Below are positions 1-64,000 of a stretch of DNA of 64,000 nt, in pieces (positions within the stretch are counted from its first letter, which is position 1; each line of letters begins with the position of its first letter). The notes beneath the pieces are model-generated. The model was not told the origin of the DNA, made no database searches, and worked only from the letters and a program-made list of their open reading frames with translations. The stretch is from Marine Group I thaumarchaeote SCGC AAA799-D11 (GTDB lineage Archaea; Thermoproteota; Nitrososphaeria; Nitrososphaerales; Nitrosopumilaceae). A program made the translations under genes and the position numbers. Where the stretch lies: positions 1 to 64,000 of the forward strand of contig JOSY01000077.1 in assembly GCA_000746765.1 (NCBI GenBank), read 5' to 3'.

Positions 1-36
1 AAAGATGGCAATAAGATATGAGAGAATATCAGAAAA

Positions 37-1416
37 TTATGAATCATTAATCAACATTGCATCATTTTTGATGTATTGTAGGGTTTTAGGATGAGTTGTT
101 AATTCATCTTCAAAAAAGAATTTGTCACCAAATGCGGGTTTTAGATCATCTAACCAAATTGCATTTTCGTCATATTTTGCAAAAAATGGTTCTTTAACCC
201 AATCTGGGTTTCGTCCTTGCAAAAATCTTAACACTAGTAATTTTTCACCATCAAATTCAGTAGTTCCAACAACTTGGACCTTTCCAGGTGTTGCAGACAT
301 ACTTGGTCCACGCACAGTTCTTCCTAATCCACTAACAGAAGAATATGCTTGACTAAAAATTTCATATGCTCTAACCAGAGGCACACCAAAGTAATGTTGA
401 GCACCTGTATCTCTTACAACAAACATGTAGTATGGAATACAACCAAGTTGAACTTGTTTTGTCCACATTTTTGCCCACATTTCTGCATCATCATTGATAT
501 GAGCTAAAAGTGGTGATTGGGTTCTAATTTGAGCGCCAGTTTTTCTAACTTCTTTAATTGCTGATTTGACAGCATCAGTTGACAATTCGTTTAGGTGATT
601 AAAATGAGCCATAAATGCTAGATGTATACCGTTATCAGTTATCTTTTTGAAAACTTCTAACATTTCTTGAGAATCAGAATCAGTCAAAAATTTGTATGGC
701 CAATAAGATAGAGCTTTTGTTCCAATTCTAATAGTTTTAAGATTTGGTAATTTTGCTTCAATTAATGCATCAACATATTTTGAAAACATTTTTGCTTTCA
801 TTATCATTGGATCACCACCGGTAAAAAGAACATCAGAAATTTCAGGATGTTCTGAAACATATTGAACAAGTTGTTCTCCTTCTTGCATTGCAAATTTCAT
901 TTCATCCATTCCGACAAACTGTGGCCATCTAAAACAAAAACTACAATATGCATGACAGGTTTGACTTTGACTTGGGAAGAACAAGCAAGTTTCTTTGTAT
1001 TTATGTTGCATCCCATACAACTTTGTTCCATCTTTTAGTGTTGGAACATTTAGTTCCATTTGTCCTGCTGGATGAGGATTGAGTTGTAAACGGATCTCAT
1101 TTGCAACATTTGCAATTTCTTTTTTATCAGAAGTATTTTTGAGGGTATTTTCCATTTTTGAATAATGTTCTGGTTTTAGCATTCCTCTTTGAGGAAATGT
1201 TAGAACATACATTGGATCAGTAGGAATGTTATTCCAATCAATTAATTGTTCTACAACATAGTTGTTTGCTTTAAATGGTAAGACATTTCCTACAACTTCC
1301 ATTTCAAATTGTTTTTCTTCAGAAAGATTCTGAATATGTGGAAGATCACGAAAATTTGAGAGTGTGTATGATTTTAGTGAAGGAGAATCATCCCAGACTG
1401 ATTCTTGATATGTCAT
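37..1416 (-). CDS. KamA-family radical SAM aminomutase-like protein
   Basis: This resembles lysine 2,3-aminomutase, a radical SAM/PLP enzyme that shifts an amino group between adjacent carbons. The three-cysteine cluster reads CHAYCSFC (CxxxCxxC) at about residues 153-160, followed by FRW, and a GGDP motif lies about 60 residues later, as in the family. I chose the ATG at 1416 (MTYQESVW) over the upstream start at 1467. An AT-rich TATA-like box at 1471-1486 would place transcription start downstream of 1467. The 459 residues are a little longer than classical KamA (about 416), with extra N-terminal sequence. The substrate is not determinable from sequence, and the N-epsilon-acetyl-beta-lysine osmolyte partner AblB is not in the window. 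Confidence 0.85.
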   Translation of the reverse strand: MTYQESVWDDSPSLKSYTLSNFRDLPHIQNLSEEKQFEMEVVGNVLPFKANNYVVEQLIDWNNIPTDPMYVLTFPQRGMLKPEHYSKMENTLKNTSDKKEIANVANEIRLQLNPHPAGQMELNVPTLKDGTKLYGMQHKYKETCLFFPSQSQTCHAYCSFCFRWPQFVGMDEMKFAMQEGEQLVQYVSEHPEISDVLFTGGDPMIMKAKMFSKYVDALIEAKLPNLKTIRIGTKALSYWPYKFLTDSDSQEMLEVFKKITDNGIHLAFMAHFNHLNELSTDAVKSAIKEVRKTGAQIRTQSPLLAHINDDAEMWAKMWTKQVQLGCIPYYMFVVRDTGAQHYFGVPLVRAYEIFSQAYSSVSGLGRTVRGPSMSATPGKVQVVGTTEFDGEKLLVLRFLQGRNPDWVKEPFFAKYDENAIWLDDLKPAFGDKFFFEDELTTHPKTLQYIKNDAMLINDS

Positions 1417-1470
1417 TTTAAAGAGTAGCCGTTTACCCTTGTTAAAGGTTACAGGCTCGCTACGCACAAA

Positions 1471-1486
1471 ATTTTTTTATAAATAA
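1471..1486 (-). promoter_or_regulatory. TATA-like box of the KamA-family gene
   Basis: On the minus strand this reads TTATTTATAAAAAAAT. Its centre lies about 62 nt upstream of the ATG at 1416, so a start about 26 nt downstream would give a short leader. The position argues against translation starting at 1467. Confidence 0.4.
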
Positions 1487-1547
1487 TGACAAAATGCCTT
1501 AACGTTTGTATTCTAGGACACAAATTGGAGTAAGATAGTGATTAATT

Positions 1548-3290
1548 ATGGCTGAAGAAGATTTAACGCAAATTTCTGCTGGAGAGTTTGAAACTGTCTC
1601 TCAACTTTTGGCATCTTCTGAATCATTACAAATAGCATTTACCATAATGGTTTTAGGAATTATTGGAATTGCTGTAGGATATAGAAAATTTTCATTCTGG
1701 ATATCTTCTCAAAAAATCTATTATAATAGACCACATTTGTCTAGATTTTTACGCCGAGCTGTTCTTCCAGTTTTTGCCATAGCGTTAATTACTGCAATCA
1801 ACATTCATGTACAAACTGGTGTTTTGTTAGGAGAAGATTTTACAACTACAGAAGAAGGCAAAATATCTCCTCAAGAAATATTTGCAAAAATTCTTAACAC
1901 TTTCAATATTCTTGTTATTGGGTACACCATTTCACATCTCATTCCAATTGCCCTTACTAAACATGATAGAACTGTTTTAGAAAAAGAAGATTTTGATGCT
2001 TGGTTTGAGATGAGGGGCTTTATTGATGACAAAGGTGATTTATTCCACAAACTCTACAAATGGCTTCCACCAAAAATGACTCCTGAAGATTTGACAGAAG
2101 AGGAATTTCAAGATATGTTAAAGTCAGAAGAAGGAATGAAAAAATTAGAGGAATTTAGAACTGTAAAAGGCAATCCAATTGGAGGATATGAAAAATTAGT
2201 TGATAGTCCATTTGAAGAATGGAAAAAATCAGAACGAGAAAAATATCAAAAGTATTATCAAAATTGTATTTCTGGTCATAATCAATCAGGAAGAAAATTA
2301 AAACCAGGTACAAAACCTGAAGAAATATTTCCAATTGACATATGGAGAGAAGAGAAGAGAACTCATGGATATGAACCAATCATTCCAAGTAATCGTCCTC
2401 CAGGATATGCAAAAAAGAAAAGAGAAGGCATTCCAAAATCTGCAAAACAAATTTTGCCAATTGGAATTTTTATTGCAACAATTTTAGGAGTTGTTGCTTG
2501 GTGGGGAGTGGATTTAATTGTGTTAGCTACTGCTACAGGAGGATTAGCAATTGGTCTAGGTTTAGCATTACAAGAAACAATGCAAAATTATTTTGCATAT
2601 ATTTTAATTCGAAAAGACAAGATATTCGTTGAAGGCGAGCGTGTACAGCTTGATACGGGGTATAATGGATATGTGCATAAAATTACACCCAGAGTAACCT
2701 ACGTCAGAGATGCATTAAATGAATCAATGGCAATAATCCCTACAAGACAATTAGTCAATGCTCAAATCGTAAACTACACTCAAGGAGTAAAGATGGTACC
2801 TGCAATTGTTGATGTAGGTGTTTCTTATCTAAATGATCCAAAACAAGTTTCAGCTATTCTTGTAAAAGTTGGAAAGCGTGCAATGAAAGAAGTAGTTGAT
2901 GCTAAAGGAAAACATCTGATCAGACAAAGACGTTGTCCATATTTAGATGAAAATAAACCAAGTTGTGGTTGTGACAAGGATATTCATGTAGACATTAACC
3001 AACCAGTAGTTAGATTTAATCAGTTTAATGATTCATCGTTGGATTTTTCATTATGGGTATATGTTAGAGATTATGGTGCACAATTCAAAACAAAAACAGA
3101 CATGAGAATTATCATGTATGAAGAATTCAAGAGATATGATATTAGAATTCCATGGCCAATTAGAACAGTTTACCAAGGAGATGAGAAACGCGAACAAGAA
3201 GAGATTGACAGACTCAAAGAACAAAGAAAGAAGGTCATTAATGAATTTGGTACGGGTGATATTGGTCGTGGAAGTGGCGAAGATGAGTAA
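1548..3290 (+). CDS. MscS-family mechanosensitive ion channel
   Basis: Membrane channel that probably opens under membrane tension and releases solutes on osmotic downshock. Three hydrophobic segments lie at about residues 28-45, 68-85 and 115-135. A hydrophilic stretch of about 150 residues follows, then another membrane segment (about 302-322). Last comes the glycine/alanine-rich pore helix (ATGGLAIGLGLALQETMQNY, about 328-347) with the beta domain typical of MscS. At 580 residues it is roughly twice the size of E. coli MscS because of the extra N-terminal membrane part and the central insert. The C-terminal region has a cysteine cluster (CPYLDENKPSCGC), which is unusual. It is divergent from the KamA-like gene. 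Confidence 0.88.
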   Translation: MAEEDLTQISAGEFETVSQLLASSESLQIAFTIMVLGIIGIAVGYRKFSFWISSQKIYYNRPHLSRFLRRAVLPVFAIALITAINIHVQTGVLLGEDFTTTEEGKISPQEIFAKILNTFNILVIGYTISHLIPIALTKHDRTVLEKEDFDAWFEMRGFIDDKGDLFHKLYKWLPPKMTPEDLTEEEFQDMLKSEEGMKKLEEFRTVKGNPIGGYEKLVDSPFEEWKKSEREKYQKYYQNCISGHNQSGRKLKPGTKPEEIFPIDIWREEKRTHGYEPIIPSNRPPGYAKKKREGIPKSAKQILPIGIFIATILGVVAWWGVDLIVLATATGGLAIGLGLALQETMQNYFAYILIRKDKIFVEGERVQLDTGYNGYVHKITPRVTYVRDALNESMAIIPTRQLVNAQIVNYTQGVKMVPAIVDVGVSYLNDPKQVSAILVKVGKRAMKEVVDAKGKHLIRQRRCPYLDENKPSCGCDKDIHVDINQPVVRFNQFNDSSLDFSLWVYVRDYGAQFKTKTDMRIIMYEEFKRYDIRIPWPIRTVYQGDEKREQEEIDRLKEQRKKVINEFGTGDIGRGSGEDE

Positions 3291-3329
3291 TTTTCTCAAA
3301 ACTTAAGAATCCCATTAATTCACATTTTC

Positions 3330-4208
3330 TTGTTGAGTAAACTATCAGTAATTTGCGGTAAAGCCTCTGAAGATTTAGGAAGAAAATTATCTAGAAAGAT
3401 TAAAGGAAATTTGGTAAAATCAGATGTAAGAATTTTTCCAGATGGAGAAAGTAAAATCACACTAAAAGGAATCATATCTAAAAGAAAGTCAGTTGTTGTT
3501 CAATCAATTTATCCACCTGTTGATACAAATCTTGTTCAAGCATTATCATTGATATCAAAAGCAAAAGAAACATCATCTGAAGTGATTGCTGTAATTCCTT
3601 ACATGGGATATGCTAGACAAGACAGAGAATTTTTGCCAGGAGAGATCGTCACTATGAAAGTTTTAGCAAAATTATTCAAAGGTGCAGGTGCGTCAAAATT
3701 AGTTGCTGTTGATATTCACAGTTTAATCGGGCTCAAACACTTTACTATAAAATCAAAAAATGTGTCAGCTGTACCAGATTTGGCTGCATATTTTAAAAAA
3801 TTGAGCCTAAAAGATCCGTTAATTGTTTCTCCTGATCAAGGAGGAAAAGAAAGAGCAAAAGAGTTTGCAAAGGAGATGGGAATAGAATACATTGCATTAC
3901 AAAAGAAAAGAGATAGGAAAACAGGAAAAGTTCAGATAAAAACAAAAAAAGCAGATGTTACTGGACGTGATCTAATTTTAGTTGATGATATGATCAGTAC
4001 TGGCGGAAGTATAGTTAATGCAACAAAATTTCTTAAAAAAGAAAAATGCAAGAGAGTTTTTGTTGCATGTACACATGCCCTTTTGATGAATGATGCAGAA
4101 AATAAGATAAAAAAATCTGGAGTCACAAAAATTGTAAGTGCAAATACCATTCCAGGTAAAACATCAATAGTTGATGTATCAAATACAATTGCAAAGGCAA
4201 TAGTATAA
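3330..4208 (+). CDS. prs: Ribose-phosphate pyrophosphokinase (PRPP synthetase)
   Basis: Makes phosphoribosyl pyrophosphate from ribose 5-phosphate and ATP for nucleotide, histidine and tryptophan synthesis. Family signatures are present: FPDGESKI near residue 35, GYARQDRE near 92, VDIHS, VSPDQGGKERA, and the PRPP-binding loop DLILVDDMISTGGSI near residue 214. The start is TTG (two consecutive TTG codons at 3330 and 3333), and there is no in-frame ATG near the N terminus. It is the first gene of a four-gene chain, and its stop codon overlaps the ATG of the next gene (TAATG). Length of 292 residues is normal for archaeal Prs. Confidence 0.93.
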   Translation: MLSKLSVICGKASEDLGRKLSRKIKGNLVKSDVRIFPDGESKITLKGIISKRKSVVVQSIYPPVDTNLVQALSLISKAKETSSEVIAVIPYMGYARQDREFLPGEIVTMKVLAKLFKGAGASKLVAVDIHSLIGLKHFTIKSKNVSAVPDLAAYFKKLSLKDPLIVSPDQGGKERAKEFAKEMGIEYIALQKKRDRKTGKVQIKTKKADVTGRDLILVDDMISTGGSIVNATKFLKKEKCKRVFVACTHALLMNDAENKIKKSGVTKIVSANTIPGKTSIVDVSNTIAKAIV

Positions 4209-5155
4209 TGCCAGAAAGCTTTTTTGTACTATCTAAAGAGCAGTTAGAAATAGCAATAGACGAAATTAGTGCAATTGCTAAAACCTTTGATAGATTTTCA
4301 AAAATTAAAGTTATTTCAAATTTAGTAATTGTTCAATCAAAAACTAATTGGTACGAAATTTCAAAGAAAGCGTCATTCGTTAAGACATCAGGTCAAATAT
4401 TACGAAAAATGTCTGGATTATTTTTGGATGAAGGAAATTTTGAAATATTAAAAAACGCAAAAACATTTGTTTGTAGAATTATCAATCTATCTTCAAATCA
4501 GTTTGACATACCTGAATTGGAAAACTCCATGGGAGATATGATTTCAAAATTCTCGAATGCAAAAGTTAAACTTGAAAATCCCGATATCACAGTATATCTA
4601 ATTTTTACAAATAAAGAAAATTTTTTCGGATTTTCCAAAATGATAAAGGAGAAAAAGAGACCAAAAAAGGCAGTATCTCAACCACATGAATTAGATTGGA
4701 AATTAACAAGAGCAATGATTAATCTAATTGGATTAAAAAAAGGAGATACAGTATGTGACCCATTTTGTGGTACAGGTACAACGCTTTTAGAGGCAGAATC
4801 AATGGGAATCCACGGAATTGGCTTAGATTTTGATGAAAAAATGGTAGAAATCACAAAAAAGAATCTTAAAGAAAATGGATACAAATCAAAAGTGTTCCAT
4901 TCAGATTTTCAAGAAATTAAGAACATATCTAACAAGTTTGACGGAGTTGTAACAGACTTTCCATATGGAAAAAATACAAAGACATCAGAAAATTCTGAGG
5001 AAATTATAAAGAGATTTGTAACTATAATGCCAAAAAGAAAGAAAATGGCCATAATGTACAAAAAAGAATTTGGAGATAATCTAAAACTAAAAGGACTCAA
5101 AAAATACCAGATCTATAGGCATAAAAGCTTGACAAGGACAATTTTGATAAAATGA
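4208..5155 (+). CDS. tRNA guanine-N2-methyltransferase (TrmG10/Trm11 family)
   Basis: Class I SAM-dependent methyltransferase, most likely modifying G10 of tRNA. The N-terminal 150 residues are consistent with a THUMP-type RNA-binding region. The catalytic domain has the SAM-binding motif DPFCGTGTTLLEA (about residues 181-193), GIGLDFD after it, and the N-methylase motif VTDFPYGKNT near 250, where DFPY replaces the more usual DPPY. It overlaps prs by 1 nt and its stop overlaps rnz by 4 nt (ATGA), so the genes are probably translationally coupled. Assignment to Trm-G10 rather than another THUMP methylase is inference. Confidence 0.85.
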   Translation: MPESFFVLSKEQLEIAIDEISAIAKTFDRFSKIKVISNLVIVQSKTNWYEISKKASFVKTSGQILRKMSGLFLDEGNFEILKNAKTFVCRIINLSSNQFDIPELENSMGDMISKFSNAKVKLENPDITVYLIFTNKENFFGFSKMIKEKKRPKKAVSQPHELDWKLTRAMINLIGLKKGDTVCDPFCGTGTTLLEAESMGIHGIGLDFDEKMVEITKKNLKENGYKSKVFHSDFQEIKNISNKFDGVVTDFPYGKNTKTSENSEEIIKRFVTIMPKRKKMAIMYKKEFGDNLKLKGLKKYQIYRHKSLTRTILIK

Positions 5156-6051
5156 AACTTGTATTTCTAGGAACTTCAGCTGCACAACCAACTGAAAACA
5201 GAGGATTATCATGTATTTGTTTAGAAAGAGAAGGAGAGATTCTCATGTTTGATGCAGGGGAAGCTGCACAAATTTCCTATATGAAATCAGGGCTAGGTTG
5301 GAATAAAAAAATGAAAATTTTTGTAACACATCTTCACGGAGATCATTGTGTAGGGATTTTAGGATTATTACAAACAATGTCTATGCAAAATAGAACTGAA
5401 ACTTTAGAAATTTTTGGTCCCAGTGGAATTGAAGAATTTATTGCTGCAAACATTAAAGTTTTGAATTTTGGATTATCATTTCCAGTCATAATCAATACAA
5501 TAAAAGATGAACAAATTTTTGAAAATGAAAAATTTTCAATACGAACATGTAAAGCAAATCATTCAATTGTTGCTTTTTCATATTTGTTTGAAGAAAAGGA
5601 TAAACCAGGAAGATTTAATGTTGAGAAAGCTAAGGAATTAAGAATACCTGAAGGAGAATTATGGAATAAACTTCAAAATGGAAATGAAATTAAAATTAAT
5701 GATAAAATTATAAGACCAGAAGACGTGTTAGGAGAAAAACGTCCGGGTAAAAAAATAGGTATTTCAGGAGATACGATGCCTACAAAAGAATTAGAAGAAT
5801 TTTTTGAAGAGTGTGATTACCTTGTATTTGATTCTACATTCCTGGAAGATGAAAAACAAAAGGCTCAAGATACATGTCATTCTACTGCAAAACAAGCAGC
5901 TACATTAGGAAAAAATGCTAGAGTAAAGAATCTAATCTTAACACATTTTTCAGCCAGATACAAAGATGAAGTTGAACATTTGAAAGAGGCAAAAGAAATT
6001 CATGATTCAGTAATTACTGCAAGAGATCTTTTAGAAATAGAGATTAAATGA
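5152..6051 (+). CDS. rnz: Ribonuclease Z (tRNA 3'-endonuclease)
   Basis: Zinc-dependent endonuclease of the metallo-beta-lactamase fold that removes 3' trailers from tRNA precursors. The zinc motif THLHGDHCVG is at about residues 58-67. It is followed by further ligands KANHS (about 144), SGDT (about 205) and the C-terminal LTHFSARY (about 263). At 299 residues it matches the short (RNase Z-S) form. It overlaps its neighbours by 4 nt on both sides. The placement beside a tRNA methylase fits a tRNA-maturation operon. tRNA genes here lack an encoded CCA, which suits cleavage by this enzyme followed by CCA addition. Confidence 0.93.
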   Translation: MKLVFLGTSAAQPTENRGLSCICLEREGEILMFDAGEAAQISYMKSGLGWNKKMKIFVTHLHGDHCVGILGLLQTMSMQNRTETLEIFGPSGIEEFIAANIKVLNFGLSFPVIINTIKDEQIFENEKFSIRTCKANHSIVAFSYLFEEKDKPGRFNVEKAKELRIPEGELWNKLQNGNEIKINDKIIRPEDVLGEKRPGKKIGISGDTMPTKELEEFFEECDYLVFDSTFLEDEKQKAQDTCHSTAKQAATLGKNARVKNLILTHFSARYKDEVEHLKEAKEIHDSVITARDLLEIEIK

Positions 6052-6773
6052 TGTTTGAATCACTTAAAGATCAAATAAAGAATTTTCAAAAAATTGTTTT
6101 TGTTACAGGTGCAGGGATTTCTCAAGAAAGTGGAATTCCTACGTTTAGAGGCAAGGATGGTCTATGGCGGAATTATGATGCTATGAAATTGGCTACAATT
6201 GATGCATTTTATGATAATCCCAGACTTGTCTGGGAGTGGTATAATGAAAGAAGAAGTAATATTTTTTCAGCAAGTCCAAATGACGGACACAAAGCAATTG
6301 CAGAACTTGAGAAATTTGCAGATGTTGTAGTTTTAACACAGAATATTGATGGATTGCATCAAAAAGCAGGGAGTACTAATGTGTTAGAATTACATGGAAG
6401 TATTGTAAAAATAAAATGCACAGTTTGTGATTTTCATAATGAAATTATGACAGAGTTTTCTGAAAATCCTCCATTATGTAAATGTGGAAATATTTTAAGA
6501 CCAGATGTTGTTTGGTTTGGAGAATCTCTCCCACAAGATGTATGGGAAAAAGCAATAATTCATGCAAATCAATCAGATTTAATGATAATTGCAGGAACAT
6601 CACTTGTAGTATCTCCTGCAAACACTTTACCAATATATGCAAAACAAAATAATGCAATGTTAATAGAGGTTAATCCAGAAAAGACTGAAATGTCATCAGA
6701 AATGGATGTAACAATAAGAAATACTAGTGCAAAAGCATTACCAGAATTTGTTTCATTGTTTAAAACAAATTAA
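6048..6773 (+). CDS. cobB: NAD-dependent protein deacylase (Sir2 family)
   Basis: Removes acyl groups from lysines using NAD. Motifs present: VFVTGAGISQESGIPTFRG (NAD binding, about residues 17-35), TQNIDGLHQKAG, and the catalytic histidine in ELHGS. The Zn ribbon has two cysteine pairs (CTVC and CKCG), followed by RPDVVWFGE, AGTSLVVSPA and a VNPE segment. Length of 241 residues is typical. The ATG overlaps the rnz stop (ATGA), and a second ATG follows directly. Known archaeal substrates include chromatin proteins and acyl-CoA synthetases; none can be named from this sequence. Confidence 0.93.
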   Translation: MMFESLKDQIKNFQKIVFVTGAGISQESGIPTFRGKDGLWRNYDAMKLATIDAFYDNPRLVWEWYNERRSNIFSASPNDGHKAIAELEKFADVVVLTQNIDGLHQKAGSTNVLELHGSIVKIKCTVCDFHNEIMTEFSENPPLCKCGNILRPDVVWFGESLPQDVWEKAIIHANQSDLMIIAGTSLVVSPANTLPIYAKQNNAMLIEVNPEKTEMSSEMDVTIRNTSAKALPEFVSLFKTN

Positions 6774-6780
6774 AAAATTT

Positions 6781-7179
6781 TTAGAATAAATTTAAATTTG
6801 CAAAAGCATTTTGAATTGATTCCAATGGATTAAAATTTGTAATTACTTGTTGTGATGATTCTTTTACATCAGAAATTTCATTTTGAATGGCTTTTTGTGA
6901 TGATTCTTTTACATCAGAAATTTCATTTTGAATTTTTTCTCCAACTTCGTTTATTTCATTTGTAATCGCATTACTTGTTTTTTCAGTGATCTTATCAACT
7001 GAATCATCAATTCTTTGTTCTACAGAATTTGCGGCATTAGCACTAAGATTTGATACATCATTCTTTAATGAATCAGATACAGTGGCAGATGTTGATGGAA
7101 ATATAGTGCTTATCTCATTTGAGAAGACCATTCCTCCAAGAATAATTATTCCTGCAATTATGCCTAATTTTATGAACAT
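6781..7179 (-). CDS. Membrane-anchored helical repeat protein, unknown function
   Basis: A 132-residue protein with one N-terminal hydrophobic segment (FIKLGIIAGIIILGGMVF, residues 2-19). The rest is a hydrophilic, probably fully helical domain. Residues about 80-110 contain two perfect 15-residue units (IQNEISDVKESSQ plus two), encoded by an exact DNA duplication. Other N-E-I spaced segments suggest an older, decayed repeat. It was probably exported with an uncleaved anchor. It resembles apolipoprotein-like or LEA-like amphipathic repeat proteins only in general character, and I do not recognise the family. It converges on the sirtuin gene, 7 nt away. Confidence 0.6.
   Translation of the reverse strand: MFIKLGIIAGIIILGGMVFSNEISTIFPSTSATVSDSLKNDVSNLSANAANSVEQRIDDSVDKITEKTSNAITNEINEVGEKIQNEISDVKESSQKAIQNEISDVKESSQQVITNFNPLESIQNAFANLNLF
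6851..6933 (-). repeat. Two-copy direct repeat of 38 bp, period 45
   Basis: Positions 6851-6888 and 6896-6933 are identical and lie 45 bp apart, encoding a 15-residue repeat inside the membrane-anchored protein. Identity at the DNA level implies a recent duplication or slippage event. Confidence 0.85.
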
Positions 7180-7253
7180 TTGTTAATACTCCAAAAAAAT
7201 GGATTTTAGATTCATACTAAAAAAAATAGTCAAAAATGATTGAATTTTCTTAG

Positions 7254-7658
7254 CTAATTCTCATCGCCATAAACAAACCAATCAATAATTTCATCAATTT
7301 TTGATGAAGTAAGAATGACTTTGATTGGTCCTAATGGAGACTCCCCAGATTCTTCACAAATAGCAATTTTTTCTACAAAAGCTGCTTGTTTGTTTAGATA
7401 AAACCAAGTTGAATCATCTCTTAGATTTTTTTGCATATTTCTTCGATAGGTTTTTTGAGATTGTTTTGAATGAACTATCTCGTATACCTTTTCTAAAGAA
7501 TTAAGATCTTTTGATTCAGCATAAACTGAAGAATTTTCAGCTTTAATTTCAGAGTATGGAAAAATATTTGATATGGCTTTTTGAGTTTTTTCAGAGTCTT
7601 CTGACGGGTTTATTGCACAAAACATTTCAATCTTACAATTAAAATTTGGAGTTTTCAT
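7254..7658 (-). CDS. UPF0201 family protein (possible RNA-binding)
   Basis: Archaeal conserved protein usually encoded directly after the UPF0200 kinase-like gene. I chose ATG 7658 (MKTPNFNCK) because it overlaps the upstream stop by 4 nt (ATGA); the longer frame with MGR in front is unnecessary. The sequence is a mixed alpha/beta domain with KIEMFCAINPSEDSEK at the N terminus and GPIKVILTSSKIDEIIDWF near the C terminus. The family fold resembles RNA-binding domains of the ribosomal L5 type according to structural-genomics descriptions. The biochemical role is not known to me. Confidence 0.75.
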   Translation of the reverse strand: MKTPNFNCKIEMFCAINPSEDSEKTQKAISNIFPYSEIKAENSSVYAESKDLNSLEKVYEIVHSKQSQKTYRRNMQKNLRDDSTWFYLNKQAAFVEKIAICEESGESPLGPIKVILTSSKIDEIIDWFVYGDEN

Positions 7659-8203
7659 TCTGCCCAACTTTGGATAATCTCATATGCGGATTCTATTAAT
7701 TCATCTTTTGTTAATCCAATGTTTGATAGTGCATAATCAGATAACGCAATAGAATTACTAATTCCAACACCTAATTCTCGATTATCTCTTTCCTCAAAAT
7801 GTTCTTTAGTTTGAGGATCATCTGATCTGCCTCTCTTTTGGAGAAAATCAAATCTGGTATCGGTTGATGCATGAATAGCTAGTAATTTTACATTTCCAAA
7901 CTTTCTAAGAACTTCAATCTCACCATTTGAACGAACACCATCAATTAAGATTACATTAGAGGTTGATGACTCAATTTGTGGTTTAACTAATTCAGCAACT
8001 GCACCTGGCCCATTTTTTTCTCTTAGTTCAAGCATCAATTTTCCAAGATTTGATCTTGATGGTTCTAGATTTCTTTTTTTAGCTTCTTCTCTTACGGCAT
8101 TTCCCATATTGATAATATCATATCCTCTTGGTTTTAGTCCTTCAGCAATAGTTGATTTTCCAGCACCAGGCATGCCTGTCAAGCACACAATTAGTTTTGT
8201 CAT
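7655..8203 (-). CDS. UPF0200 family P-loop nucleotide kinase-like protein
   Basis: Adenylate-kinase-like P-loop protein. Walker A is GMPGAGKST at about residues 9-17. A lid-like segment RGRSDDPQTKEHFEERDNRELG lies near 115-136, and LIDGVRSNGE resembles the dephospho-CoA kinase region. It is often mis-annotated as CoaE or adenylate kinase. The archaeal CoA pathway is now thought to use a different (DUF359) enzyme, so the substrate here is open. It forms a two-gene operon with the UPF0201 gene. Confidence 0.8.
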   Translation of the reverse strand: MTKLIVCLTGMPGAGKSTIAEGLKPRGYDIINMGNAVREEAKKRNLEPSRSNLGKLMLELREKNGPGAVAELVKPQIESSTSNVILIDGVRSNGEIEVLRKFGNVKLLAIHASTDTRFDFLQKRGRSDDPQTKEHFEERDNRELGVGISNSIALSDYALSNIGLTKDELIESAYEIIQSWAE

Positions 8204-8275
8204 TGCATTTCAAAAACTAGACTCGTCTATGAAGCTACCGGAAATTATTATAAAGATACATCAAAGAAAGTTGTA

Positions 8276-8818
8276 ATGCGAACTTTTGTAGCAATTGAAA
8301 TTTCAAATGATGATGTAAAAAATGCGATAAAGAATTTTCAAAAAAATTTGAAAATTGATGCAAAATCAATTGATGTAGAACAATTACACTTTACATTACA
8401 ATTTTTGGGGGAAATTTCAGAAGAATTAGCACAAAAAGTTATGGAGTCACTGCAGACAATCAAGTTTTCTGAATTTACTATAAACTTGAAAGGTGTAGGA
8501 GCATTTCCTAAACCTAGATTTCCACGAGTGGTTTGGATTGGAACAGATAAGGAAGGAGGAGAAAATCTAATTGAATTGGCAAAAAAAGTACAAAATGTAC
8601 TAAAACCATTAGGGTTAATTTCAGACAAACCATTCAAACCTCACATTACAGTGTTTAGGATTAAAAAGAAGATTGGAGATATAACAAAAGAATTGAACAA
8701 ACAGAGACTAGCAGATTTTGGAATACAGAAAATTTCCAGTATAAAATTGAAAAAAAGTGAACTTACATCTAATGGGCCAATTTATTCTGATATAGAGGAG
8801 GTAGCTGCAGTAAAATGA
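8276..8818 (+). CDS. thpR: RNA 2',3'-cyclic phosphodiesterase (2'-5' RNA ligase family)
   Basis: Two-histidine phosphoesterase acting on RNA 2',3'-cyclic phosphate ends, historically called 2'-5' RNA ligase. Both catalytic HxTx motifs are visible: LHFTLQF near residue 38 and PHITVFR near 122. Length 180 residues is typical. It is the first gene of an operon with cca, which overlaps it by 4 nt, linking it to tRNA 3'-end or splicing chemistry. A TATA-like ATTATTATAAAG lies about 25 nt upstream, so the mRNA is probably leaderless. Confidence 0.9.
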   Translation: MRTFVAIEISNDDVKNAIKNFQKNLKIDAKSIDVEQLHFTLQFLGEISEELAQKVMESLQTIKFSEFTINLKGVGAFPKPRFPRVVWIGTDKEGGENLIELAKKVQNVLKPLGLISDKPFKPHITVFRIKKKIGDITKELNKQRLADFGIQKISSIKLKKSELTSNGPIYSDIEEVAAVK

Positions 8819-10143
8819 AGAAAATAATTTCTAATGTCATGAAGAATGTTATTCCTACAAAAACAATAGAGAAATCAAAAAAAGAAATTGCAGAAGCAGC
8901 ATTAGGGTTAGTTGAGAAAGAAATTACAAAGTTTCCTGAAATTATCGGATTAGAGTTTGGAGGTTCATTTGCTAAAGGTACATGGCTATCAAAAGATGCA
9001 GATGTTGATATTTTTGTAAGATTCAAAAAATCAACATCAGAAGAAAAATTTGAAAGAATTTCAAAAAAAATTGGTTTTGATTCATTGAAAAAATTTTCCC
9101 CATACGTAAGATATTCTGAACACCCATATGTTGAGGCTAAAATGAAAGGTACTAAAATTAACGTAGTTCCATTTTATGATGTTAAAATTGGAGAATGGAA
9201 AAGTGCTGCAGATAGATCACCATTTCATACAAAATTCATGTCAAAATCATTAACACCAAAAATGAGAGATGAAGTTAGAATTTTGAAAACATTTCTAAAA
9301 GCAAATCAAATTTATGGTGCAGAGATTGCAAAACAAGGATTTAGTGGATATATTTCAGAAGTTTTAATTTTACATTTTGGAAGTTTTGAGAACACTATAA
9401 AATCAATTTCTAAAATTGAAGAAAATCAAGTTATCGGAAAAACTTCAAAAAAATTCGATACATCTTTAGTAGTAATTGATCCAATAGATAGTAACAGAAA
9501 CTTAGCTGCAGCAATTTCTGATGAAAATATTGGAAAATTTATTCTTGTTTGTAGAGCATTTAAGGAAAATCCAAAAATAGAATTTTTTAAGAATAAGAAA
9601 TCAAAAACTTCAACCAAATATTGGGAGAATTTGTTATCAATAAAATTCAGTTTTAAAACTAGGAGCCCAGATATAATTTGGGGGCAGGTTAAAAGAGCTA
9701 CTTCATCATTGAGTACACAATTAGAGTTAGCTGGCTTTACAGTATTAAGAAGTAAAGCTTACGCAGACCAAAAAGATGCACATCTCTTTTTCTTTTTAGA
9801 ATCAACAAAAATTTCTAATATTCATGTAAAAAATGGGCCAGAGTTTTTCAGAGAAGGTAGTTCTAGAAGTTTTATTTCTAAAAATCTTTCAGAAGCAGAA
9901 TTGATCTGGGTTGGTAAAAATAAAAAAATTATCTCTCTAGAGAAGAGACAATACACAGATGCAGGTAAATTTATGAGTAAATTTTTGAAAAATAATCTTC
10001 AAACAGGCATACCAAAAGGCCTTCAAGCTGACTTTAAACGAGGTTTCAAAATTCATGTTGGAAATAAAGGATTAAGCAAATCAATTAAAGAGGTTGCAAG
10101 TGAATTGATCTCAACAGATGGCACATTCCTTTATTTCAATTAA
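8815..10143 (+). CDS. cca: CCA-adding tRNA nucleotidyltransferase (archaeal class I)
   Basis: Adds or repairs the universal 3'-CCA of tRNAs without a nucleic-acid template. The nucleotidyltransferase signature GGSFAKGTWLSKDADVDIFVRF lies at about residues 49-70, with the metal-binding DxD in DADVD. A third acidic residue follows in the EAKMKGTKINVVPFYDV strand. Length 442 residues matches archaeal CCA enzymes. The only tRNA gene in the window lacks an encoded CCA, as this enzyme predicts. It overlaps thpR by 4 nt and the kinase gene by 26 nt. Confidence 0.95.
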   Translation: MKKIISNVMKNVIPTKTIEKSKKEIAEAALGLVEKEITKFPEIIGLEFGGSFAKGTWLSKDADVDIFVRFKKSTSEEKFERISKKIGFDSLKKFSPYVRYSEHPYVEAKMKGTKINVVPFYDVKIGEWKSAADRSPFHTKFMSKSLTPKMRDEVRILKTFLKANQIYGAEIAKQGFSGYISEVLILHFGSFENTIKSISKIEENQVIGKTSKKFDTSLVVIDPIDSNRNLAAAISDENIGKFILVCRAFKENPKIEFFKNKKSKTSTKYWENLLSIKFSFKTRSPDIIWGQVKRATSSLSTQLELAGFTVLRSKAYADQKDAHLFFFLESTKISNIHVKNGPEFFREGSSRSFISKNLSEAELIWVGKNKKIISLEKRQYTDAGKFMSKFLKNNLQTGIPKGLQADFKRGFKIHVGNKGLSKSIKEVASELISTDGTFLYFN

Positions 10144-10879
10144 GAAATTTGTAGATGAGCCATATTCAGAAATTCTTGGATACCCAAAAGCAACAACACG
10201 TCAAATAAAATCTCGAATTAATGAATTAGAAAAATTAAAAATTAAATCAATTTCCTTAACTGGCCCAATGACATTAGGGAAATTGAAGATTCTTGGAAAA
10301 GGATACGTGGGTGTAGTTGTTCTCGCCAAAAAAGGAAGTAAAGAAGTTGCATTAAAAATTAGAAGAACAGATTCGCAAAGAAAAGAAATGAAAAGTGAGG
10401 CGAATTTATTAAAATTTGTAAATTCTGTTAATGTTGGACCAAAAATGCTTGATGTAAGCAAAAATTTTTTGATGATGGAATACATAGAAGGAGAGAAAAT
10501 TATTGATTGGGTAAATTCGTTAAAAGGAATAGGCAGTGCAAAAAAATTAAAATCAACAATAAAAAAAATTCTTGAAGATTGTTATAATTTGGATCAGATA
10601 GGTTTTGATCATGGTGAATTAAGTAATATCTCAAAACATGTCATTGTTGGAAAAACAAAATCTACTCTAATTGATTTTGAGAGTTCTAGTGTTAAAAGAA
10701 GACCATCAAATGTTACGTCAGTTACTCAAGCAATTTTTATTGGTTCAGGAATTGCAAAAAAAGTACAAAAAATTTACAAAAACCCACCCAAAGAAAAGAT
10801 TATTGGCGCTCTAAAACAGTATAAGCAAGAAAAATCTCTTGAAAATTTTGAAAATCTCTTGAAAATTTTGAAATTGTAA
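10118..10879 (+). CDS. Predicted Ser/Thr protein kinase (archaeal COG2112-like)
   Basis: Small atypical protein kinase of the RIO/Bud32-like group. A glycine-rich loop (LGKGYVGVVVLA) sits near residue 60, and the ATP-binding lysine is in VALKIRR near 80. The hinge is MMEYIEGEKI. The catalytic loop is DHGELSN, with E in place of the more usual D, and the metal-binding motif is LIDFESS instead of DFG. Length 253 residues. The ATG lies 26 nt inside cca, so translation is probably coupled. The gene ends one base before the tRNA-Pro gene on the other strand. Substrate unknown; the company of tRNA-processing genes suggests a role in tRNA or ribosome biology. Confidence 0.72.
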   Translation: MAHSFISIKKFVDEPYSEILGYPKATTRQIKSRINELEKLKIKSISLTGPMTLGKLKILGKGYVGVVVLAKKGSKEVALKIRRTDSQRKEMKSEANLLKFVNSVNVGPKMLDVSKNFLMMEYIEGEKIIDWVNSLKGIGSAKKLKSTIKKILEDCYNLDQIGFDHGELSNISKHVIVGKTKSTLIDFESSSVKRRPSNVTSVTQAIFIGSGIAKKVQKIYKNPPKEKIIGALKQYKQEKSLENFENLLKILKL

Positions 10880-10953
10880 TGGGACCGGCAGGATTTGAAC
10901 CTGCGACCACTAGTCCCCCAGACTAGTATCATACCAAGCTAGACGACGATCCC
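10880..10953 (-). tRNA. tRNA-Pro (anticodon GGG)
   Basis: On the minus strand the acceptor arms GGGATCG and CGGTCCC pair over 7 bp with one G-U. The anticodon stem CTAGT/ACTAG closes the seven-base loop CTGGGGG, giving anticodon GGG. The T arm is GCAGG-TTCAAAT-CCTGC and the discriminator base is A. No CCA is encoded and no intron is seen. A TATA-like TTTAATAATTT lies about 25-35 nt upstream on the minus strand. The 3' end abuts the stop codon of the kinase gene. Confidence 0.95.
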
Positions 10954-11009
10954 TTGTCACAGAGGCACAAGATGAAATTATTAAATCGTCGTATTAACAA
11001 ACAGAAATT

Positions 11010-11219
11010 ATGAAAATTTGTGGTATTTGTCATAAGATCTCAGCAACGGGAGAAGATCATACAGATTGTATTCAAAAAAGAAGTATAGAGTTAGAAGCTC
11101 AAGATTTTAAAAATAGCATTCCTGAAAAATTGAATCTTTCTAAAGATGATAAAGAGTTAGGTGTTGAAATGAGAGCGGTTCTAGAGCACTTGGCAAGAGA
11201 AAAAGATACTTCTGATTGA
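11010..11219 (+). CDS. Small putative zinc-binding protein
   Basis: A 69-residue protein that begins MKICGICHK. CxxC at residues 4-7 is followed by HTDC near residue 17, a plausible four-ligand zinc site, then a charged helical C-terminal half. Convergent with and directly abutting the oxidoreductase gene at 11220. I recognise no family; the length, single clear start and cysteine/histidine pattern support a real gene. Confidence 0.6.
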   Translation: MKICGICHKISATGEDHTDCIQKRSIELEAQDFKNSIPEKLNLSKDDKELGVEMRAVLEHLAREKDTSD

Positions 11220-12368
11220 TTAAAGCCATTTCGATAATCTTTCTTTTTCAAATTCAAATTTGCTTGAAAGGTTTTCAGAAGTTTGTTCAGAAATACTAGT
11301 GGAGGGTTTTGGTTGTGAAAACATATCAACTTCAATAACTGAAGCTGTATCTCTACCTGATTCAATAAAGCAACCCCCTTTTCCATCAAACAATTCAGAT
11401 TCTTCTTTTGATTGAAGTTTTGAGACAATATTTTTTGCAACAACAGTACCCTCTCCTTCTGCAAAAACTCCTGCTTTTGGTACTGCCATATTTTCTGCAA
11501 CAACTAAACTAGTGACATCACCTATAGCAAACACATTTTCAAAAGGAGTTTTACAATCTCTATTTATTGGGATAAACCCAGGTTCTTTAGCTAATCCAGA
11601 ATCATAGATTATTTTTGGAGCAACATGAGGGGGAACTGCTAACAATAAATCAAATTCAGATTCGCCATTTTCAAAAATCAATTTGTTTGATTCAACGGAT
11701 TTTATTTTAGATGAATTATGAAAAACAATTTTTTCAGAATTTACTAATTGAAGGATTTTTTTACTAACTTCTGGACCGGCTGCAGGTAATGTAATTGGAG
11801 CTGGGCTGTAAAAATCAATTTGGACATCATCACGTACTCCACGCTTTCTAAGCATAGAATCTATCAATAAACTAGCCTCAAATGGTGCTGGGGGACATTT
11901 GTATGGCATTCCCATTATAGAAATAGCAATTTTCCCAGAATCAATTTTTTCAAGTTTGTTATGAATCTCTGATAGTTGTTCATGATCATACAAATTGAAT
12001 CCATTATCTGTTAATCCGGGAATCTTTTCTGGAGCTAAAACTGCACCTAATGATATCACAAGAAAATCATAAGATATGTTTTGTTGTTTTGTTTTAACAT
12101 TTTTGTTTTGTAGATCAATTGATAATATTTCGTCTTTTAAAAAATTGATTGCTTTTTTTTCTAATTCATTCAAATGGCCAATGGAGTTTTCAAAGGTTCG
12201 AGTTCCATTAATTATCCATAATTTAGCAAATCCTACCATAAACCAGTCTTTTTTATCAATTATTGTGATCTTTACTTGGGATGAAGATAATGAGTTTCTT
12301 ATCTCATTTGCAGTGGATAGTCCACCAAAACCCCCACCTAGAATAACAACATGTGGAATATCTGTCAA
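11220..12368 (-). CDS. FAD-dependent pyridine nucleotide-disulfide/SQR-like oxidoreductase
   Basis: Flavoprotein of the sulfide:quinone reductase/NDH-2 superfamily. The N-terminal dinucleotide-binding motif VVILGGGFGGLSTANEI is at residues 7-23. A second region GMPYKCPPAPFEASLLID (about 154-171) is typical of SQR and flavocytochrome c sulfide dehydrogenase flavoproteins. The FAD-binding FAIGDVTSL lies near 290. One cysteine sits in KCPP and others near the C terminus (CKTP, GGCF), so a redox disulfide is possible. Length 382. Start 2 nt after the end of the SDR gene, so the two are co-transcribed. The true acceptor or donor cannot be fixed from sequence. Confidence 0.82.
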   Translation of the reverse strand: MTDIPHVVILGGGFGGLSTANEIRNSLSSSQVKITIIDKKDWFMVGFAKLWIINGTRTFENSIGHLNELEKKAINFLKDEILSIDLQNKNVKTKQQNISYDFLVISLGAVLAPEKIPGLTDNGFNLYDHEQLSEIHNKLEKIDSGKIAISIMGMPYKCPPAPFEASLLIDSMLRKRGVRDDVQIDFYSPAPITLPAAGPEVSKKILQLVNSEKIVFHNSSKIKSVESNKLIFENGESEFDLLLAVPPHVAPKIIYDSGLAKEPGFIPINRDCKTPFENVFAIGDVTSLVVAENMAVPKAGVFAEGEGTVVAKNIVSKLQSKEESELFDGKGGCFIESGRDTASVIEVDMFSQPKPSTSISEQTSENLSSKFEFEKERLSKWL

Positions 12369-12369
12369 G

Positions 12370-13110
12370 TTAACGTTCTTGTGTTGTAGGTCTTATTAGA
12401 ATTTCATTAACATTGACGTATGATGGGGAATCTACTGCAAATAAAATTGCATTTGCAATGTCTTCAGATTGTAAGGCTTCCATCTTTTTGGCATTCTCTA
12501 CAAAACCCTTCAAAGATTCATCTGTAATTGTATTATTGAGCTCTGTATCTACAACTCCAGGTTCAATACTTGTTACCCTAATGTTTGAACGAACACTAAA
12601 TTCTTGTCTTAATCCTTCACTAAATGCTGCTACTGCGTGTTTTGTTGCACAATAAACACTACCAGCAGGAAATACTATCCTTCCTGCTACAGATGACAAG
12701 TTAACAATATGGCCGGATTTCTTTTCTTTCATATGAGTGATAACGGCTGCAGTAGAATACAATATGCCTTTGATATTTACATCAACCATCCTATTCCACT
12801 CATCTACTTTGAGATTCTTGAAGAAGCTCAAAGGCATGAGTCCTGCGTTATTTACTAAAATATCAATAGAATTCCATTTTTCTAAAACAGCTTTTGCAAA
12901 ATCATCACATTCTGATTTTTTTGTAACATCTAGTTTTTGATAAAAAACTTCTCCGCCGTTTTCAGTTATTTTTTTTGCAAGTTCTTCTAATCTATCAACT
13001 CTTCTTGCACCAATAGCAACTTTAGCACCTGCTTTTGATAATGCTAATGCAGTAGCAAACCCAATACCACTACTAGCTCCAGTAATTATTGCTACTTTAT
13101 CTTTAATCAA
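12370..13110 (-). CDS. Short-chain dehydrogenase/reductase (SDR)
   Basis: Classical NAD(P)-dependent SDR. The cofactor motif TGASSGIG is at residues 10-17, NNAG near 88, the active-site serine in VNLSSVAGR near 138 and YxxxK as YCATK near 152-156. GARRVDR after the second strand suggests NADP preference. Length 246 residues. It is the upstream gene of a two-gene operon with the SQR-like flavoprotein. Substrate unknown. Confidence 0.9.
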   Translation of the reverse strand: MIKDKVAIITGASSGIGFATALALSKAGAKVAIGARRVDRLEELAKKITENGGEVFYQKLDVTKKSECDDFAKAVLEKWNSIDILVNNAGLMPLSFFKNLKVDEWNRMVDVNIKGILYSTAAVITHMKEKKSGHIVNLSSVAGRIVFPAGSVYCATKHAVAAFSEGLRQEFSVRSNIRVTSIEPGVVDTELNNTITDESLKGFVENAKKMEALQSEDIANAILFAVDSPSYVNVNEILIRPTTQER

Positions 13111-13213
13111 TTAATCACACTGAATTTTGACATCGTAAAAATGTTTAGACGAGAAAAACGATTATCAAGAAAATACTGGCAACTTTATTAAAAGAAAAAT
13201 AGTAAATGAAATT

Positions 13214-13435
13214 GTGAAGTCTGAAAAATGTGCATATTGTGGAGATTTAACGGATCTGCCATTTCAGTGTAATTACTGTAAAGATCCGTTTTGTTCAGAA
13301 CATAGACTTCCTGAAGAACATAGATGTGTTAAACTAAGCCAAATTCGAGCAAAAAGATTTGGTGAAAAAAAAGTTATCAGAGATGGAGGAAGAGACAGGC
13401 CAAATATTTTCAGAAGGATTTTTGGGCGTTTTTAG
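13214..13435 (+). CDS. AN1-type zinc finger protein
   Basis: A 73-residue protein whose first 40 residues match the AN1 zinc finger: CAYCG, CNYC, CxxxH (CSEH) and HRC spaced as two zinc sites. A basic C-terminal tail follows. The start is GTG at 13214, because an upstream ATG at 13205 runs into a stop. AN1 fingers are common small proteins in Thaumarchaeota, possibly in ubiquitin-like or stress contexts, but the role here is not known. It overlaps the convergent membrane protein gene by 4 nt. Confidence 0.82.
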   Translation: MKSEKCAYCGDLTDLPFQCNYCKDPFCSEHRLPEEHRCVKLSQIRAKRFGEKKVIRDGGRDRPNIFRRIFGRF

Positions 13436-13716
13436 TAAGGGCTTTTTTCAGGAGAAATTTTTGCACGTCTTCCTTGATAGATTAATGCAACAGCAAGTGC
13501 AAACATCACCAATGCAGTCAATGGGAAGTTTTGAGGTGCAGGTAAAATGAACCAGTAGTATACTCCAAATCCAATTGAAACTGCAGCTTGTGTCCACAGT
13601 TTTATCCATTTAGGAGCTTTTACAACTCTGCTAATTCCCTCAACAAGAAAAATTCCAATTACAGGATAAATTGTATAAAATAGAAAATCAATTACATCAA
13701 CACCTGTATGAGACAT
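13432..13716 (-). CDS. Small membrane protein, unknown function
   Basis: A 94-residue protein with three predicted membrane helices at about residues 8-27, 41-59 and 63-82, and a basic tail (RRAKISPEKSPY). I do not recognise the family. It starts with a clear ATG (MSHTGVDVIDFLFYTIYP). It is the second gene after GINS on the minus strand, with about 30 nt between them, and converges on the AN1 zinc-finger gene. Confidence 0.65.
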   Translation of the reverse strand: MSHTGVDVIDFLFYTIYPVIGIFLVEGISRVVKAPKWIKLWTQAAVSIGFGVYYWFILPAPQNFPLTALVMFALAVALIYQGRRAKISPEKSPY

Positions 13717-13748
13717 TTAATTAGAAATGAATTAGGTATAATTTCTAT

Positions 13749-14306
13749 CTAATCTTCCAAACGGACTTTTGTTGCAGCGTTTTTAGCAATTAATGCCTGC
13801 GCATTTTCATAAGGGATAGTAGCAATATCCTCAGTTTTGAATGGCCCATATTTTTCAAGATCGGCACCTACGATTTCATCTACTTCTTGCAAAAACCTTA
13901 CTGCAATTCTCTTTGTTTTGTGATTTTGAGATAAAGATTCAAGAAATTTTGATTTTCCATTAATTGTTGCTGAAAGAATCATTTCTTTTCTATCTTTTTG
14001 TTCTTCTTGAGAATCTAGAATGAATTTTTCTTCATCGAGAAGAAAACTAATTTCAAGATCTTTTGATTTTGAGATTTTTTCTAATCTGACATTTATCAGC
14101 AAAGATGTTAGTTCTGTGGCAATTTCTATCATGGTATCTTTGATTTCACTTTCAACACCATCAAATTCCTGTTTTTTCAAATTTCCTATAAAGTCAGATA
14201 AATTTCTGTAAAAGTTAGGATCAATTTCTAATAGAGATTCATCTTCGATTTCTCGCAATACAATATGATGCAGGTAGTTGATATCAATCTGATTTGTTTC
14301 GGACAT
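13749..14306 (-). CDS. Archaeal GINS subunit (Gins51/Gins15 type)
   Basis: GINS joins MCM and the Cdc45/GAN nuclease in the archaeal replicative CMG complex. The N-terminal part (YLHHIVLREIEDESLLEIDPNFY) is the helical A domain. The C-terminal 45 residues (YGPFKTEDIATIPYENAQALIAKNAATKV) fit the small beta-rich B domain whose C-terminal placement marks the Gins51 type. Length 185 residues. It lies about 11 kb from orc1/cdc6 and about 5 kb from the PolD large subunit, so the window groups replication genes. Assignment rests on pattern recognition of a divergent family. Confidence 0.75.
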   Translation of the reverse strand: MSETNQIDINYLHHIVLREIEDESLLEIDPNFYRNLSDFIGNLKKQEFDGVESEIKDTMIEIATELTSLLINVRLEKISKSKDLEISFLLDEEKFILDSQEEQKDRKEMILSATINGKSKFLESLSQNHKTKRIAVRFLQEVDEIVGADLEKYGPFKTEDIATIPYENAQALIAKNAATKVRLED

Positions 14307-14347
14307 TTCTTACCTAATCCTTAAATGCTGGATGTATTTGTGTTTGA

Positions 14348-15820
14348 TTGAAGTATAAGTTGCCCTATAAAGTCAGTCACGGAAAAGCAATTCAAGTATC
14401 GTATTCACCTGACGAAGTTTTCTCAAGAATTCAACATGAAGGAATTCAATTCATTGATCTTCAATTTACTGGCCTAACTGGTCATTTTCACCACACCACA
14501 ATTTCTGCAGACACATTTACCCCTGAACAAATGAGAGATGGTCTACCAAAATTAGACGGTTCATCTATTGTAGGTTTTACTAGTATTGATGATTCAGACT
14601 TGCTTCTCAAGCCTGATCCTAACACATTTGCCATAATCCCCTGGATGACAGAAAACAAAACAGCTAGATTACTTTGTGATGTTTACTGGGGAGAAAACAG
14701 AGGTAGATTATCAAGAGATCCCAGAGGAATCTCACAAAAAGCTGAAGAATACATCAAGACTCAAGGATTTGACTTTAGTACATGGGGTCCAGAAGTAGAG
14801 TTTTTTGTTTTTGATAAAGTACATTGGGATGTTCTAACACCATACAAAGGACAGTCTTATTCAATTGAATCTAAAGAAGCACCATGGAGTCAAGAAGGTG
14901 ATGGATATCCAATGGGACTGCAAGAAGGATACTATCCTAGCACTCCCTCAGATACTCTTACTCCATACAGAAATGAATGTGTAAATATTCTCAAGAATAA
15001 TTTCGGAATTTTATGTGATAATCATCACCACGAAGTTGCAACAGCTGGTCAATGTGAAATTGACATCAAATATGATCACATGACAAACGCAGCTGATGCA
15101 GCACAATCGTACAAGTATGTGATTAGAAATGTCGCTCAAAAGTATGGCAAAGTTGCAACAATGATGCCAAAACCAATTGCAATGGATTCAGGTTCAGGTA
15201 TGCATGTTAATGTCAGTTTATGGAAAGGAAAGGAGAATACTTTCTTTGATCCAGATGATGAAGATGAGTTAAGTCAAACTGCAAGATACTTTTGTGGAGG
15301 AATAATTAATCATGCAAAAGCATTATCAGCAATTTGTAATCCAACTACAAACTCCTATCATAGACTAGTTCCAGGTTATGAGGCTCCAGCATACATTGCA
15401 TGGAGTTCTGGAAACCGTTCAGCTATTGTCAGAGTTCCTAAGCACCTCAAAGGAAAAGAGTATTCCAATCTAAAGAGATTAGAGTTTAGAGCACCTGACC
15501 CTTCATCAAATCCATACTTGGTGTTTGCAGCAGTTACTGCAGCTGGTATGGATGGACTCAAAAAGAAGATGGATCCTGGTGATCAAGTTCGTGATGATAT
15601 TTTCAAGATGACAAGATCAGATAGATCAAAGAGGGGAATTGGTGTTCTTCCAAAGAGTCTTGGTGAGGCATTAGATGAGTTAGAAAGTGACAGAAAGTTC
15701 CTAAGCCCAATTTACACAAATGATGTAATTGACAAAATCATCGAGTTAGAAAGAAGAGATCAACGTGAGATTGCCATTAGACCACACCCACACGAATTTT
15801 ATCTATACTTTGATGTTTAG
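14348..15820 (+). CDS. glnA: Glutamine synthetase (type I)
   Basis: Ligates ammonia to glutamate and is the main ammonia-assimilation route in ammonia oxidisers. Signatures include LDGSSIVGF near residue 70 and WGPEVEFFVF. The Mg/ATP region is MDSGSGMHVNVSLW near 278, followed by NPTTNSYHRLVPGYEAP, NRSAIVRVP near 358 and RLEFRAPDPSSNPY. Length 490 is normal. The start is TTG at 14348. A TTAAAT element about 26 nt upstream suggests a leaderless mRNA. The C-terminal region has no clear NLYDLP-type adenylylation tyrosine motif. Confidence 0.96.
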   Translation: MKYKLPYKVSHGKAIQVSYSPDEVFSRIQHEGIQFIDLQFTGLTGHFHHTTISADTFTPEQMRDGLPKLDGSSIVGFTSIDDSDLLLKPDPNTFAIIPWMTENKTARLLCDVYWGENRGRLSRDPRGISQKAEEYIKTQGFDFSTWGPEVEFFVFDKVHWDVLTPYKGQSYSIESKEAPWSQEGDGYPMGLQEGYYPSTPSDTLTPYRNECVNILKNNFGILCDNHHHEVATAGQCEIDIKYDHMTNAADAAQSYKYVIRNVAQKYGKVATMMPKPIAMDSGSGMHVNVSLWKGKENTFFDPDDEDELSQTARYFCGGIINHAKALSAICNPTTNSYHRLVPGYEAPAYIAWSSGNRSAIVRVPKHLKGKEYSNLKRLEFRAPDPSSNPYLVFAAVTAAGMDGLKKKMDPGDQVRDDIFKMTRSDRSKRGIGVLPKSLGEALDELESDRKFLSPIYTNDVIDKIIELERRDQREIAIRPHPHEFYLYFDV

Positions 15821-16095
15821 ACTCTACCACTAAGTTGGAAAATATAGTATAACGAAATTGCCATAAGAGCAAAACCTGCTCCAAGAAATATTCCTCGTCT
15901 TTTCTCTGATGTTGCAGCCTTGTACAACAAAACTCCACCTGCAAGGCCTACAAACAAGACCAAAACACCCACAACAACACTATCAAAACTGGTGTTGGTG
16001 ATTAATGGATGAAAGAATCCTGACAGTAATGCAAAAAATGCAACCAAGTAGACATACTTGAAACCAGCAAGAGTTTTTGACGAAGTTTTATTCAA
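15817..16095 (-). CDS. Small membrane protein, unknown function
   Basis: A 92-residue protein with three hydrophobic segments (about residues 13-30, 38-58 and 68-87) separated by short loops, one holding TSEKRR. It converges on glnA with a 4-nt overlap. No family recognised. The regular membrane pattern and clear ATG support a real gene. Confidence 0.6.
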   Translation of the reverse strand: MNKTSSKTLAGFKYVYLVAFFALLSGFFHPLITNTSFDSVVVGVLVLFVGLAGGVLLYKAATSEKRRGIFLGAGFALMAISLYYIFQLSGRV

Positions 16096-16150
16096 TGTTG
16101 TTCGTAAAGTTGGTTATCAAATAAACTTTTGAAAAGAATTCCAAAATAAT

Positions 16151-17863
16151 TTACATCATACCGCCCATATCAGGCATTCCACCCATACCGCCCATTCCAG
16201 GCATTCCAGGTGGCATTCCTCCCATTCCAGGTGGCATTCCGCCTTCTCCACCACCAGGTGGACCACCAGCAGATTTCTGAGTTGCAATTACGTCATCAAT
16301 TCTAAGAATCATACATGCAGCTTCAGCAGATGCTGAAACAATCTGTAGTTTTACTGCAAGAGGTTCAATAATATCACTGGATTTCATGTTGGCAATCTTT
16401 CCTTTCATGACATCAATGCCAGTCCATTTCTCACCTTTCTGTTGTTTTGAACGCAATAAAGTAAGAGTATCAATTGGATCCATTCCAGCATTTTCTGCAA
16501 GTGTTAATGGAATTGATTCTAAAGCATCAGCAAATTTTTCTGCAGCTAATTGCTCTCGTCCTTCAAGAGATTTAGCCCAGTTTCTGAGTTTTGTAGCAGC
16601 ATATGTTTCAGGAGCTCCTCCACCTGCCACAATTTCTGGCTTTTCAATTACATCTTTTACAACCATTAATGCATCATGAACAGAACGTTCTACTTCATCA
16701 ACGACTCTTTGTGAACCACCACGAAGTAGTAATGTTACAGATTTTGGATGTTTACAACCTTCAACAAATACCCATTTGTCTTCCTCAATCTTTCTTTCCT
16801 CAACAAGGTCAGCACTACCAAGGTCTTTCTCAAAGAGATCATCAAGGTTTGTAACTATTCTTGCACCTGTTGCTTTTGCTAGTTTTGTCAAGTCGCTTTC
16901 TTTAATTCTTCTAACTGCAATGATTCCTGCTTTTGCCAGATAATGTTGTGCCATATCATCAATTCCTTTCTGACACAAGACTACATTTGCACCAGAACCG
17001 ATAACTTTGTCAACCATTGTTTTTAGCATTCTGTTTTCTTCATCTAGGAATGATTTCAATTGTTGTGGATTTGAAATGTTAATTTTAGCATCAGTTTCAG
17101 TTTTACTGATTTCTAATGCTGTGTTAATTAAAGCGATTTTAGCCTCATTGATTTTTCTTGGCATGCCTCCATGAACAATTTCTTTATCCAGAACAATGCC
17201 TTGGACAATCATTGAATCTTTTATTGAGCCACCAGCTTTCTTTTCAACTTTAATGTCATCAATATCAACATCATAGCTTTCAGAATCCTTTTCAGCAACA
17301 GCAAGAACGGATTTAACTATAATATCGGCAAGTTGATCTGAATCTTTTCTAACAAGTTTAGTTTGCATAGAAGTTTTTGCGATTTTATTGAGCATGTTCT
17401 TATCATTTGAAGAAATTGTGTCCGATATACTCTCAAGGAACTGTTTGGCTTTTCTTGCAGCCTTTCTGTATCCATCAACAATGATTGTTGGATGAACATC
17501 TTGATCAATTAATGATTCAGCATTTTCAAGTAATGCTCCTGCCAAAACTACGGCAGAGGTTGTTCCGTCTCCAACTTCATTGTCAGTTGTTTTAGAAATT
17601 TCAACAAGCATTTTTGCTGCTGGATGTTGGACATCAATTTCTTTGAGAATTGTTGCCCCATCATTAGTAATAGTAACATCTCCTAGTGAATCCACTAGCA
17701 TCTTATCCATGCCTCTAGGACCTAAACTGGTATGAACAATTTCGGCAACTATCTTTGATGCAGCAATGTTGTTCTTTTGTGCATCTTTGCCTTTAGTTTC
17801 TGAACCTCCTTCCTTTAGCAATACGACTGGCATATTTCCTTTGGAAGTAGCTTGCATACCCAT
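16151..17863 (-). CDS. ths: Thermosome subunit (group II chaperonin)
   Basis: ATP-driven double-ring protein-folding chaperonin related to eukaryotic CCT. Family motifs: [15 protein letters not shown] near residue 47, ITNDGATIL, and [14 protein letters not shown] (catalytic Asp) near 97. Further motifs are GGGAPE near 408 and the C-terminal Gly-Met-rich tail ([15 protein letters not shown]) that lines the cavity floor. Length 570 residues. The ATG codes MGMQATSKG. Directly upstream is a strong TATA-like box and a divergent promoter for glyA. Confidence 0.97.
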
Positions 17864-17886
17864 TGATGCAAAAACTCCGGATTCCC

Positions 17887-17896
17887 CTTTTATACC
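17887..17896 (-). promoter_or_regulatory. TATA box of the thermosome gene
   Basis: Minus strand GGTATAAAAG, centred about 27 nt upstream of the ATG at 17863. This predicts a leaderless or nearly leaderless transcript. Confidence 0.6.
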
Positions 17897-17935
17897 TTCC
17901 AGATCAAGATCGGGGGATTCGATAGTCTATCGGTG

Positions 17936-17944
17936 TTTTTAAAT
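17936..17944 (+). promoter_or_regulatory. TATA-like box of glyA
   Basis: TTTTTAAAT centred about 27 nt before the glyA ATG at 17967, again consistent with a leaderless mRNA. It is back-to-back with the thermosome promoter. Confidence 0.45.
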
Positions 17945-17966
17945 TGGGAAAATCAAGCTGCAAAAT

Positions 17967-19289
17967 ATGGCAAAATCACAAAACAAAGAATCTTACAATA
18001 AAATTTTTACAAAATTAAAGGAACATCACAAGTGGTTTGAAAATTCAATTCCATTAATTGCCAGCGAAAATATTCCAAGCCCAGCAGTTAGAGAAGCCGT
18101 AATTTCAGATTTTGGTAACAGGTATGCTGAAGGTTGGCCTGGAGAAAGAGTCTATGCAGGTTGTATCTACATTGATGAGGTAGAGTTTGAATGTATGAAA
18201 TTAGCTAAAAAACTCTACAAAGCAAAGTTTGCAGATGTAAGACCAATCTCTGGAGTGGTAGCAAATCTTGCCGTATATTCTGCTTATTCGAATCCAGGCG
18301 ATGTTATGTTAGCCCCATCTATTCCAGCTGGAGGTCATATCTCACATGGTAAAAAAGAACACTCTGGAACTGCCGGATTGGTTCATGGTTTAGAAATTGA
18401 ATTTTATCCATTTGATGCTGAAGAGATGACTATTGATGTTGACAAGACAAAACAGAAAGTAAAAGAGTTAAAGAAAAACAAACGACTGCCAAAAATTGCA
18501 ATGTTTGGTGGATCATTATTCTTGTTCCCACATCCAGTCAAAGAACTCTCAGATTTTCTAAAGAGTTATGATATGCACATCAACTATGATGCAGCTCATG
18601 TTGCAGGATTAATTGCAGGAGGTAAGTTCCAAGATCCACTTAGAGAAGGAGCAGACACCATGACAATGAGTACTCACAAGACTTTGTTTGGGCCTCAAGG
18701 AGGATTGGTTTTGGGTTCTGAAAAACACGAGGAACCAATCAAAAAAGCAACATTCCCAGGGCTCACAAGTAGTCATCACATTAACAACATGGCAGGAAAA
18801 GCAGTTGCGTTTGCTGAGGCATTAGAGTTTGGAAAAGATTATGCTTCTCAAGTCATAAAGAATGCAAAGTCATTTGCTGATGCATTAAATGATGCAGGAT
18901 TTAAGGTTCTAGGTGAAAGTAGGGGGTTTACACAATCACATCAAATTGCTGTAAATGTCTTAGATTATTCTGATGGCGGAAAAGTTGAGGCTGATTTGGA
19001 GAAAGCCAACATAATTGTAAACAGACAATTGATTCCAGGAGATATCAAGGCTGGAAGAAATTATTTCCATCCAGGTGGAATTAGATTAGGAGTTTCAGAG
19101 ATTACTAGACTTGGAATGAAGAAAAACGAAATGCAAGAAATTGCTTCATTCATCAAACAAGTGGTTATAGAAAAGAAGGATCCTAAGAAATTGCTTTCCA
19201 AAGTAAAGTCATTTAGAAAGAACTACCAGAAAGTAAAATTTTGTTTTGATAACAAATTAGGTGCATACGAATACGTCAAATTAAGATAA
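17967..19289 (+). CDS. glyA: Serine hydroxymethyltransferase
   Basis: PLP enzyme interconverting serine and glycine with transfer of a one-carbon unit to a pterin carrier. The PLP-lysine motif is MSTHKTLFGPQGG near residue 235. INYDAAHVAGLIAGG near 210 and the N-terminal LIASENIPSPAVREA are family hallmarks. Length 440. Archaeal versions may use modified folates or tetrahydromethanopterin-like carriers, which the sequence does not settle. It converges on the PolD large-subunit gene, with stop codons directly adjacent. Confidence 0.95.
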   Translation: MAKSQNKESYNKIFTKLKEHHKWFENSIPLIASENIPSPAVREAVISDFGNRYAEGWPGERVYAGCIYIDEVEFECMKLAKKLYKAKFADVRPISGVVANLAVYSAYSNPGDVMLAPSIPAGGHISHGKKEHSGTAGLVHGLEIEFYPFDAEEMTIDVDKTKQKVKELKKNKRLPKIAMFGGSLFLFPHPVKELSDFLKSYDMHINYDAAHVAGLIAGGKFQDPLREGADTMTMSTHKTLFGPQGGLVLGSEKHEEPIKKATFPGLTSSHHINNMAGKAVAFAEALEFGKDYASQVIKNAKSFADALNDAGFKVLGESRGFTQSHQIAVNVLDYSDGGKVEADLEKANIIVNRQLIPGDIKAGRNYFHPGGIRLGVSEITRLGMKKNEMQEIASFIKQVVIEKKDPKKLLSKVKSFRKNYQKVKFCFDNKLGAYEYVKLR

Positions 19290-22200
19290 TCAGGCATAAT
19301 CAGTAAGAAGTGATTGGTCGCCTGGACTTTTTCCAAATACTAGTTCAATCTCATCAGAAAGTGCATGGATTCTTCCTCTCTGATATTCACTAACATCATA
19401 TTTGTCAACTAGTCTTTTTGCAAGTTTTAGATATTTTTCTACAGAGCCACGAGTTATTGTAGGAATTAGTTTATGGCCACATACACAAGTTTGAATTAAT
19501 GGCATACGGCGATATGATTTACCGCAACCAGTACATCTAAAATTTTGTCTGGCATATGCCCTCAAATTTCCCATAATGTCAGGTACAAGATGAGTTGAAA
19601 TGACATCTGAAACAATTTCTGATGTATTTACAGCATCAATCAATTCAGCATTTCTAACTTGCATGTCAAATTTGTCAAGCATTGAGCCAAGAGTGGAATA
19701 TGCACTACGGGATTTAGAAGTTGTAAGAGACGATGTAGCATGTGTAAAATAATAATCATAGAATTGTCTTTCCGTTTCTAATCGAGATTTGATTATCTCA
19801 ACAGATGATATGTCAGGTGCTTTGATTTGTTGCAGTGTTGATTCAAAGAATTCCAACGGAAGTGACTTTGTAACCTCAAGGTTGTGTGCTTGTGGTTGAG
19901 ATTCGTGTGGCAGAACAAGAGGTTGGACTAGTAATGGGGCATCCATCAATCCACCTATTGCGTCTGAAAGAAATTGTCTGGAGAAATTCAAAAGACTATC
20001 CATCAACAACATTATCGAGTCAGCATCCCCGTCAGCATCTCTTCTTTTTGCAGAATGCCAATTTGGAGTTGCAAAACATACATGGGTTTCAGAATATCCA
20101 ATAATTCTACCCACAATCCCAACTGATGTATGAGGAGCAAGGCCAATGATTAGATGTCCAATTAATTCCTCAGAATTGCTGACATTATAAAATGCAGTTT
20201 TTCCATAGAATTTTTCTAAAAGTGTATCAATGTATTTGCAAATCGAAACTAGATACTTGCCACTCTCACATGGAATTACTACATCCTGCATACGAAGTTC
20301 TACTGTCTGTTCAGGGTTTTCAAGTGGGTTGCCATCAATATCATGAGAATATCCCAACTCTTTGAGTTTCTCAATAGATGTTCCAATCCAAGATGGTTTG
20401 AATTGTGTTAAAGGAGAATTTGTTGCATCAAATCGAACAGTTCCATCTTTGAATACTGTTAATCCAAAGTTTTGTCGAACCAGTCCTTTCTCTAGAGGTT
20501 CAGCAATCTTGTCTTGACTAATTAGTTCCTTGACTCCTTTGAATGGCTCTTGTGCACGTAAACGAATTTTTTCTTGGGCTTCAAGAAGTTTTGATTTTAA
20601 TGGAAATTCTTTGTGCGAATATGCCAAAGCATCTCGCTTGCATTTTTCACAGAATGGCTCTTCAAGAGTATCTCTACAGCGGGGGCATCTGTAGGTAATA
20701 GTAGTCTTTGTTCCACATTTTGAGCATTTAATCCCAATTGATGGAAGATTACATTGAGTACAATGTCTATTGTAAATACTAGTGAAAAAGTGCTCATTTC
20801 TAGATGCTTTTAGAAGATCTCGTGTTGGTCCTCCTTTGTCGCTGATAGGAAACAACACATGTGTTGGAGGCTTCATCTGTCTAGGGGCAGCTTTCTCTGG
20901 CCTTCCAATCCTCACACCAATGGATGTAGAAAATTTATTTTTGATTTTAATTCCAGAAGATTTTGAAATTATCTGAGGAACAGACAAGTCATCAATTTTT
21001 GGTTGTTCTCTAAACAATAGATTAAAGAAAATTTTAGCTTCAGTATTTTCAAGAATAATATTATCATCTCCAAGAATATGTGGCACTCCTAGGTTTTCAA
21101 GAATTTTCTTTACTTGAATAGAATATTCAATTGATGTTTCATTGATTTTTTTAGGTTCTAAAAGGGCCTCTAGATCTTTGGCAGATATCTTATCCCAAAA
21201 ATAGAGATAATGAGGGTGAAGAGCCATATCAAAATCAAGTGAGATCTTTAATGCTTCATCTATTGTTGGGATTTTGTTAAGAAATTGAGTTAGATATTGG
21301 TCCTCAGGCTCGTATTTCTCAATTTTTTGTTTTAATTCCTCAATCCAATATTCTTCAACATATCCAGATGGAACAAGTTGTGCATTATTTTCAAGAAAAT
21401 CACCAAAAGATATCAGAATGTCTCCGAGATGAAGTATTTTTTCAATATCATTCTTTATTTCAATTCCATGTTTAACATCCCTAATCTTTACAACATTTCC
21501 ATTCTTCAAACGGACCACAGGAGTTTCAATTGAATCAACAAATGCTACAGTTGATCCTTTTCCTGGGATGTCAATTTTGATTTGAGTTCCAACTGCAATT
21601 GTATGATCAAGTATCTCAGCAATCACAGGATGGATTCCAACTGCAGCAAAGCCAGTATTACATGCCCTTCCATATCTTAGTCGAAATCCTCCCAGTTTGT
21701 TAGGCATGGATAGAACTGATCTGCCTGTAATTACTTCATGCATCCTTTTTGTGGCAGCGTCTTCTTGCTTTTCGCCTGTCTGAACAGCACCTTTTAGGTC
21801 ATTGAGCCACTCCCAACCATCCAGGTTGTACATTTCAATTCTTTTGAGCAGTTTTTTGGATCTTCCAATAAGACCGTCATTTAGAACACGTAAAGCGCCT
21901 CCTCTTACTCTGTCAGTTTTGATTCGCGCCATTGATTTGTGATTGACAACCTCATAAGGATCTGTGTCTACACCGTCTAACTCTACTGGAAGGTTAGAGA
22001 TAACATGTTCAATATCTTCATCTAAAATATGGAATTGAAAACTACTAGCTTCTCTTTCATAGATTCTTAATTCCTCAACAAATCTGCCTGTTTCATCATC
22101 AAATGAATTGGCTTGAAATTTTGATAATCCTGCAGTCTTTCTGACATGATCTGCTATTAGCATAGTTACAGCAGATTCTGTTCCTCCAGCTGAACGCATA

Positions 22201-22667
22201 GGTCCTGCAATGGAAACAGAGAGGTATTCAGAACCATCTTTGTTTTTCTTTATCTTTACCTCACTTATTCCTTGTAAAGGCGCAATGGTGACTCCTTCTG
22301 TGACTATTGCCAGTCCAACACGAACTGCCAGATCAAGTTTTTCTTCCAAAGTAGAGTCAGGTAGAGAGTATTTGCCTTGAGCAATCTCTTTTGATAAAAT
22401 TAATGCAGAAAGTTCCTTTCCATTGGTCTTTAGAAGTTCCCGAAGTGGTTCAGCGATGTCAATTTCGTGCATTTTTGCCACACGATCTGCTAGATCAAAT
22501 GCGATTTTCGGCTCAATTATGCCTGAGGAGTCTACCAAACTTGATTTTGCCGAAGCCGCATTTTCAAAAATTGAATATGTTTCTGTAGATAGTTTAGAGT
22601 AATAATCAAGATAGTAATCAGGCATTTTGATGCCACTAATACGAGAAATTGCGTCGTTTTCAGACAT
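19290..22667 (-). CDS. polC: DNA polymerase D large subunit (DP2)
   Basis: Catalytic subunit of the archaeal replicative polymerase PolD. The active-site motif RRDADGDADSIML lies at about residues 872-884, where two or three Asp bind metal. An internal zinc-rich region with six CxxC-type pairs (HCTQC, CSKC, CPRC, CEKC) lies at about 636-680. A C-terminal zinc motif CTGCGKS...CVCGHK near 1042-1062 contacts DP1 in known PolD structures. At 1125 residues it is the normal intein-free size, and I see no intein-like insertion in the catalytic motif. It lies 12 nt downstream of the GGGP synthase gene on the same strand. Confidence 0.96.
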   Translation of the reverse strand: MSENDAISRISGIKMPDYYLDYYSKLSTETYSIFENAASAKSSLVDSSGIIEPKIAFDLADRVAKMHEIDIAEPLRELLKTNGKELSALILSKEIAQGKYSLPDSTLEEKLDLAVRVGLAIVTEGVTIAPLQGISEVKIKKNKDGSEYLSVSIAGPMRSAGGTESAVTMLIADHVRKTAGLSKFQANSFDDETGRFVEELRIYEREASSFQFHILDEDIEHVISNLPVELDGVDTDPYEVVNHKSMARIKTDRVRGGALRVLNDGLIGRSKKLLKRIEMYNLDGWEWLNDLKGAVQTGEKQEDAATKRMHEVITGRSVLSMPNKLGGFRLRYGRACNTGFAAVGIHPVIAEILDHTIAVGTQIKIDIPGKGSTVAFVDSIETPVVRLKNGNVVKIRDVKHGIEIKNDIEKILHLGDILISFGDFLENNAQLVPSGYVEEYWIEELKQKIEKYEPEDQYLTQFLNKIPTIDEALKISLDFDMALHPHYLYFWDKISAKDLEALLEPKKINETSIEYSIQVKKILENLGVPHILGDDNIILENTEAKIFFNLLFREQPKIDDLSVPQIISKSSGIKIKNKFSTSIGVRIGRPEKAAPRQMKPPTHVLFPISDKGGPTRDLLKASRNEHFFTSIYNRHCTQCNLPSIGIKCSKCGTKTTITYRCPRCRDTLEEPFCEKCKRDALAYSHKEFPLKSKLLEAQEKIRLRAQEPFKGVKELISQDKIAEPLEKGLVRQNFGLTVFKDGTVRFDATNSPLTQFKPSWIGTSIEKLKELGYSHDIDGNPLENPEQTVELRMQDVVIPCESGKYLVSICKYIDTLLEKFYGKTAFYNVSNSEELIGHLIIGLAPHTSVGIVGRIIGYSETHVCFATPNWHSAKRRDADGDADSIMLLMDSLLNFSRQFLSDAIGGLMDAPLLVQPLVLPHESQPQAHNLEVTKSLPLEFFESTLQQIKAPDISSVEIIKSRLETERQFYDYYFTHATSSLTTSKSRSAYSTLGSMLDKFDMQVRNAELIDAVNTSEIVSDVISTHLVPDIMGNLRAYARQNFRCTGCGKSYRRMPLIQTCVCGHKLIPTITRGSVEKYLKLAKRLVDKYDVSEYQRGRIHALSDEIELVFGKSPGDQSLLTDYA

Positions 22668-22679
22668 AATAGAGTACTA

Positions 22680-23447
22680 TCACTTGCTTCTTTGAATTGC
22701 TTTTGTTATTTCTTGGAGTTTTTTGAGACTTCCACCTTTCTCAAGGAAAGTGCCTATTACCAGGGCATCAGCTCCTGCTTTAACCAAGTTTTGAGCAGTT
22801 TTGACATCCTTTATCCCACCACCTACAATCAAGAATCCATTAAACATATGCCTTACAGTCTTGACCATCTCAGGAGTGACACTGGATTTTGCTCCAGAAC
22901 CTGCTTCCAGATACACAAATCTCATTCCAAGAAATTGAGCTGCAAGAGCATAAGCTGCTGCAATCTTGGGTTTTTCAAACGGAATTCCTCTGGCAGAACC
23001 AACAAACCATGCAGTCGTTCCATCTCCTATAACCAAATATGCTGTAGGTAGAGGTTCTAGACCGAATTTTAACACACTTGGTGCACCCAAAGCCTGTGCT
23101 TGCGTGATAAAGTATGGGTTTTCTGAGTTCATCAAAGAACTAAACAAAATAGCATCAGCGTCAGGCACAACTCCTGTAACGTTACCAGGAAACAAGATTA
23201 TTGGGATTTTGATGACTTTTTTGATGCCTTTTACCACCTGCGCCATCTCTATTTGATCTGTAGCAGATGAGCCTCCAACTAGTATTGCTGATGCCCCTAT
23301 CTTTTCAACATCTTTAGCAAGTTTAGCAGATGCTTCTAGATTTGATACCTCTGAATCGATTAGAACAAACAATAATGCATTTTTCTTTTTTAATTCTGAT
23401 TTTAGGAATGTTTCAACTTTATTTCCAGCCATAGAAATGATTCGCAT
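22680..23447 (-). CDS. Geranylgeranylglyceryl phosphate synthase
   Basis: First committed enzyme of archaeal ether lipid synthesis, joining geranylgeranyl diphosphate to sn-glycerol-1-phosphate. It is a TIM-barrel protein with PIILFPGNVTGVVPDADAILF (about residues 80-100), YLEAGSGAKSSVTPEMV (about 180-196) and the phosphate-binding GGGIKDVKTAQNLVKAGADALVIG (about 215-238). Length 255. It is divergent from the gene at 23498 with about 50 nt between, and probably leads an operon with the PolD large subunit. Confidence 0.93.
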   Translation of the reverse strand: MRIISMAGNKVETFLKSELKKKNALLFVLIDSEVSNLEASAKLAKDVEKIGASAILVGGSSATDQIEMAQVVKGIKKVIKIPIILFPGNVTGVVPDADAILFSSLMNSENPYFITQAQALGAPSVLKFGLEPLPTAYLVIGDGTTAWFVGSARGIPFEKPKIAAAYALAAQFLGMRFVYLEAGSGAKSSVTPEMVKTVRHMFNGFLIVGGGIKDVKTAQNLVKAGADALVIGTFLEKGGSLKKLQEITKAIQRSK

Positions 23448-23497
23448 GTGGCTCTTTAAAGTTTAATTGGAATGCTATTATACAGATTTGTATAGCT

Positions 23498-23860
23498 ATG
23501 TCGGAGTTTGAAGGATCTAATTTTAACAATATTATTAGGAAAATTATCAAAAAATCATTGTTTACAGAGCGACAAATTGAAATTATTTTAAATCAGAAGA
23601 ATCTTCTTGAATCAGAGTTTTCAATTTCAAAAGGTGCGTATTACAGGCAAGTAGGACAGTCTAGAGAGAAATTAGTCTCATTATTCTATTCAATCATTCT
23701 TTTACGCGGTTTAGGCATAATTCTACCTGATGATATTGATGTGATATCCAAGCTTTCTGAGCAGATTAGTGTGATAAATCAGAGTGATATATTCCCAGAA
23801 AGAGAAGATGAAGTCATTAGTGTGATAGATAGGCTCGTAAGACAGGCATGTAGTATGTGA
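23498..23860 (+). CDS. Conserved-looking hypothetical protein, possibly DNA-binding
   Basis: A 120-residue protein, mostly helical by composition. The segment FTERQIEIILNQKNLLESEFSISKGAYYRQVGQSREKLVSLFYSIILLRGLGII (about residues 22-75) looks like a helix-turn-helix core in which SKGAYYRQVGQSREK could be the recognition region. This is an inference without a recognised family. Its 3' half and the following spacer are crowded with GTGAT motifs. Confidence 0.6.
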   Translation: MSEFEGSNFNNIIRKIIKKSLFTERQIEIILNQKNLLESEFSISKGAYYRQVGQSREKLVSLFYSIILLRGLGIILPDDIDVISKLSEQISVINQSDIFPEREDEVISVIDRLVRQACSM

Positions 23861-24107
23861 TGTTGTGATAGTTGTTTGGTTTAACCAATTGATTTTGTTG
23901 TGACAGTATGTGTGAGTTTGTTAATCTAAAGTGTGAAATAATGTTGTTCTATCACGATAAATCACAATATAGGCATAAAATTTGTGATGTTAGTTGAAAT
24001 TCCTGACCCAGAAGTGATATTGAGTGTGATATTAGCCTTCATTGTAGGTTTAGGAGGTTTGTATGGATACTTTAAGATTCGTCCATTCATAAAATCTAAG
24101 AGTGATA
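23741..24107. repeat. Cluster of 12 GTGAT motifs (both strands)
   Basis: GTGAT begins at 23741, 23771, 23784, 23822, 23857, 23864, 23983, 24013, 24025 and 24103 on the plus strand. Two more occur as ATCAC near 23951 and 23961. Several extend to AGTGTGATA or GTGATAT. The cluster spans the end of one gene, the 123-nt spacer and the start of the next. Confidence 0.6.
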
Positions 24108-24589
24108 TAGTTGATGCATCACAATCAGAGCGCTTAGAGTACTATGAAAGGCAGTTAATAGATATGAAAATACGCCTAGATGCCTTAGAAATACAAGGAA
24201 TTGAGCAAAAAACAGAGGATCCAAACTTGGAGTTAAAACAATTCTTAGAAAAGTTAGCAAAAAACGAAGTCAAAGAAAAGGAAGTCACAACATCACAAGA
24301 GCCACAAAAAGAGATTGAAAAACCAGTTTCCACGCCTAAAATTCCCAGTATTGAGCACACAAATCCAACAAATTACGTGTTGCATCTAATCACAAACAAG
24401 TCTATGACATCACGTGACATACAAATCACATTAAAGAAGAGTAGAGAGCACACTTCTAGGTTAATGAAGAAGTTGTTTGAAGAGGGACTTGTTCAAAGAA
24501 ATACAGAAACAAAACCATACACCTATTCTATTACTGAAAAAGGAATGGCAAAAGTTGAGGAAGTTGAAACAAGCCCAACTGTTGCTTAA
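23984..24589 (+). CDS. Membrane-anchored winged-helix protein
   Basis: A 201-residue protein with an N-terminal membrane segment (VILSVILAFIVGLGGLYGYFKI, about residues 11-32). A coiled-coil stretch follows (SERLEYYERQLIDMKIRLDALE), then a charged linker. The C-terminal MarR-like winged helix (residues about 127-195) has NYVLHLITNKSMTSRDIQITLKKSREHTSRLMKKLFEEGLVQ and then KPYTYSITEKG. The combination implies a DNA-binding domain tethered to the membrane. It sits about 1.7 kb before orc1/cdc6. Two adjacent ATGs give MM; either could be used. Function unknown. Confidence 0.7.
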   Translation: MMLVEIPDPEVILSVILAFIVGLGGLYGYFKIRPFIKSKSDIVDASQSERLEYYERQLIDMKIRLDALEIQGIEQKTEDPNLELKQFLEKLAKNEVKEKEVTTSQEPQKEIEKPVSTPKIPSIEHTNPTNYVLHLITNKSMTSRDIQITLKKSREHTSRLMKKLFEEGLVQRNTETKPYTYSITEKGMAKVEEVETSPTVA

Positions 24590-24639
24590 GATAGTTTTTC
24601 AAGTTTTCCCAAAGTCGTTTTGTATAATTTTAGGCAGAA

Positions 24640-24714
24640 AAGATAGATTTTCATTATTAATTATAATATAGATATTATATTAAATTATATATATTATTAA
24701 TTTATAGTCATAAT
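24640..24714. other. Nearly pure A/T tract upstream of AbrB-like gene
   Basis: About 75 bp with only a few G or C, built of runs such as ATTATATTAAATTATATAT and including TATA-like elements. It may be simply a strong promoter for the AbrB-like gene. It might also be an easily unwound element, since it lies about 0.8 kb from the ORB repeats. Confidence 0.45.
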
Positions 24715-24876
24715 ATGTCCATACAAGAGAATGAAGTTTTGGTAAAAATTACCTCTGCTGGAACTATCTCCATTCCAAAGCAATTTCGAAAGTATATGGA
24801 CATTCAAAAAGGTGAATATGTGAAATTAATTCTAGGAAAAGACCGTTTAATTGTTAGAAAAATCACTATTTCTTGA
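24715..24876 (+). CDS. AbrB/SpoVT-like swapped-hairpin DNA-binding protein
   Basis: A 53-residue ORF. The central segment VLVKITSAGTISIPKQFRKYMDIQKGEYVKLILGKDRLIVRK is the classic AbrB/MazE beta hairpin, matching the usual pattern of V-x-I-x-x-x-G-x-I-x-I-P followed by the hydrophobic GEYVKL turn. Such proteins are transcription factors or antitoxins. No toxin gene sits beside it; the next gene (minus strand) is a winged-helix-like protein. Confidence 0.8.
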   Translation: MSIQENEVLVKITSAGTISIPKQFRKYMDIQKGEYVKLILGKDRLIVRKITIS

Positions 24877-24881
24877 TTGGT

Positions 24882-25268
24882 TTAGTGTTGTTTTTGACCG
24901 ATTTTTATGGTTTGATAGGTCCATTCTCTACCATTTCTTATTCTATCCACCCTACCTTTTGATGAAAATCTAGACAAGTATGTGGAGATTACACTAAGTT
25001 TGATTGGTTCGTTGAATTCATCTTCATATTTTTCAAGAATATTTGTTGATGTGAATTTGCCCATAGGGAAGAATTTGTCTACTATATGCCAAATTTTAGA
25101 GCCCACTGAATCAATATTAGTTATTTCTTGTTCTTCCTCAATATTCATCAAATCCATCATCTCAAAGATTTTCAAGACTTTGTCTCGGGTCACATTACCC
25201 TCTAATTTAATATCATAACGTGCACCGTCAGAGTCCTCCATATCAATACGAATACGTTTTTTGGCCAT
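24882..25268 (-). CDS. Hypothetical protein with possible winged-helix domain
   Basis: A 128-residue protein. The N terminus (MAKKRIRIDMEDSDGARYDIKLEGNVTRDKVLKIFEMMDLM) has a strand-helix pattern. The C-terminal half (KIWHIVDKFFPMGKFTSTNILEKYEDEFNEPIKLSVISTYLSRFSSKGRVDRIRNGREWTYQTI) reads as a winged helix with a wing at RIRNGREWTYQ. The start codon is the last gene boundary before the putative replication origin. It is therefore a candidate origin-linked regulator, though that is positional inference only. Confidence 0.6.
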   Translation of the reverse strand: MAKKRIRIDMEDSDGARYDIKLEGNVTRDKVLKIFEMMDLMNIEEEQEITNIDSVGSKIWHIVDKFFPMGKFTSTNILEKYEDEFNEPIKLSVISTYLSRFSSKGRVDRIRNGREWTYQTIKIGQKQH

Positions 25269-25425
25269 GTAGGATCTATTCGACTTAATGTTAACAGTTG
25301 AAATGATCCGCGAAACTTTGTTAACTAAATGGTTTGTTAACGTTGACTGCGTAAGCCACGCCTAGATATTATTTTGTTATTAACAATCAACCATACCCAA
25401 ACCCATTAAATTAAGAAATTATCAT

Positions 25426-25450
25426 GCCTGGAGTGGAAATAAAGGGGTTA
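25426..25450 (+). repeat. Origin recognition box 1 (ORB-like)
   Basis: Core TGGAGTGGAAATAAAGGGG matches the archaeal ORB/mini-ORB pattern (TCCAGTGGAAAC-N-AAGGGGT type) including the G-string. It is repeated 62 bp downstream in the same orientation. Confidence 0.8.
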
Positions 25451-25487
25451 GATATGAGATATTCACAATGTTAACATCAATCTTAAC

Positions 25488-25512
25488 GCCTGGAATGGAA
25501 ATTAAGGGGTTA
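25488..25512 (+). repeat. Origin recognition box 2 (ORB-like)
   Basis: Core TGGAATGGAAATTAAGGGG differs from ORB 1 at two positions in the core. The outer bases GCC and TTA are also shared. Confidence 0.8.
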
Positions 25513-25582
25513 AAATAGGGTTTTTGAGACTTTTCTTAACACCAAATTAACATGGTTGTTAACTATTTGGAAAACCCACACA

Positions 25583-25600
25583 CCAATATTTCCACTCTTC
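25583..25600 (-). repeat. Degenerate inverted ORB-like element
   Basis: The minus strand reads GAAGAGTGGAAATATTGG. It shares the GAGTGGAAAT core with ORB 1 but has a poor G-string. Its inverted orientation next to the T-rich tract resembles the paired ORB layout around unwinding elements in other archaea. Confidence 0.45.
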
Positions 25601-25735
25601 TTTTTTTTATTTTTTTTTTTTTGAAAAAATCTAACTAAAAATAATTAATTACAAACTAAACTAGAATTACTATTCTATTCTATACTCTCTTAATTGAGAT
25701 ATGGATAAGATGAAATTGATAGGAAACAAAGGTGT

Positions 25736-26944
25736 GTGAGTATGTCTGATCCGATTGATAGGTTATTAGATGCAGCTGAATCTGGCAAATCAATTATCAA
25801 AAACAGGGAAATCCTACATTTTACCTATATTCCAAAAATTATTCAATATAGAAATACTGAACAAGAACAAGTTACCCAATCATTATTACCTATTCTAAAA
25901 CAAGCAAGACCATCAAATCTTTTAGTTTATGGCAAACCTGGTACTGGTAAAACACTTGTCGTCAAAAAAGTCATTTTAAAAATCCAAGAACGGGTAGAGA
26001 AATCAAATTTTCCAATAAAAATAATCTATTCTAATGCAAAAAAAGAGACTACACTTTACGGCTTATTGGTCAGTTTTGGGCGTCAATTAGGCCTAAAAGA
26101 CAAGGAACTACCTTCAACTGGCCTAGCTATTAGTGAGGTATTCAAACGAATCCTAAACAATATTGATCAAGAAAAAATCAATGTGGTCTTTGTAATTGAT
26201 GAGATTGATTACCTAGCAGAACTAGTCTCAAAGACTGGAAAAGACATCCTTTACCAACTAACCAGAGCCAATGAAAGCCTTAACACCGGCTCGTTGACTT
26301 TGATTGGAATCTCAAATGACCTGACCTTCAAAGAAAAACTAGATCCTAGGGTAATTAGCAGCCTGGGAGAAGAGGAGATTGTCTTTACAAATTACAATGT
26401 TGAACAAATAAAGAAAATTCTAGAGGAGAGAATCTCTGAGGCATTTGAGGCTGATTCTGTAGATGAATCTGCTCTAAATCTATGTGCTGCTCTGGCAGGG
26501 GGGGAACATGGTGACGCAAGACGAGCAATCGATTTGATTAGGGTTGCAGGAGAACTGGCTGAAAGACAACAAGCAAACAAAGTCACCGAAAACCATGTAC
26601 GAGCAGCATCTCAAAAAATTGAAGAAAACAAAGAGGAGACATCCCTCAAATCATACCCTCTACATGAAAAACTTATCATACTTGCCATAATGAAGGCCAA
26701 TGGCTCATCTACTGGGGAAATCTACTCATCATACAAAAATCTCTGTAAGGTAGTAGGACGGGACGAACTCACACAGAGAAGAATCACACAAATGCTAAGT
26801 GAGATTGAACTTTCTGGAATAATCACTGGAAGGTTAGTCCATCAAGGAATTCATGGCAGGACAAAAAAATACAAACTAACAGTATCTTCTGAAATGGTAA
26901 AAAAGACATTCAAAGACGATCTAACTTTGCAAGATATTGTCTAG
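25736..26944 (+). CDS. cdc6: Orc1/Cdc6 replication initiator
   Basis: AAA+ initiator that binds ORBs and recruits MCM. Walker A GKPGTGKTL is at about residues 66-74, Walker B VVFVIDEIDYLA near 150, sensor-1 LIGISND near 195 and sensor-2 GEHGDARRAIDLIR near 258-271. A C-terminal winged helix with RRITQMLSEIELSGII near 350 contacts DNA. Length 402. The first possible start is GTG 25736, but ATG 25742 (MSDPIDRL) has a GGTG-type ribosome-binding site a few bases upstream and may be the real one. It overlaps the convergent PolD small-subunit gene by 24 nt. Confidence 0.96.
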   Translation: MSMSDPIDRLLDAAESGKSIIKNREILHFTYIPKIIQYRNTEQEQVTQSLLPILKQARPSNLLVYGKPGTGKTLVVKKVILKIQERVEKSNFPIKIIYSNAKKETTLYGLLVSFGRQLGLKDKELPSTGLAISEVFKRILNNIDQEKINVVFVIDEIDYLAELVSKTGKDILYQLTRANESLNTGSLTLIGISNDLTFKEKLDPRVISSLGEEEIVFTNYNVEQIKKILEERISEAFEADSVDESALNLCAALAGGEHGDARRAIDLIRVAGELAERQQANKVTENHVRAASQKIEENKEETSLKSYPLHEKLIILAIMKANGSSTGEIYSSYKNLCKVVGRDELTQRRITQMLSEIELSGIITGRLVHQGIHGRTKKYKLTVSSEMVKKTFKDDLTLQDIV

Positions 26945-28366
26945 ATTAGAATTATAATTTTGGTGGAAAACCTGAAAGGTCTTCAAATTAACTAACAATG
27001 CGATTCCGGGATTTGGAGTCATTCCAACACTTGCCTGAAACGGTGTCTGTTTTTGCCAAGAGCCTGAATTAACCAACAAAATACCCTTGTACATATCCAA
27101 TTGAGCTTTGTGGACGTGGCCTACATGGAAGATATCTGGGATATCCTCAATTACCATCAAATCCTGCATCTCAGGAGCAATTGGAGTCTGGCTACCATAA
27201 ATTGGACTTAGATGTCTGGCCCTAAGCAGATGCTTCATTACGTTTGTCGGCTTGTCATAACTAAGGCCTGGTGTGGTCTTTACAATATCATCAATACTTT
27301 GTCCATGAAACATCATCACTTTAACACCATTCAATGAGACCACAGCTGGGTTTCCAACCATGACCACATTTTCCCTACCCCATAACCCAGAATTGTATTT
27401 TTTTGGTATTGCCGGTTGAGGAAGTGCCCTTCTACCAGGATCGTGATTTCCAGGCATTATGATTATCTTGATATTTTTTGGAATCTGATCAATCAAACTT
27501 TCAACTTTTTTGAGTTGCTCCTCTATGGTTTGACAAACTAATTCCTTATTCTGATTTGGATATATTCCAACCCCGTCAACTACGTCTCCACCAATCAAAA
27601 TAAATCGGATTTTTTTTGCAGTAGGGTCAGGACTAGATATCCAAGAAATGAATTCTGTCAATTCTTCCTCCATGAAGTATTTACTTCCAATATGCAAATC
27701 AGATAGAAATACAGCATATGCTTCTGATTCAGACTTGTTTGTGGCCTGATCAGGAATATCAGGCATGATCAAATCCTTTATAATAAAACCAGAATTTTTC
27801 CCCACACTGACTCTTGCCATAACAAACTGATCTACTAGAAGAGCGTCAGCTGTCTTTTGTAATTCATTGTCAAAAATAATTCCCTCAAATGAGCCTGATG
27901 GATCCTCTAAAACCAACTTTGTTACATTTCTCTCACTATTTCTTGCAGTCACTAGACCGCAAACATACATGTCATCCTCAGATCTTTCATTTTTAACAAA
28001 AATCAGAGACTTTAACATTCGAGCTTCTGGTCTGTCTGAAATAATTCGTTTTAGTTTGTTAAATCGGCTAGAAAATAATGCATTATACCCCTTTACTCCT
28101 TCACCAGTGGTTATCTTGTCTGTGGGATCTAGTAAGACCTTAACTTCATTTTCTAATGATGGGTCATCTTTGATTCCAAGATATGTCTCTAAATCATCTT
28201 GATTAATCTGAAATAACTTTTGTTTTGTTTTTTCTCTAACAATTTCTTTGATTATTTTTTCTAGTTTTTTCACATCAACATTTTCTAAAATTTTAAAAGC
28301 ATCTGGATGAATCTGGAATCCTTTGTTTAACGCATAGTTTAACGCAAAGGATAGTTCCTTTTTCAT
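26921..28366 (-). CDS. polB: DNA polymerase D small subunit (DP1)
   Basis: Proofreading 3'-5' exonuclease subunit of PolD. An OB-fold domain (YVCGLVTARNSERNVTKLVLEDPSGSFEGIIF, about residues 130-165) precedes a calcineurin-like phosphoesterase domain. Metal motifs are FLSDLHIGS (about 226), GGDVVDGVG (about 257), PGNHDPGR (about 303) and GHVHKAQ (about 420). Length 481. The N terminus (about residues 1-90) is helical. The gene converges on orc1/cdc6, and together with DP2 and GINS it forms a replication neighbourhood. Confidence 0.96.
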   Translation of the reverse strand: MKKELSFALNYALNKGFQIHPDAFKILENVDVKKLEKIIKEIVREKTKQKLFQINQDDLETYLGIKDDPSLENEVKVLLDPTDKITTGEGVKGYNALFSSRFNKLKRIISDRPEARMLKSLIFVKNERSEDDMYVCGLVTARNSERNVTKLVLEDPSGSFEGIIFDNELQKTADALLVDQFVMARVSVGKNSGFIIKDLIMPDIPDQATNKSESEAYAVFLSDLHIGSKYFMEEELTEFISWISSPDPTAKKIRFILIGGDVVDGVGIYPNQNKELVCQTIEEQLKKVESLIDQIPKNIKIIIMPGNHDPGRRALPQPAIPKKYNSGLWGRENVVMVGNPAVVSLNGVKVMMFHGQSIDDIVKTTPGLSYDKPTNVMKHLLRARHLSPIYGSQTPIAPEMQDLMVIEDIPDIFHVGHVHKAQLDMYKGILLVNSGSWQKQTPFQASVGMTPNPGIALLVNLKTFQVFHQNYNSNLDNILQS

Positions 28367-28440
28367 ATCAAAAAATATGATGTGGTTTAATTAAATCTGC
28401 GCCTACGAACCCTCAAATATTGTTCTAATTGTATTGTATT

Positions 28441-28983
28441 GTGAATAAACTTAGAATTTCATTATTTTTCATATTCATGGGAATCTTTGCAGGAACATAT
28501 CAAATAGGTTCAATGTCTACAGTAAGTCAAGAAGAAGCCGACACCTTCATGTCCGAATTTGAAGAATTAGTAATGGATATTGATGGATTTGGTATATTTG
28601 CTCATAATACAACAATAGCACTTCCTATGTTTATTCCAGGATTTGGTGTTGCATGGGGACTGTTTTCAGCTTGGTCTACTGGATTTGCATTTGCAGCAAT
28701 AACTACAACGGCTCCAATTTTAGAGCAAGTTCCTCCACTGGCAATTCTATTTTTATCCCCATTTGGGTTGATGGAGCTTACTGCGTATTCTTTAGGAATT
28801 TCTAGGAGTTTTATTCTGATTAGGGCAATTACTAAAAAAATTGATCTTAGAACCTTCATCAAACCTACATCAATTGAGATTGGTGTTGTAGTGGGATTAC
28901 TATTGGTAGGAGGGTATCTGGAAATTTACATGATTGAACTTGCCCAAGAACAAGGATTTGAAATGCCTGGGCTTGATATCTAA
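28441..28983 (+). CDS. SpoIIM/DUF95-family membrane protein
   Basis: Integral membrane protein with about five hydrophobic segments. The family-typical stretch FAHNTTIALPMFIPGFGVAWGLFSAWSTGFAFA and FLSPFGLMELTAYSLGISRS with ELTA is clear. GTG 28441 (MNKLRISLFF) gives a normal positively charged N terminus; a TTG at 28429 would add four residues. In other archaea this family is linked to membrane remodelling but has no firm function. It is the last backbone-type gene before the integrase. Confidence 0.8.
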   Translation: MNKLRISLFFIFMGIFAGTYQIGSMSTVSQEEADTFMSEFEELVMDIDGFGIFAHNTTIALPMFIPGFGVAWGLFSAWSTGFAFAAITTTAPILEQVPPLAILFLSPFGLMELTAYSLGISRSFILIRAITKKIDLRTFIKPTSIEIGVVVGLLLVGGYLEIYMIELAQEQGFEMPGLDI

Positions 28984-29023
28984 TCCTTTAGTATTTGCCT
29001 ATTGAGTCTAAAATAATCTATAT

Positions 29024-29055
29024 AATGTATATACCATATACAAAATATATACATT
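29024..29055. promoter_or_regulatory. Nested palindromes upstream of the integrase
   Basis: Arms AATGTATATA (29024-29033) and TATATACATT (29046-29055) are perfectly complementary. Inside is a 6-3-6 palindrome GTATAT-ACC-ATATAC at 29027-29041. The site lies 30-60 nt before the integrase ATG, overlapping the likely TATA region, so it reads as an operator. A similar GTATA-based site lies at 45073-45093. Confidence 0.5.
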
Positions 29056-29085
29056 TAAATAATTGATCTTTTTACTTTACTCCAT

Positions 29086-30201
29086 ATGCAAGTACTTCAA
29101 TCAAAACAAGAAATTGAGCAAGAATTCTATGATTCTCTTTACACCGTATCTCATAGCTTCAAAACTGTTCAGACCTACAAAACCGCCATTAACAAACTAC
29201 GAAAATTCCTATCTGATAATTACCAATTTGATGAATTTGAACTAAAATCAAAGATTGATCAAGGTGAGATTGATATCTGTCAGTTTTTGAGAAAATTTGT
29301 TCTTACAATGGACAAGGATGGAGTCAAGGCAAAGGCTGTAAGAACATATCTTAGTGGAATCAAAGGTTACCTTAGACATTTGGGGATAAAGATTGATTCA
29401 GATGATTTCAAACAACTAGTTAGACTTCCCAAAGTAATCAAAACAAGAGAGATTCCATTAGATAAAGAAACTATAGGTAGAGTTCTCCGACATGTTTCCC
29501 CCAAACTACAAACTGCTATACTAATTGCAGCCTCTAGTGGATTAAGAGTAGGTGAAATCTGTAGATTACGAATCTCTGATGTAGATTTTACCTCAACTCC
29601 AACCAAAATTCATGTCAGAGCAGATGCTACTAAAACACGACAGGCTCGAGAGACTTTTATCTCATCTGAGGCTACTCATTCACTCAAAGATTATCTTAGA
29701 AGTAATTTTGACTGGACTGAATCAAATTCAGGACAAATCTTAGAACAATTCATCTTTGGAAAAACTACCACTAAAGGAAAAAAACCAACAAAATCTGGTC
29801 ATAATCCTGAAGCTGCAAAACTGACTCTTCAATCATCTTTACTCTATTACATGAAAAAGAACCCTGAACTACTAACAAAAAACGAAAATGGATACCATTC
29901 AATTCACTTTCATGGATTTAGGAAGTTTTTCAGAACTAATGTTGGAAATGTTTGTGGTAGAGATTATGCTGAGGCCTTAATGGGTCATGGATTCTACATG
30001 GATACATACTATCAACTTCCAGATGATAAGAAAACCCAAATGTATCTTGATGCAGAACAACACCTAACAATTTCAGATGCTCAATCAATTGAAGGTAATC
30101 TTAGAGATTTAAGTTCAAAATATCAAACTCTCGAGGCTAAGATGAATGGAATAATGTCTTATTTGGAAAGAAACTCAATACCTATCCCCAATATTCATTG
30201 A
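29086..30201 (+). CDS. Tyrosine recombinase/integrase
   Basis: Site-specific recombinase of the phage-integrase (XerC/D-like) superfamily. The N-terminal SAM-like DNA-binding domain covers about residues 15-115. The catalytic domain has the first Arg in SSGLRVGEICRL (about 150-160), a beta-hairpin Lys in ADATKTRQ, HxxR in HFHGFRKFF (about 276-284), a Gly-His in LMGHGF (about 304), and the nucleophile region YMDTYYQLP (about 310). All catalytic residues appear present. Length 371. It sits at the left edge of the accessory region and is probably responsible for its integration. No tRNA gene adjoins it. Confidence 0.9.
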   Translation: MQVLQSKQEIEQEFYDSLYTVSHSFKTVQTYKTAINKLRKFLSDNYQFDEFELKSKIDQGEIDICQFLRKFVLTMDKDGVKAKAVRTYLSGIKGYLRHLGIKIDSDDFKQLVRLPKVIKTREIPLDKETIGRVLRHVSPKLQTAILIAASSGLRVGEICRLRISDVDFTSTPTKIHVRADATKTRQARETFISSEATHSLKDYLRSNFDWTESNSGQILEQFIFGKTTTKGKKPTKSGHNPEAAKLTLQSSLLYYMKKNPELLTKNENGYHSIHFHGFRKFFRTNVGNVCGRDYAEALMGHGFYMDTYYQLPDDKKTQMYLDAEQHLTISDAQSIEGNLRDLSSKYQTLEAKMNGIMSYLERNSIPIPNIH

Positions 30202-30325
30202 GATAATATCCATTCCAGGAAAATGTTTCTAAAACATATGCACACCCTCTACACATTTGATACTCAACCCAATTTTTACATCTAGATGTATTTTTGTGAG
30301 TTGAATCACACATTCTACACCTCAT
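30182..30325 (-). CDS. Small zinc-ribbon-like protein
   Basis: A 47-residue protein, MRCRMCDSTHKN..., with CxxC at residues 3-6, a further Cys near 15, and MCRGC (CxxC) near 25-28, a plausible zinc knuckle. I chose ATG 30325 because GAGGAG lies six bases upstream and the gene then overlaps the preceding one by 11 nt. A longer frame to 30406 exists. It converges on the integrase with a 20-nt overlap. Function unknown. Confidence 0.55.
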   Translation of the reverse strand: MRCRMCDSTHKNTSRCKNWVEYQMCRGCAYVLETFSWNGYYLNEYWG

Positions 30326-30557
30326 GATCTTCTCCTCTATCATCATGATGTCTATGTCTGAAACGATGCATGTGTCTACGTGGATCAGATTGCTTTCGAA
30401 GATCATCTAATGCAGTTTGTGCCTCCATAATCTTTTTTTCAAAAAGACGGGTTTGTGATTGATGATATGATAAATCAACTTCCATATGGGATATTACTCG
30501 CTCAAGATCTAAAATCTCCATAGTCTCATCCATTGGAACTGAATTGGTTCTTTCCAT
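30315..30557 (-). CDS. Small coiled-coil protein, unknown function
   Basis: An 80-residue protein starting MERTNSVPMDET. It is helical with heptad-like spacing (LDLERVISHMEVDLSYHQSQTRLFEKKIMEAQTALDDL) and ends in a histidine/arginine/aspartate-rich tail (RRHMHRFRHRHHDDRGEDHEV) that could bind metal or nucleic acid. The ATG overlaps the upstream stop by one base (TAATG), showing that the shorter start is right. Middle gene of a three-gene unit. Confidence 0.6.
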   Translation of the reverse strand: MERTNSVPMDETMEILDLERVISHMEVDLSYHQSQTRLFEKKIMEAQTALDDLRKQSDPRRHMHRFRHRHHDDRGEDHEV

Positions 30558-30997
30558 TATTGAACTCCTCCAAATTGTTCTAACCACTCAGGAGTTGGTC
30601 TTTCTGCAAAAACCCTTCCCGAACACTTCAAAATTGCAGCAGTCTGCATTTTTACTCCAAAAAGAAGTAAAATCTTTTGAATTGTAGAAGGCGAAAACTT
30701 CATCTCCTGATGTAGGTATGCTATTGCCTGGGACTTTACAGGACTTTTGAGATGTCTCTTCTTACAATGAACAATTGTCTTAATTGCTTGTAAGATATTT
30801 CCATAATCTTGCTTTTCCATTCCATTGTAGAACTTTGAAGAGTTCCACATAACCTTGGAATAATGCTCATCTATTGTAGCATTCTTGAAGACAATATTTT
30901 CTTCCAAATCTGAGAAGACAAAATTGTCGTATGATACAGGAATTTCTCCTGTGACGTTATGGCCGTCACCCATTTGGTATGAAATATGTTGTTTCAT
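30557..30997 (-). CDS. Island protein with MKQxIS-QMGDGH N terminus
   Basis: A 145-residue protein, first of a three-gene minus-strand unit divergent from the CARF regulator. I chose ATG 30997 because the preceding in-frame sequence contains the promoter palindromes. The first 13 residues (MKQHISYQMGDGH) and the underlying DNA are nearly the same as the start of the 50-residue protein at 42275. The C-terminal half (SPVKSQAIAYLHQEMKFSPSTIQKILLLFGVKMQTAAILKCSG) could be a helix-turn-helix. No known family recognised. Confidence 0.6.
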   Translation of the reverse strand: MKQHISYQMGDGHNVTGEIPVSYDNFVFSDLEENIVFKNATIDEHYSKVMWNSSKFYNGMEKQDYGNILQAIKTIVHCKKRHLKSPVKSQAIAYLHQEMKFSPSTIQKILLLFGVKMQTAAILKCSGRVFAERPTPEWLEQFGGVQ

Positions 30998-31033
30998 ACC
31001 TACTATACCAGGCACTGTCCTGTAGTGTTTATA

Positions 31034-31059
31034 TTGTATAATACAAAAATTATTTGTAT
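31034..31059. promoter_or_regulatory. Overlapping palindromes between divergent promoters
   Basis: TTGTAT-A-ATACAA (31034-31046) overlaps ATACAAA-AATTA-TTTGTAT (31041-31059). Both are perfect dyads. The second ends 3 nt before the CARF gene ATG at 31063 and the pair lies about 40-60 nt upstream of the divergent gene at 30997. This is an excellent position for an autoregulatory operator. Confidence 0.6.
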
Positions 31060-31062
31060 TAA

Positions 31063-31962
31063 ATGATACAAATAGCCACGTTAGGAGACGTCCAGGTAGT
31101 AGTTGAGGAGGGATTGAGGAAAAATCCACCTGAAAAATTATACATTTTACATACTGAAAATGAAAGAACTAAAACAAAATTTGATGAAGATTTGGAAAAA
31201 GCCAAAGGTAAAGACAAAGACAGAATAAAAACACAACAATACAAAGACAATGCCGAAAAATTAAAGAAAAAAATTGTAAATGACTTTGATATTCCAGTCC
31301 ATTTAGTTCAAGTTGATAAATATGGAACATATGATGTAATTCGAGAAATTCAAAACATTATCAGTAAAGAAAAGAAATATGATACAAAACTAAATGGAAA
31401 AGATTTTGCAATAAACATTACAGGTGGAACAAAAGCCATGGTTGCAGGTGCAGCATGCTCAGCTTATCTTGCTCAAACCAAAATGTACTATGTTTTACAA
31501 TATAATGAAGCAAAAGGAAAAGAAGAATTAGTTAAAGAATTACCTGTTCCACCAAGAGTAAAAAGCAAAAACACCATTTCTGGATCTACTGAAAGCACAA
31601 CATCAAGAATTCTTCAAAGAATTTGGGAATCTGAACTTCCTATTGGGCGTGCAAAATTACTTGAGAGTTTTTCTGAAGGAATGCCTACAGAAGTTATGAA
31701 AGCAGAAAAGAAAAAAGACAAAAAAACTGGAAAGTACAAGAAAACTGGAAAATATAACAAAAAAACTGAATTCAAAACTATTACATCATCTTTATTGAAT
31801 TTCCATTTAGACAAATTAGAAGATGCTGGACTAATTATTAGAACAACTGGTAAAGAGACTCTATCTACAGGTAAAGTTGACAGAAAAAGCAAGTTTATCG
31901 ATTTAACAGAATTTGGTCAACTTCATGCTGCCTACCCTGAGACTATTGGGGATTTAATTTAG
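31063..31962 (+). CDS. CARF-domain winged-helix regulator (stand-alone, Csa3-like)
   Basis: The N-terminal half (about residues 1-155) is a Rossmann-like CARF domain. It starts IQIATLGDVQVVVEEGL and carries the ligand-loop motif DFAINITGGTKAMVAGAACSAYL near 113-135, the signature of cyclic-oligoadenylate sensors such as Csa3 and Csm6. The C-terminal half is a winged helix (TTSRILQRIWESELPIGRAKLLESF ... LLNFHLDKLEDAGLIIRTTGK). Between helix and wing is a lysine-rich insert with an internal repeat (KKTGKYKKTGKYNKKT, about 222-237). No CRISPR array or cas effector is in the window. It probably controls the adjacent Cas4-like/helicase operon. Confidence 0.78.
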   Translation: MIQIATLGDVQVVVEEGLRKNPPEKLYILHTENERTKTKFDEDLEKAKGKDKDRIKTQQYKDNAEKLKKKIVNDFDIPVHLVQVDKYGTYDVIREIQNIISKEKKYDTKLNGKDFAINITGGTKAMVAGAACSAYLAQTKMYYVLQYNEAKGKEELVKELPVPPRVKSKNTISGSTESTTSRILQRIWESELPIGRAKLLESFSEGMPTEVMKAEKKKDKKTGKYKKTGKYNKKTEFKTITSSLLNFHLDKLEDAGLIIRTTGKETLSTGKVDRKSKFIDLTEFGQLHAAYPETIGDLI

Positions 31963-31980
31963 TTCAAATTATTTTTGGAT
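31962..31980. promoter_or_regulatory. Degenerate 7-5-7 palindrome before Cas4-like operon
   Basis: GTTCAAA-TTATT-TTTGGAT has the same half-site spacing as the perfect copy at 31041. A further ATACAAA half-site follows at 31982-31988 (TATACAAATC). It lies 45-60 nt upstream of the ATG at 32025. Confidence 0.4.
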
Positions 31981-32024
31981 TATACAAATCAGTTTTGATA
32001 TAACCGAACCAACATCTATTACAT

Positions 32025-32756
32025 ATGGAAAAAACAAAAAACAATCAATTCATGCAGGTAGAAATTCCTGATGGAATAACCTCATTTCTTGAGAAGAAAT
32101 CAGGAATTTTTAGAAATGAGAAAACTCCATCATATGGAGTAACTGAGATTGTAAGGTGTCTTAGAAAGTCATTTTATGAAAGAACAAAGAAAAAAAGAAA
32201 ATCAAAAAAATCACTGGATAATTTGTGGCCAACAGTTAGAGGTGATTTGTTACATCAAATGACTACCGCATACAATTGGAATGAACTTGATATGGATTTC
32301 CAAATCCCATTAGGAAATGACAATTCTGGAACAATTTCAGGTAGATTAGACATGTATGATTGGAAAACAAAGACAATCATTGATCTAAAGACTACAAAAG
32401 ATGTCTATACACAAGCAGAAGAGGGAACTATTCCCAAAAAAGAGGATATTTTACAAATTCAGTGCTATGGAACTATTTTTTCAAATATTATCCCCATTCA
32501 GGAACTAGTTCTAGTTTATGCAGATTTGAATGATATGTTGGCATTTCGTATTGCAAATGAGGACAAAACCTGGTGGTTAAAAGAAAGAATTCTAGAATTA
32601 GAACAGGGAATTAGTGATAAAAAACCACCAAAAAGGGAAATTTCAAAACTATGTTATTTTTGTAGATTTTTCAATGAATGCAATCCGAATGAAAGTAATA
32701 TTATCATACCTGAAAAATCAGGATCCGAATTAAATACTCAAAAAGGTGTAAAATAA
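32025..32756 (+). CDS. Cas4-like PD-(D/E)XK Fe-S nuclease, paralogue 1
   Basis: RecB-family nuclease with Cas4 architecture. The N-terminal cysteine lies in TEIVRCLRKSFYE (about residue 45), and the conserved His in RGDLLHQM (about 83). The catalytic Asp is in SGRLDMYD (about 109), DLKTTK (about 120-125) follows, then QxxxY as LQIQCYG (about 148). The C-terminal cysteine trio CYFCRFFNEC is near 212-221. Four cysteines should hold an Fe-S cluster. It is 2 nt from the giant helicase gene. It shares the GRLDMYDWKTKTIIDLKTTK core exactly with the second paralogue at 42424. Probably a DNA end-trimming nuclease; not CRISPR adaptation, because cas1 and cas2 are absent. Confidence 0.88.
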   Translation: MEKTKNNQFMQVEIPDGITSFLEKKSGIFRNEKTPSYGVTEIVRCLRKSFYERTKKKRKSKKSLDNLWPTVRGDLLHQMTTAYNWNELDMDFQIPLGNDNSGTISGRLDMYDWKTKTIIDLKTTKDVYTQAEEGTIPKKEDILQIQCYGTIFSNIIPIQELVLVYADLNDMLAFRIANEDKTWWLKERILELEQGISDKKPPKREISKLCYFCRFFNECNPNESNIIIPEKSGSELNTQKGVK

Positions 32757-32758
32757 AA

Positions 32759-35700
32759 ATGGCAACTAAAACATTCAATCCCCTATTAGCAACAAAAGAC
32801 ATTCAAGAAAGTTATGTCAATTTTTACAAAACTAATTTTACTTTGGGAAATGATACATTATCTAATCAACTATCCAAATTATCTGAAAACAATAGACTTT
32901 GGAGAGAACCATTTATTTCAATTAGCCAAAATTACATTCCAGGCAAAACACTAGAACAATTAAGTTCAGAAGTGCAATTGGACAATGAACTTCTTACTTC
33001 TTTGCCTATACAAAATTTATTCCAACACCAAGAAAATGCAATAAAAAATATTGTAAAACTTGAAAGAGATACAATTGTTTCATCAGGAACTGGTTCAGGA
33101 AAAACTGAATCATTTCTTATTCCAGTCTTAAATGAATGTGCGAAATCTGAAGTAACTGGAATCAAAGCAATTCTAATTTATCCTATGAATGCATTAGCAA
33201 ATGATCAGGTTGATAGATTACGTGATATTTTATTTACACTCAATAAAAAACGAGTAAATGTAGGAAAACGAGAAATAACATTTGGAATATACACTGGACC
33301 AACTGCACGAACCATATTTCAAAAATCTGGAGAATTACACAAAGATTTAATCTACTTATCATATAGATGTCCTTCTTGTAATCGAAATGATGCACTAAAA
33401 TGTGATCAAGAAAATGGAAAAGTAATTTTAACTTGTAGACATGAACAAGATGTCAAAATTAAATTTCAAATATTTACAAGAGAAGAATTACAAAACAATC
33501 CTCCTGATATTTTAATCACAAATTACTCTATGCTTCAAAGAATTATGGTAAATCAAAAAGATAAACCACTTTTTGAAAAAAATAAAATTAAATTTTTGGT
33601 TCTTGATGAAATTCATGCATATGGTGGAGCAAAAGGTGTAGATGTTGCATTATTGTTAAGACGTTTCAAAAGAAGATTATTGAAAAACTCGTTTGAAAAA
33701 CAAAACATAATTTGTGTAGGAACAAGTGCAACAATGTCAAAATCCTCTGATACTCAGATACGAAAAGCAAAGATAGGCGAATTTGGTTCTCGTTTATTTG
33801 GAGCCAAATTTACAAATGATGATGTTTTTGAAGGTGAAAAAAAGCCTTGGGAATTACCTACAACTAAACAAGTAGAAAAATTTGAAATTTTAGATATTCC
33901 AAAATCACTTGAAGAAGTTGAAAAAGAGAAATTTGAAGCCGTTTGTAAGCAAATATCACCTGAAAATGTGCCTGATTTAGAGACATTAAAGGAAAAATCA
34001 GAATTTCTTGGAAAAATTTTGTTGAGCAACCCATTCTTTCAAGAAATAATAAAAAATTTATCAGAACCTAAATCTCTTAGCGAATTAAAATCATCTATTT
34101 TAGATAATGAATTACTAAAAGAAAAATTACAATCATCATTTAATGATAAAACATTAGATGAGTTAATTTGGTCATATCTTAAAGCTGGAAGTTTAGCAAT
34201 AACTTCTACTCAAAAAAATGATGAGCCATTACTAAAAGTAGGAATTCATAATTTCTTTAGAATACTTCCTAAAGTTTTCATGTGTACAAATCCTGATTGT
34301 AGAGAAATGTATTTCACACCTAAAGAAGATTGTGAAAAATGTCAAAAGAAAATTGAAGAACTAGCTATTTGTAGAAACTGTTCTGCAGAATTTCATGTTT
34401 CACAAGTATCTTCTGAAGAAATTCAGAATGAAGGAACACAAAAATTTGAAAAACAAAGATTAGCAAAGAAACTACTTGCTGCCAAGAAAAAACAAAATCC
34501 AAACTCAAAAAAAATAGAAGAACTTGAACAAAAAACCAAAGAATATGAAAACAAACCAATAAAAAGATATTCTTCAAACGATGTAAATGAAAATCCTGAA
34601 GAATTATGGTATAAACATGTAGATGCAATACCAACTCAATCCTCTGAAGAAGAACATCCAAGAGTTTTTTATAAAAAATGCATGGATTGTGGTTCTTTTA
34701 ATTTAATAGATAAACAAGAATGTGAAATGGAAAAAGAAGATGGAAATATTTGTAATTCTAAAAAATTAATTTTAATTGAAACTTTTATCCCAAAATCTAA
34801 CTCAACAAGAAAAACTTGGCGTCCTACTGATTGTCCAGAATGTGGATTTGCATATGGTGGCGCAGGTTATGCAGTGACAAAATTTGAAATGGCTCCAAAA
34901 CAAGCTAGTACAAATCTTTTCAATATTGCTTTTGAAAAAGTTGATAATCACAAATTACTAGTTTTTACAGATAGTAGACAAGATGCAGCAGAACTTGCAC
35001 GTTGGTTAGATTTCGCACATGAAGATACTGCTATTAAACAACTAATCATGCAACAATTGAAAAAATTATCTGATGATGGTCGTACAGATATCGGTTTTAG
35101 AGAATTAGTTAATGATGAATTAATGCCAATAATTGTTAATGAGTGGTATAATTTCAATTTAAAAGATTTTGATCGTACTCCTGAAGAATTAGAGAAAAAA
35201 ATACTTCTTGCAGTCACAGATAAGAAACGTTTAGCCATCGAAAGATTGGGTCTAATCGAATGTAACTATCGAGGCTTGCAAAAACTTGAGGAATTTGAAC
35301 AAAGTTGGAAATCAGCTTTAAACAATTGGAAATTTGAAAGACCACCAAAGTCTGAAATTTTAGATATTTTGAATCTAAAGACCATTTCAGCAGAAATCAT
35401 GAGTGATTATGTTACCACTGTACTGAATATGATGCGTAGACGTGAAGCAGTTTCAGGATTAGAAAAAAGGGATTGGAATGAAAAATTTGAAGCAGAAGGT
35501 TTTGATTGGGATATTCAAAATGCAAAAATTCCATCTCCAAAGGGAACAGTAATTTTTAATCTAGCAAAAAAATCTCGTAATCCATTTCTAAAATATACAT
35601 TAAAGGTATTTGAACTCGGTGAAGAAACACCAGAATCAAAAAACGATGCTTCTAATATTTTAGAGGCTGTTTGGAATTTTATCAAAACAAGAGGTTTTGT

Positions 35701-38700
35701 TATTAGAGTTAATTTAGAAAAATTTAGACAACCACAACCAACACTTGCATATGTTGTATCTACAAGTAATCTTAGATTATCACTCCCAAATGAAATTCAA
35801 TCTTGTGAAGAATGTTTAGAAGTAAATACAAATCTACCTAAAAATAATTGTCAAACAAGCATTCGTTCAAAATTATGTGAAGGGAAAACAAAGACCATTC
35901 CTTATGCAGAATTTTTATCATCAAAAATAAACGATCATTTTTTCATGATTTTTAAAGATGAAAAACCTACTCGAATGGCTACAAAAGAACACACGGGAGC
36001 ATTATCTGAAGAAGAGAAAAAAACTACACAAGATTCATTTTCATCTGAAAATCCCAATGAACGTAAAGTAGATGTCATTATCGCTACTCCAACTTTAGAA
36101 TTAGGCGTAGATATTGGAGATCTTACTTCTGTGGGCTTATACAAATCGCCTCCATCGGCTAGTAGTTACACTCAGAGAGTTGGAAGAGCAGGTAGACGAG
36201 ATGGAATTTCATTTGTTAATACATTCTTTTTCAACAGTCCTATTGATGAATTTTATTACAGAAATCCTCAAGAATTGATTAAAGGCGATTTTTACCCACC
36301 TTACATAAATTTCGAAAATGAAGAATTAATTAAAAGAAATTTCAATTCTATTATTTTAGAAGAAGTTGCGTTATCTGAGCTTGGAAAATTGCTTAACACA
36401 CCTGTTGATGAATTTTTGAAAAATAAAAATGAAAACATAAAAATGATTTTAAAATTTATTGATGATAAAAAAGAATCATTTGCAGAATCATTTAGATTTG
36501 TCTTTGATGATATTCCTGAATACAAAGAGAAATTTAATCTGAGTGAAAAAATTTCTAAATTTACTGAAGAGTTCAAAGAAAATTTTGATAATGCTTTAGA
36601 CATTTATGTAGATGAAGTAAATTCTGCTCAACAATCAATTAATGAATATCAGGCAATTCAAGGAAGACTAGTAGCTGAAGATTACTGGAAATTAAAAGAA
36701 TTAGAACGTAGACAGATAGAATTAAAGACTAAAACGTTGGTTACTCATCTCTTTGATGTAAACTTTTTACCTAGATTTGCATTTTATGGAAAATTAGTTC
36801 AAATTGAAACTACTAAAGGTTCCATGTATCAAGGTGGACGTCCACGAAATATTGCTTTATCAGAATTTGCACCAAACTGTGAAATCACTTGGAAAAAGAA
36901 ATCTTACAAATCTATTGGAATAGATCCTGATAAAGCACCCGAATTTTTCAACATATGTAATAATTGTAAGAAGTTTTTTAGCTCAGAACCAATTGCCGAA
37001 ACAGAATGCCCTTATTGTAAAGAAATAATCCAACCAGGTGTTTCACCAATTCGTTCTATTTCTCCAAATAGAATATTCATAAAAGAAAAAACTAAGACCA
37101 TTACTGAGTCTGCTAACTATAATGAGCCAAAATTAGATATTTTCATGCCTAAACCTAAATTTGATCCAATCTCTAAAACAATTCCTTTAGATTCATTTGA
37201 AATAGAATTAACAAAATTTGGTAATACTAACATGCTTTTGATGGTCAATGAAGTATTTACTGACTTTGATGATCCTGATGATAATACAGAAAGAGAAAGT
37301 TCAGAAGTAAAATTATGTGATAAATGTGGTAAAGTAAAGGAGCATGCACTTGAAAATGTCCATAGACCAATAAACAAAAAATTCACATCCAAATGTCCTG
37401 GTAATTTTGTAAATGCTGCATTACATCATAAAATGCCAACAAACGTAATCTCAATAAAAATTAAAAAAGATAACGAAACAATACAGGAAAAAAAATTCCT
37501 TACTACTTTAAAAAATGCCATTATCAATTCAGGTCAAACTATAGCTGAGGCAATGGAAGGAGAACTTGAGGGAGTGATCAAAGAAGACGAATTATTGTTA
37601 TTTGATAATGTTGATGGTGGTGCAGGTTATGTTGACATTATCTTTGAACGATTTAATGAAGTACTAAAAAGAGCATATGATATTATCAGTAAAGAAGAAG
37701 AACATTACAAAGAAGTATGTGACAAAGGATGTTTGCATTGTTTATGGTCATACAGACGTAAACGAGATATTCCTTTTATTGATAAACATCTGGTCTATCC
37801 ATTATTACAAGAAAGCACAAATTTACCAATTGAAACTTCTGAAGAAATTAAAAAAAAACAACAAATTTTTGAATTTGAAAAATTAATTTCAGATCCAAAA
37901 TCTTTGGATGGTGCAACATTCATCAAAAAATCATTTCAAAATGCAAAAAAAGAAATCAAAATTTTTACATCTATAATTGATGATAAAAAAATTGACTGGG
38001 AAGATGATAGAGCAAAAAGTTGGATTGAAGTCCTAGGTTCTCTTAGAATGGGTACAGACAACATAGCAATCTCGATTTTCTTAAAGAATCGTTCATTTCA
38101 AGATGAAAACAATTTGAAACGGTTGCTATCTTTTGGTATAGATATTTTTGAAATTAATGATGAATATTTTGAAGAATCTACCTTGAATTCTAATGATTCT
38201 CTAGTTTTGATTGACCAATTTACTGAACAGAGAAACTGTATGATAGTCTCTAATAGCCTTACTGAACAAATTACCAAAAATCATACTGTTATCCAACATA
38301 GTGTTAAAGAAGAATCAATTGAAGAAGTCAAAAAGAATTTAGAAAATATTTCCCTGCTTTCCAAAAAAATTAACAATAATGATCTAACATCACTTGATAA
38401 CATTACAAAATCATATGTCAAAGGAAATGATAATGAATCACTTTCAAAAGCTATTTCTGAATTTAATAATTTTATTTCTACAACACAAAAAACAATAAAA
38501 CTGATAGATCCTTATTTACATGGTCATCCAAGTCGTGGAATAGAAAATAATTTACGATTTTACATTAGTTATTTAACAAAATTTCTAAAAAAAGGAATTA
38601 CTATACAAATCATTACAACTGATCAGGAAAAAAGTACTTTATCAAATTTGAAAATTTATTTCAAAGATTTAGGTTATGATATAGACATTATTTCTTATGA

Positions 38701-38977
38701 TTTACATGGTCTCCATCAAAATACTAGAGTTATTCATGGTAGATATTTCATAATTGATGATACAAAATTTGTCGAATTAGAAAAAGGACTATCAATGATT
38801 TTTGAACATGAAGCAAAAGGATTTTTGAATAATGGGATAAAAAATGTGTATAATTCAAACATAACTGATACGCAAGAAACTTTGAAAGAATTTTTTGATC
38901 CTTTATGGAATTATCAAAATTCTTCAAATGAAAAAATTCGTAATGGATCAAAAATTGATACGAGGATGTTGAAATGA
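32759..38977 (+). CDS. Giant helicase-DUF1998-PLD fusion (DISARM-like)
   Basis: A 2072-residue protein. The SF2 helicase has GTGSGKTE (about residue 110), YPMNALANDQ, LDEIHAYGG (DEIH, about 281-289), VGTSATM, VFTDSRQDAAE (about 734), ATPTLELGVDIG (about 1108) and YTQRVGRAGRRDG (about 1138). Zinc-type cysteine pairs occur near 204-226, 508-545, 641-690 and 1399-1421. A DUF1998/MZB-like segment (NVDGGAGYVDIIFE near 1617; CDKGCLHCLWSYRRKRD near 1654) follows. The C-terminal 350 residues look like a phospholipase-D-type domain (IKLIDPYLHGH near 1912; HGRYFIIDD near 1993, HxR instead of HxK). In DISARM these functions are the separate DrmA, DrmB and DrmC. Probable nucleic-acid translocase and nuclease. 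Confidence 0.85.
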   Translation: MATKTFNPLLATKDIQESYVNFYKTNFTLGNDTLSNQLSKLSENNRLWREPFISISQNYIPGKTLEQLSSEVQLDNELLTSLPIQNLFQHQENAIKNIVKLERDTIVSSGTGSGKTESFLIPVLNECAKSEVTGIKAILIYPMNALANDQVDRLRDILFTLNKKRVNVGKREITFGIYTGPTARTIFQKSGELHKDLIYLSYRCPSCNRNDALKCDQENGKVILTCRHEQDVKIKFQIFTREELQNNPPDILITNYSMLQRIMVNQKDKPLFEKNKIKFLVLDEIHAYGGAKGVDVALLLRRFKRRLLKNSFEKQNIICVGTSATMSKSSDTQIRKAKIGEFGSRLFGAKFTNDDVFEGEKKPWELPTTKQVEKFEILDIPKSLEEVEKEKFEAVCKQISPENVPDLETLKEKSEFLGKILLSNPFFQEIIKNLSEPKSLSELKSSILDNELLKEKLQSSFNDKTLDELIWSYLKAGSLAITSTQKNDEPLLKVGIHNFFRILPKVFMCTNPDCREMYFTPKEDCEKCQKKIEELAICRNCSAEFHVSQVSSEEIQNEGTQKFEKQRLAKKLLAAKKKQNPNSKKIEELEQKTKEYENKPIKRYSSNDVNENPEELWYKHVDAIPTQSSEEEHPRVFYKKCMDCGSFNLIDKQECEMEKEDGNICNSKKLILIETFIPKSNSTRKTWRPTDCPECGFAYGGAGYAVTKFEMAPKQASTNLFNIAFEKVDNHKLLVFTDSRQDAAELARWLDFAHEDTAIKQLIMQQLKKLSDDGRTDIGFRELVNDELMPIIVNEWYNFNLKDFDRTPEELEKKILLAVTDKKRLAIERLGLIECNYRGLQKLEEFEQSWKSALNNWKFERPPKSEILDILNLKTISAEIMSDYVTTVLNMMRRREAVSGLEKRDWNEKFEAEGFDWDIQNAKIPSPKGTVIFNLAKKSRNPFLKYTLKVFELGEETPESKNDASNILEAVWNFIKTRGFVIRVNLEKFRQPQPTLAYVVSTSNLRLSLPNEIQSCEECLEVNTNLPKNNCQTSIRSKLCEGKTKTIPYAEFLSSKINDHFFMIFKDEKPTRMATKEHTGALSEEEKKTTQDSFSSENPNERKVDVIIATPTLELGVDIGDLTSVGLYKSPPSASSYTQRVGRAGRRDGISFVNTFFFNSPIDEFYYRNPQELIKGDFYPPYINFENEELIKRNFNSIILEEVALSELGKLLNTPVDEFLKNKNENIKMILKFIDDKKESFAESFRFVFDDIPEYKEKFNLSEKISKFTEEFKENFDNALDIYVDEVNSAQQSINEYQAIQGRLVAEDYWKLKELERRQIELKTKTLVTHLFDVNFLPRFAFYGKLVQIETTKGSMYQGGRPRNIALSEFAPNCEITWKKKSYKSIGIDPDKAPEFFNICNNCKKFFSSEPIAETECPYCKEIIQPGVSPIRSISPNRIFIKEKTKTITESANYNEPKLDIFMPKPKFDPISKTIPLDSFEIELTKFGNTNMLLMVNEVFTDFDDPDDNTERESSEVKLCDKCGKVKEHALENVHRPINKKFTSKCPGNFVNAALHHKMPTNVISIKIKKDNETIQEKKFLTTLKNAIINSGQTIAEAMEGELEGVIKEDELLLFDNVDGGAGYVDIIFERFNEVLKRAYDIISKEEEHYKEVCDKGCLHCLWSYRRKRDIPFIDKHLVYPLLQESTNLPIETSEEIKKKQQIFEFEKLISDPKSLDGATFIKKSFQNAKKEIKIFTSIIDDKKIDWEDDRAKSWIEVLGSLRMGTDNIAISIFLKNRSFQDENNLKRLLSFGIDIFEINDEYFEESTLNSNDSLVLIDQFTEQRNCMIVSNSLTEQITKNHTVIQHSVKEESIEEVKKNLENISLLSKKINNNDLTSLDNITKSYVKGNDNESLSKAISEFNNFISTTQKTIKLIDPYLHGHPSRGIENNLRFYISYLTKFLKKGITIQIITTDQEKSTLSNLKIYFKDLGYDIDIISYDLHGLHQNTRVIHGRYFIIDDTKFVELEKGLSMIFEHEAKGFLNNGIKNVYNSNITDTQETLKEFFDPLWNYQNSSNEKIRNGSKIDTRMLK

Positions 38978-40404
38978 GTTTTAATGAAATTGCAAATTTA
39001 CTTGTAAAAGATTTAGTAAAAGAAGAAATTTCTTTTGAAAAATTAGAGAAAATCTTAGAGGATATAGACCAAGGACATTCTTTCTTTAAACATTGGATCA
39101 AAGATAGACAAAATTTTCAAAAATTAAAAGCAAATTCTGATTTTCATGGCCACATCACTGATAGTAATTGGGGGTGGTTGGAAAACCATACATTTCCTAT
39201 AACCTTGGAGATTCTAAACAAAGTTTTGACGCCTGGAGGAGAGGTTGCAATCCGTAGTTTTGGTGGAGAAAAACGAGATTTGCTTGTTTATCATGCAATA
39301 TGTCCTGAGTTAGAGAATTTTGTCTCATTGATTGTTTGGGTTGATACTAAAAGCTCAATGAATGCTTGGATGCAAATATCAGATTTAGTTGCAAAAAAAG
39401 ATGATCAAAGAGTTTTACAATTTTCTCATAAATGTGGAATATTGTTACCTAATAGAATCCACCCAAGTCATGATCAAGAATCGACATTAGTTTCAAAGGA
39501 ATTTTATAAATCTCTATATGATTGGAGATTTACACCTTATCTTTTTGATGATGCTAAAACAATTGTTTCTCATAACTCTCCCCTAAATTTTAGAAGAATT
39601 GTATTAAATGAATGGGATGAAAATACATCATTAGCAGAAATTAGAACAACAATTGGAAGATTGATTCAAATCAAAAAAAATTCTATTGAAGTATTAATTC
39701 CATCTCTTGTAGGTAAACCACTCAATAGAATTTTTCTTATTGATGAAAAATTAAAAGAAAAATTAAAAGAAAAATTACAAGAAAATTCTTTGTATTACTT
39801 CCAAATTTTTAAAGTTGCAGGTTCAGAAAATATGGAAACACATGTTAGAAATATTTCTGATGCATCATCAGTAGATATTGTTGGAATGTTTTTAGCATAT
39901 TCGACATATCTGTTACATTTAGGAAATAAAAGATTGAAAGTTTTGACTGCAGGAAAATTTGAAAAATTATTTAAATTATTTTATAATCAATCTGCAAGAT
40001 TTTGTGAACGAAATAATAGTGAATTAGATGCTATGAATCATCTTGATTGGAAAACAATCCAATTTGGATTTACTGATTCATTTACAAAATGGATCGGAAC
40101 TGATCTTTATGTTGTACCAGCACTATTGAGACGATTTTTATCAAAATTTGAATCAGAAACAGAAGATACTATAATACAAAAATTCGATGAGTCATTATCA
40201 AGTGAAAATCATGCCTGTTTTACAGATATTCCATATAATTCTCAAGATAATAGGATGTTTTCTAGGCTGGAAAAAGGCAAAATCAACAAAATGTATGATT
40301 ACATCAATTTTCTAATAAATGAAAAGAGATTCATTTTAAAAATTGGACAAAATTTTCGTCCCCATCAAAGAGATGAACATTTTTTCTGGTTACAAAAACA
40401 ATAA
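38974..40404 (+). CDS. Unrecognised 476-residue protein coupled to the helicase
   Basis: The ATG overlaps the helicase stop by 4 nt (ATGA), so the protein is probably made in step with the helicase and may be its partner. The sequence is soluble, rich in aromatic residues, with no membrane segment. There is a short lysine/glutamate repeat (KLKEKLKEKLQE, about residues 258-269) and a leucine-rich helical centre near 315-340. I find no catalytic motif and recognise no family. It is the most novel-looking component of the operon. Confidence 0.75.
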   Translation: MSFNEIANLLVKDLVKEEISFEKLEKILEDIDQGHSFFKHWIKDRQNFQKLKANSDFHGHITDSNWGWLENHTFPITLEILNKVLTPGGEVAIRSFGGEKRDLLVYHAICPELENFVSLIVWVDTKSSMNAWMQISDLVAKKDDQRVLQFSHKCGILLPNRIHPSHDQESTLVSKEFYKSLYDWRFTPYLFDDAKTIVSHNSPLNFRRIVLNEWDENTSLAEIRTTIGRLIQIKKNSIEVLIPSLVGKPLNRIFLIDEKLKEKLKEKLQENSLYYFQIFKVAGSENMETHVRNISDASSVDIVGMFLAYSTYLLHLGNKRLKVLTAGKFEKLFKLFYNQSARFCERNNSELDAMNHLDWKTIQFGFTDSFTKWIGTDLYVVPALLRRFLSKFESETEDTIIQKFDESLSSENHACFTDIPYNSQDNRMFSRLEKGKINKMYDYINFLINEKRFILKIGQNFRPHQRDEHFFWLQKQ

Positions 40405-40407
40405 CTT

Positions 40408-41802
40408 CTAATTAGATTTTACTTTCTTAAAGGTCATTACAAAATCAAAACGCAGTCCACCCTCTTTGTGTTCTTGAACTACAGATTTACGAGAATAGTC
40501 TAGTGTAGAAACATCATCAATCTTTAATCCAATATTTTTTGAAAATTCCAAGATTTCTCTCCATGTCTTTTCACTATGAGAGTTAAACATCAAAGTAAGA
40601 TAATGATTAGGTTTGAGTACTCGGGTCATCTCTTTCATAGTAGCTTCAAATAATTTCAAATAATTTGCAACATCTTTTTTTCTCTCAGTAGCGCCGCTAA
40701 CAATTATCTCATTTTTGTAATCCACCTTATTTCCAAGCCAACTATTCCACATTTGGCTTAATTCAAGATATGGGATTCTATCTCCATGAGGTGGGTCTGT
40801 AATGATATAATCAATGGAGTTCTTTGGTATTTTCTTAAGACCCTTTAGGGCAGGTGTATTTGTAAGCAAAACATCACCTTTTTTTAATTCAGAGAAATTC
40901 TTCACAAATTTTACAGGTTTGAAATTCTCTATTTGTATTGTCTTTGCTGCAAGTATTTTCTTGTACCTTCTAACAAAACTATTCCAAACATTTACCTCAA
41001 AATGCTCTTTTGGAACCCAATAACCAATCACCCAACTTCCAATTTTACGATATTTCAGCTTCACTTTCCCATTTTTTGTCATAGTATTGTTTATGACAAA
41101 AACCATCTTGCTTGTCTGACCTAGCATTGATGAAAAACATAATCTGAATAGTTCTCGAATCTCTTTATCACGAATTTTGTTGATTCTATCCAAAAGTATG
41201 GCTAGAGCAGTCGTATTTCTAGGCGTGAATAAGTCACAAACTCTGACTTTAGAGTCAGCATTGATTCTTGGATTATGAAAGAACTTGTCTTTTGGATAGA
41301 ACTTTTTAATTTTTGAATAAGTAAATGAATTTGCTAGTTTGATATCTGATCTTTCTGGTTTGAATGATTTTGCACCTCTCCATTTCTGAAGTTTTATCTC
41401 ATCAAGTTTCCCATTGACCCAAATAAAGTGACTTCCAACCTCTGTCTTGTCTTTTCTTTTAATAAGATAAAATGAATTTATTTTATCTTTACACTCTTCT
41501 TCTATTTTTTGAAATTCCTCTTCTACTTTTGATATATCTTGAGAACTCATTACAGTTTTTGCAAGTGATGTGGCAATTGGATTAATATCAAAACCAACTG
41601 CTTTTCTTCCAAGATTTTTTGATTCAATTAAGGCAATTCCTGAACCCGAAAATGGATCTAAAACAATATCATTTTTCTTTGTGTGATTCTGAATTATCTG
41701 ATTAATTACATTATAGGGCTTTTTTGCCCAATATTTGTGAATGCCATAGATAGTATCATATGTTTTAGGTTCAATGATTGAAGTTTTCTTAGAAGATTTC
41801 AT
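40408..41802 (-). CDS. DNA N-methyltransferase (N4-C/N6-A type)
   Basis: SAM-dependent DNA methylase, 464 residues. The N-terminal IHKYWAKKPYNVINQII is followed by the SAM motif DPFSGSGIALIES (about residues 50-62) and VGFDINPIA. About 290 residues later comes the catalytic motif ITDPPHGDRIPY near 344, with DPPH instead of DPPY/F/W. LKPNHYLTLMFNSH and a final strand follow. The order (SAM motif, long variable region, catalytic motif) resembles the alpha arrangement, with the insert a likely target-recognition domain. It converges on the helicase operon (3 nt gap). It could mark self DNA for the island's nucleases. Confidence 0.82.
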   Translation of the reverse strand: MKSSKKTSIIEPKTYDTIYGIHKYWAKKPYNVINQIIQNHTKKNDIVLDPFSGSGIALIESKNLGRKAVGFDINPIATSLAKTVMSSQDISKVEEEFQKIEEECKDKINSFYLIKRKDKTEVGSHFIWVNGKLDEIKLQKWRGAKSFKPERSDIKLANSFTYSKIKKFYPKDKFFHNPRINADSKVRVCDLFTPRNTTALAILLDRINKIRDKEIRELFRLCFSSMLGQTSKMVFVINNTMTKNGKVKLKYRKIGSWVIGYWVPKEHFEVNVWNSFVRRYKKILAAKTIQIENFKPVKFVKNFSELKKGDVLLTNTPALKGLKKIPKNSIDYIITDPPHGDRIPYLELSQMWNSWLGNKVDYKNEIIVSGATERKKDVANYLKLFEATMKEMTRVLKPNHYLTLMFNSHSEKTWREILEFSKNIGLKIDDVSTLDYSRKSVVQEHKEGGLRFDFVMTFKKVKSN

Positions 41803-41856
41803 TTTGAAATTAAACTAATACAAAATCATATTACTTACATATGTGTATTATGCTTA

Positions 41857-42207
41857 ATGGCATACCCTCCTGAATCTCAAGTTAGATTACCACTACTAAG
41901 ATTTGCAAAAGATGGGAAATTAAAATCGGTTTTAGATGCAGAAAAATATCTATCTAAACGATTCAAGCTTACAAATGCTGAGATCAATAGAACTAAAAAA
42001 TCTGGAAATGAACGATTATTTTTACATAGAGTTAGATGGTCTAGGACTATTCTAAAATATTCAGGATTAGTTAGTGATCCAAAAACTGGATTTTTCAAAA
42101 TCACTCCTGGAGGATTAAAAATTCTAAAAAACCCTCCCCCAGTACTTAATGACAAGTTTTTGAGTCAGTTTCCAGAATTTAAGAAGTGGCGTAGGCGTAA
42201 AAAGTAG
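41857..42207 (+). CDS. Mrr N-terminal (winged-helix) domain protein without nuclease
   Basis: A 116-residue protein matching the N-terminal DNA-binding domain of Mrr-type restriction enzymes. LPLLRFAKDGKLKSVLDAEKYLSKRFKLTNAE (about residues 11-42) leads to FLHRVRWSRTILKYSGLVSDPKTGFFKITPGGLKIL (about 60-95). The PD-(D/E)XK nuclease half of Mrr is absent, and the basic tail KKWRRRKK ends the protein. It is divergent from the methylase gene, so it may be its regulator or a DNA-recognition subunit lending specificity to a Cas4-like nuclease. Confidence 0.82.
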   Translation: MAYPPESQVRLPLLRFAKDGKLKSVLDAEKYLSKRFKLTNAEINRTKKSGNERLFLHRVRWSRTILKYSGLVSDPKTGFFKITPGGLKILKNPPPVLNDKFLSQFPEFKKWRRRKK

Positions 42208-42212
42208 ATATT

Positions 42213-42231
42213 ATTCAAATTATTTTTGTAT
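42213..42231. promoter_or_regulatory. 7-5-7 palindrome before small-gene/Cas4-like operon
   Basis: ATTCAAA-TTATT-TTTGTAT has one mismatch between arms. It shares spacing and most bases with the operator at 31041-31059. It lies about 45-60 nt before the ATG at 42275. Confidence 0.5.
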
Positions 42232-42274
42232 AATTCAATAAACTACCTACAATCGATTATCTCCCACATTATTC

Positions 42275-42427
42275 ATGAAACAACAAATTTCAAAACAAAT
42301 GGGTGACGGCCATATCGTCGAACAATTTGCTGAAAACACAAATCCACTAAATCTAGTTCAAGCATTTCTTTATGCTTCCTTTGGGGGATTTTCAGTAAAA
42401 GAAATTCTAGAGGTGCAAAACAGATGA
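42275..42427 (+). CDS. 50-residue island protein with MKQxIS-QMGDGH N terminus
   Basis: MKQQISKQMGDGH followed by a short helical tail (LVQAFLYASFGGFSVKEILEVQNR). The first 40 nt are nearly identical to the start of the gene at 30997 on the other strand. Its stop overlaps the ATG of the second Cas4-like gene by 4 nt, which supports real translation and coupling. It could be a leader, an adaptor or an anti-nuclease peptide; no family recognised. Confidence 0.6.
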   Translation: MKQQISKQMGDGHIVEQFAENTNPLNLVQAFLYASFGGFSVKEILEVQNR

Positions 42428-43173
42428 GTACAATCCCCCTAGAAAAAATAGAAAGTGTATCTGAAGAGATTGATACTCCTGAAGGAATTGTAAATTTCTT
42501 ACAAAAAAGAAATGGATTATACTCTAAAGACTATACTTCGAGATATTCAGTTACTGAACTTGTTGGGTGTCAAAGAAAATCCTTTTACAAACAACTAGGA
42601 ATTTCTCAAGAAGAATTACTTTCTGATACAACTCTTGAAGGAATGTGGGCAACAGTCCGTGGTGATTTTCTACACAATATGACATATGCTTACAAATGGC
42701 GGGAGATGGACATTGAGCATTATGTTCCATTAAAAGATGGAAGAGTTGCAACTTTAGCTGGAAGATTAGACATGTATGATTGGAAGACTAAAACAATCAT
42801 TGATCTAAAAACCACAAAATTTGTTAGATGGCAAATAAAACAAGGTTTCTTACCAAAACCTGAGCATATCTTACAACTACAATGTTACAATACAATGTTT
42901 TCAGAATACATGCCAGTTGAGAATCTCAACATAGTCTATGCAGACATGTCTGATATTGTTACCTACAAAGTGCAAAAACGTGACTTGACTGACTGGATAA
43001 AGACTAGAATTCAAGAAATTGAGAGTTCAAAAACTACCCAAAATACTCCAACTGGGGAAGTGTCTGGATTATGCAAGTATTGCAGATACCAAACTAGATG
43101 CTCAGAAGATGGAAATGGTCTTACTGAAAAGCCTCTATCCACGCCTAAATCAACGGAGAGTGAGCAGGAATAA
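42424..43173 (+). CDS. Cas4-like PD-(D/E)XK Fe-S nuclease, paralogue 2
   Basis: 249 residues with the same motif set as the gene at 32025. These are TELVGCQRKSFYK (first Cys), RGDFLHNM (His), AGRLDMYDWKT (Asp), DLKTTK, LQLQCYNTMF (QxxxY) and CKYCRYQTRC (three Cys). The two proteins are clear paralogues, differing mainly in N-terminal and linker segments. It is the second gene of a five-gene overlapping chain, with 4-nt and 1-nt overlaps on its two sides. A processing nuclease on DNA ends is likely; the partner may be one of its tiny neighbours. Confidence 0.87.
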   Translation: MSTIPLEKIESVSEEIDTPEGIVNFLQKRNGLYSKDYTSRYSVTELVGCQRKSFYKQLGISQEELLSDTTLEGMWATVRGDFLHNMTYAYKWREMDIEHYVPLKDGRVATLAGRLDMYDWKTKTIIDLKTTKFVRWQIKQGFLPKPEHILQLQCYNTMFSEYMPVENLNIVYADMSDIVTYKVQKRDLTDWIKTRIQEIESSKTTQNTPTGEVSGLCKYCRYQTRCSEDGNGLTEKPLSTPKSTESEQE

Positions 43174-43313
43174 TGATGTCTGAAAAACAGATCAAAATCC
43201 TCCTTGAAGATCTATTATCTCAATACCTGGTTGGATATTTTTCAGATGACCTAGATTATGAGGCAGAAAAGTGGGGGCAAATCCAGATTTTAGAATGGAT
43301 TCTCTCAAAATGA
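43173..43313 (+). CDS. 46-residue acidic helical protein
   Basis: MMSEKQIKILLEDLLSQYLVGYF continues into an acidic stretch (SDDLDYEAEKWGQ) and ends WILSK. Start ATG overlaps the preceding stop (TAATG), and its own stop overlaps the next ATG by 4 nt. The second ATG at 43176 could also serve. No family recognised; the overlap pattern is the main evidence for expression. Confidence 0.55.
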   Translation: MMSEKQIKILLEDLLSQYLVGYFSDDLDYEAEKWGQIQILEWILSK

Positions 43314-43510
43314 CTGTAAAATCTATTCTTGGAGTAGTGACATTTTTCATGTTTGTTTTAGGGATTTTTCTTATGATTATTGCCGAAGGTGTTGATATTG
43401 TCTTTGGTGTTGGATTACTCCTTTTCATAATTGGGATAATTATAGTAATTTTCTACATTACATGGATGATTGCAGTAGGTGCAGATGACTTTGTGAGGAG
43501 ACATTGGTAG
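43310..43510 (+). CDS. Two-helix membrane protein
   Basis: A 66-residue protein with two membrane helices (about residues 5-24 and 28-55) and a short C-terminal tail (DDFVRRHW). I chose ATG 43310 because it overlaps the previous stop as ATGA. An upstream in-frame start would lengthen it without improving it. Part of the island's small-gene chain, so a membrane effector or anchor is possible. Confidence 0.6.
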   Translation: MTVKSILGVVTFFMFVLGIFLMIIAEGVDIVFGVGLLLFIIGIIIVIFYITWMIAVGADDFVRRHW

Positions 43511-43681
43511 TTGAAATTAATTATAATTCTCTCTATAATGATACTATTCTTAATTCCTACAGGAATCTGGATTTTTGCGGGAGTATTTTGTGTATTGCTC
43601 TACTACACATATAGAAAACAAATCCATAAGAAATTCAAACAAAATGAATATGATGAATCAACAATAGAAGAAATGAGATAG
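43511..43681 (+). CDS. 56-residue two-helix membrane protein
   Basis: Begins with TTG immediately after the stop of the previous gene. The sequence KLIIILSIMILFLIPTGIWIFAGVFCVLLYYTYRK forms one long or two short membrane helices. A charged tail (KKFKQNEYDESTIEEMR) would be cytoplasmic. No family recognised. Zero spacing to the preceding gene suggests coupled translation. Confidence 0.5.
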   Translation: MKLIIILSIMILFLIPTGIWIFAGVFCVLLYYTYRKQIHKKFKQNEYDESTIEEMR

Positions 43682-43917
43682 TTTAGGCATCAAAGAATTA
43701 TATGAATTTTAAAGCTAAGATTTTACTAATTTCATTTCTCAAAAATACTCCTTTTTATGCCTAATTCGGGGAGTTCACATGAAAAAACAAAATCTACTAT
43801 AGAAAAAATAACTTAGGAATAACCATGCAAATTTCCACGAGCATATGAAACTGATAACTATTAACCAAATCTACATATGGGAAATTAAAAATTTCTTGTA
43901 AAATGAATTATAATTCT

Positions 43918-44412
43918 TCATTCTGTTTCTTGCATGCCATTTCTATTCATACCATCTTTATACATAACAATTTGTTCTCCACAGTGTAATTCTTTTGTAA
44001 GTTTTCCATATCCCGAAGTCATTTTTTCCAAATATCTTTCAGTTGTTACAGGTGATAGATCTATGTATTCTGCTCCTGAATACTTTAGATCTTTCCATCT
44101 TAGTTTTTTTTGTTCATCTAGGTGATCATAAACAAAATTGTAGAATTTTGCTTGTCTTTCTCTACTAATTGAAATAGCTGTTTCTTTCTCTGTTTTCACA
44201 CACAGGTCATTATGTTCATTTGACTTGTTTTTGAAATTGACACATGACCTACAAAGTAATTGTAAGTTTTCTATTGCAGTATTCTTGTTATTGTTATCTT
44301 TACGATTAAGAACTAGAGTAGCTTTGTCAGGTAATACACCACAACATTGACAATATTCTCCATATTTTGTTATTAACATTTGACGTTTTTTTCTTGTAGT
44401 ATATCCGTTCAT
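43918..44412 (-). CDS. HNH-like zinc protein with degenerate active site
   Basis: 164 residues. The N-terminal half matches the HNH endonuclease scaffold with CQCC (about residue 21-24) and LCRSC (about 53-57) holding zinc around NRKDNNNKNTAIENLQLL. The catalytic histidines expected in the DH and CH positions are replaced (NRK and CVNF), so cleavage activity is doubtful. The C-terminal half is a new domain (ERQAKFYNFVYDHLDEQKKLRWKDLK...). Third gene of a minus-strand unit, 3 nt after the preceding stop. It might be a DNA-binding or regulatory remnant of a homing or restriction nuclease. Confidence 0.65.
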   Translation of the reverse strand: MNGYTTRKKRQMLITKYGEYCQCCGVLPDKATLVLNRKDNNNKNTAIENLQLLCRSCVNFKNKSNEHNDLCVKTEKETAISISRERQAKFYNFVYDHLDEQKKLRWKDLKYSGAEYIDLSPVTTERYLEKMTSGYGKLTKELHCGEQIVMYKDGMNRNGMQETE

Positions 44413-44415
44413 AAC

Positions 44416-44589
44416 TCACACTTTAGCTCCCGACCTTATGACCTGACTCTGAAGACATAATCTACCTTGATCATCAATTATAATTCTAAAAACTGGTAAT
44501 CCGCCAAAAAGATTGATCCATTCTTTATCCAATGAGACTATCAAAAAATCATTAAACAGATTTGCTTGAACACTTCCTAACTCTTTCAC
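44416..44589 (-). CDS. 57-residue protein, unknown function
   Basis: Starts with GTG whose first four bases overlap the upstream stop (GTGA). Sequence KELGSVQANLFNDFLIVSLDKEWINLFGGLPVFRIIIDDQGRLCLQS is beta-rich and faintly like a swapped-hairpin (AbrB-type) or plasmid-maintenance fold, but I do not assign it. Middle gene between an RHH protein and the HNH-like gene. Confidence 0.5.
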   Translation of the reverse strand: MKELGSVQANLFNDFLIVSLDKEWINLFGGLPVFRIIIDDQGRLCLQSQVIRSGAKV

Positions 44590-44741
44590 GTTCTATCACT
44601 CCAAAATTGATCACATATGTCTGAATGTTTTAACAGAGAAGAAATTACTGAATCAAAAGAATCCCCGATGTTGCCTAACTTTTGCAGTTGAAGTTTTGTC
44701 TTTTTGCTGACAACAATTGTTGTTTTTTGGGAATTTTTCAT
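44586..44741 (-). CDS. RHH-like antitoxin-type protein
   Basis: 51 residues. QKTTIVVSKKTKLQLQKLGNIGDSFDSVISSLL matches the small ribbon-helix-helix proteins of the CopG/VapB style (strand TTIVVS, helix, GDSFDSVI turn, helix). It leads a three-gene minus-strand unit. It may pair with the downstream 57-residue protein as a regulator. Three related AT-rich repeat motifs lie just upstream. Confidence 0.65.
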   Translation of the reverse strand: MKNSQKTTIVVSKKTKLQLQKLGNIGDSFDSVISSLLKHSDICDQFWSDRT

Positions 44742-44784
44742 CTCATATGTACCGATACTACATCAATTATTTAATTGTTTACAA

Positions 44785-44871
44785 TTTTTACAAGATTTAT
44801 AATTCTTTTTTGTAATTTTTTATGTAAAATAAGAGATTTATAATACTTTTTACAAGATTTATAATTCTTTT
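44785..44871. repeat. Two identical 25-mers, period 62, plus partial third
   Basis: Positions 44785-44809 and 44847-44871 are identical 25-mers containing TACAAGATTTATAATTC. A further AGATTTATAATACTTTT at 44834-44850 differs by one base from the matching part. They sit in the promoter region of the RHH gene, so operators or iterons are possible. Confidence 0.65.
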
Positions 44872-44923
44872 AGGTATAGAAAATTGTGCATATAATTTGG
44901 GTTATGTCAAAAATTGAAAAAAT

Positions 44924-45067
44924 CTACTTTTTCTTTTTGTATGTCTTGACTAGATGTTCAATTACATCATCCATACTAGTAAACTCCCCAGATTTTGCTT
45001 GGATTTCTCCTTGAATCTTTAGCATTTCTTTGTGGGATTCATCTGAGATTCTTAGTGTCTTTACCAT
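44924..45067 (-). CDS. RHH-like DNA-binding protein (CopG-type)
   Basis: 47 residues: MVKTLRISDESHKEMLKIQGEIQ, then SGEFTSMDDVIEHLVKTY and a lysine tail. The strand KTLRIS followed by two helices is the usual small ribbon-helix-helix repressor. Directly upstream (45073-45093) is a GTATA-based dyad that resembles the one before the integrase. It is a candidate repressor of itself and possibly of the recombinase. Confidence 0.68.
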   Translation of the reverse strand: MVKTLRISDESHKEMLKIQGEIQAKSGEFTSMDDVIEHLVKTYKKKK

Positions 45068-45072
45068 GATGT

Positions 45073-45093
45073 GTATAATGTATACGTTGTATA
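45073..45093. promoter_or_regulatory. GTATA-N3-TATAC-N3-GTATA operator-like site
   Basis: Three half-sites form two overlapping 5-3-5 palindromes (45073-45085 and 45081-45093), 6 nt upstream of the RHH gene start. Half-sites and 3-nt spacers match the 6-3-6 dyad at 29027-29041. Confidence 0.5.
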
Positions 45094-45159
45094 TAGGTCT
45101 AAATTATGTAAAAATCATATCAGATAATGTTTTAAAATACAATAAAAATGACAAATTAG

Positions 45160-46080
45160 TTGATTACGATATTAAGAAGATATTACAAATGCAATTTCTT
45201 AGATCCTAATACATTTGAAGTAGAGCTTGAGATAACCGTTAGAATTACTGATAGTCCAAAATACATACTACTTCCATCTGGTAGTTATAGAGGAGATCTT
45301 GAAGTTACAGATTCTTCAGGAAGAAAACTTGTAATCATGTCTGACAAGGGATATGAGCAACTTGAATCATTTTCTATGAAGCAAATCAATGAAAAATACA
45401 TAGAAAAATTAGGTGACAATCTACTGATTAAACAAAAAAATGAGTTACTAAAAAATCACAGAGTAATTGCAATAATGTTGCCTAGGACAGAGGAAGAATA
45501 CTATGATACAATCAAGATGAAATGGGTGACAGAACTTGAAAATAAAAAATACCACTTTTTAAATGAATATATGGAAATCCCACTATATTTCCACAGATAC
45601 GGTGTACTTGATACAAATCTAGCATCAATTTATCTTTCAATAAAAACTACTGAAAAATACGTAATAAGACAAAATCTTGATTTTTTTGACATTATTTCAA
45701 AAACCAAAAAATCGCATAAAGTAATCCTGAATGAAGATAATCATAAAATATACAGATTAGATGAAACAGAGAAGGTAGAACTCATCAAAACTGCTGTTCA
45801 GATAACTATACCTGAAACTAAGGAAACATGGGCTAGAACTGCATTTGTTTCATCTTTACTGGTTTCCTCATTTTTAGTAGTTTTAGCATATTTCAATGGC
45901 AAATTCCCAGTTTATTCTTTTGAAATCCTGTCCGCTTTGATTGCATTCATTATTGGTCAGAAAATCTTCCTCTTTCAGGATCTTCATTTGATGGGTAGGT
46001 GGAATACTGCATTAATGGGTGCTGGTGCTTGGTGTGCCCTTCTGATCCTGACTGTAGTGATTCTGCAAAAACCAGCCTAA
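45160..46080 (+). CDS. Hypothetical protein with C-terminal membrane segments
   Basis: 306 residues. A soluble, beta-rich N-terminal part of about 220 residues (EVELEITVRITDSPKYILLPSGSYRGDLEVTDSSGRKL...) precedes three hydrophobic segments at about 228-246, 250-268 and 283-302. The start is TTG at 45160; an ATG 12 nt upstream meets a stop. The family is not recognised. It could belong to the accessory island (the RHH gene is adjacent and divergent) or to the backbone. Confidence 0.6.
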   Translation: MITILRRYYKCNFLDPNTFEVELEITVRITDSPKYILLPSGSYRGDLEVTDSSGRKLVIMSDKGYEQLESFSMKQINEKYIEKLGDNLLIKQKNELLKNHRVIAIMLPRTEEEYYDTIKMKWVTELENKKYHFLNEYMEIPLYFHRYGVLDTNLASIYLSIKTTEKYVIRQNLDFFDIISKTKKSHKVILNEDNHKIYRLDETEKVELIKTAVQITIPETKETWARTAFVSSLLVSSFLVVLAYFNGKFPVYSFEILSALIAFIIGQKIFLFQDLHLMGRWNTALMGAGAWCALLILTVVILQKPA

Positions 46081-46123
46081 TCCTAATGGTAAAACTTAAA
46101 GATCTTCATATTGTAATACAACC

Positions 46124-46228
46124 ATGGCTCAAAAAGAAAGAACAATAGATGATATTTTCAATGAATCCTTGCCTAGCGAATCACTTTTTGCTACCGCAAA
46201 TAAGGATTACAAGCCTGAAGAAAACTAA
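46124..46228 (+). CDS. 34-residue possible small protein
   Basis: MAQKERTIDDIFNESLPSESLFATANKDYKPEEN is hydrophilic, with a clear ATG and a TATTGTAATA-like element about 15 nt upstream. No homology recognised. It may be a true small protein or chance. Confidence 0.35.
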   Translation: MAQKERTIDDIFNESLPSESLFATANKDYKPEEN

Positions 46229-46244
46229 CTCCTTTTTTTGAGTT

Positions 46245-46268
46245 TAGATATACTATATTCTATATCTA
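46245..46268. promoter_or_regulatory. 8-8-8 inverted repeat upstream of cupredoxin-like gene
   Basis: TAGATATA (46245-46252) and TATATCTA (46261-46268) are exact complements around an 8-nt centre, about 50 nt before the GTG at 46317. It is either an operator or a terminator of the preceding small ORF. Confidence 0.4.
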
Positions 46269-46316
46269 AAATAATTTAGTAGCAAATTATAAACCAAATT
46301 AGAGAACAAATCTATT

Positions 46317-47219
46317 GTGAAGTTAGCAATATTATTACTAACATTATTTGTGATTTCCTCAGGATATCTATTTCATGAATCATTTGCAGAAGTTTCTGAA
46401 AATCAAGCATTTCTTTTAGAAGGTTCTGGCTTTGCTGTAACTGAGGAACAAATCAAATTTACAGAAATTGATCTTGGTTTGTCCTCTCAAAACCAACGTG
46501 GTAGTACCATTAACTTTGTAATAGAAGACGGATTTGTTACATTAGATGATGAGGAATTTATTATTTCAGAATTAGAAGGAAAATTTTTGCGCGAGGGTCG
46601 CTATATTAGAATTAATGGAAATATAGAAAGTTCTAGTGGAGTTGATACAACAATTAGCTTCTTTGGAAGACTAGTTGCAGAAAGTAAAGATGCAGCAGTG
46701 TATGGTTTTACTGGTAGAATCACAACACCAGATAATACTTACAAAATTATCTACACAACAAAATTATCTACACTATCAAAAATTGATACTATGTTAACAA
46801 CAGAAGAACCGAAAGATCTCACAATCCGTATTCTTAAAGGTGCTTCTTTACAAGGAGGCGCTGAAACCTATATTGGATTATCTACTAGCGGTTCAGACTC
46901 AACAAGATTAGGGTATTTTTCCAAGGATAGGATCTCAATTGAACCAGGCACATCTATTACAATTGTAAATAATGATTTAGTTTCTCATAGTATTCTTAGT
47001 GGAAAAGAAAACTATGGTGACAGACATGATCCATTTGACCCTGATGGAAGAATTTCAACTGGAGATATTACCCCTGGTGATTCTACTAACATAACTTTTG
47101 ATGAAGCAGGATTTTACAGATTGTATGATCCTGATTACCCATGGATGAAAATTATAGCATATGTATTCCCTAGTTCTGATACTCTAGTTCTTGGGCAAGG
47201 ACAAAATCTAGGAAACTAG
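46317..47219 (+). CDS. Secreted protein with C-terminal cupredoxin-like domain
   Basis: 300 residues starting at GTG 46317. A signal peptide (KLAILLLTLFVISSGYLFHESFAE) probably ends after residue 24. The C-terminal 110 residues look like a plastocyanin-type fold: SIEPGTSITIVNNDLVSHSILSG, DRHDPFDPDGRISTGDITPGDSTNITFDEAGFYRLYDPDYPWMKIIAYV. Candidate copper ligands are His in VSHS and Met in PWMK, but the usual Cys near FYRLYDP is absent. It may be a structural or type-2-like site. Thaumarchaeota are rich in secreted cupredoxins, which fits. Confidence 0.7.
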   Translation: MKLAILLLTLFVISSGYLFHESFAEVSENQAFLLEGSGFAVTEEQIKFTEIDLGLSSQNQRGSTINFVIEDGFVTLDDEEFIISELEGKFLREGRYIRINGNIESSSGVDTTISFFGRLVAESKDAAVYGFTGRITTPDNTYKIIYTTKLSTLSKIDTMLTTEEPKDLTIRILKGASLQGGAETYIGLSTSGSDSTRLGYFSKDRISIEPGTSITIVNNDLVSHSILSGKENYGDRHDPFDPDGRISTGDITPGDSTNITFDEAGFYRLYDPDYPWMKIIAYVFPSSDTLVLGQGQNLGN

Positions 47220-47932
47220 TTCTCCCATTGCCATCTATAATTCATGTAAGAGTCTAGACTTGTTTGGTTAAACACCATAACAGATAAATCTGAAAATTCT
47301 TTTCCTTCCAAATCTTTTACAGTTCCTTCAAAATTTGTTTCATTTTCAGTGGTTATGGCTTCAAAGACATGCACTTTAATTTTTTCAGTGCTAAAACCGT
47401 TTTTACGAAGGTAAATTGCAATTTCTGATGGCATAAAATGCTTGTCTGGCTGTTTTGGCCACGGTCTTGGAACTAGAACAACACTAAACCCATCAATCAA
47501 TGCCTTTTGTAATTCTAGTTTTTTGTCTTCAATTGGAGTTGTTACATGCATTGTAATTACCTTGGATTTGTCAAGTGGTACTTGTGCTCTTGATGCTGCA
47601 ACTTGTATTGAACTAATCCCTGGAACAATTTCTACCTCACCAAAAATTTCTATTAATCTGTCAACAACTTCTGATTCTGAAAAATTCACATCTCCAGTAA
47701 ATGGAATTACTAGAGTTTTATCCCCTAATCTTGGTAGAACCTCTTGATAAGATTCCTCTTGGTTATTCATAGTAATTTCATGAATTTCTTTTCCTTCAAG
47801 AAGACGTTCAATTGTTTTTAGAGTGTATTTGTAACCAATTACAATATCGCAATTTTGAACTATCTCTCTAACAATTTCTGTTACATATTTTGGTGAACCT
47901 GGACCTACACCTACAGCGAAAACTTTTCCCAA
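47216..47932 (-). CDS. cbiE: Cobalt-precorrin-7 C5-methyltransferase (CbiE-like)
   Basis: SAM-dependent methyltransferase of the cobalamin pathway. The tetrapyrrole methylase fold shows VGVGPGSPKYVT at the N terminus, VIPFTGDVNFSES (residues about 75-87) and VPGISSIQVAASRAQVP (about 103-119). The sequence fits the C5 enzyme better than other precorrin methylases. Length 238. No other corrin gene is nearby. It abuts the cupredoxin gene (4-nt convergent overlap). Confidence 0.82.
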   Translation of the reverse strand: MGKVFAVGVGPGSPKYVTEIVREIVQNCDIVIGYKYTLKTIERLLEGKEIHEITMNNQEESYQEVLPRLGDKTLVIPFTGDVNFSESEVVDRLIEIFGEVEIVPGISSIQVAASRAQVPLDKSKVITMHVTTPIEDKKLELQKALIDGFSVVLVPRPWPKQPDKHFMPSEIAIYLRKNGFSTEKIKVHVFEAITTENETNFEGTVKDLEGKEFSDLSVMVFNQTSLDSYMNYRWQWEN

Positions 47933-47934
47933 TT

Positions 47935-48222
47935 TTACTTTGTAAATTTCTGTCTGTCTTTAATATATTGCACAAATGGCGCCCAATCCACTTTCATGTA
48001 TTTTGTAGGCTCTTTAGCTGGATATTTTACCCAATCTTGAGCAATAGAATACTGAAATTTCTCTTTTTTCCCATCTTTTTCATATTCTAATTGCAAAACA
48101 CTTCCCCAAGTCTTTTCCTCAAAACCAATCTCGGAAATATCATCAAATGACAATTCTGTATTTCTCTTGTCTTCTACATCATTCATTAAATCTTCTTCAT
48201 CATACCCATCATGACGTATCAT
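47935..48222 (-). CDS. C-terminal part of a split PH-like domain protein
   Basis: 95-residue reading frame MIRHDGYDEEDLMNDVEDKRNTELSFDDISEIGFEEKTWGSVLQLEY.... Its strands (ELSFDDISEIGF, SVLQLEYEKDGKKEKFQYSIA) look like the second half of a bacterial-type PH domain, ending in a helix (PFVQYIKDRQKF). The first half is in another frame in the neighbouring ORF. See the frameshift finding. Confidence 0.55.
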   Translation of the reverse strand: MIRHDGYDEEDLMNDVEDKRNTELSFDDISEIGFEEKTWGSVLQLEYEKDGKKEKFQYSIAQDWVKYPAKEPTKYMKVDWAPFVQYIKDRQKFTK

Positions 48223-48427
48223 GGTATTTTTTTGATCTGATAAAATTAATTACCTGTCTCTGAGTAATTGCTTTCCACCATTTCATTTTAGCCTCAGTCT
48301 TATGAATAAACATCAAATGTTTGTCAGTTAAAACCAACATTCCTTCTTTTCCTCCTATTGAAAGAAATTTTTTTGATTCTCTCCATATTGAAACAATATG
48401 TGCCTGAATCTTTTCATCAGGTTGCAT
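48209..48427 (-). CDS. N-terminal part of a split PH-like domain protein
   Basis: 72-residue frame MQPDEKIQAHIVSIWRESKK..GKEGMLVLTDKHLMFIHKTEAKMKWWKAI.... The motif VLTDKHLMFIHK is the beginning of PH-like (GRAM/bPH) domains. It ends in the altered residues KKYHDTS shortly after a run of seven A, where the frame is lost. Removing one A would continue directly into the downstream frame (SKNTMIRHDG). Confidence 0.55.
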   Translation of the reverse strand: MQPDEKIQAHIVSIWRESKKFLSIGGKEGMLVLTDKHLMFIHKTEAKMKWWKAITQRQVINFIRSKKYHDTS

Positions 48428-48499
48428 ATCGATAATCTATCTGACTTTGTTAAAAACTAATACAATTGGCTTTTAAGTGAGATTTATTGCAGAAAAATA

Positions 48500-50026
48500 T
48501 TGAAGACAATATTTCTTGCAATCATATTTTCATTATTGTTTATAGGAATTGTGAATCAAGCAACTGCTCAAACTGTTGAATTCAATCCAGTTAAGGTAAT
48601 GGAACCTGTAGTGATTTTTGAAACTAATTTAGGAAATATTGCAATTGGTTTTTTCCCTAACGATGCACCAGAACATGTTGAAAATTTCCTGAAATTATCA
48701 ACTTCAGGATTTTATGAAGGAACATTATTTCATAGAATAATTCCTGGATTTATGATTCAAGGCGGTGATCCAAATACCATAGATGGTGATCCAAATACAT
48801 GGGGTACTGGGGGTCCTGATGGAAGATTAGAAGCAGAATTTAACGACATCAAACATAATCGTGGGATTGTCTCAATGGCAAGATCGGCTGACCCAAACAG
48901 TGCTGGTTCTCAATTCTTTATTGTGCATCAAGATTCCAATTTCCTTGATGAGCAATATACAGTATTTGGAAGATTAGTAACTGAAGAAAGTTTTGAAACA
49001 CTTGATAAAATTGCATCAGTATCTACTGGAAGTAGAGACGAACCCCTAAAACCTGAACAAGTTAGAATTACAAAAATTACAATCATAAGTGAATCTGAAA
49101 TTCCTGATTTGCTTGAGTTACACGAACCTGAGAGAATTCAAACAAATGTAGAACCCCCTACTGGAAACCAATTGTTTGAAAGTGATGAACTTGATATTGC
49201 ATTTAGTGTACCTGCGGGTTGGCTCTTACAACAACCTGAGAAAGTCCAAGAAAATTCTCCTGATGTTGTAGCAGTTGGACCAAAGGTTGGCGTAATGAAT
49301 CCTGTCATTTCACTTACCATACATCCAACAAATGGAAAAACTATTGATGATATAATTTCTGAAAAATCTGAAGAACTAAAACAAGTGATAGAATCAGGAC
49401 AATTGAATATAATTTCTCAAGAACAAATCACTATCAATGGAAGAGACGCCTATGTTACTAATGCACATGGGCTTTTTTTGGCTAATGGTCAAGATTATAA
49501 TGTACAATTCAAAGACGTGGTAATTCACAGTGAAGATAATTATTACAATTTTTCATATAGTAATGGAGTAGATAATTTTGATTCTCAATTAGAAAGATTT
49601 GATGAAACACTTGGTTCTTTTAAAAAATTATCTGAAGACTCTACTACTGAGGAAACCGGTGGGTGTTTAATTGCAACTGCAACATTTGGTTCTGAACTTG
49701 CACCTCAAGTGCAACAACTAAGAGAATTAAGAGATAACACCATTCTTACAACAGAGTCTGGAACTGCATTTATGAGTGGATTCAACCAATTGTACTATTC
49801 ATTCTCTCCAACCATAGCTGATTTAGAACGTGAATCTCCATTATTCAAAGAAATTGTTAAACTGACAATTACTCCAATGTTGTCTACACTTTCAATTCTA
49901 AATTATGCTGAAATCAATTCTGAGCAAGAAATGATTACTTATGGAGTTGGAATTATTCTAATGAATGTTGGAATGTATTTTGCAGCACCAGCCATTATCA
50001 TCTATAAAATTAGAAAACTAAACTAG
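48500..50026 (+). CDS. Secreted multidomain cyclophilin with CFI-box C terminus
   Basis: 508 residues from TTG 48500. A signal peptide (KTIFLAIIFSLLFIGIVNQATA) precedes a cyclophilin-type peptidyl-prolyl isomerase (about residues 32-195). It contains FETNLGNIAIGFFPNDAPEHVENFLKL, FHRIIPGFMIQGGDP and ARSADPNSAGSQFFIVHQD. A second domain of about 160 residues resembles PsbP/Mog1-like folds (FSVPAGWLLQQP ...). The C terminus has GCLIATATFGSELAPQVQQLRELRDN, the thaumarchaeal CFI-box type element, then a membrane helix near 480-500. Probably an extracytoplasmic, membrane-anchored folding factor. Confidence 0.85.
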   Translation: MKTIFLAIIFSLLFIGIVNQATAQTVEFNPVKVMEPVVIFETNLGNIAIGFFPNDAPEHVENFLKLSTSGFYEGTLFHRIIPGFMIQGGDPNTIDGDPNTWGTGGPDGRLEAEFNDIKHNRGIVSMARSADPNSAGSQFFIVHQDSNFLDEQYTVFGRLVTEESFETLDKIASVSTGSRDEPLKPEQVRITKITIISESEIPDLLELHEPERIQTNVEPPTGNQLFESDELDIAFSVPAGWLLQQPEKVQENSPDVVAVGPKVGVMNPVISLTIHPTNGKTIDDIISEKSEELKQVIESGQLNIISQEQITINGRDAYVTNAHGLFLANGQDYNVQFKDVVIHSEDNYYNFSYSNGVDNFDSQLERFDETLGSFKKLSEDSTTEETGGCLIATATFGSELAPQVQQLRELRDNTILTTESGTAFMSGFNQLYYSFSPTIADLERESPLFKEIVKLTITPMLSTLSILNYAEINSEQEMITYGVGIILMNVGMYFAAPAIIIYKIRKLN

Positions 50027-51382
50027 TTACCAAACATCATCGACTTCATCAAGAACTTTGTATTCTTTTTCTGGCTCACGTCTCATGAATTTGAGTCTTG
50101 AAATATCTCTATCAAAAATTGCATCAGCTGTCCAATCAAGAAATACTCTAAATCGTTTATCCCATGTTGGAATTTTTGAGAGGTAAATATTCCTCCAAAG
50201 AAACCATGCAAAAATTCCATGAATATTCATTCCTAAAAATGATGCAATGCCAGTTCTTTTTCCAATAATCGCCATCTGGCCTTTTGATTCGTATGTAAAT
50301 TCAGTTTTTTCTTCATTTCTAATCAAGGCGTGAAGGTTTTTTGCAGCAATTTTTGCCTGAGCTTCTGCAATTTGTGCAGTTGGTGCAAATGGTCTTTGAG
50401 TATTAGGATCCATAAACAACGCACAATCTCCAATTGCAAAAACACCTGGAAAGTCGTTTACTTCTAAATTTTTATCTACAATGATTTTTCCTTTGTCTGT
50501 TTTGAATAGTGATCTTTTGATTGTATTGACTGGTGTGACACCTGCAGTCCAAATTACGGTCTTTGTTTGAATTGAACTTACTATAGACTCATCTATTGCA
50601 TCTTTATCTACATCTAATCTCTTTATCATAACTTCATCTCCATCAAAACTAGTTACAGCTGTCTGAAGTTTGATTTCAATTCCATGTTCTGTTAGTTTTT
50701 CTTGTGCAAATTTTGCAAGACTCTCAGAAAAACCTGGTAAGATATTTGGTAATGCTTCTAGTACTACAACTCGAATGTCTTCTTTTTTGATATTTGGATA
50801 ATACTTTCTAACATCCAATAAGAGATCCATTATCTCTCCTGCAGTCTCAATTCCTGCAAATCCGCCTCCTACAACAACAAAAGTTAGAAGACTATGTTTT
50901 AGAATTGGATTTGTTTCATTTTCTGCCTGCTCTAACATGTCTATCATTCTATTTCTGACCATAACTGCATCATTGAGCGTCTTCATCTGATACGCATTTT
51001 TCTCAAGATCACTCATTCCAAAAAAGTTAGTTTCACTTCCTAGTGCTACTACAAGAAAATCATAATGAAGTGAAATACCTCTCTTGTTTCCACTTCCCCA
51101 CAAATTTACAATCTTTCCATATGGATCAATGTTTTTGACTCTGCCTTCATAGAAAGTCGCTTTTTTTGTAATTGTTCTAATTGGCATAACAATATGTCTA
51201 GTCTCAATCATTCCTGATGCAACCTGAGGTAACATTGGTGTGAATAGAAGAAAATTATCCTCACTTACTAAAACAATCTCAATTTCTGAATCGTTTTTGA
51301 AATATTGCTCTAATTGCCTAGTGCACTCTAATCCTGCAAATCCGCCTCCTAAAACGACAATTTTCTTCTTATTTCGAGCCAT
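50027..51382 (-). CDS. Type II NADH dehydrogenase (NDH-2-like)
   Basis: 451-residue flavoprotein. FAD motif VVLGGGFAGLECTRQL (about residues 9-24), second dinucleotide motif VVVGGGFAGIETAGEI (about 167-182) and FAIGDCALFMDP near 315 are the NDH-2 pattern. LFTPMLPQVASG near 66 is typical. The C-terminal segment (FLWRNIYLSKIPTWDKRFRVFLDW) may be a membrane-associating amphipathic helix. It would feed quinone electrons from NADH without pumping. It abuts the cyclophilin gene convergently. Confidence 0.88.
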   Translation of the reverse strand: MARNKKKIVVLGGGFAGLECTRQLEQYFKNDSEIEIVLVSEDNFLLFTPMLPQVASGMIETRHIVMPIRTITKKATFYEGRVKNIDPYGKIVNLWGSGNKRGISLHYDFLVVALGSETNFFGMSDLEKNAYQMKTLNDAVMVRNRMIDMLEQAENETNPILKHSLLTFVVVGGGFAGIETAGEIMDLLLDVRKYYPNIKKEDIRVVVLEALPNILPGFSESLAKFAQEKLTEHGIEIKLQTAVTSFDGDEVMIKRLDVDKDAIDESIVSSIQTKTVIWTAGVTPVNTIKRSLFKTDKGKIIVDKNLEVNDFPGVFAIGDCALFMDPNTQRPFAPTAQIAEAQAKIAAKNLHALIRNEEKTEFTYESKGQMAIIGKRTGIASFLGMNIHGIFAWFLWRNIYLSKIPTWDKRFRVFLDWTADAIFDRDISRLKFMRREPEKEYKVLDEVDDVW

Positions 51383-51454
51383 TGTTTACCCCAGAAAAAG
51401 ACGGAATATATCCCTATGAGTTTATTTTCGTAAATTATGCGTATGTGCCTATTT

Positions 51455-52123
51455 TTAGGCTCTCATGATATCTGAGTGTAAAATCTCATATGCTCTTGAT
51501 GCATCTTTTTCATTTAGAATGATTATGATGCTGTCTTGACTGAAAAAGGCATTCACAAGCTCGATGCCATTTGCATGCAATACCTCTGCAACATAGGAAA
51601 CTGTGTCTGATTGATTTTGAGAGTTGGGTATTGTGATTTTGATTTTTGCAAGACCAGTACTAAAAACATCATCTCTATCTGAAACATTTCCAAAAATTTG
51701 TCTAATGTCTTCCATGTCTTCTGTAAGAAATCTAAAAGAATCAGACATTCTGAAAAATTCATAGTTATTTGTAATTTTTGAGAATTTATCTAAAATTACC
51801 ATAGGATCAATTTGGTTAGAATCTTTGATTGAAAATTTAATATCCATAATCCCATCAGTCAAAGCCAGTCTTGCATTCTTCAAAACTGGTTCTTCCTTTA
51901 CATCTTCTTTAATCTCAAATGAATCAGCATATCTCTTGATTGCTACAACTATGGTATTGAGATTGACACTGTTTCCAAGAATTCTTTCAATTTCTGGTTG
52001 AATCTTTACTGCTAACGCTGTGTAATTTATCAAATCCATCTTCATACAGTCATAAATTGAACGATTTCTTGTGATTATCTCCCTGACAACTTCAGGCACA
52101 GACATGCTTGCTATTCTCATCAA
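51455..52123 (-). CDS. ACT-domain-like protein, probable regulator
   Basis: 222 residues. The first 70 look like a winged helix (SVPEVVREIITRNRSIYDCMKMDLINYTALAVKIQPEIERILG). The rest resembles two ACT-type modules, the last with GLAKIKITIPNSQNQSDTVSYVAEVLHANGIELVNAFFSQDSIIIILNEKDASRAYEIL. ACT domains usually bind amino acids. I assign the family from pattern, not from a specific motif. Confidence 0.65.
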   Translation of the reverse strand: MMRIASMSVPEVVREIITRNRSIYDCMKMDLINYTALAVKIQPEIERILGNSVNLNTIVVAIKRYADSFEIKEDVKEEPVLKNARLALTDGIMDIKFSIKDSNQIDPMVILDKFSKITNNYEFFRMSDSFRFLTEDMEDIRQIFGNVSDRDDVFSTGLAKIKITIPNSQNQSDTVSYVAEVLHANGIELVNAFFSQDSIIIILNEKDASRAYEILHSDIMRA

Positions 52124-52185
52124 GATTATTATATTATGTCAGTTATAATAGGATTATGTAAGAAATCAAAGAAATCTCAATAATC

Positions 52186-52194
52186 TTTATATAA
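52186..52194 (+). promoter_or_regulatory. TATA box of the Hsp20/CDC48 operon
   Basis: TTTATATAA centred about 41 nt before ATG 52231. The next 25 bases hold CATATATATTACATATTATA. Start would be near 52216, giving a short leader. Confidence 0.5.
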
Positions 52195-52218
52195 TGTCAT
52201 ATATATTACATATTATAG

Positions 52219-52722
52219 GTGAATATGACAATGTTCTTTGATAGTGAAATTGATAGAATCTTCAAGAGAATGTCTAGATCTTTTTTTGAAACAGATGACA
52301 TTTTTGAGGGATTCAAGGGAAATGGTTCTGAATCTGGCCCATTTTATTATGGTTATACAATGACCGTGGGTCCTGATGGAAAACCTGTTGTAAAAGAATA
52401 TGGAAACGCTAAACCAGGCCAACTTCCAACTTCTGATACACGAGAACCAATAGTTGATACAATTGTTGATGAAAAGGAAAAAGTTGTAAAACTCATAGCT
52501 GAGATGCCAGGAGTTGAAAAGACTGATGTCAAAATTGTTGTTGACAACAAAGTTGTAGATTTGTCTGCAGAACATGGAGACAAAAAATACCATGTCAAAG
52601 TTCCAGTACAACACAAAGTTGATGAGAACTCTGCAAAGGCTTCATACAAAAATGGAATTTTACAACTTGTCTTCAAATTAGTTGAAGAAAAACCAACTGG
52701 CAAAAGGGTGGAGGTTGAATAA
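52219..52722 (+). CDS. Hsp20/alpha-crystallin small heat-shock protein
   Basis: ATP-independent holdase. The alpha-crystallin domain covers about residues 75-165 (VVKLIAEMPGVEKTDVKIVVDNKVVDLSAEHGDKKYHVKVPV ... SYKNGILQLVFKL), with the conserved NGIL motif. The N-terminal region has aromatic and Met-rich sequence. First start is GTG 52219, but the preceding bases AGGTGA look like a ribosome-binding site for ATG 52225 or 52231. It is 27 nt before the CDC48 gene, pairing a holdase with an unfoldase. Confidence 0.93.
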   Translation: MNMTMFFDSEIDRIFKRMSRSFFETDDIFEGFKGNGSESGPFYYGYTMTVGPDGKPVVKEYGNAKPGQLPTSDTREPIVDTIVDEKEKVVKLIAEMPGVEKTDVKIVVDNKVVDLSAEHGDKKYHVKVPVQHKVDENSAKASYKNGILQLVFKLVEEKPTGKRVEVE

Positions 52723-52749
52723 ACCCCCCTTGATTTTTGAGGTAAAAAA

Positions 52750-54891
52750 ATGAGTGAAATTATTTTAAAAGTTGATGAAATCCCACAACAACACGTTGGA
52801 CGTGGAAGAGCTATTGTTGATCCAAAAATTATTGAGGATCAAAAATGGAATACTGGCCAAATCTTAGAATTAACATATAACAAAAAAACACATGTAAAAC
52901 TTTGGCCAGGAAACCCTGAAGAATATGGAACAGGAGTTATCAAAATTGATGGAATGACAAGACAAAACATTGGAGCAGGAATTGGTGATAAGATTTCTTT
53001 AAAATCAGTTGAAGCTTCTAATGCAGAACAAATTGTTTTATCCCCAACTGAGAAAATTGCTGCTGAAGGATTACAAGAGTACATGACTTACAACTATCTT
53101 AACCATGTATTTACAACTGGAGATACATTATCTCTTAATACACAGATGGGTGGACGAGTTCAATTCATTGTAACTAGTACCAAACCATCAAAACCAGTAA
53201 TTGTTACTGAAAACACAATTTTCAAGCTTGGCACAATGACAAAATCAGTTGATGCATCTGTTCCAAGGATAACCTATGATGAGTTAGGCGGTCTCAAAAA
53301 CGAGGTCCAAAAAATTCGAGAGATGGTTGAATTGCCAATGAGACATCCAGAATTATTTGATAAGATAGGCGTAGAAGCTCCAAAAGGAGTCTTGTTATAC
53401 GGTCCTCCAGGCACAGGAAAGACCCTTCTTGCAAAGGCAGTGGCCGGTGAGACTAATGCTCACTTTATCTCACTTAGTGGTCCTGAAATTATGGGTAAAT
53501 ACTATGGTGAAAGTGAAGAGAAAATTCGAGAAATCTTCAATCAAGCCGAAGAAAATTCTCCAAGTATAATCTTCATTGATGAGATAGATTCCATTGCTCC
53601 AAAAAGAGACGAAGTTTCAGGCGAAGTTGAAAAGAGAATAGTTTCTCAACTTTTGACTTTGATGGATGGAATGAAATCTAGAGGTAAAGTTGTAGTCATT
53701 GCAGCTACAAACAGACCAGACTCGATTGATCCTGCACTTAGACGACCTGGAAGATTTGACAGAGAAATTGAAATTGGAATTCCTGATGATGAAGGAAGAT
53801 TTGAAATTCTTTCAATTCATACACGTGGAATGCCAATAGATGAAAAAGTAGATCTTAAACAAATCTCAAAGACAACACATGGATTTGTTGGAGCTGACTT
53901 GGAAGTATTATCAAAAGAAGCTGCAATGAGATCACTTCGCAGAATTCTGCCTGAGATTGATCTTGATGAAGATAAAATATCATCAGAAATTCTTCAAAAG
54001 ATTGAAATTTCAAGTGAAGACTTTAGAGATGCACTAAAAGAAGTCAGACCAAGTGCATTACGTGAAGTTCAAGTACAGATTCCTAATGTAAGTTGGGATG
54101 ATGTTGGTGGTCTTGATGAACTAAAAGAAGAACTACGAGAAGCAGTTGAATGGCCAATTAAACACAAAGAAGCATTTGATTATGTTGATGTTGAAACTCC
54201 AAAAGGAATTCTACTTCATGGTCCACCTGGAACTGGTAAAACATTGATTGCAAAAGCACTTGCAAAAATGACAGAGTCTAACTTTATCAGCATAAAGGGA
54301 CCAGAACTACTCTCAAAATGGGTAGGCGAATCTGAAAAAGGAGTCAGAGAAATCTTCAGAAAAGCACGACAAGCAGCACCATGTATAATCTTCTTAGATG
54401 AAGTAGATGCACTTGTGCCACGAAGAGGCAGTGGTGGCTCGGAATCACATGTTACAGAAAGTGTGGTGTCTCAAATTCTAACTGAGATTGATGGATTAGA
54501 AGAACTACACAATGTGTTGATAGTTGGTGCAACAAATCGATTAGACATTGTTGATGAAGCGCTACTTAGACCTGGAAGATTTGATAGAATCATTGAAGTT
54601 CCAAATCCTGATGCAAAAGGAAGACAAAACATCTTTGAGATTCATACCAAAAAGAAACCACTTGCAAGTGATGTAGATATTGCAAAACTTGTAGAGTTAA
54701 CTGATGGATTTAGTGGAGCAGAAATTGCAGCTGTTACAAACAGAGCAGCAATTGCAGCTCTCAAAAAATATGTTGGTGGCAAAGCACAAAATGTCAAAGA
54801 CATCAAGATATCTCAACAAGAACTCATTGACGCAATTGACAAGGTAAAGCCTCAAAAAAAAGAGGCGCCACTTGCTCAATCCATAAAATAG
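52750..54891 (+). CDS. CDC48/VAT-family AAA ATPase
   Basis: Hexameric unfoldase related to p97. The N-terminal domain (double-psi barrel plus second part, about residues 1-185) carries the substrate-binding region. D1 Walker [23 protein letters not shown] is near 219-228, and D2 Walker [17 protein letters not shown] near 492-507. Walker [13 protein letters not shown] and [14 protein letters not shown] follow, and Arg-finger segments [12 protein letters not shown] and [12 protein letters not shown] are present. Length 713. A good ribosome-binding site (GAGGT seven bases ahead of ATG 52750) supports the start. Confidence 0.97.
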
Positions 54892-54908
54892 TCTAAATAC
54901 TAAGGAAA

Positions 54909-55139
54909 ATGAGACAAAACATGAAACTGTATCTTGACTTTGACCCCTGCCAAGAATGCAACACAATGATGGCAGAGCTTAGCAGTCCTGAGATGTTATT
55001 TGCTGATGCGAAAACTAGAGCAGATGAATCTGCAAAGTTTCTCAGACACTTGACGTACAATCACAACGAAGTAGTTCAAGCTGTTATGGATGATCTACCA
55101 AAACAAAAAAGAGATCAAGAACCTGATTTCTACAAATAA
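54909..55139 (+). CDS. Small CxxC protein, unknown function
   Basis: 76 residues, MRQNMKLYLDFDPCQECNTMMAELSSPEMLFADAKTRADESAKFLRHL...; ATG 54921 (MKLYLDFD) is an alternative start. One CxxC (DPCQEC) lies near residue 14, and the rest is helical. It is 17 nt after the CDC48 stop, hence possibly co-transcribed. No family recognised. Confidence 0.6.
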   Translation: MRQNMKLYLDFDPCQECNTMMAELSSPEMLFADAKTRADESAKFLRHLTYNHNEVVQAVMDDLPKQKRDQEPDFYK

Positions 55140-55210
55140 TCTTCTTTTTCATTCTTAACAATCAGTAATCATATTCATATACAAAATTGTCCTAAACTTT
55201 GTGGTATAAA

Positions 55211-55645
55211 ATGAAAATTACTTTTCTGCTTGGATTAGTTGGTTTTGCTATTTTGTTTAGCTTACCTACTTCATTTGCGGCTGAGACTGAACAAGAACCT
55301 GAACCTCCAGAACTTCCAGAGCCTTCGCCAGAACCAGAACCAATCCCGTTACCAGAACCAGAACCTGTACCTGATCCCTTTCCGGGAGAAACTGAATCAG
55401 AAAAAATTCAAAGATTAACTGAAGAAAATGAAAAACTAAAACAACAAAACAAAAATCTTCAAGGTCAAATATCTACTCTAAAAAATGAAAAATCAGGACT
55501 GCAATCTCAGATATCACAACTACATGAAAGAATCAAGGATTTAGAACAAATTACAATGGAACAAATTCGTGTAATTATGGACTTGGTAAATAGACTAAAA
55601 GATGTATTTTATGAAAAAATAATTTCTCCTACAATTAACATGTAG
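55211..55645 (+). CDS. Exported Pro/Glu-rich stalk and coiled-coil protein
   Basis: About 144 residues from ATG 55211 (a TTG at 55199 would add MWYK). A signal peptide (KITFLLGLVGFAILFSLPTSFAAE) is followed by a proline-glutamate stretch with PEP and PEPEP repeats (about residues 25-58). A long coiled coil comes next (ESEKIQRLTEENEKLKQQNKNLQGQISTLKNEKSGLQSQISQLHERIKDLE). A hydrophobic-amphipathic C terminus ends in ISPTINM. Probably an envelope spacer or S-layer-associated fibre. Function unknown. Confidence 0.65.
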   Translation: MKITFLLGLVGFAILFSLPTSFAAETEQEPEPPELPEPSPEPEPIPLPEPEPVPDPFPGETESEKIQRLTEENEKLKQQNKNLQGQISTLKNEKSGLQSQISQLHERIKDLEQITMEQIRVIMDLVNRLKDVFYEKIISPTINM

Positions 55646-55661
55646 GATTTTTTTGGATTTT

Positions 55662-56582
55662 TCACTCATCAAGCTTTAACATTTTCTTAATCAAGGCAGT
55701 TCTGTTTCTAATTGTTACATCACTAACTTCTGCTTCTACTGAGAATTTCTTTTGACTAACTTTTTCTCCATTAAGTATACATGAAATGTATAATGAAGCA
55801 GCAGCTTGTGCTACTGGGTGTTTTCCAGCAGTAATTCCTTCATCTTCACAGCGCTTTAGTATCTCAAATGCTCCACGTTTTGTTTTTTCTTTCAAATCCA
55901 TGTTGTTTGAGATTTTTGATATAAACGAGGAAGTATCATACTGATTAAGATTCAATTCAAGCTTTTTGATTATGGTTCTCAAATCTCGGGAAAGTATTCT
56001 TCTCTCTACATTACCTGCATTTGCAATATCATCCAATGTTCTTGGAATGTTATTTTCTCTACATGCTGCATACAATGAGGCTGAAATCAATGATGCCATT
56101 GTTCTTCCTCGTGTTAATTTTGCACTAACAACTTTTCTGTAAATATAGGCAGCATTTTCTACCACATTATCTGGTACGCTTAATTTTGTCTTCATTGAAT
56201 GAAGCAAAGTAAAGGCTTTGCTCAGAGTAGCAGTTTTTCTTGATTTGCTTCTCTGATCCCATGTTCTAAGTCTATTGAATTCGTATTTTGTTTTACTTGA
56301 TAATGCATTTCCTGAAGAATCTTTATTGTTTCCAATAACAGTTGATAATCCTTTGTCAAACATCGTTAGTGATGTTGCAGGACCTGTTCTTGCTTGTTTC
56401 ATAAAGTCTTCCTGAGTGTAACCGTTGTTTTCATATGATGTATCAGCTAAGTTTTGCACTAGAATAAGACCGCAACCCCCACAAACAATTTCTCCTCGTT
56501 CAGAATCTGTTATTGCAGGGTAGGTTTTGCAAGCGTCTAGTTTACACTTGACATCATAATCGTTTGAATAATTTTCTACCAC
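55662..56582 (-). CDS. tfb: Transcription initiation factor TFB, divergent ribbon
   Basis: 306 residues, TFIIB-like. The N-terminal zinc ribbon reads CKLDACKTYPA...GEIVCGGCG, with a C-x4-C first pair instead of the normal CxxC. The two cyclin-like repeats follow (FTLLHSMKTKLSVPDNVVENAAYIYRKVVSAKLTRGRTMASLISASLYAACRENNIPRTLDDIANAGNVERRILSRDLR and the second near 215-300). It is distinct from the second TFB at 60229, so it may direct an alternative promoter set. Confidence 0.93.
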   Translation of the reverse strand: MVENYSNDYDVKCKLDACKTYPAITDSERGEIVCGGCGLILVQNLADTSYENNGYTQEDFMKQARTGPATSLTMFDKGLSTVIGNNKDSSGNALSSKTKYEFNRLRTWDQRSKSRKTATLSKAFTLLHSMKTKLSVPDNVVENAAYIYRKVVSAKLTRGRTMASLISASLYAACRENNIPRTLDDIANAGNVERRILSRDLRTIIKKLELNLNQYDTSSFISKISNNMDLKEKTKRGAFEILKRCEDEGITAGKHPVAQAAASLYISCILNGEKVSQKKFSVEAEVSDVTIRNRTALIKKMLKLDE

Positions 56583-56704
56583 TATTAACTACTATTAGTA
56601 AACATAAAATAAAAATAAATTGTTAGAGGAAATTTTGTAATCAAAACTATACTTTACAAACAAAAAATTCCTAATCTTTTTAGAAAAATCTACTTCTAAA
56701 AACT

Positions 56705-56724
56705 AATACAACATACATTGTATT
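56705..56724. promoter_or_regulatory. AATACAA-N6-TTGTATT inverted repeat
   Basis: A perfect 7-6-7 dyad in the 177-nt AT-rich spacer between DUF1059 and TFB, about 120 nt upstream of TFB. It is reminiscent of the island operators (spacer one longer), but it could be a terminator for the DUF1059 gene. Confidence 0.3.
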
Positions 56725-56759
56725 AAATGTTAAAAATGAAAAAGAAATTATTTTAAAAA

Positions 56760-56951
56760 TTATTTTTTAATTGATTCTAAAGAGTGTCCACGGTTTTGAA
56801 TCATTTGTGTAACTGCTTCAACAGTATAATCAATTCCATGTTCATCTTCAAAATGATTTCTTAATTTCTCAATTGTACCGATAGATTTCTCCTCATCAAT
56901 TTCATATTGACATTCAAAACCATAGTCTTCGCATCTTAGTTTGAGAGTCAT
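56760..56951 (-). CDS. DUF1059 small metal-binding protein
   Basis: 63 residues, MTLKLRCEDYGFECQYEIDEEKSIGTIEKLRNHFEDEHGIDYTVEAVTQMI. RCxDxGxxC and the H-rich ...HFEDEHG motif match the predicted small metal-binding DUF1059 family, which contains two Cys and two His. Promoter-adjacent to the fluoride channel but on the opposite strand. Confidence 0.75.
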   Translation of the reverse strand: MTLKLRCEDYGFECQYEIDEEKSIGTIEKLRNHFEDEHGIDYTVEAVTQMIQNRGHSLESIKK

Positions 56952-57014
56952 CTAGTCTGGAAAAAATATCAAACCTATAAAAACCATAGACTTGATTTCC
57001 CATAAAAAACGAAA

Positions 57015-57033
57015 TTAGGTGTTTTGAACCTAA
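57015..57033. promoter_or_regulatory. Short hairpin TTAGGT/ACCTAA
   Basis: Six-base arms TTAGGT (57015-57020) and ACCTAA (57028-57033) around a 7-nt loop, in the spacer between the DUF1059 and FluC genes. Operator or hairpin; I see no fluoride-riboswitch pseudoknot elements. Confidence 0.25.
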
Positions 57034-57078
57034 AATGTCTCAAATAGCACTAATAATGTCTGATACTGTGAACAAAAT

Positions 57079-57459
57079 ATGAAAGGACTAGAGTTTGTTT
57101 TTCTTGCAGCTGGCTCTGTTTTTGGAGCATTTCTAAGATACAAAATTACAGAATCTCCTTTGCTTTTTAACACATTACCGCTAAACGTCTTGATAGTAAA
57201 TGTAATTGGAGCATTTATTCTTGGTGTGTTTATTGTTCTATCAGAACAATGGAATCTTGATGGAAGATATTCTCTTTTTGTAGCAATAGGATTTTGTGGT
57301 TCACTTACAACAATGTCTTCATTTGCCCTTGATTCTAATAATTTACTGGAAAACAATCACTATGGAACACTTGCAGCTAACATTTTTGCCAATGTTGGGT
57401 TATCTATTGGGGCACTAATAGGAGGCAAATCCTTAATGAGCATAATAATATCTAATTGA
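57079..57459 (+). CDS. crcB: Fluoride ion channel FluC/CrcB
   Basis: Small dual-topology fluoride exporter, 126 residues. Conserved segments: AAGSVFGAFLRY near residue 10, NVIGAFILGVF near 39, and GFCGSLTTMSSFALD near 72. The GxxGxxTTxSSFA motif and Phe residues are the channel's fluoride-binding region. Four hydrophobic segments expected. The next gene follows 6 nt later, so they may be co-transcribed. Confidence 0.9.
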   Translation: MKGLEFVFLAAGSVFGAFLRYKITESPLLFNTLPLNVLIVNVIGAFILGVFIVLSEQWNLDGRYSLFVAIGFCGSLTTMSSFALDSNNLLENNHYGTLAANIFANVGLSIGALIGGKSLMSIIISN

Positions 57460-57465
57460 TCAGAA

Positions 57466-57693
57466 ATGGTTTACTCGTATCAAGTTGTAAAATTCCAATC
57501 GATCTCATTTGTACAGGGAACTCATTGGTCGCAGTCTGTGGGTGATAAAGGAATATTATACAAATCACTTAAAGATCCATTCTCAAAGTTAATCGTTCAA
57601 ACAAATGATGCAAAAAAACTATTTCGTGTTCCAAAAGATAGGACTGTAATTGTAACAAATGATACTGTTCATTTTCTAGGTGAGCTGGCCTAA
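57466..57693 (+). CDS. Small hypothetical protein after crcB
   Basis: 75 residues, MVYSYQVVKFQSISFVQGTHWSQSVGDKGILYKSLKDPFSKLIVQ...VIVTNDTVHFLGEL. Mostly beta-strand by composition, no signal or membrane segment. Six nt after crcB and convergent with the next gene with 1 nt between. Not recognised. Confidence 0.55.
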   Translation: MVYSYQVVKFQSISFVQGTHWSQSVGDKGILYKSLKDPFSKLIVQTNDAKKLFRVPKDRTVIVTNDTVHFLGELA

Positions 57694-57694
57694 G

Positions 57695-57967
57695 TTATTT
57701 GAAGAATTGATCAACTTGATCTCTATACTTTAATGCAATCTTTCCAAAATCTGAAAAATCTTCTACAGTTGGATTTTTCATTCTCATTGCATATTGATTT
57801 ACAAATACAGATAGAGCACTACCTATGATTAGATTGTATACACCATCAGCTACATTCTTTGAGTATGGGAATGCAACTTTGATAAAAGGCAGGTATGACT
57901 CTGTTTGGGATATCATTAACTTGATATGTTTTTCAACAAAATCTTCTACATCCGGTGGTATTGCCAT
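57695..57967 (-). CDS. Helical hypothetical protein
   Basis: 90 residues, MAIPPDVEDFVEKHIKLMISQTESYLPFIKVAFPYSKNVADGVYNLIIGSALSVFVNQYAMRM.... It is predicted mostly helical with a possible hydrophobic core or one weak membrane segment (GVYNLIIGSALSVFVNQY). Isolated between convergent and divergent genes. Not recognised. Confidence 0.6.
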   Translation of the reverse strand: MAIPPDVEDFVEKHIKLMISQTESYLPFIKVAFPYSKNVADGVYNLIIGSALSVFVNQYAMRMKNPTVEDFSDFGKIALKYRDQVDQFFK

Positions 57968-58068
57968 AATTTTACTAGTATTGATTTCTTATAAGTAGAT
58001 CTGAATCTAATTTTCAAGATTGATAATCATCCTGACAATTTAACAAAAAAAAATCTGCATGGCCATTT

Positions 58069-58548
58069 ATGGCAGCAAAAAAATCTGCAAAGAAGAGTTC
58101 TGCTCTATCTCCATTTCAAACATCAAATTGGTTTGATATTGACAAATCAATTGATAATTTAAGAAAGGAGATGGAAAAAGCATTTTCTTCATTTCCAACA
58201 ATGACAATGCCAAAAATGTCTCATACATCTTGTGATGTTATTGATGAAGGAAAACAATTCCGAGTAAAGATGGATGTTCCTGGAATAAAGAAAAACGAGA
58301 TAAAACTCAATGTAACTGAAAATTCTCTTGAAATCTCAGGAGAACATAAGGAAGAATCTGAAGAAAAGAAGAAAAATTACCTTACAAAAGAGCGTAGTCA
58401 CGTTTCTTACTATAGGACTCTACCTCTATCTGAAAACGTGGTTACATCTAAGGTAAAAGCAAAACTCAGTGATGGGGTTTTAGATATAACATTACCAAAA
58501 TCTAAACCTACAAAAACTCAAAAGAAACAATCTGTCTCAGTTCAATAA
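58069..58548 (+). CDS. Second Hsp20-family small heat-shock protein
   Basis: 159 residues. A lysine/serine-rich N terminus (AAKKSAKKSSALSPF) precedes the alpha-crystallin domain. That domain reads FRVKMDVPGIKKNEIKLNVTENSLEISGEHKEESEEKKKNYLTKERSHVSYYRTLPLSENV ... LSDGVLDITLPKSKP, with the conserved VPGI and DGVLDI elements. Unlike the first Hsp20 it is not beside CDC48. Confidence 0.93.
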   Translation: MAAKKSAKKSSALSPFQTSNWFDIDKSIDNLRKEMEKAFSSFPTMTMPKMSHTSCDVIDEGKQFRVKMDVPGIKKNEIKLNVTENSLEISGEHKEESEEKKKNYLTKERSHVSYYRTLPLSENVVTSKVKAKLSDGVLDITLPKSKPTKTQKKQSVSVQ

Positions 58549-58767
58549 TTGTTTTTTAACAACAATTTGAGATAGATACTTTTCTTTTCCTTTTCTGCTT
58601 CTAGGCAAGCATCTTAGCTGTCTATTACAACATGGACAAGTCAATCCGTCATATTCTACAAATACTTCACAATAGTTGCATCGTTTTTGCCCTGCTGCAT
58701 ATCTACCAATTTGTGATGGTTTTAGTGCCTTGTACTCTTTGCATTTACCGATACAATAAGTCATCAT
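58537..58767 (-). CDS. Small double zinc-ribbon-like protein
   Basis: 76 residues from ATG 58767 (MMTYCIGKCKEYKALKPSQIGRYAAGQKRCNYCEVFVEYDGLTCPCCNRQLRCLPRSRKGKEKY). Cys pairs CIGKC, CNYC, CPCC support two zinc sites. A TATA-like TCTTTTATCTTTG lies about 20 nt upstream on the minus strand, so this start (near-leaderless) beats the longer frame to 58836. A 12-nt overlap with the convergent Hsp20 gene. No defined function; a nucleic-acid role is plausible from the zinc sites and basic tail. Confidence 0.65.
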   Translation of the reverse strand: MMTYCIGKCKEYKALKPSQIGRYAAGQKRCNYCEVFVEYDGLTCPCCNRQLRCLPRSRKGKEKYLSQIVVKKQLLN

Positions 58768-58871
58768 TGAAGCCAGAAGCTCTTCAAAGATAAAAGATTT
58801 GATTGCACTGCAACGCACATTTTGAGATTTATCCAAATTGAATTTATAACACTAGTCTCCATTTTTGGCTG

Positions 58872-59171
58872 TTGCATTATTTAGATGAAAAAGTCTTTGG
58901 AAATATTACTACCAAAGAAATCATTGGCGCAGAACCACCAGTAATTCCTGATACCCAAGATATCTTAGAAAATGAACTTGCAACTTTAATTTCAAAACTA
59001 GAATCTCAATCAAAAGAAGAACTTGAAAAACTCTTAGAGCAACAACAAGCTGCAGAAGCTCATGTTAATAGCAGACCAGGAGCTATGGCATTGTCTCAAC
59101 CAAAAATCCAACTATTTACAGAATATAGTCAAAAATACATTCAAAGTATTAAAGAAAAACTAGAATCCTAA
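58872..59171 (+). CDS. Helical hypothetical protein
   Basis: 99 residues from TTG 58872, MHYLDEKVFGNITTKEIIGAEPP... then helical ENELATLISKLESQSKEELEKLLEQQQAAEAHVNSRPGAMALSQPK. Charged coiled-coil-like segments, no known domain. Overlaps the convergent gene by 4 nt at its 3' end. Confidence 0.55.
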   Translation: MHYLDEKVFGNITTKEIIGAEPPVIPDTQDILENELATLISKLESQSKEELEKLLEQQQAAEAHVNSRPGAMALSQPKIQLFTEYSQKYIQSIKEKLES

Positions 59172-60127
59172 GTTTTCTTCTTTCTGTTGCGCTTTTTTGG
59201 AGATGTCTTTCTTCTTATCAATAATGATATGATTGTACCAGCTGGAATTCCTATAATTGTTCCAAGGCTAACATAAGGTGCAATAAAGAAATCCCCAATC
59301 CATATTCCACCATCAGTTGTCAATTCCATAAACGTTCTTGGTCGCAACACTACTGAAACAGTTTGTGAGTCTTCTTTTTCTTCTCCAACATCATCTGTAT
59401 ATTGTACGATAATTTCAAATGGTAACTTGTATTCTGTATTTACTTCATTAGTAGGAGTGATAATCCGTGATGTGATTCCTACAGGAGTATTTTTTTCTAT
59501 TTTAGAAAATGAATGCATTGTCTCTCCTCGAAATTCAATATCTTTAGGTGGAATAATTTTGATTTTAACATCTGTAATGTCTATATCTTCAGATATCACT
59601 TCAACTTCGATTGGAAATTCTGCATTTGCAAAAATTGATTCGGGAGTCTTTGTGTATATTGTAACATTTGGATCTTCTTTTATTGTAATTGGAATCGCAA
59701 TGTCGTGATAAAATGGCTCTTGTGGTGTTTCATTATTTGAAACTAACACTTGAGAATATTTTATATTCAAAAAACGAATTCCAGGATTTGCATCATTTGT
59801 GATGTACAGATTGATATTTTCTCCATATGATCCCCCTTTAGCTAATTTCTTAATTGTTACATTGTTTGGCTCTACAATTAATCCGGGAATTTCAGATAAC
59901 GAAAACTCAAATGAAATATCTTGCTTTTCTTCCCACCCGTTATTTTTTACCAAAATTGAAATGACTCCTTCTCTGCCAACTACAATCTCATCAGGATGAG
60001 TAATTTCAATGTCCATTCCTCCCTCTAGATTTTGAACTAGAGTTTCAGCATGAATACTTGGAATTAGAAAGAATAATCCTACTAGAAAGGGTGCAATCCA
60101 GAACCAATTCATGTTTTTTATTATCAC
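59168..60127 (-). CDS. Membrane-anchored CARDB/NEW3-like surface protein
   Basis: 319 residues starting GTG 60127 (a downstream ATG at 60112 is also possible). A signal peptide (NWFWIAPFLVGLFFLIPSIHAE) precedes two or three Ig-like beta domains. The first (IVVGREGVISILVKNNGWEEKQDISFEFSLS, about residues 44-75) has the NEW3/CARDB pattern. The second (FPIEVEVISEDIDITDVKIKIIPPK) follows. A C-terminal membrane helix is at about 281-303, with the basic tail RRKTSPKKRNRKKKT on the inside. Probably an envelope-displayed adhesive or scaffolding protein. Confidence 0.7.
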   Translation of the reverse strand: MIIKNMNWFWIAPFLVGLFFLIPSIHAETLVQNLEGGMDIEITHPDEIVVGREGVISILVKNNGWEEKQDISFEFSLSEIPGLIVEPNNVTIKKLAKGGSYGENINLYITNDANPGIRFLNIKYSQVLVSNNETPQEPFYHDIAIPITIKEDPNVTIYTKTPESIFANAEFPIEVEVISEDIDITDVKIKIIPPKDIEFRGETMHSFSKIEKNTPVGITSRIITPTNEVNTEYKLPFEIIVQYTDDVGEEKEDSQTVSVVLRPRTFMELTTDGGIWIGDFFIAPYVSLGTIIGIPAGTIISLLIRRKTSPKKRNRKKKT

Positions 60128-60228
60128 AACTGCATTATGACTATTCTGGGCTATTGTAGGCTCAAAAATTACAAAAAATAACTTGTTGATTCATAAATAC
60201 CACCAATCCTAGGATTCCAGAATCAATT

Positions 60229-61134
60229 ATGGTAAGTAAAACAAAAGAACTCTGTCCTAGATGTGCACAGGGAAAATTAGTTACTGATAATGAATCTGGA
60301 GAAATGTTTTGTTCCAAATGTGGATTTGTTATTACTGAGAAATTACAAGAAGCAGGTCCTGAATGGCGTTCTTTTACACAAGATGAACACGGAGATAGAG
60401 CAAGAGCAGGAGCTCCTACATCACTAACAATGCATGACATGGGTCTTGCAACAATTATCAACCCAGTAAACAAAGATGCTTCTGGAAGACCATTAACAGC
60501 TTCTATGAAAAGCACTATTGAGAGATTAAGAACTTGGGATAGTAGAAGTCAAGTTCATGAGCCAGTTGATAGAAACTTTAGACAAGCATTTAGTGAATTA
60601 AACAGACTCAAAGATAAACTAGCAATTTCAGATGCAGTAATTGAAAAAGCAGCTTATATTTACAGAAAAGCACTTGACAAAGGACTAGTCAGAGGTCGTT
60701 CCATTTCAGCATTGATGGCATCAGCACTTTATGCTGCATGTCGTGATACAGAAACTCCAAGAAACCTAAAAGATGTTGAGCAAGCAGCAAACATCAAAAG
60801 AAAAGATATTGCAAGATGTTACAGATTACTAGTCAAAGAGCTTGACTTGAAGATGCCAGTTACTGATTCAATTCAATGTGTTGCAAGAATTGCAAGTAGA
60901 ATTGGAATTGCAGAGAAAACAAAAAGATACGCAGTCAAAGTACTCAAAAAAGCTCAAGAAAACGAAGTTTCAGCAGGAAAAGATCCAATGGGATTAGCTG
61001 CTGCAGCACTATACCTATCTTGTGTCAAAAATGGTGAGGATAAGACTCAGAGAGACATTGCAGAGGCTGCAAATGTGACTGAAGTTACCATCAGAAATAG
61101 GTACAAAGGACTCAAAGAGTCACTTGAACTATAA
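60229..61134 (+). CDS. tfb: Transcription initiation factor TFB
   Basis: 301 residues. Canonical zinc ribbon CPRCAQGKLVTDNESGEMFCSKCG (residues 10-33), then the B-finger/reader region (EWRSFTQDEHGDRARAGAPTSLTMHDMGLATIIN) and two cyclin repeats (FSELNRLKDKLAISDAVIEKAAYIYRK... and VARIASRIGIAEKTKRYAVKVLKKA...). This is a standard TFB that recruits RNA polymerase to TBP-bound TATA boxes. Second of two TFB genes in the window, 4 kb from the divergent one. Confidence 0.95.
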   Translation: MVSKTKELCPRCAQGKLVTDNESGEMFCSKCGFVITEKLQEAGPEWRSFTQDEHGDRARAGAPTSLTMHDMGLATIINPVNKDASGRPLTASMKSTIERLRTWDSRSQVHEPVDRNFRQAFSELNRLKDKLAISDAVIEKAAYIYRKALDKGLVRGRSISALMASALYAACRDTETPRNLKDVEQAANIKRKDIARCYRLLVKELDLKMPVTDSIQCVARIASRIGIAEKTKRYAVKVLKKAQENEVSAGKDPMGLAAAALYLSCVKNGEDKTQRDIAEAANVTEVTIRNRYKGLKESLEL

Positions 61135-61137
61135 TAT

Positions 61138-62613
61138 TCATTCTTGAGAATTTACTTTTTTTACAAATCCACCTTCTTTTGATTCATCAATAAGATCTTC
61201 GATATTTTCTGATTCATCTTTAGATTTGTCATCAGGATCTTCAGGTGGTTTTACAAATCCACCTTTTACTGGATCAGGTGGTGGAATATTTTTTGATCTT
61301 CCCATTCCAATTGTTGTAATTATCACTGATGCTAAAATGATGAAGAATATTATTTGTGGATAAGCTTCTGCATTTGGTAGGCCCATAGTTATAGGATATG
61401 TTGCAAGTACTGCAGCAGCTAATCCTCTAGGAATCATAGAGTATGTAACAGCTTTATCTAATTTGGAAAATCTTTTTGTTAATGTAACTTTGGTAACAAT
61501 TCCTCTTCCAAAGAAAACTGCAATTGTTATCAAAATTCCAAATATCATGTATTCTATTTGTCCAAAACTTGCCATCAATCCAACAAACACAAAGAAGAAT
61601 GCTCTTACCAAAAATGTGAGTTGGTTGTGAGTTGGATCGTCCATCTCAATTTTTGGTAGTTTAAATCTAAGAATCCGTGCAAGATGATTCTTGTTTCCTA
61701 ACATCAAACCAAATACTAGTGCAGTCAAAGCACCTGACTCTCCAAATGAATTTGCCAAGAAGAATAGTACAAACAAAATTCCTAATGTGAGCATGTATGC
61801 GTGTTGGGCATTTCCAAGCTTTGTTGATACATACATCCAAGGAATTCCTACTCCGAATCCAAGAATTAGACCTACAATAACTGCTCTTCCAATGGTTTCT
61901 TGCAATATTTGTAAATCAAATGTTCCTGCAAGTACTGCCTCAAATAGAATGAATGCTACTATTGTAGCTAAAATATCAGTTAATGCTGATTCAAAACTTA
62001 GCATTGATTTTGTTTCTTCTGAAATTTTGACATTTCTGACTAATCCAAATACGATTGCAGAGCTACTTCCTCCAACAATAGAACCTAGCAGTATGCTCTC
62101 TAACCAAAGCCATCCTAACGCATAATGAGCTGCAATTGAAATCATTGCAACTGATAAAATAAAACCAAGGATGGCTAATGTTGATGAAAAATGTGCAGTC
62201 CTTACCACATGTTTGATATCTAGATTCAATCCACCATCAAACATGATTATTATCAATGCAAGAGCTGCAAAGTATGGCACTACTTGTAATACAGCTTCTG
62301 GTTGGATCAAACCAAGTACTGGACCTAAAATGACTCCTAAAACCATCAAAAACGCAACATCAGGGATTCCTGTTCTTTTGAAAAATGCCTCGCCTGCAAC
62401 TCCAAGGAAGATTACTACTCCTGCTGCAAGTAAAATTACATGAGCTGGAGCAATGAAACCATCCTGTGTAGATAAAGTGCCAATTGAATTTTGCAGATCT
62501 GTTAATTTTTCAAAAATAAAACTTGAATCAAAATTAGCTAATGGGGTTTCTCCAAACTGCCCTCGAATTAAATTTAAGATAGATAATACTGTGGGATTCA
62601 ATTCTGATTGCAT
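61138..62613 (-). CDS. Monovalent cation:proton antiporter (CPA family)
   Basis: 491 residues with about 12 membrane segments between residues 60 and 440. Motifs include VILGPVLGLIQPE (about 90-100), MFDGGLNL (about 125) and VGGSSSAIVFGLV (about 180). The paired-acid/ESALTD segment near 206 corresponds to the ND/DD ion-binding motif of the KefB/NhaP/CPA superfamily. The N terminus (SELNPTVLSILNLIRGQFGE...) and the C-terminal charged tail (PPPDPVKGGFVKPPEDPDDKSKDESE) have a repeated GGFVK element and are cytoplasmic. It would exchange Na+ or K+ for H+. Confidence 0.85.
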   Translation of the reverse strand: MQSELNPTVLSILNLIRGQFGETPLANFDSSFIFEKLTDLQNSIGTLSTQDGFIAPAHVILLAAGVVIFLGVAGEAFFKRTGIPDVAFLMVLGVILGPVLGLIQPEAVLQVVPYFAALALIIIMFDGGLNLDIKHVVRTAHFSSTLAILGFILSVAMISIAAHYALGWLWLESILLGSIVGGSSSAIVFGLVRNVKISEETKSMLSFESALTDILATIVAFILFEAVLAGTFDLQILQETIGRAVIVGLILGFGVGIPWMYVSTKLGNAQHAYMLTLGILFVLFFLANSFGESGALTALVFGLMLGNKNHLARILRFKLPKIEMDDPTHNQLTFLVRAFFFVFVGLMASFGQIEYMIFGILITIAVFFGRGIVTKVTLTKRFSKLDKAVTYSMIPRGLAAAVLATYPITMGLPNAEAYPQIIFFIILASVIITTIGMGRSKNIPPPDPVKGGFVKPPEDPDDKSKDESENIEDLIDESKEGGFVKKVNSQE

Positions 62614-62715
62614 CTCAATATGTCGGGATAAAAATTAAACTGGATTAGGTTGATCATTTTAGGCTTGTAGTGATTTTAGATACACATTAAATCAACCTAA
62701 ACAATCTTTCCATAA

Positions 62716-63258
62716 ATGAGTGCTACAAATGAACTCCGAGCAGATCATGTACAAGTACGACGTCTTGAAAAAATTGTTTTCAAATGTGCTGAAGAATTAA
62801 AAAATGGAACAGATGTTCCACTCTCTGATCTTACCAAGATTACTATCATAATATCTGAATTTATAGACACAATACATCACTCTAGAGAAGAGGACTCTTA
62901 TTTTCCATGTGTTGCAAGCTATGATTCTCTAAAAGATGAAATTCATAAATTTCTAGTTGAACATGAGTTTGGAAGAAATGTTGCAAGAAAAATTCACCAT
63001 CATCTAAAACGATGGAAAGCAGGAGAAGATGCAAGAGAACCTGTTTCTAGATATCTTAAAACATATGCAATATTTCTAAATGATCATTTAAATAAAGAAA
63101 ATAAATTTTTTGATGATGCAGAAGCTACAGTGCTATCAAAAGAAGAAGAAGCAGACATGTATGAGCAATACAGATCAATATTTGCAGTTGTCAAGAAGGT
63201 TGAGCAAATGATTAAAGAAATTGATTTTTTGGAGAATCAACCTTGGTTCAAAAATTAA
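62716..63258 (+). CDS. Hemerythrin-like (HHE) domain protein
   Basis: 180 residues. Iron-ligand pattern fits a hemerythrin four-helix bundle: DHVQVRRLEK near residue 9, HHSREEDSYFP (about 55-65), LVEHEFGRNVARKIHHH (about 80-96) and NDHLNKENKFF (about 120-130). Probably binds a di-iron site for oxygen, NO or redox sensing. The ligand count is adequate; the function is open. Confidence 0.85.
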   Translation: MSATNELRADHVQVRRLEKIVFKCAEELKNGTDVPLSDLTKITIIISEFIDTIHHSREEDSYFPCVASYDSLKDEIHKFLVEHEFGRNVARKIHHHLKRWKAGEDAREPVSRYLKTYAIFLNDHLNKENKFFDDAEATVLSKEEEADMYEQYRSIFAVVKKVEQMIKEIDFLENQPWFKN

Positions 63259-63270
63259 CGTAAGCTCTTT

Positions 63271-63810
63271 ATGGGCAAATTAGAAATTTTTTCCATGAAA
63301 CCTTTTGTTCTTTGGATGACTGGTCTTCCATGTTCAGGAAAGACTACCATCGTAAAAGACTTGCAAAAAGACATTCCAAATCTGGCAATGCTTGATGGAG
63401 ATGAACTAAGAGAATGGTTTTCTCCAAAAGATTTCTCAAAAGCAGGACGTGACGAACACAACAAAAAAGTTGCTCACTTGGCAAAACTATTGTTAAAACA
63501 CGGTGTTCCAAGTGCAGTGTCTCTAGTTTCACCCTATCTTGAGAATCGAGAAAATGCTAGAAAGATTGTTGATGCAGGTGATCAGTTTGCAGAATGCTAT
63601 GTCAAATGTTCACTAGAAGAATGTGAGAAAAGAGATGTCAAAGGCATGTATGCCAAAGCAAGAAAAGGAGAAATCAAGGGATTTACAGGAATTGATGATC
63701 CTTATGAAGCTCCTGAAAAAGCAGACCTCATAGTTGATACAGAAAATGAATCACTTGATGATAGTGCAAACAAAGTAAAGGAATTTCTTAAATCAAGAAA
63801 CCTACTCTAA
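63271..63810 (+). CDS. cysC: Adenylylsulfate (APS) kinase
   Basis: 179 residues. Walker A TGLPCSGKTT (about residues 16-25), DGDELREWFS (about 44-53), the KAGRDEHNKKVAHLA lid segment and VSPYLENRENAR are the APS kinase pattern. The KGMYAKARKGEIKGFTGIDDPYEAP region is typical. It phosphorylates APS to PAPS in sulfate assimilation. Two starts are possible, ATG 63271 and ATG 63295 (MKPFVLWMTG, the more usual N terminus). It converges on the CysQ-like gene with a 9-nt overlap; both act in PAPS/PAP metabolism. Confidence 0.92.
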   Translation: MGKLEIFSMKPFVLWMTGLPCSGKTTIVKDLQKDIPNLAMLDGDELREWFSPKDFSKAGRDEHNKKVAHLAKLLLKHGVPSAVSLVSPYLENRENARKIVDAGDQFAECYVKCSLEECEKRDVKGMYAKARKGEIKGFTGIDDPYEAPEKADLIVDTENESLDDSANKVKEFLKSRNLL

Positions 63811-64000
63811 TTTTTTAAATTCATCAACTATTGTTTGATGAATAATCCCATTTGTTACTAGAATCCCATTTTTGTGATGAACTTCTTTGTTATTGTACGA
63901 AATCTCATTTCCAAACATATCTGTCATTTTTCCTCCAGCTTCAGAAATTATACAATATGATGCTGCCGAATCCCATTCTTTCATCTTGTTTGTAGTTGTG
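63802..64000 (-). CDS. Inositol-phosphatase family protein (CysQ-like), C-terminal fragment
   Basis: Only the last part of the gene is in the window; the frame runs open to base 64000, so the N terminus lies beyond. The motif KEWDSAASYCIISEAGG is the WDxAA...EAGG metal-binding signature of inositol monophosphatases and 3'(2'),5'-bisphosphate nucleotidases, followed by DMFGNEISYNNK. Location next to APS kinase favours PAP phosphatase (CysQ), which removes the by-product of PAPS use, but the fold alone does not decide. Confidence 0.7.
   Translation of the reverse strand, partial: TTTNKMKEWDSAASYCIISEAGGKMTDMFGNEISYNNKEVHHKNGILVTNGIIHQTIVDEFKKLE

What the first reader, a model, noticed from the sequence alone, without database searches (positions are those of the whole stretch)
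32759..38977. Helicase, DUF1998 and PLD fused in one 2072-residue chain
Helicase motifs (DEIH, RVGRAGR), several zinc knuckles, a DUF1998-like Cys/Gly segment and a C-terminal PLD-like HGRY motif occur in order. DISARM keeps these as DrmA, DrmB and DrmC. A single-chain form would fix stoichiometry and could be an ancestral or streamlined version. The HxR in place of HxK in the PLD part may mean altered or lost catalysis.
Basis: partly seen in the sequence, partly recalled or inferred. Interest (0 to 1): 0.75.

Follow-up and report, generated by a model that had tools for sequence, protein, structure and literature searches.

The report
Nucleotide-sensor-led Druantia-like archaeal defence cassette
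The giant helicase is a real but distant cousin of the known antiviral protein DruE, whose single-chain design is normal for its family; what is new is that it rides in a mobile element of an ammonia-oxidising archaeon in which a predicted nucleotide-sensing switch and one DNA operator appear to control an interchangeable slot for antiviral genes.

Summary
In detail: one intact 2072-codon frame (32759-38977) encodes an SF2 helicase core, zinc knuckles, a DUF1998/MZB module and a PLD-like C-terminus. The DISARM-fusion reading does not. The protein belongs to the ARMADA/Druantia branch of YprA helicases (best profile DruE), where helicase plus DUF1998 plus C-terminal nuclease in one chain is the rule and DISARM is the split exception. 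HxR is not a lost HxK: all 13 PLD-tailed DruE proteins sampled carry HxR. The sampled Druantia and ARMADA groups do not include it cleanly, so it is a divergent lineage, so far a singleton. The larger finding is the context. It lies in a 17.3-kb integrated element (29007-46278, 14-bp direct repeats, empty site intact in relatives) of an ammonia-oxidising archaeon, in an operon of Cas4-like nuclease, DruE-like helicase and a 476-aa orphan, behind a CARF-wHTH gene. Seven relatives carry the same CARF gene, five with a type I restriction system beside it. A 17-bp palindrome (TACAAA-N5-TTTGTA) lies 4 bp from the CARF start and 44-45 bp upstream of partner genes; its one exact genomic match is here, and degenerate copies precede the DruE operon. 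I read this as a CARF-controlled, cargo-swapping defence cassette.

The parts
29007..29020 (.). attL core TCTAAAATAATCTA of the integrated element
   Evidence: Left flank of relatives ends here; single-copy core in G020
46265..46278 (.). attR core TCTAAAATAATTTA (13/14 identical to attL)
   Evidence: Right flank of relatives resumes here
29086..30201 (+). Tyrosine recombinase (integrase) next to attL; homologues near several of the other CARF cassettes
   Evidence: Pfam PF00589; blastp
30557..30997 (-). 146-aa protein of unknown function, conserved in sister elements; starts with the MKQ leader; divergent from CARF gene and shares its operator at 44 bp
31042..31058 (.). Predicted CARF operator TACAAAAATTATTTGTA, the only exact match in the 1.36-Mb genome; 4 bp from CARF ATG and 44 bp from the divergent gene's ATG
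31063..31962 (+). CARF-wHTH predicted regulator (HFX_2341-like), with NITGGTKAM motif
   Evidence: Pfam PF19810 above cut-off, PADLOC CARF3 82 bits, alignment with 6 homologues; wHTH from conserved C-terminus, no significant Pfam HTH hit
31963..31979 (.). Degenerate operator TTCAAATTATTTTTGGA at the canonical 45 bp upstream of the Cas4-like/DruE operon
31983..31999 (.). Second degenerate operator TACAAATCAGTTTTGAT, 25 bp upstream of the operon
32025..32756 (+). Cas4-like RecB-family nuclease A (four Cys, GRLDMYD, DLKTTK, QxxCY all kept)
   Evidence: PADLOC Cas4 38 bits, PHROG 75 bits, alignment
32759..38977 (+). DruE-like YprA-family helicase, 2072 aa
33605..33616 (+). DEIH box (residues 283-286)
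37511..37744 (+). MZB/DUF1998 zinc module (residues 1585-1662)
38462..38821 (+). PLD-like (MIT_C) domain with DPYL (1917) and HGR (1993)
38974..40404 (+). 476-aa orphan protein, start overlaps the DruE stop by 4 bp; candidate sensor/partner
   Evidence: no family in Pfam, PADLOC, NCBIfam, PHROGs
40408..41802 (-). DNA methyltransferase (N6_N4_Mtase in two pieces); no operator; membership of the system uncertain
41857..42207 (+). Mrr N-terminal domain protein without the catalytic part
42214..42230 (.). Operator TTCAAATTATTTTTGTA (1 mismatch), 44 bp upstream of a leader ORF
42275..42427 (+). 50-codon MKQQISKQMGDG leader ORF whose stop overlaps the Cas4-like B start
42424..43173 (+). Cas4-like nuclease B (44% identical to A), a recurrent gene of these elements
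43918..44412 (-). Weak HNH-endonuclease-like protein inside the element
   Evidence: PHROG HNH 27.7 bits

Best explanation
A divergent DruE-like helicase-nuclease is the effector of an antiviral operon carried as exchangeable cargo by an integrated mobile element of ammonia-oxidising archaea. Predicted mechanism: (1) a CARF-wHTH protein binds a 17-bp palindrome at its own start codon and at 44-45 bp upstream of the cargo and accessory genes, so that binding of a nucleotide ligand made during infection switches the whole element (sites shown in silico; binding, sign and ligand inferred); (2) the Cas4-like nuclease resects DNA ends, leaving 3' single strands (inferred from Cas4 biochemistry, own knowledge); (3) the DruE-like protein loads on 3' single-stranded DNA, unwinds it under its DUF1998 canopy, and the HxR PLD domain nicks it (inferred from Druantia III DruE); (4) the 476-aa co-translated partner takes the sensor or targeting role that DruH has in Druantia III (inferred, weakest step).
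For: Protein: PADLOC DruE1 490.8 bits, collinear to residue about 1742; Druantia DruE in PDB 9tu7, E=6e-45; MZB and PLD-like domains above Pfam cut-offs; HxR and D-x-Y motifs shared with 13 DruE tails. Element: integrase, 14-bp direct repeats and intact empty site. Regulator: CARF profiles. Cargo exchange: CARF homologues in 7 other family genomes, 5 with hsdM/S/R beside them, 2 with an AAA+VWA gene pair nearby. Operator: 12 exact copies in 7 cassette loci against 0.07 expected, none in 179 kb of control loci; one exact copy in the whole genome, at the CARF start; spacing 44-45 bp for every hsdM or hsdM-containing operon and for the 145-147-aa and Cas4-like genes tested; in G002 the copies at CARF, hsdM, Cas4-like and 147-aa genes all became TACGA...TCGTA together. 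Cargo link: degenerate site at 45 bp before the DruE operon, chance about 7e-4. Coupling: 2-bp gap and 4-bp overlap within the operon.
Against: Only one genome of about 400 sampled in the phylum has the DruE-like gene and the 476-aa gene, so the operon is not shown to be conserved. The operator copies before this operon are degenerate (2 mismatches). The PLD tail matches DruE3 tails only weakly (hhalign E=0.04), and no PADLOC DruE model covers it. No cas1 and no credible Cas10 in this 87%-complete genome, so the ligand source is unknown. No wHTH profile hit was significant. Antiviral action is wholly inferred.
Confidence: 0.6

Rival explanations
1. An ordinary Druantia (type III-like) system: the gene is simply a diverged druE, the 476-aa protein a diverged DruH, and CARF, Cas4-like and integrase are chance neighbours in a defence island.
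For: DruE is the best profile; PLD tail and HxR as in type III; co-translated unknown partner.
Against: AU tests reject grouping with sampled type III (p 0.0008), cyanobacterial type III-like (p 0.005), all PLD-tailed DruE (p 0.002) and DruA-associated DruE (p 0.002); the 476-aa protein has no similarity to four DruH-like proteins; CARF, operators and Cas4-like genes recur as a unit in other genomes.
Confidence: 0.2
2. A deep ARMADA-like system, with the neighbouring methyltransferase serving as the PglX-type partner.
For: In the unrooted tree the protein attaches between ARMADA and Druantia; ARMADA homologues score DruE profiles at about 410 bits, close to this protein; a methyltransferase lies at 40408-41802.
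Against: No BrxHII-like helicase among the scanned neighbours; methyltransferase is 464 aa, on the opposite strand, without an operator; tail is PLD-like, not Vsr; grouping with ARMADA I disfavoured (p 0.029).
Confidence: 0.1
3. The element is a decayed or inactive island and the helicase is idle cargo.
For: Operators before the operon are degenerate; the Mrr protein lacks its catalytic domain.
Against: 6.2-kb frame fully open with all helicase motifs; both Cas4-like genes keep all motif residues; attL and attR cores 13/14 identical.
Confidence: 0.1

Closest known systems
Druantia type III DruE (E. coli; PDB 9tu7; PMC13192584)
   Same: Single-chain YprA helicase with DUF1998/MrfA zinc module and PLD C-terminus, about 2100 aa, HxR motif, zinc knuckles
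   Different: Full-length similarity weak (20-23% identity); partner is 476 aa, not an 1100-aa DruH; CARF regulator and Cas4-like nuclease in the locus; outside the sampled type III clade
Cyanobacterial Druantia III-like loci (Nostoc, Microchaete, Pseudanabaena plasmids; L055, L074, L075)
   Same: Among the best local matches (27-29% identity in the N-terminal helicase region), HxR tails, 2080-2120 aa
   Different: Operon is DruH-like protein plus 308-aa protein plus DruE, unrelated by BLAST to the genes here; WYL gene upstream in at least one instead of CARF
ARMADA type I (Haloquadratum, Natrinema, Thermus, Allomeiothermus)
   Same: YprA-family helicase of the same branch, similar from N-terminus to DUF1998
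   Different: [quoted passage not shown] reported Vsr rather than PLD tail
DISARM DrmA/DrmB/DrmC
   Same: Same three kinds of domain
   Different: Three separate proteins; DrmA profile 90.8 bits against 490.8 for DruE1
CARF-wHTH regulators of defence loci (PMC4012209); type I R-M-carrying integrated elements of Thaumarchaeota (PMC6563490)
   Same: CARF-wHTH proteins were predicted to control defence genes; integrated elements with hsdMSR were mapped in thaumarchaea
   Different: I found no prior description of the operator, its fixed spacing, its co-variation or the DruE cargo in the papers searched

Membership tests
YprA-family defence helicase (ARMADA/BRIGADE/TALON/Druantia branch) | SF2 helicase core and DUF1998/MZB in one chain | tested here: met
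YprA-family defence helicase (ARMADA/BRIGADE/TALON/Druantia branch) | BrxA-like domain, beta-barrel and MarR-like inserts with zinc knuckles | tested here: inconclusive
   CxxC pairs between 525 and 1016 and collinearity with DruE1; no reliable structure
Druantia type III | DruE inside the type III clade | tested here: not met
   AU p 0.0008 with sampled type III; long branch, so caution
Druantia type III | DruH partner gene | tested here: not met
   No BLAST similarity of the 476-aa or Cas4-like proteins to four DruH-like proteins; fold not tested
Druantia type III | Two C-terminal PLD domains, last one active | tested here: inconclusive
   Last domain met; first half only by low-confidence model; activity not testable
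Druantia type I | DruA-D partners | tested here: not met
   No such neighbours in scanned genes; AU p 0.002 with DruA-associated group
[quoted passage not shown]
   No second helicase in the operon; only a 464-aa methyltransferase on the opposite strand
ARMADA | C-terminal Vsr nuclease | tested here: not met
   Tail matches PLD-like MIT_C
DISARM | DrmA and DrmB as separate genes, DrmC PLD protein | tested here: not met
   One open frame; DruE scores far above DrmA
BRIGADE / TALON | 7-deazaguanine cluster (BRIGADE); NERD nuclease, TPR-CSD, TBP (TALON) | tested here: not met
   None among the neighbours scanned; helicases of these clades were not available for the tree
CARF-wHTH regulator | CARF domain with ligand motif | tested here: met
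   PF19810 above cut-off, NITGGT motif conserved
CARF-wHTH regulator | C-terminal wHTH that binds DNA | tested here: inconclusive
   Only sub-threshold HTH hits; operator evidence is indirect
Cas4-like nuclease | RecB catalytic residues and four cluster cysteines | tested here: met
   alignment of 7; Pfam Cas_Cas4 just under its cut-off

The most novel reading that the evidence does not exclude
Ammonia-oxidising archaea carry a family of integrated elements whose CARF-wHTH switch, acting through one co-varying operator and without an evident CRISPR signal source, commands an interchangeable slot for antiviral effectors (type I restriction, AAA-VWA pairs, or here a separate YprA-helicase class with a Cas4-like nuclease and a new partner protein).
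Probability: 0.45. Interest if true: 0.68.

Novelty: new variant of a known kind. Interest (0 to 1): 0.5.

Why it matters
It corrects a tempting reading (a DISARM fusion with a dead PLD) and supplies a general point: HxR is the normal PLD signature of DruE. It also gives a directly testable case of what a CARF domain senses outside CRISPR, since the regulator, a highly specific operator, fixed spacing and several different cargoes are all in hand, in archaea whose virus defences are little studied.

Tried and rejected
Relatives by peptide patterns in genome contigs (one short helicase match only) and viral contigs (none). AlphaFold on the PLD tail and on the 476-aa protein without alignments: pLDDT 42 and 33, useless for fold search, so none was run. 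PDB sequence search with the tail: nothing significant. hhalign and hmmsearch of the tail against DruE tails: only suggestive (E about 0.02-0.04). Plasmid search with the 476-aa protein and with the tail: no match. Rooting with MrfA was dropped because of long branches. Idea that the methyltransferase or Mrr gene is under the same operator: rejected, no site. Idea that CARF is fed by a resident type III CRISPR system: no cas1 found and only a 15.7-bit Cas10 match (cut-off 170) in an incomplete genome.
Full report
OBSERVATION. The frame 32759-38977 is open for 2072 codons. It holds Walker A, DEIH, SAT and QRVGRAGR motifs and ten CxxC pairs. Pfam finds DEAD, Helicase_C and MZB (the MrfA zinc-binding domain, DUF1998) at 1585-1662, all above cut-off. 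The last 175-185 residues, searched alone, match the PLD-like family MIT_C above cut-off.

WHAT THE PROTEIN IS. PADLOC gives DruE1 at 490.8 bits and DrmA at 90.8; the best PDB relative is a Druantia DruE, 9tu7 (identified as DruE from its length, name and PMC13192584). Scores to DruE models do not separate Druantia from ARMADA: a Haloquadratum ARMADA helicase scores 414 and 406 bits with DruE3 and DruE1, while E. coli DruE scores 2180 with DruE3. Trees of 24-25 homologues place the protein on a long branch between the ARMADA and Druantia groups. AU tests disfavour it inside sampled type III (p 0.0008), DruA-associated (p 0.002), cyanobacterial type III-like (p 0.005), all PLD-tailed (p 0.002) and ARMADA I (p 0.029) groups. 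These are quick trees with a long branch, and no BRIGADE or TALON helicases were available, so 'divergent lineage of the ARMADA/Druantia branch' is as far as I go.

WHAT IS ALREADY KNOWN. PMC12458937 describes exactly this architecture: helicase, OB, connector and DUF1998 are normally one chain; DISARM is the branch where they are consistently split; C-terminal nucleases are fused in ARMADA, TALON and Druantia; Druantia III has two PLD domains. PMC13192584 reports structure, 3' single-strand preference and DNA cleavage for a type III DruE. So the fusion itself is not new.

HxR. In 13 PLD-tailed DruE proteins, several of them only about 25% identical to one another in the tail, the motif is HxR every time, typically in the context (V/I)PH-x-R-x-L, with an upstream D-x-Y; this protein has VIHGRYF and DPYL. 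Overall tail similarity is weak, so common descent of the tail with Druantia III is likely but not proven, and catalytic activity is not shown here for this protein.

THE ELEMENT. The genome encodes archaeal AmoA, so the host is an ammonia-oxidising archaeon. In relatives the left flank ends at 29020 and the right flank resumes at 46265, overlapping by a 14-bp core (TCTAAAATAATCTA / TCTAAAATAATTTA) that is single-copy in the 88%-identical relative G020. Thus 29007-46278 is an integrated element of 17.3 kb, with a tyrosine integrase just inside its left end.

THE OPERON AND ITS SWITCH. The order is CARF-wHTH gene (31063), Cas4-like nuclease (32025), DruE-like (32759, 2-bp gap), 476-aa orphan (38974, 4-bp overlap). 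The Cas4-like protein keeps the four cysteines and RecB residues. CARF homologues occur in 7 other genomes of the 250 sampled in the family. Five have hsdM/S/R beside the CARF gene, verified by Pfam in G370, G002 and G462 and seen by gene size and position in G073 and G149; two have an AAA plus VWA pair nearby. A second Cas4-like gene (as at 42424) and the 146-aa gene (as at 30557) recur with them. The DruE operon therefore sits where sister elements hold restriction systems.

THE OPERATOR. All CARF genes compared have a 17-bp palindrome TACAAA-N5-TTTGTA (or variant) a few bp before the start codon. The same sequence lies 44-45 bp before the start of hsdM or the hsdM-containing operon in all five restriction cassettes and before the Cas4-like and 145-147-aa genes. 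In G002 the copies at CARF, hsdM, Cas4-like and 147-aa genes have all changed to TACGA...TCGTA, as expected if one protein reads them all. Twelve exact copies lie in seven cassette loci against 0.07 expected, none in 179 kb of control loci. In the window's genome the exact motif occurs once, at 31042. Before the DruE operon there are two copies with 2 mismatches, one at exactly 45 bp (chance about 7e-4). Genes read from the accessory sites share a leader MKQ-x-(I/V/L)-S-x-QM-(G/D), which in two elements is a separate 50-codon frame; in the window its stop overlaps the Cas4-like start.

HOW IT PROBABLY WORKS. Shown in silico: element, operon, sites, co-variation, domain content. Inferred: CARF binds the sites and responds to a nucleotide; Cas4-like resection supplies 3' single strands; the DruE-like helicase loads there and its PLD domain nicks; the 476-aa protein is the sensor or targeting partner. 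Whether CARF activates or represses cannot be told from sequence: its own site abuts its start codon, which suggests autorepression, while cargo sites abut an AT-rich TATA-like stretch.

LIMITS. The helicase and the 476-aa protein are singletons in about 400 genomes of the phylum; metagenomes could not be searched. The genome is 87% complete, so absence of cas1 and Cas10 is soft. Structure predictions failed for lack of an alignment.

Noticed in passing
L068, L100, L101, L102, L103, L105; window 30997 and 42275: Several unrelated genes in these archaeal elements begin with the same MKQ-x-(I/V/L)-S-x-QM leader, each 44-45 bp after the operator; in two elements it is a separate 50-codon frame before the Cas4-like gene. 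Origin and role of the copied leader are unexplained.
   Followed up: partly
L099:12777-15580, L101:12260-14987: Two CARF cassettes carry a MoxR-type AAA plus VWA gene pair instead of a restriction system, a candidate uncharacterised defence module.
   Followed up: partly
window 40408-41802 and 41857-42207: DNA methyltransferase with its N6_N4_Mtase match in two separated pieces (C-terminal part of the profile first), and an Mrr N-terminal domain without nuclease, between the DruE operon and the second Cas4-like gene; neither has the operator.
   Followed up: partly
window 38420-38974: The PLD tail also matches the C-terminal end of one PADLOC BrxL profile (PDLC02508, 23 bits), suggesting a PLD-like domain shared with some BREX-annotated proteins.
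   Followed up: no
L081:7992-12668 (Ruminococcus phage NatCom_28274): A phage genome carries a 1558-aa DruE-like helicase with a 916-aa partner and no C-terminal nuclease, between the endolysin and replication genes.
   Followed up: no
G009:C1:1334600-1338079: Another relative seems to have a different insertion of about 3 kb at the same chromosomal site.
   Followed up: no
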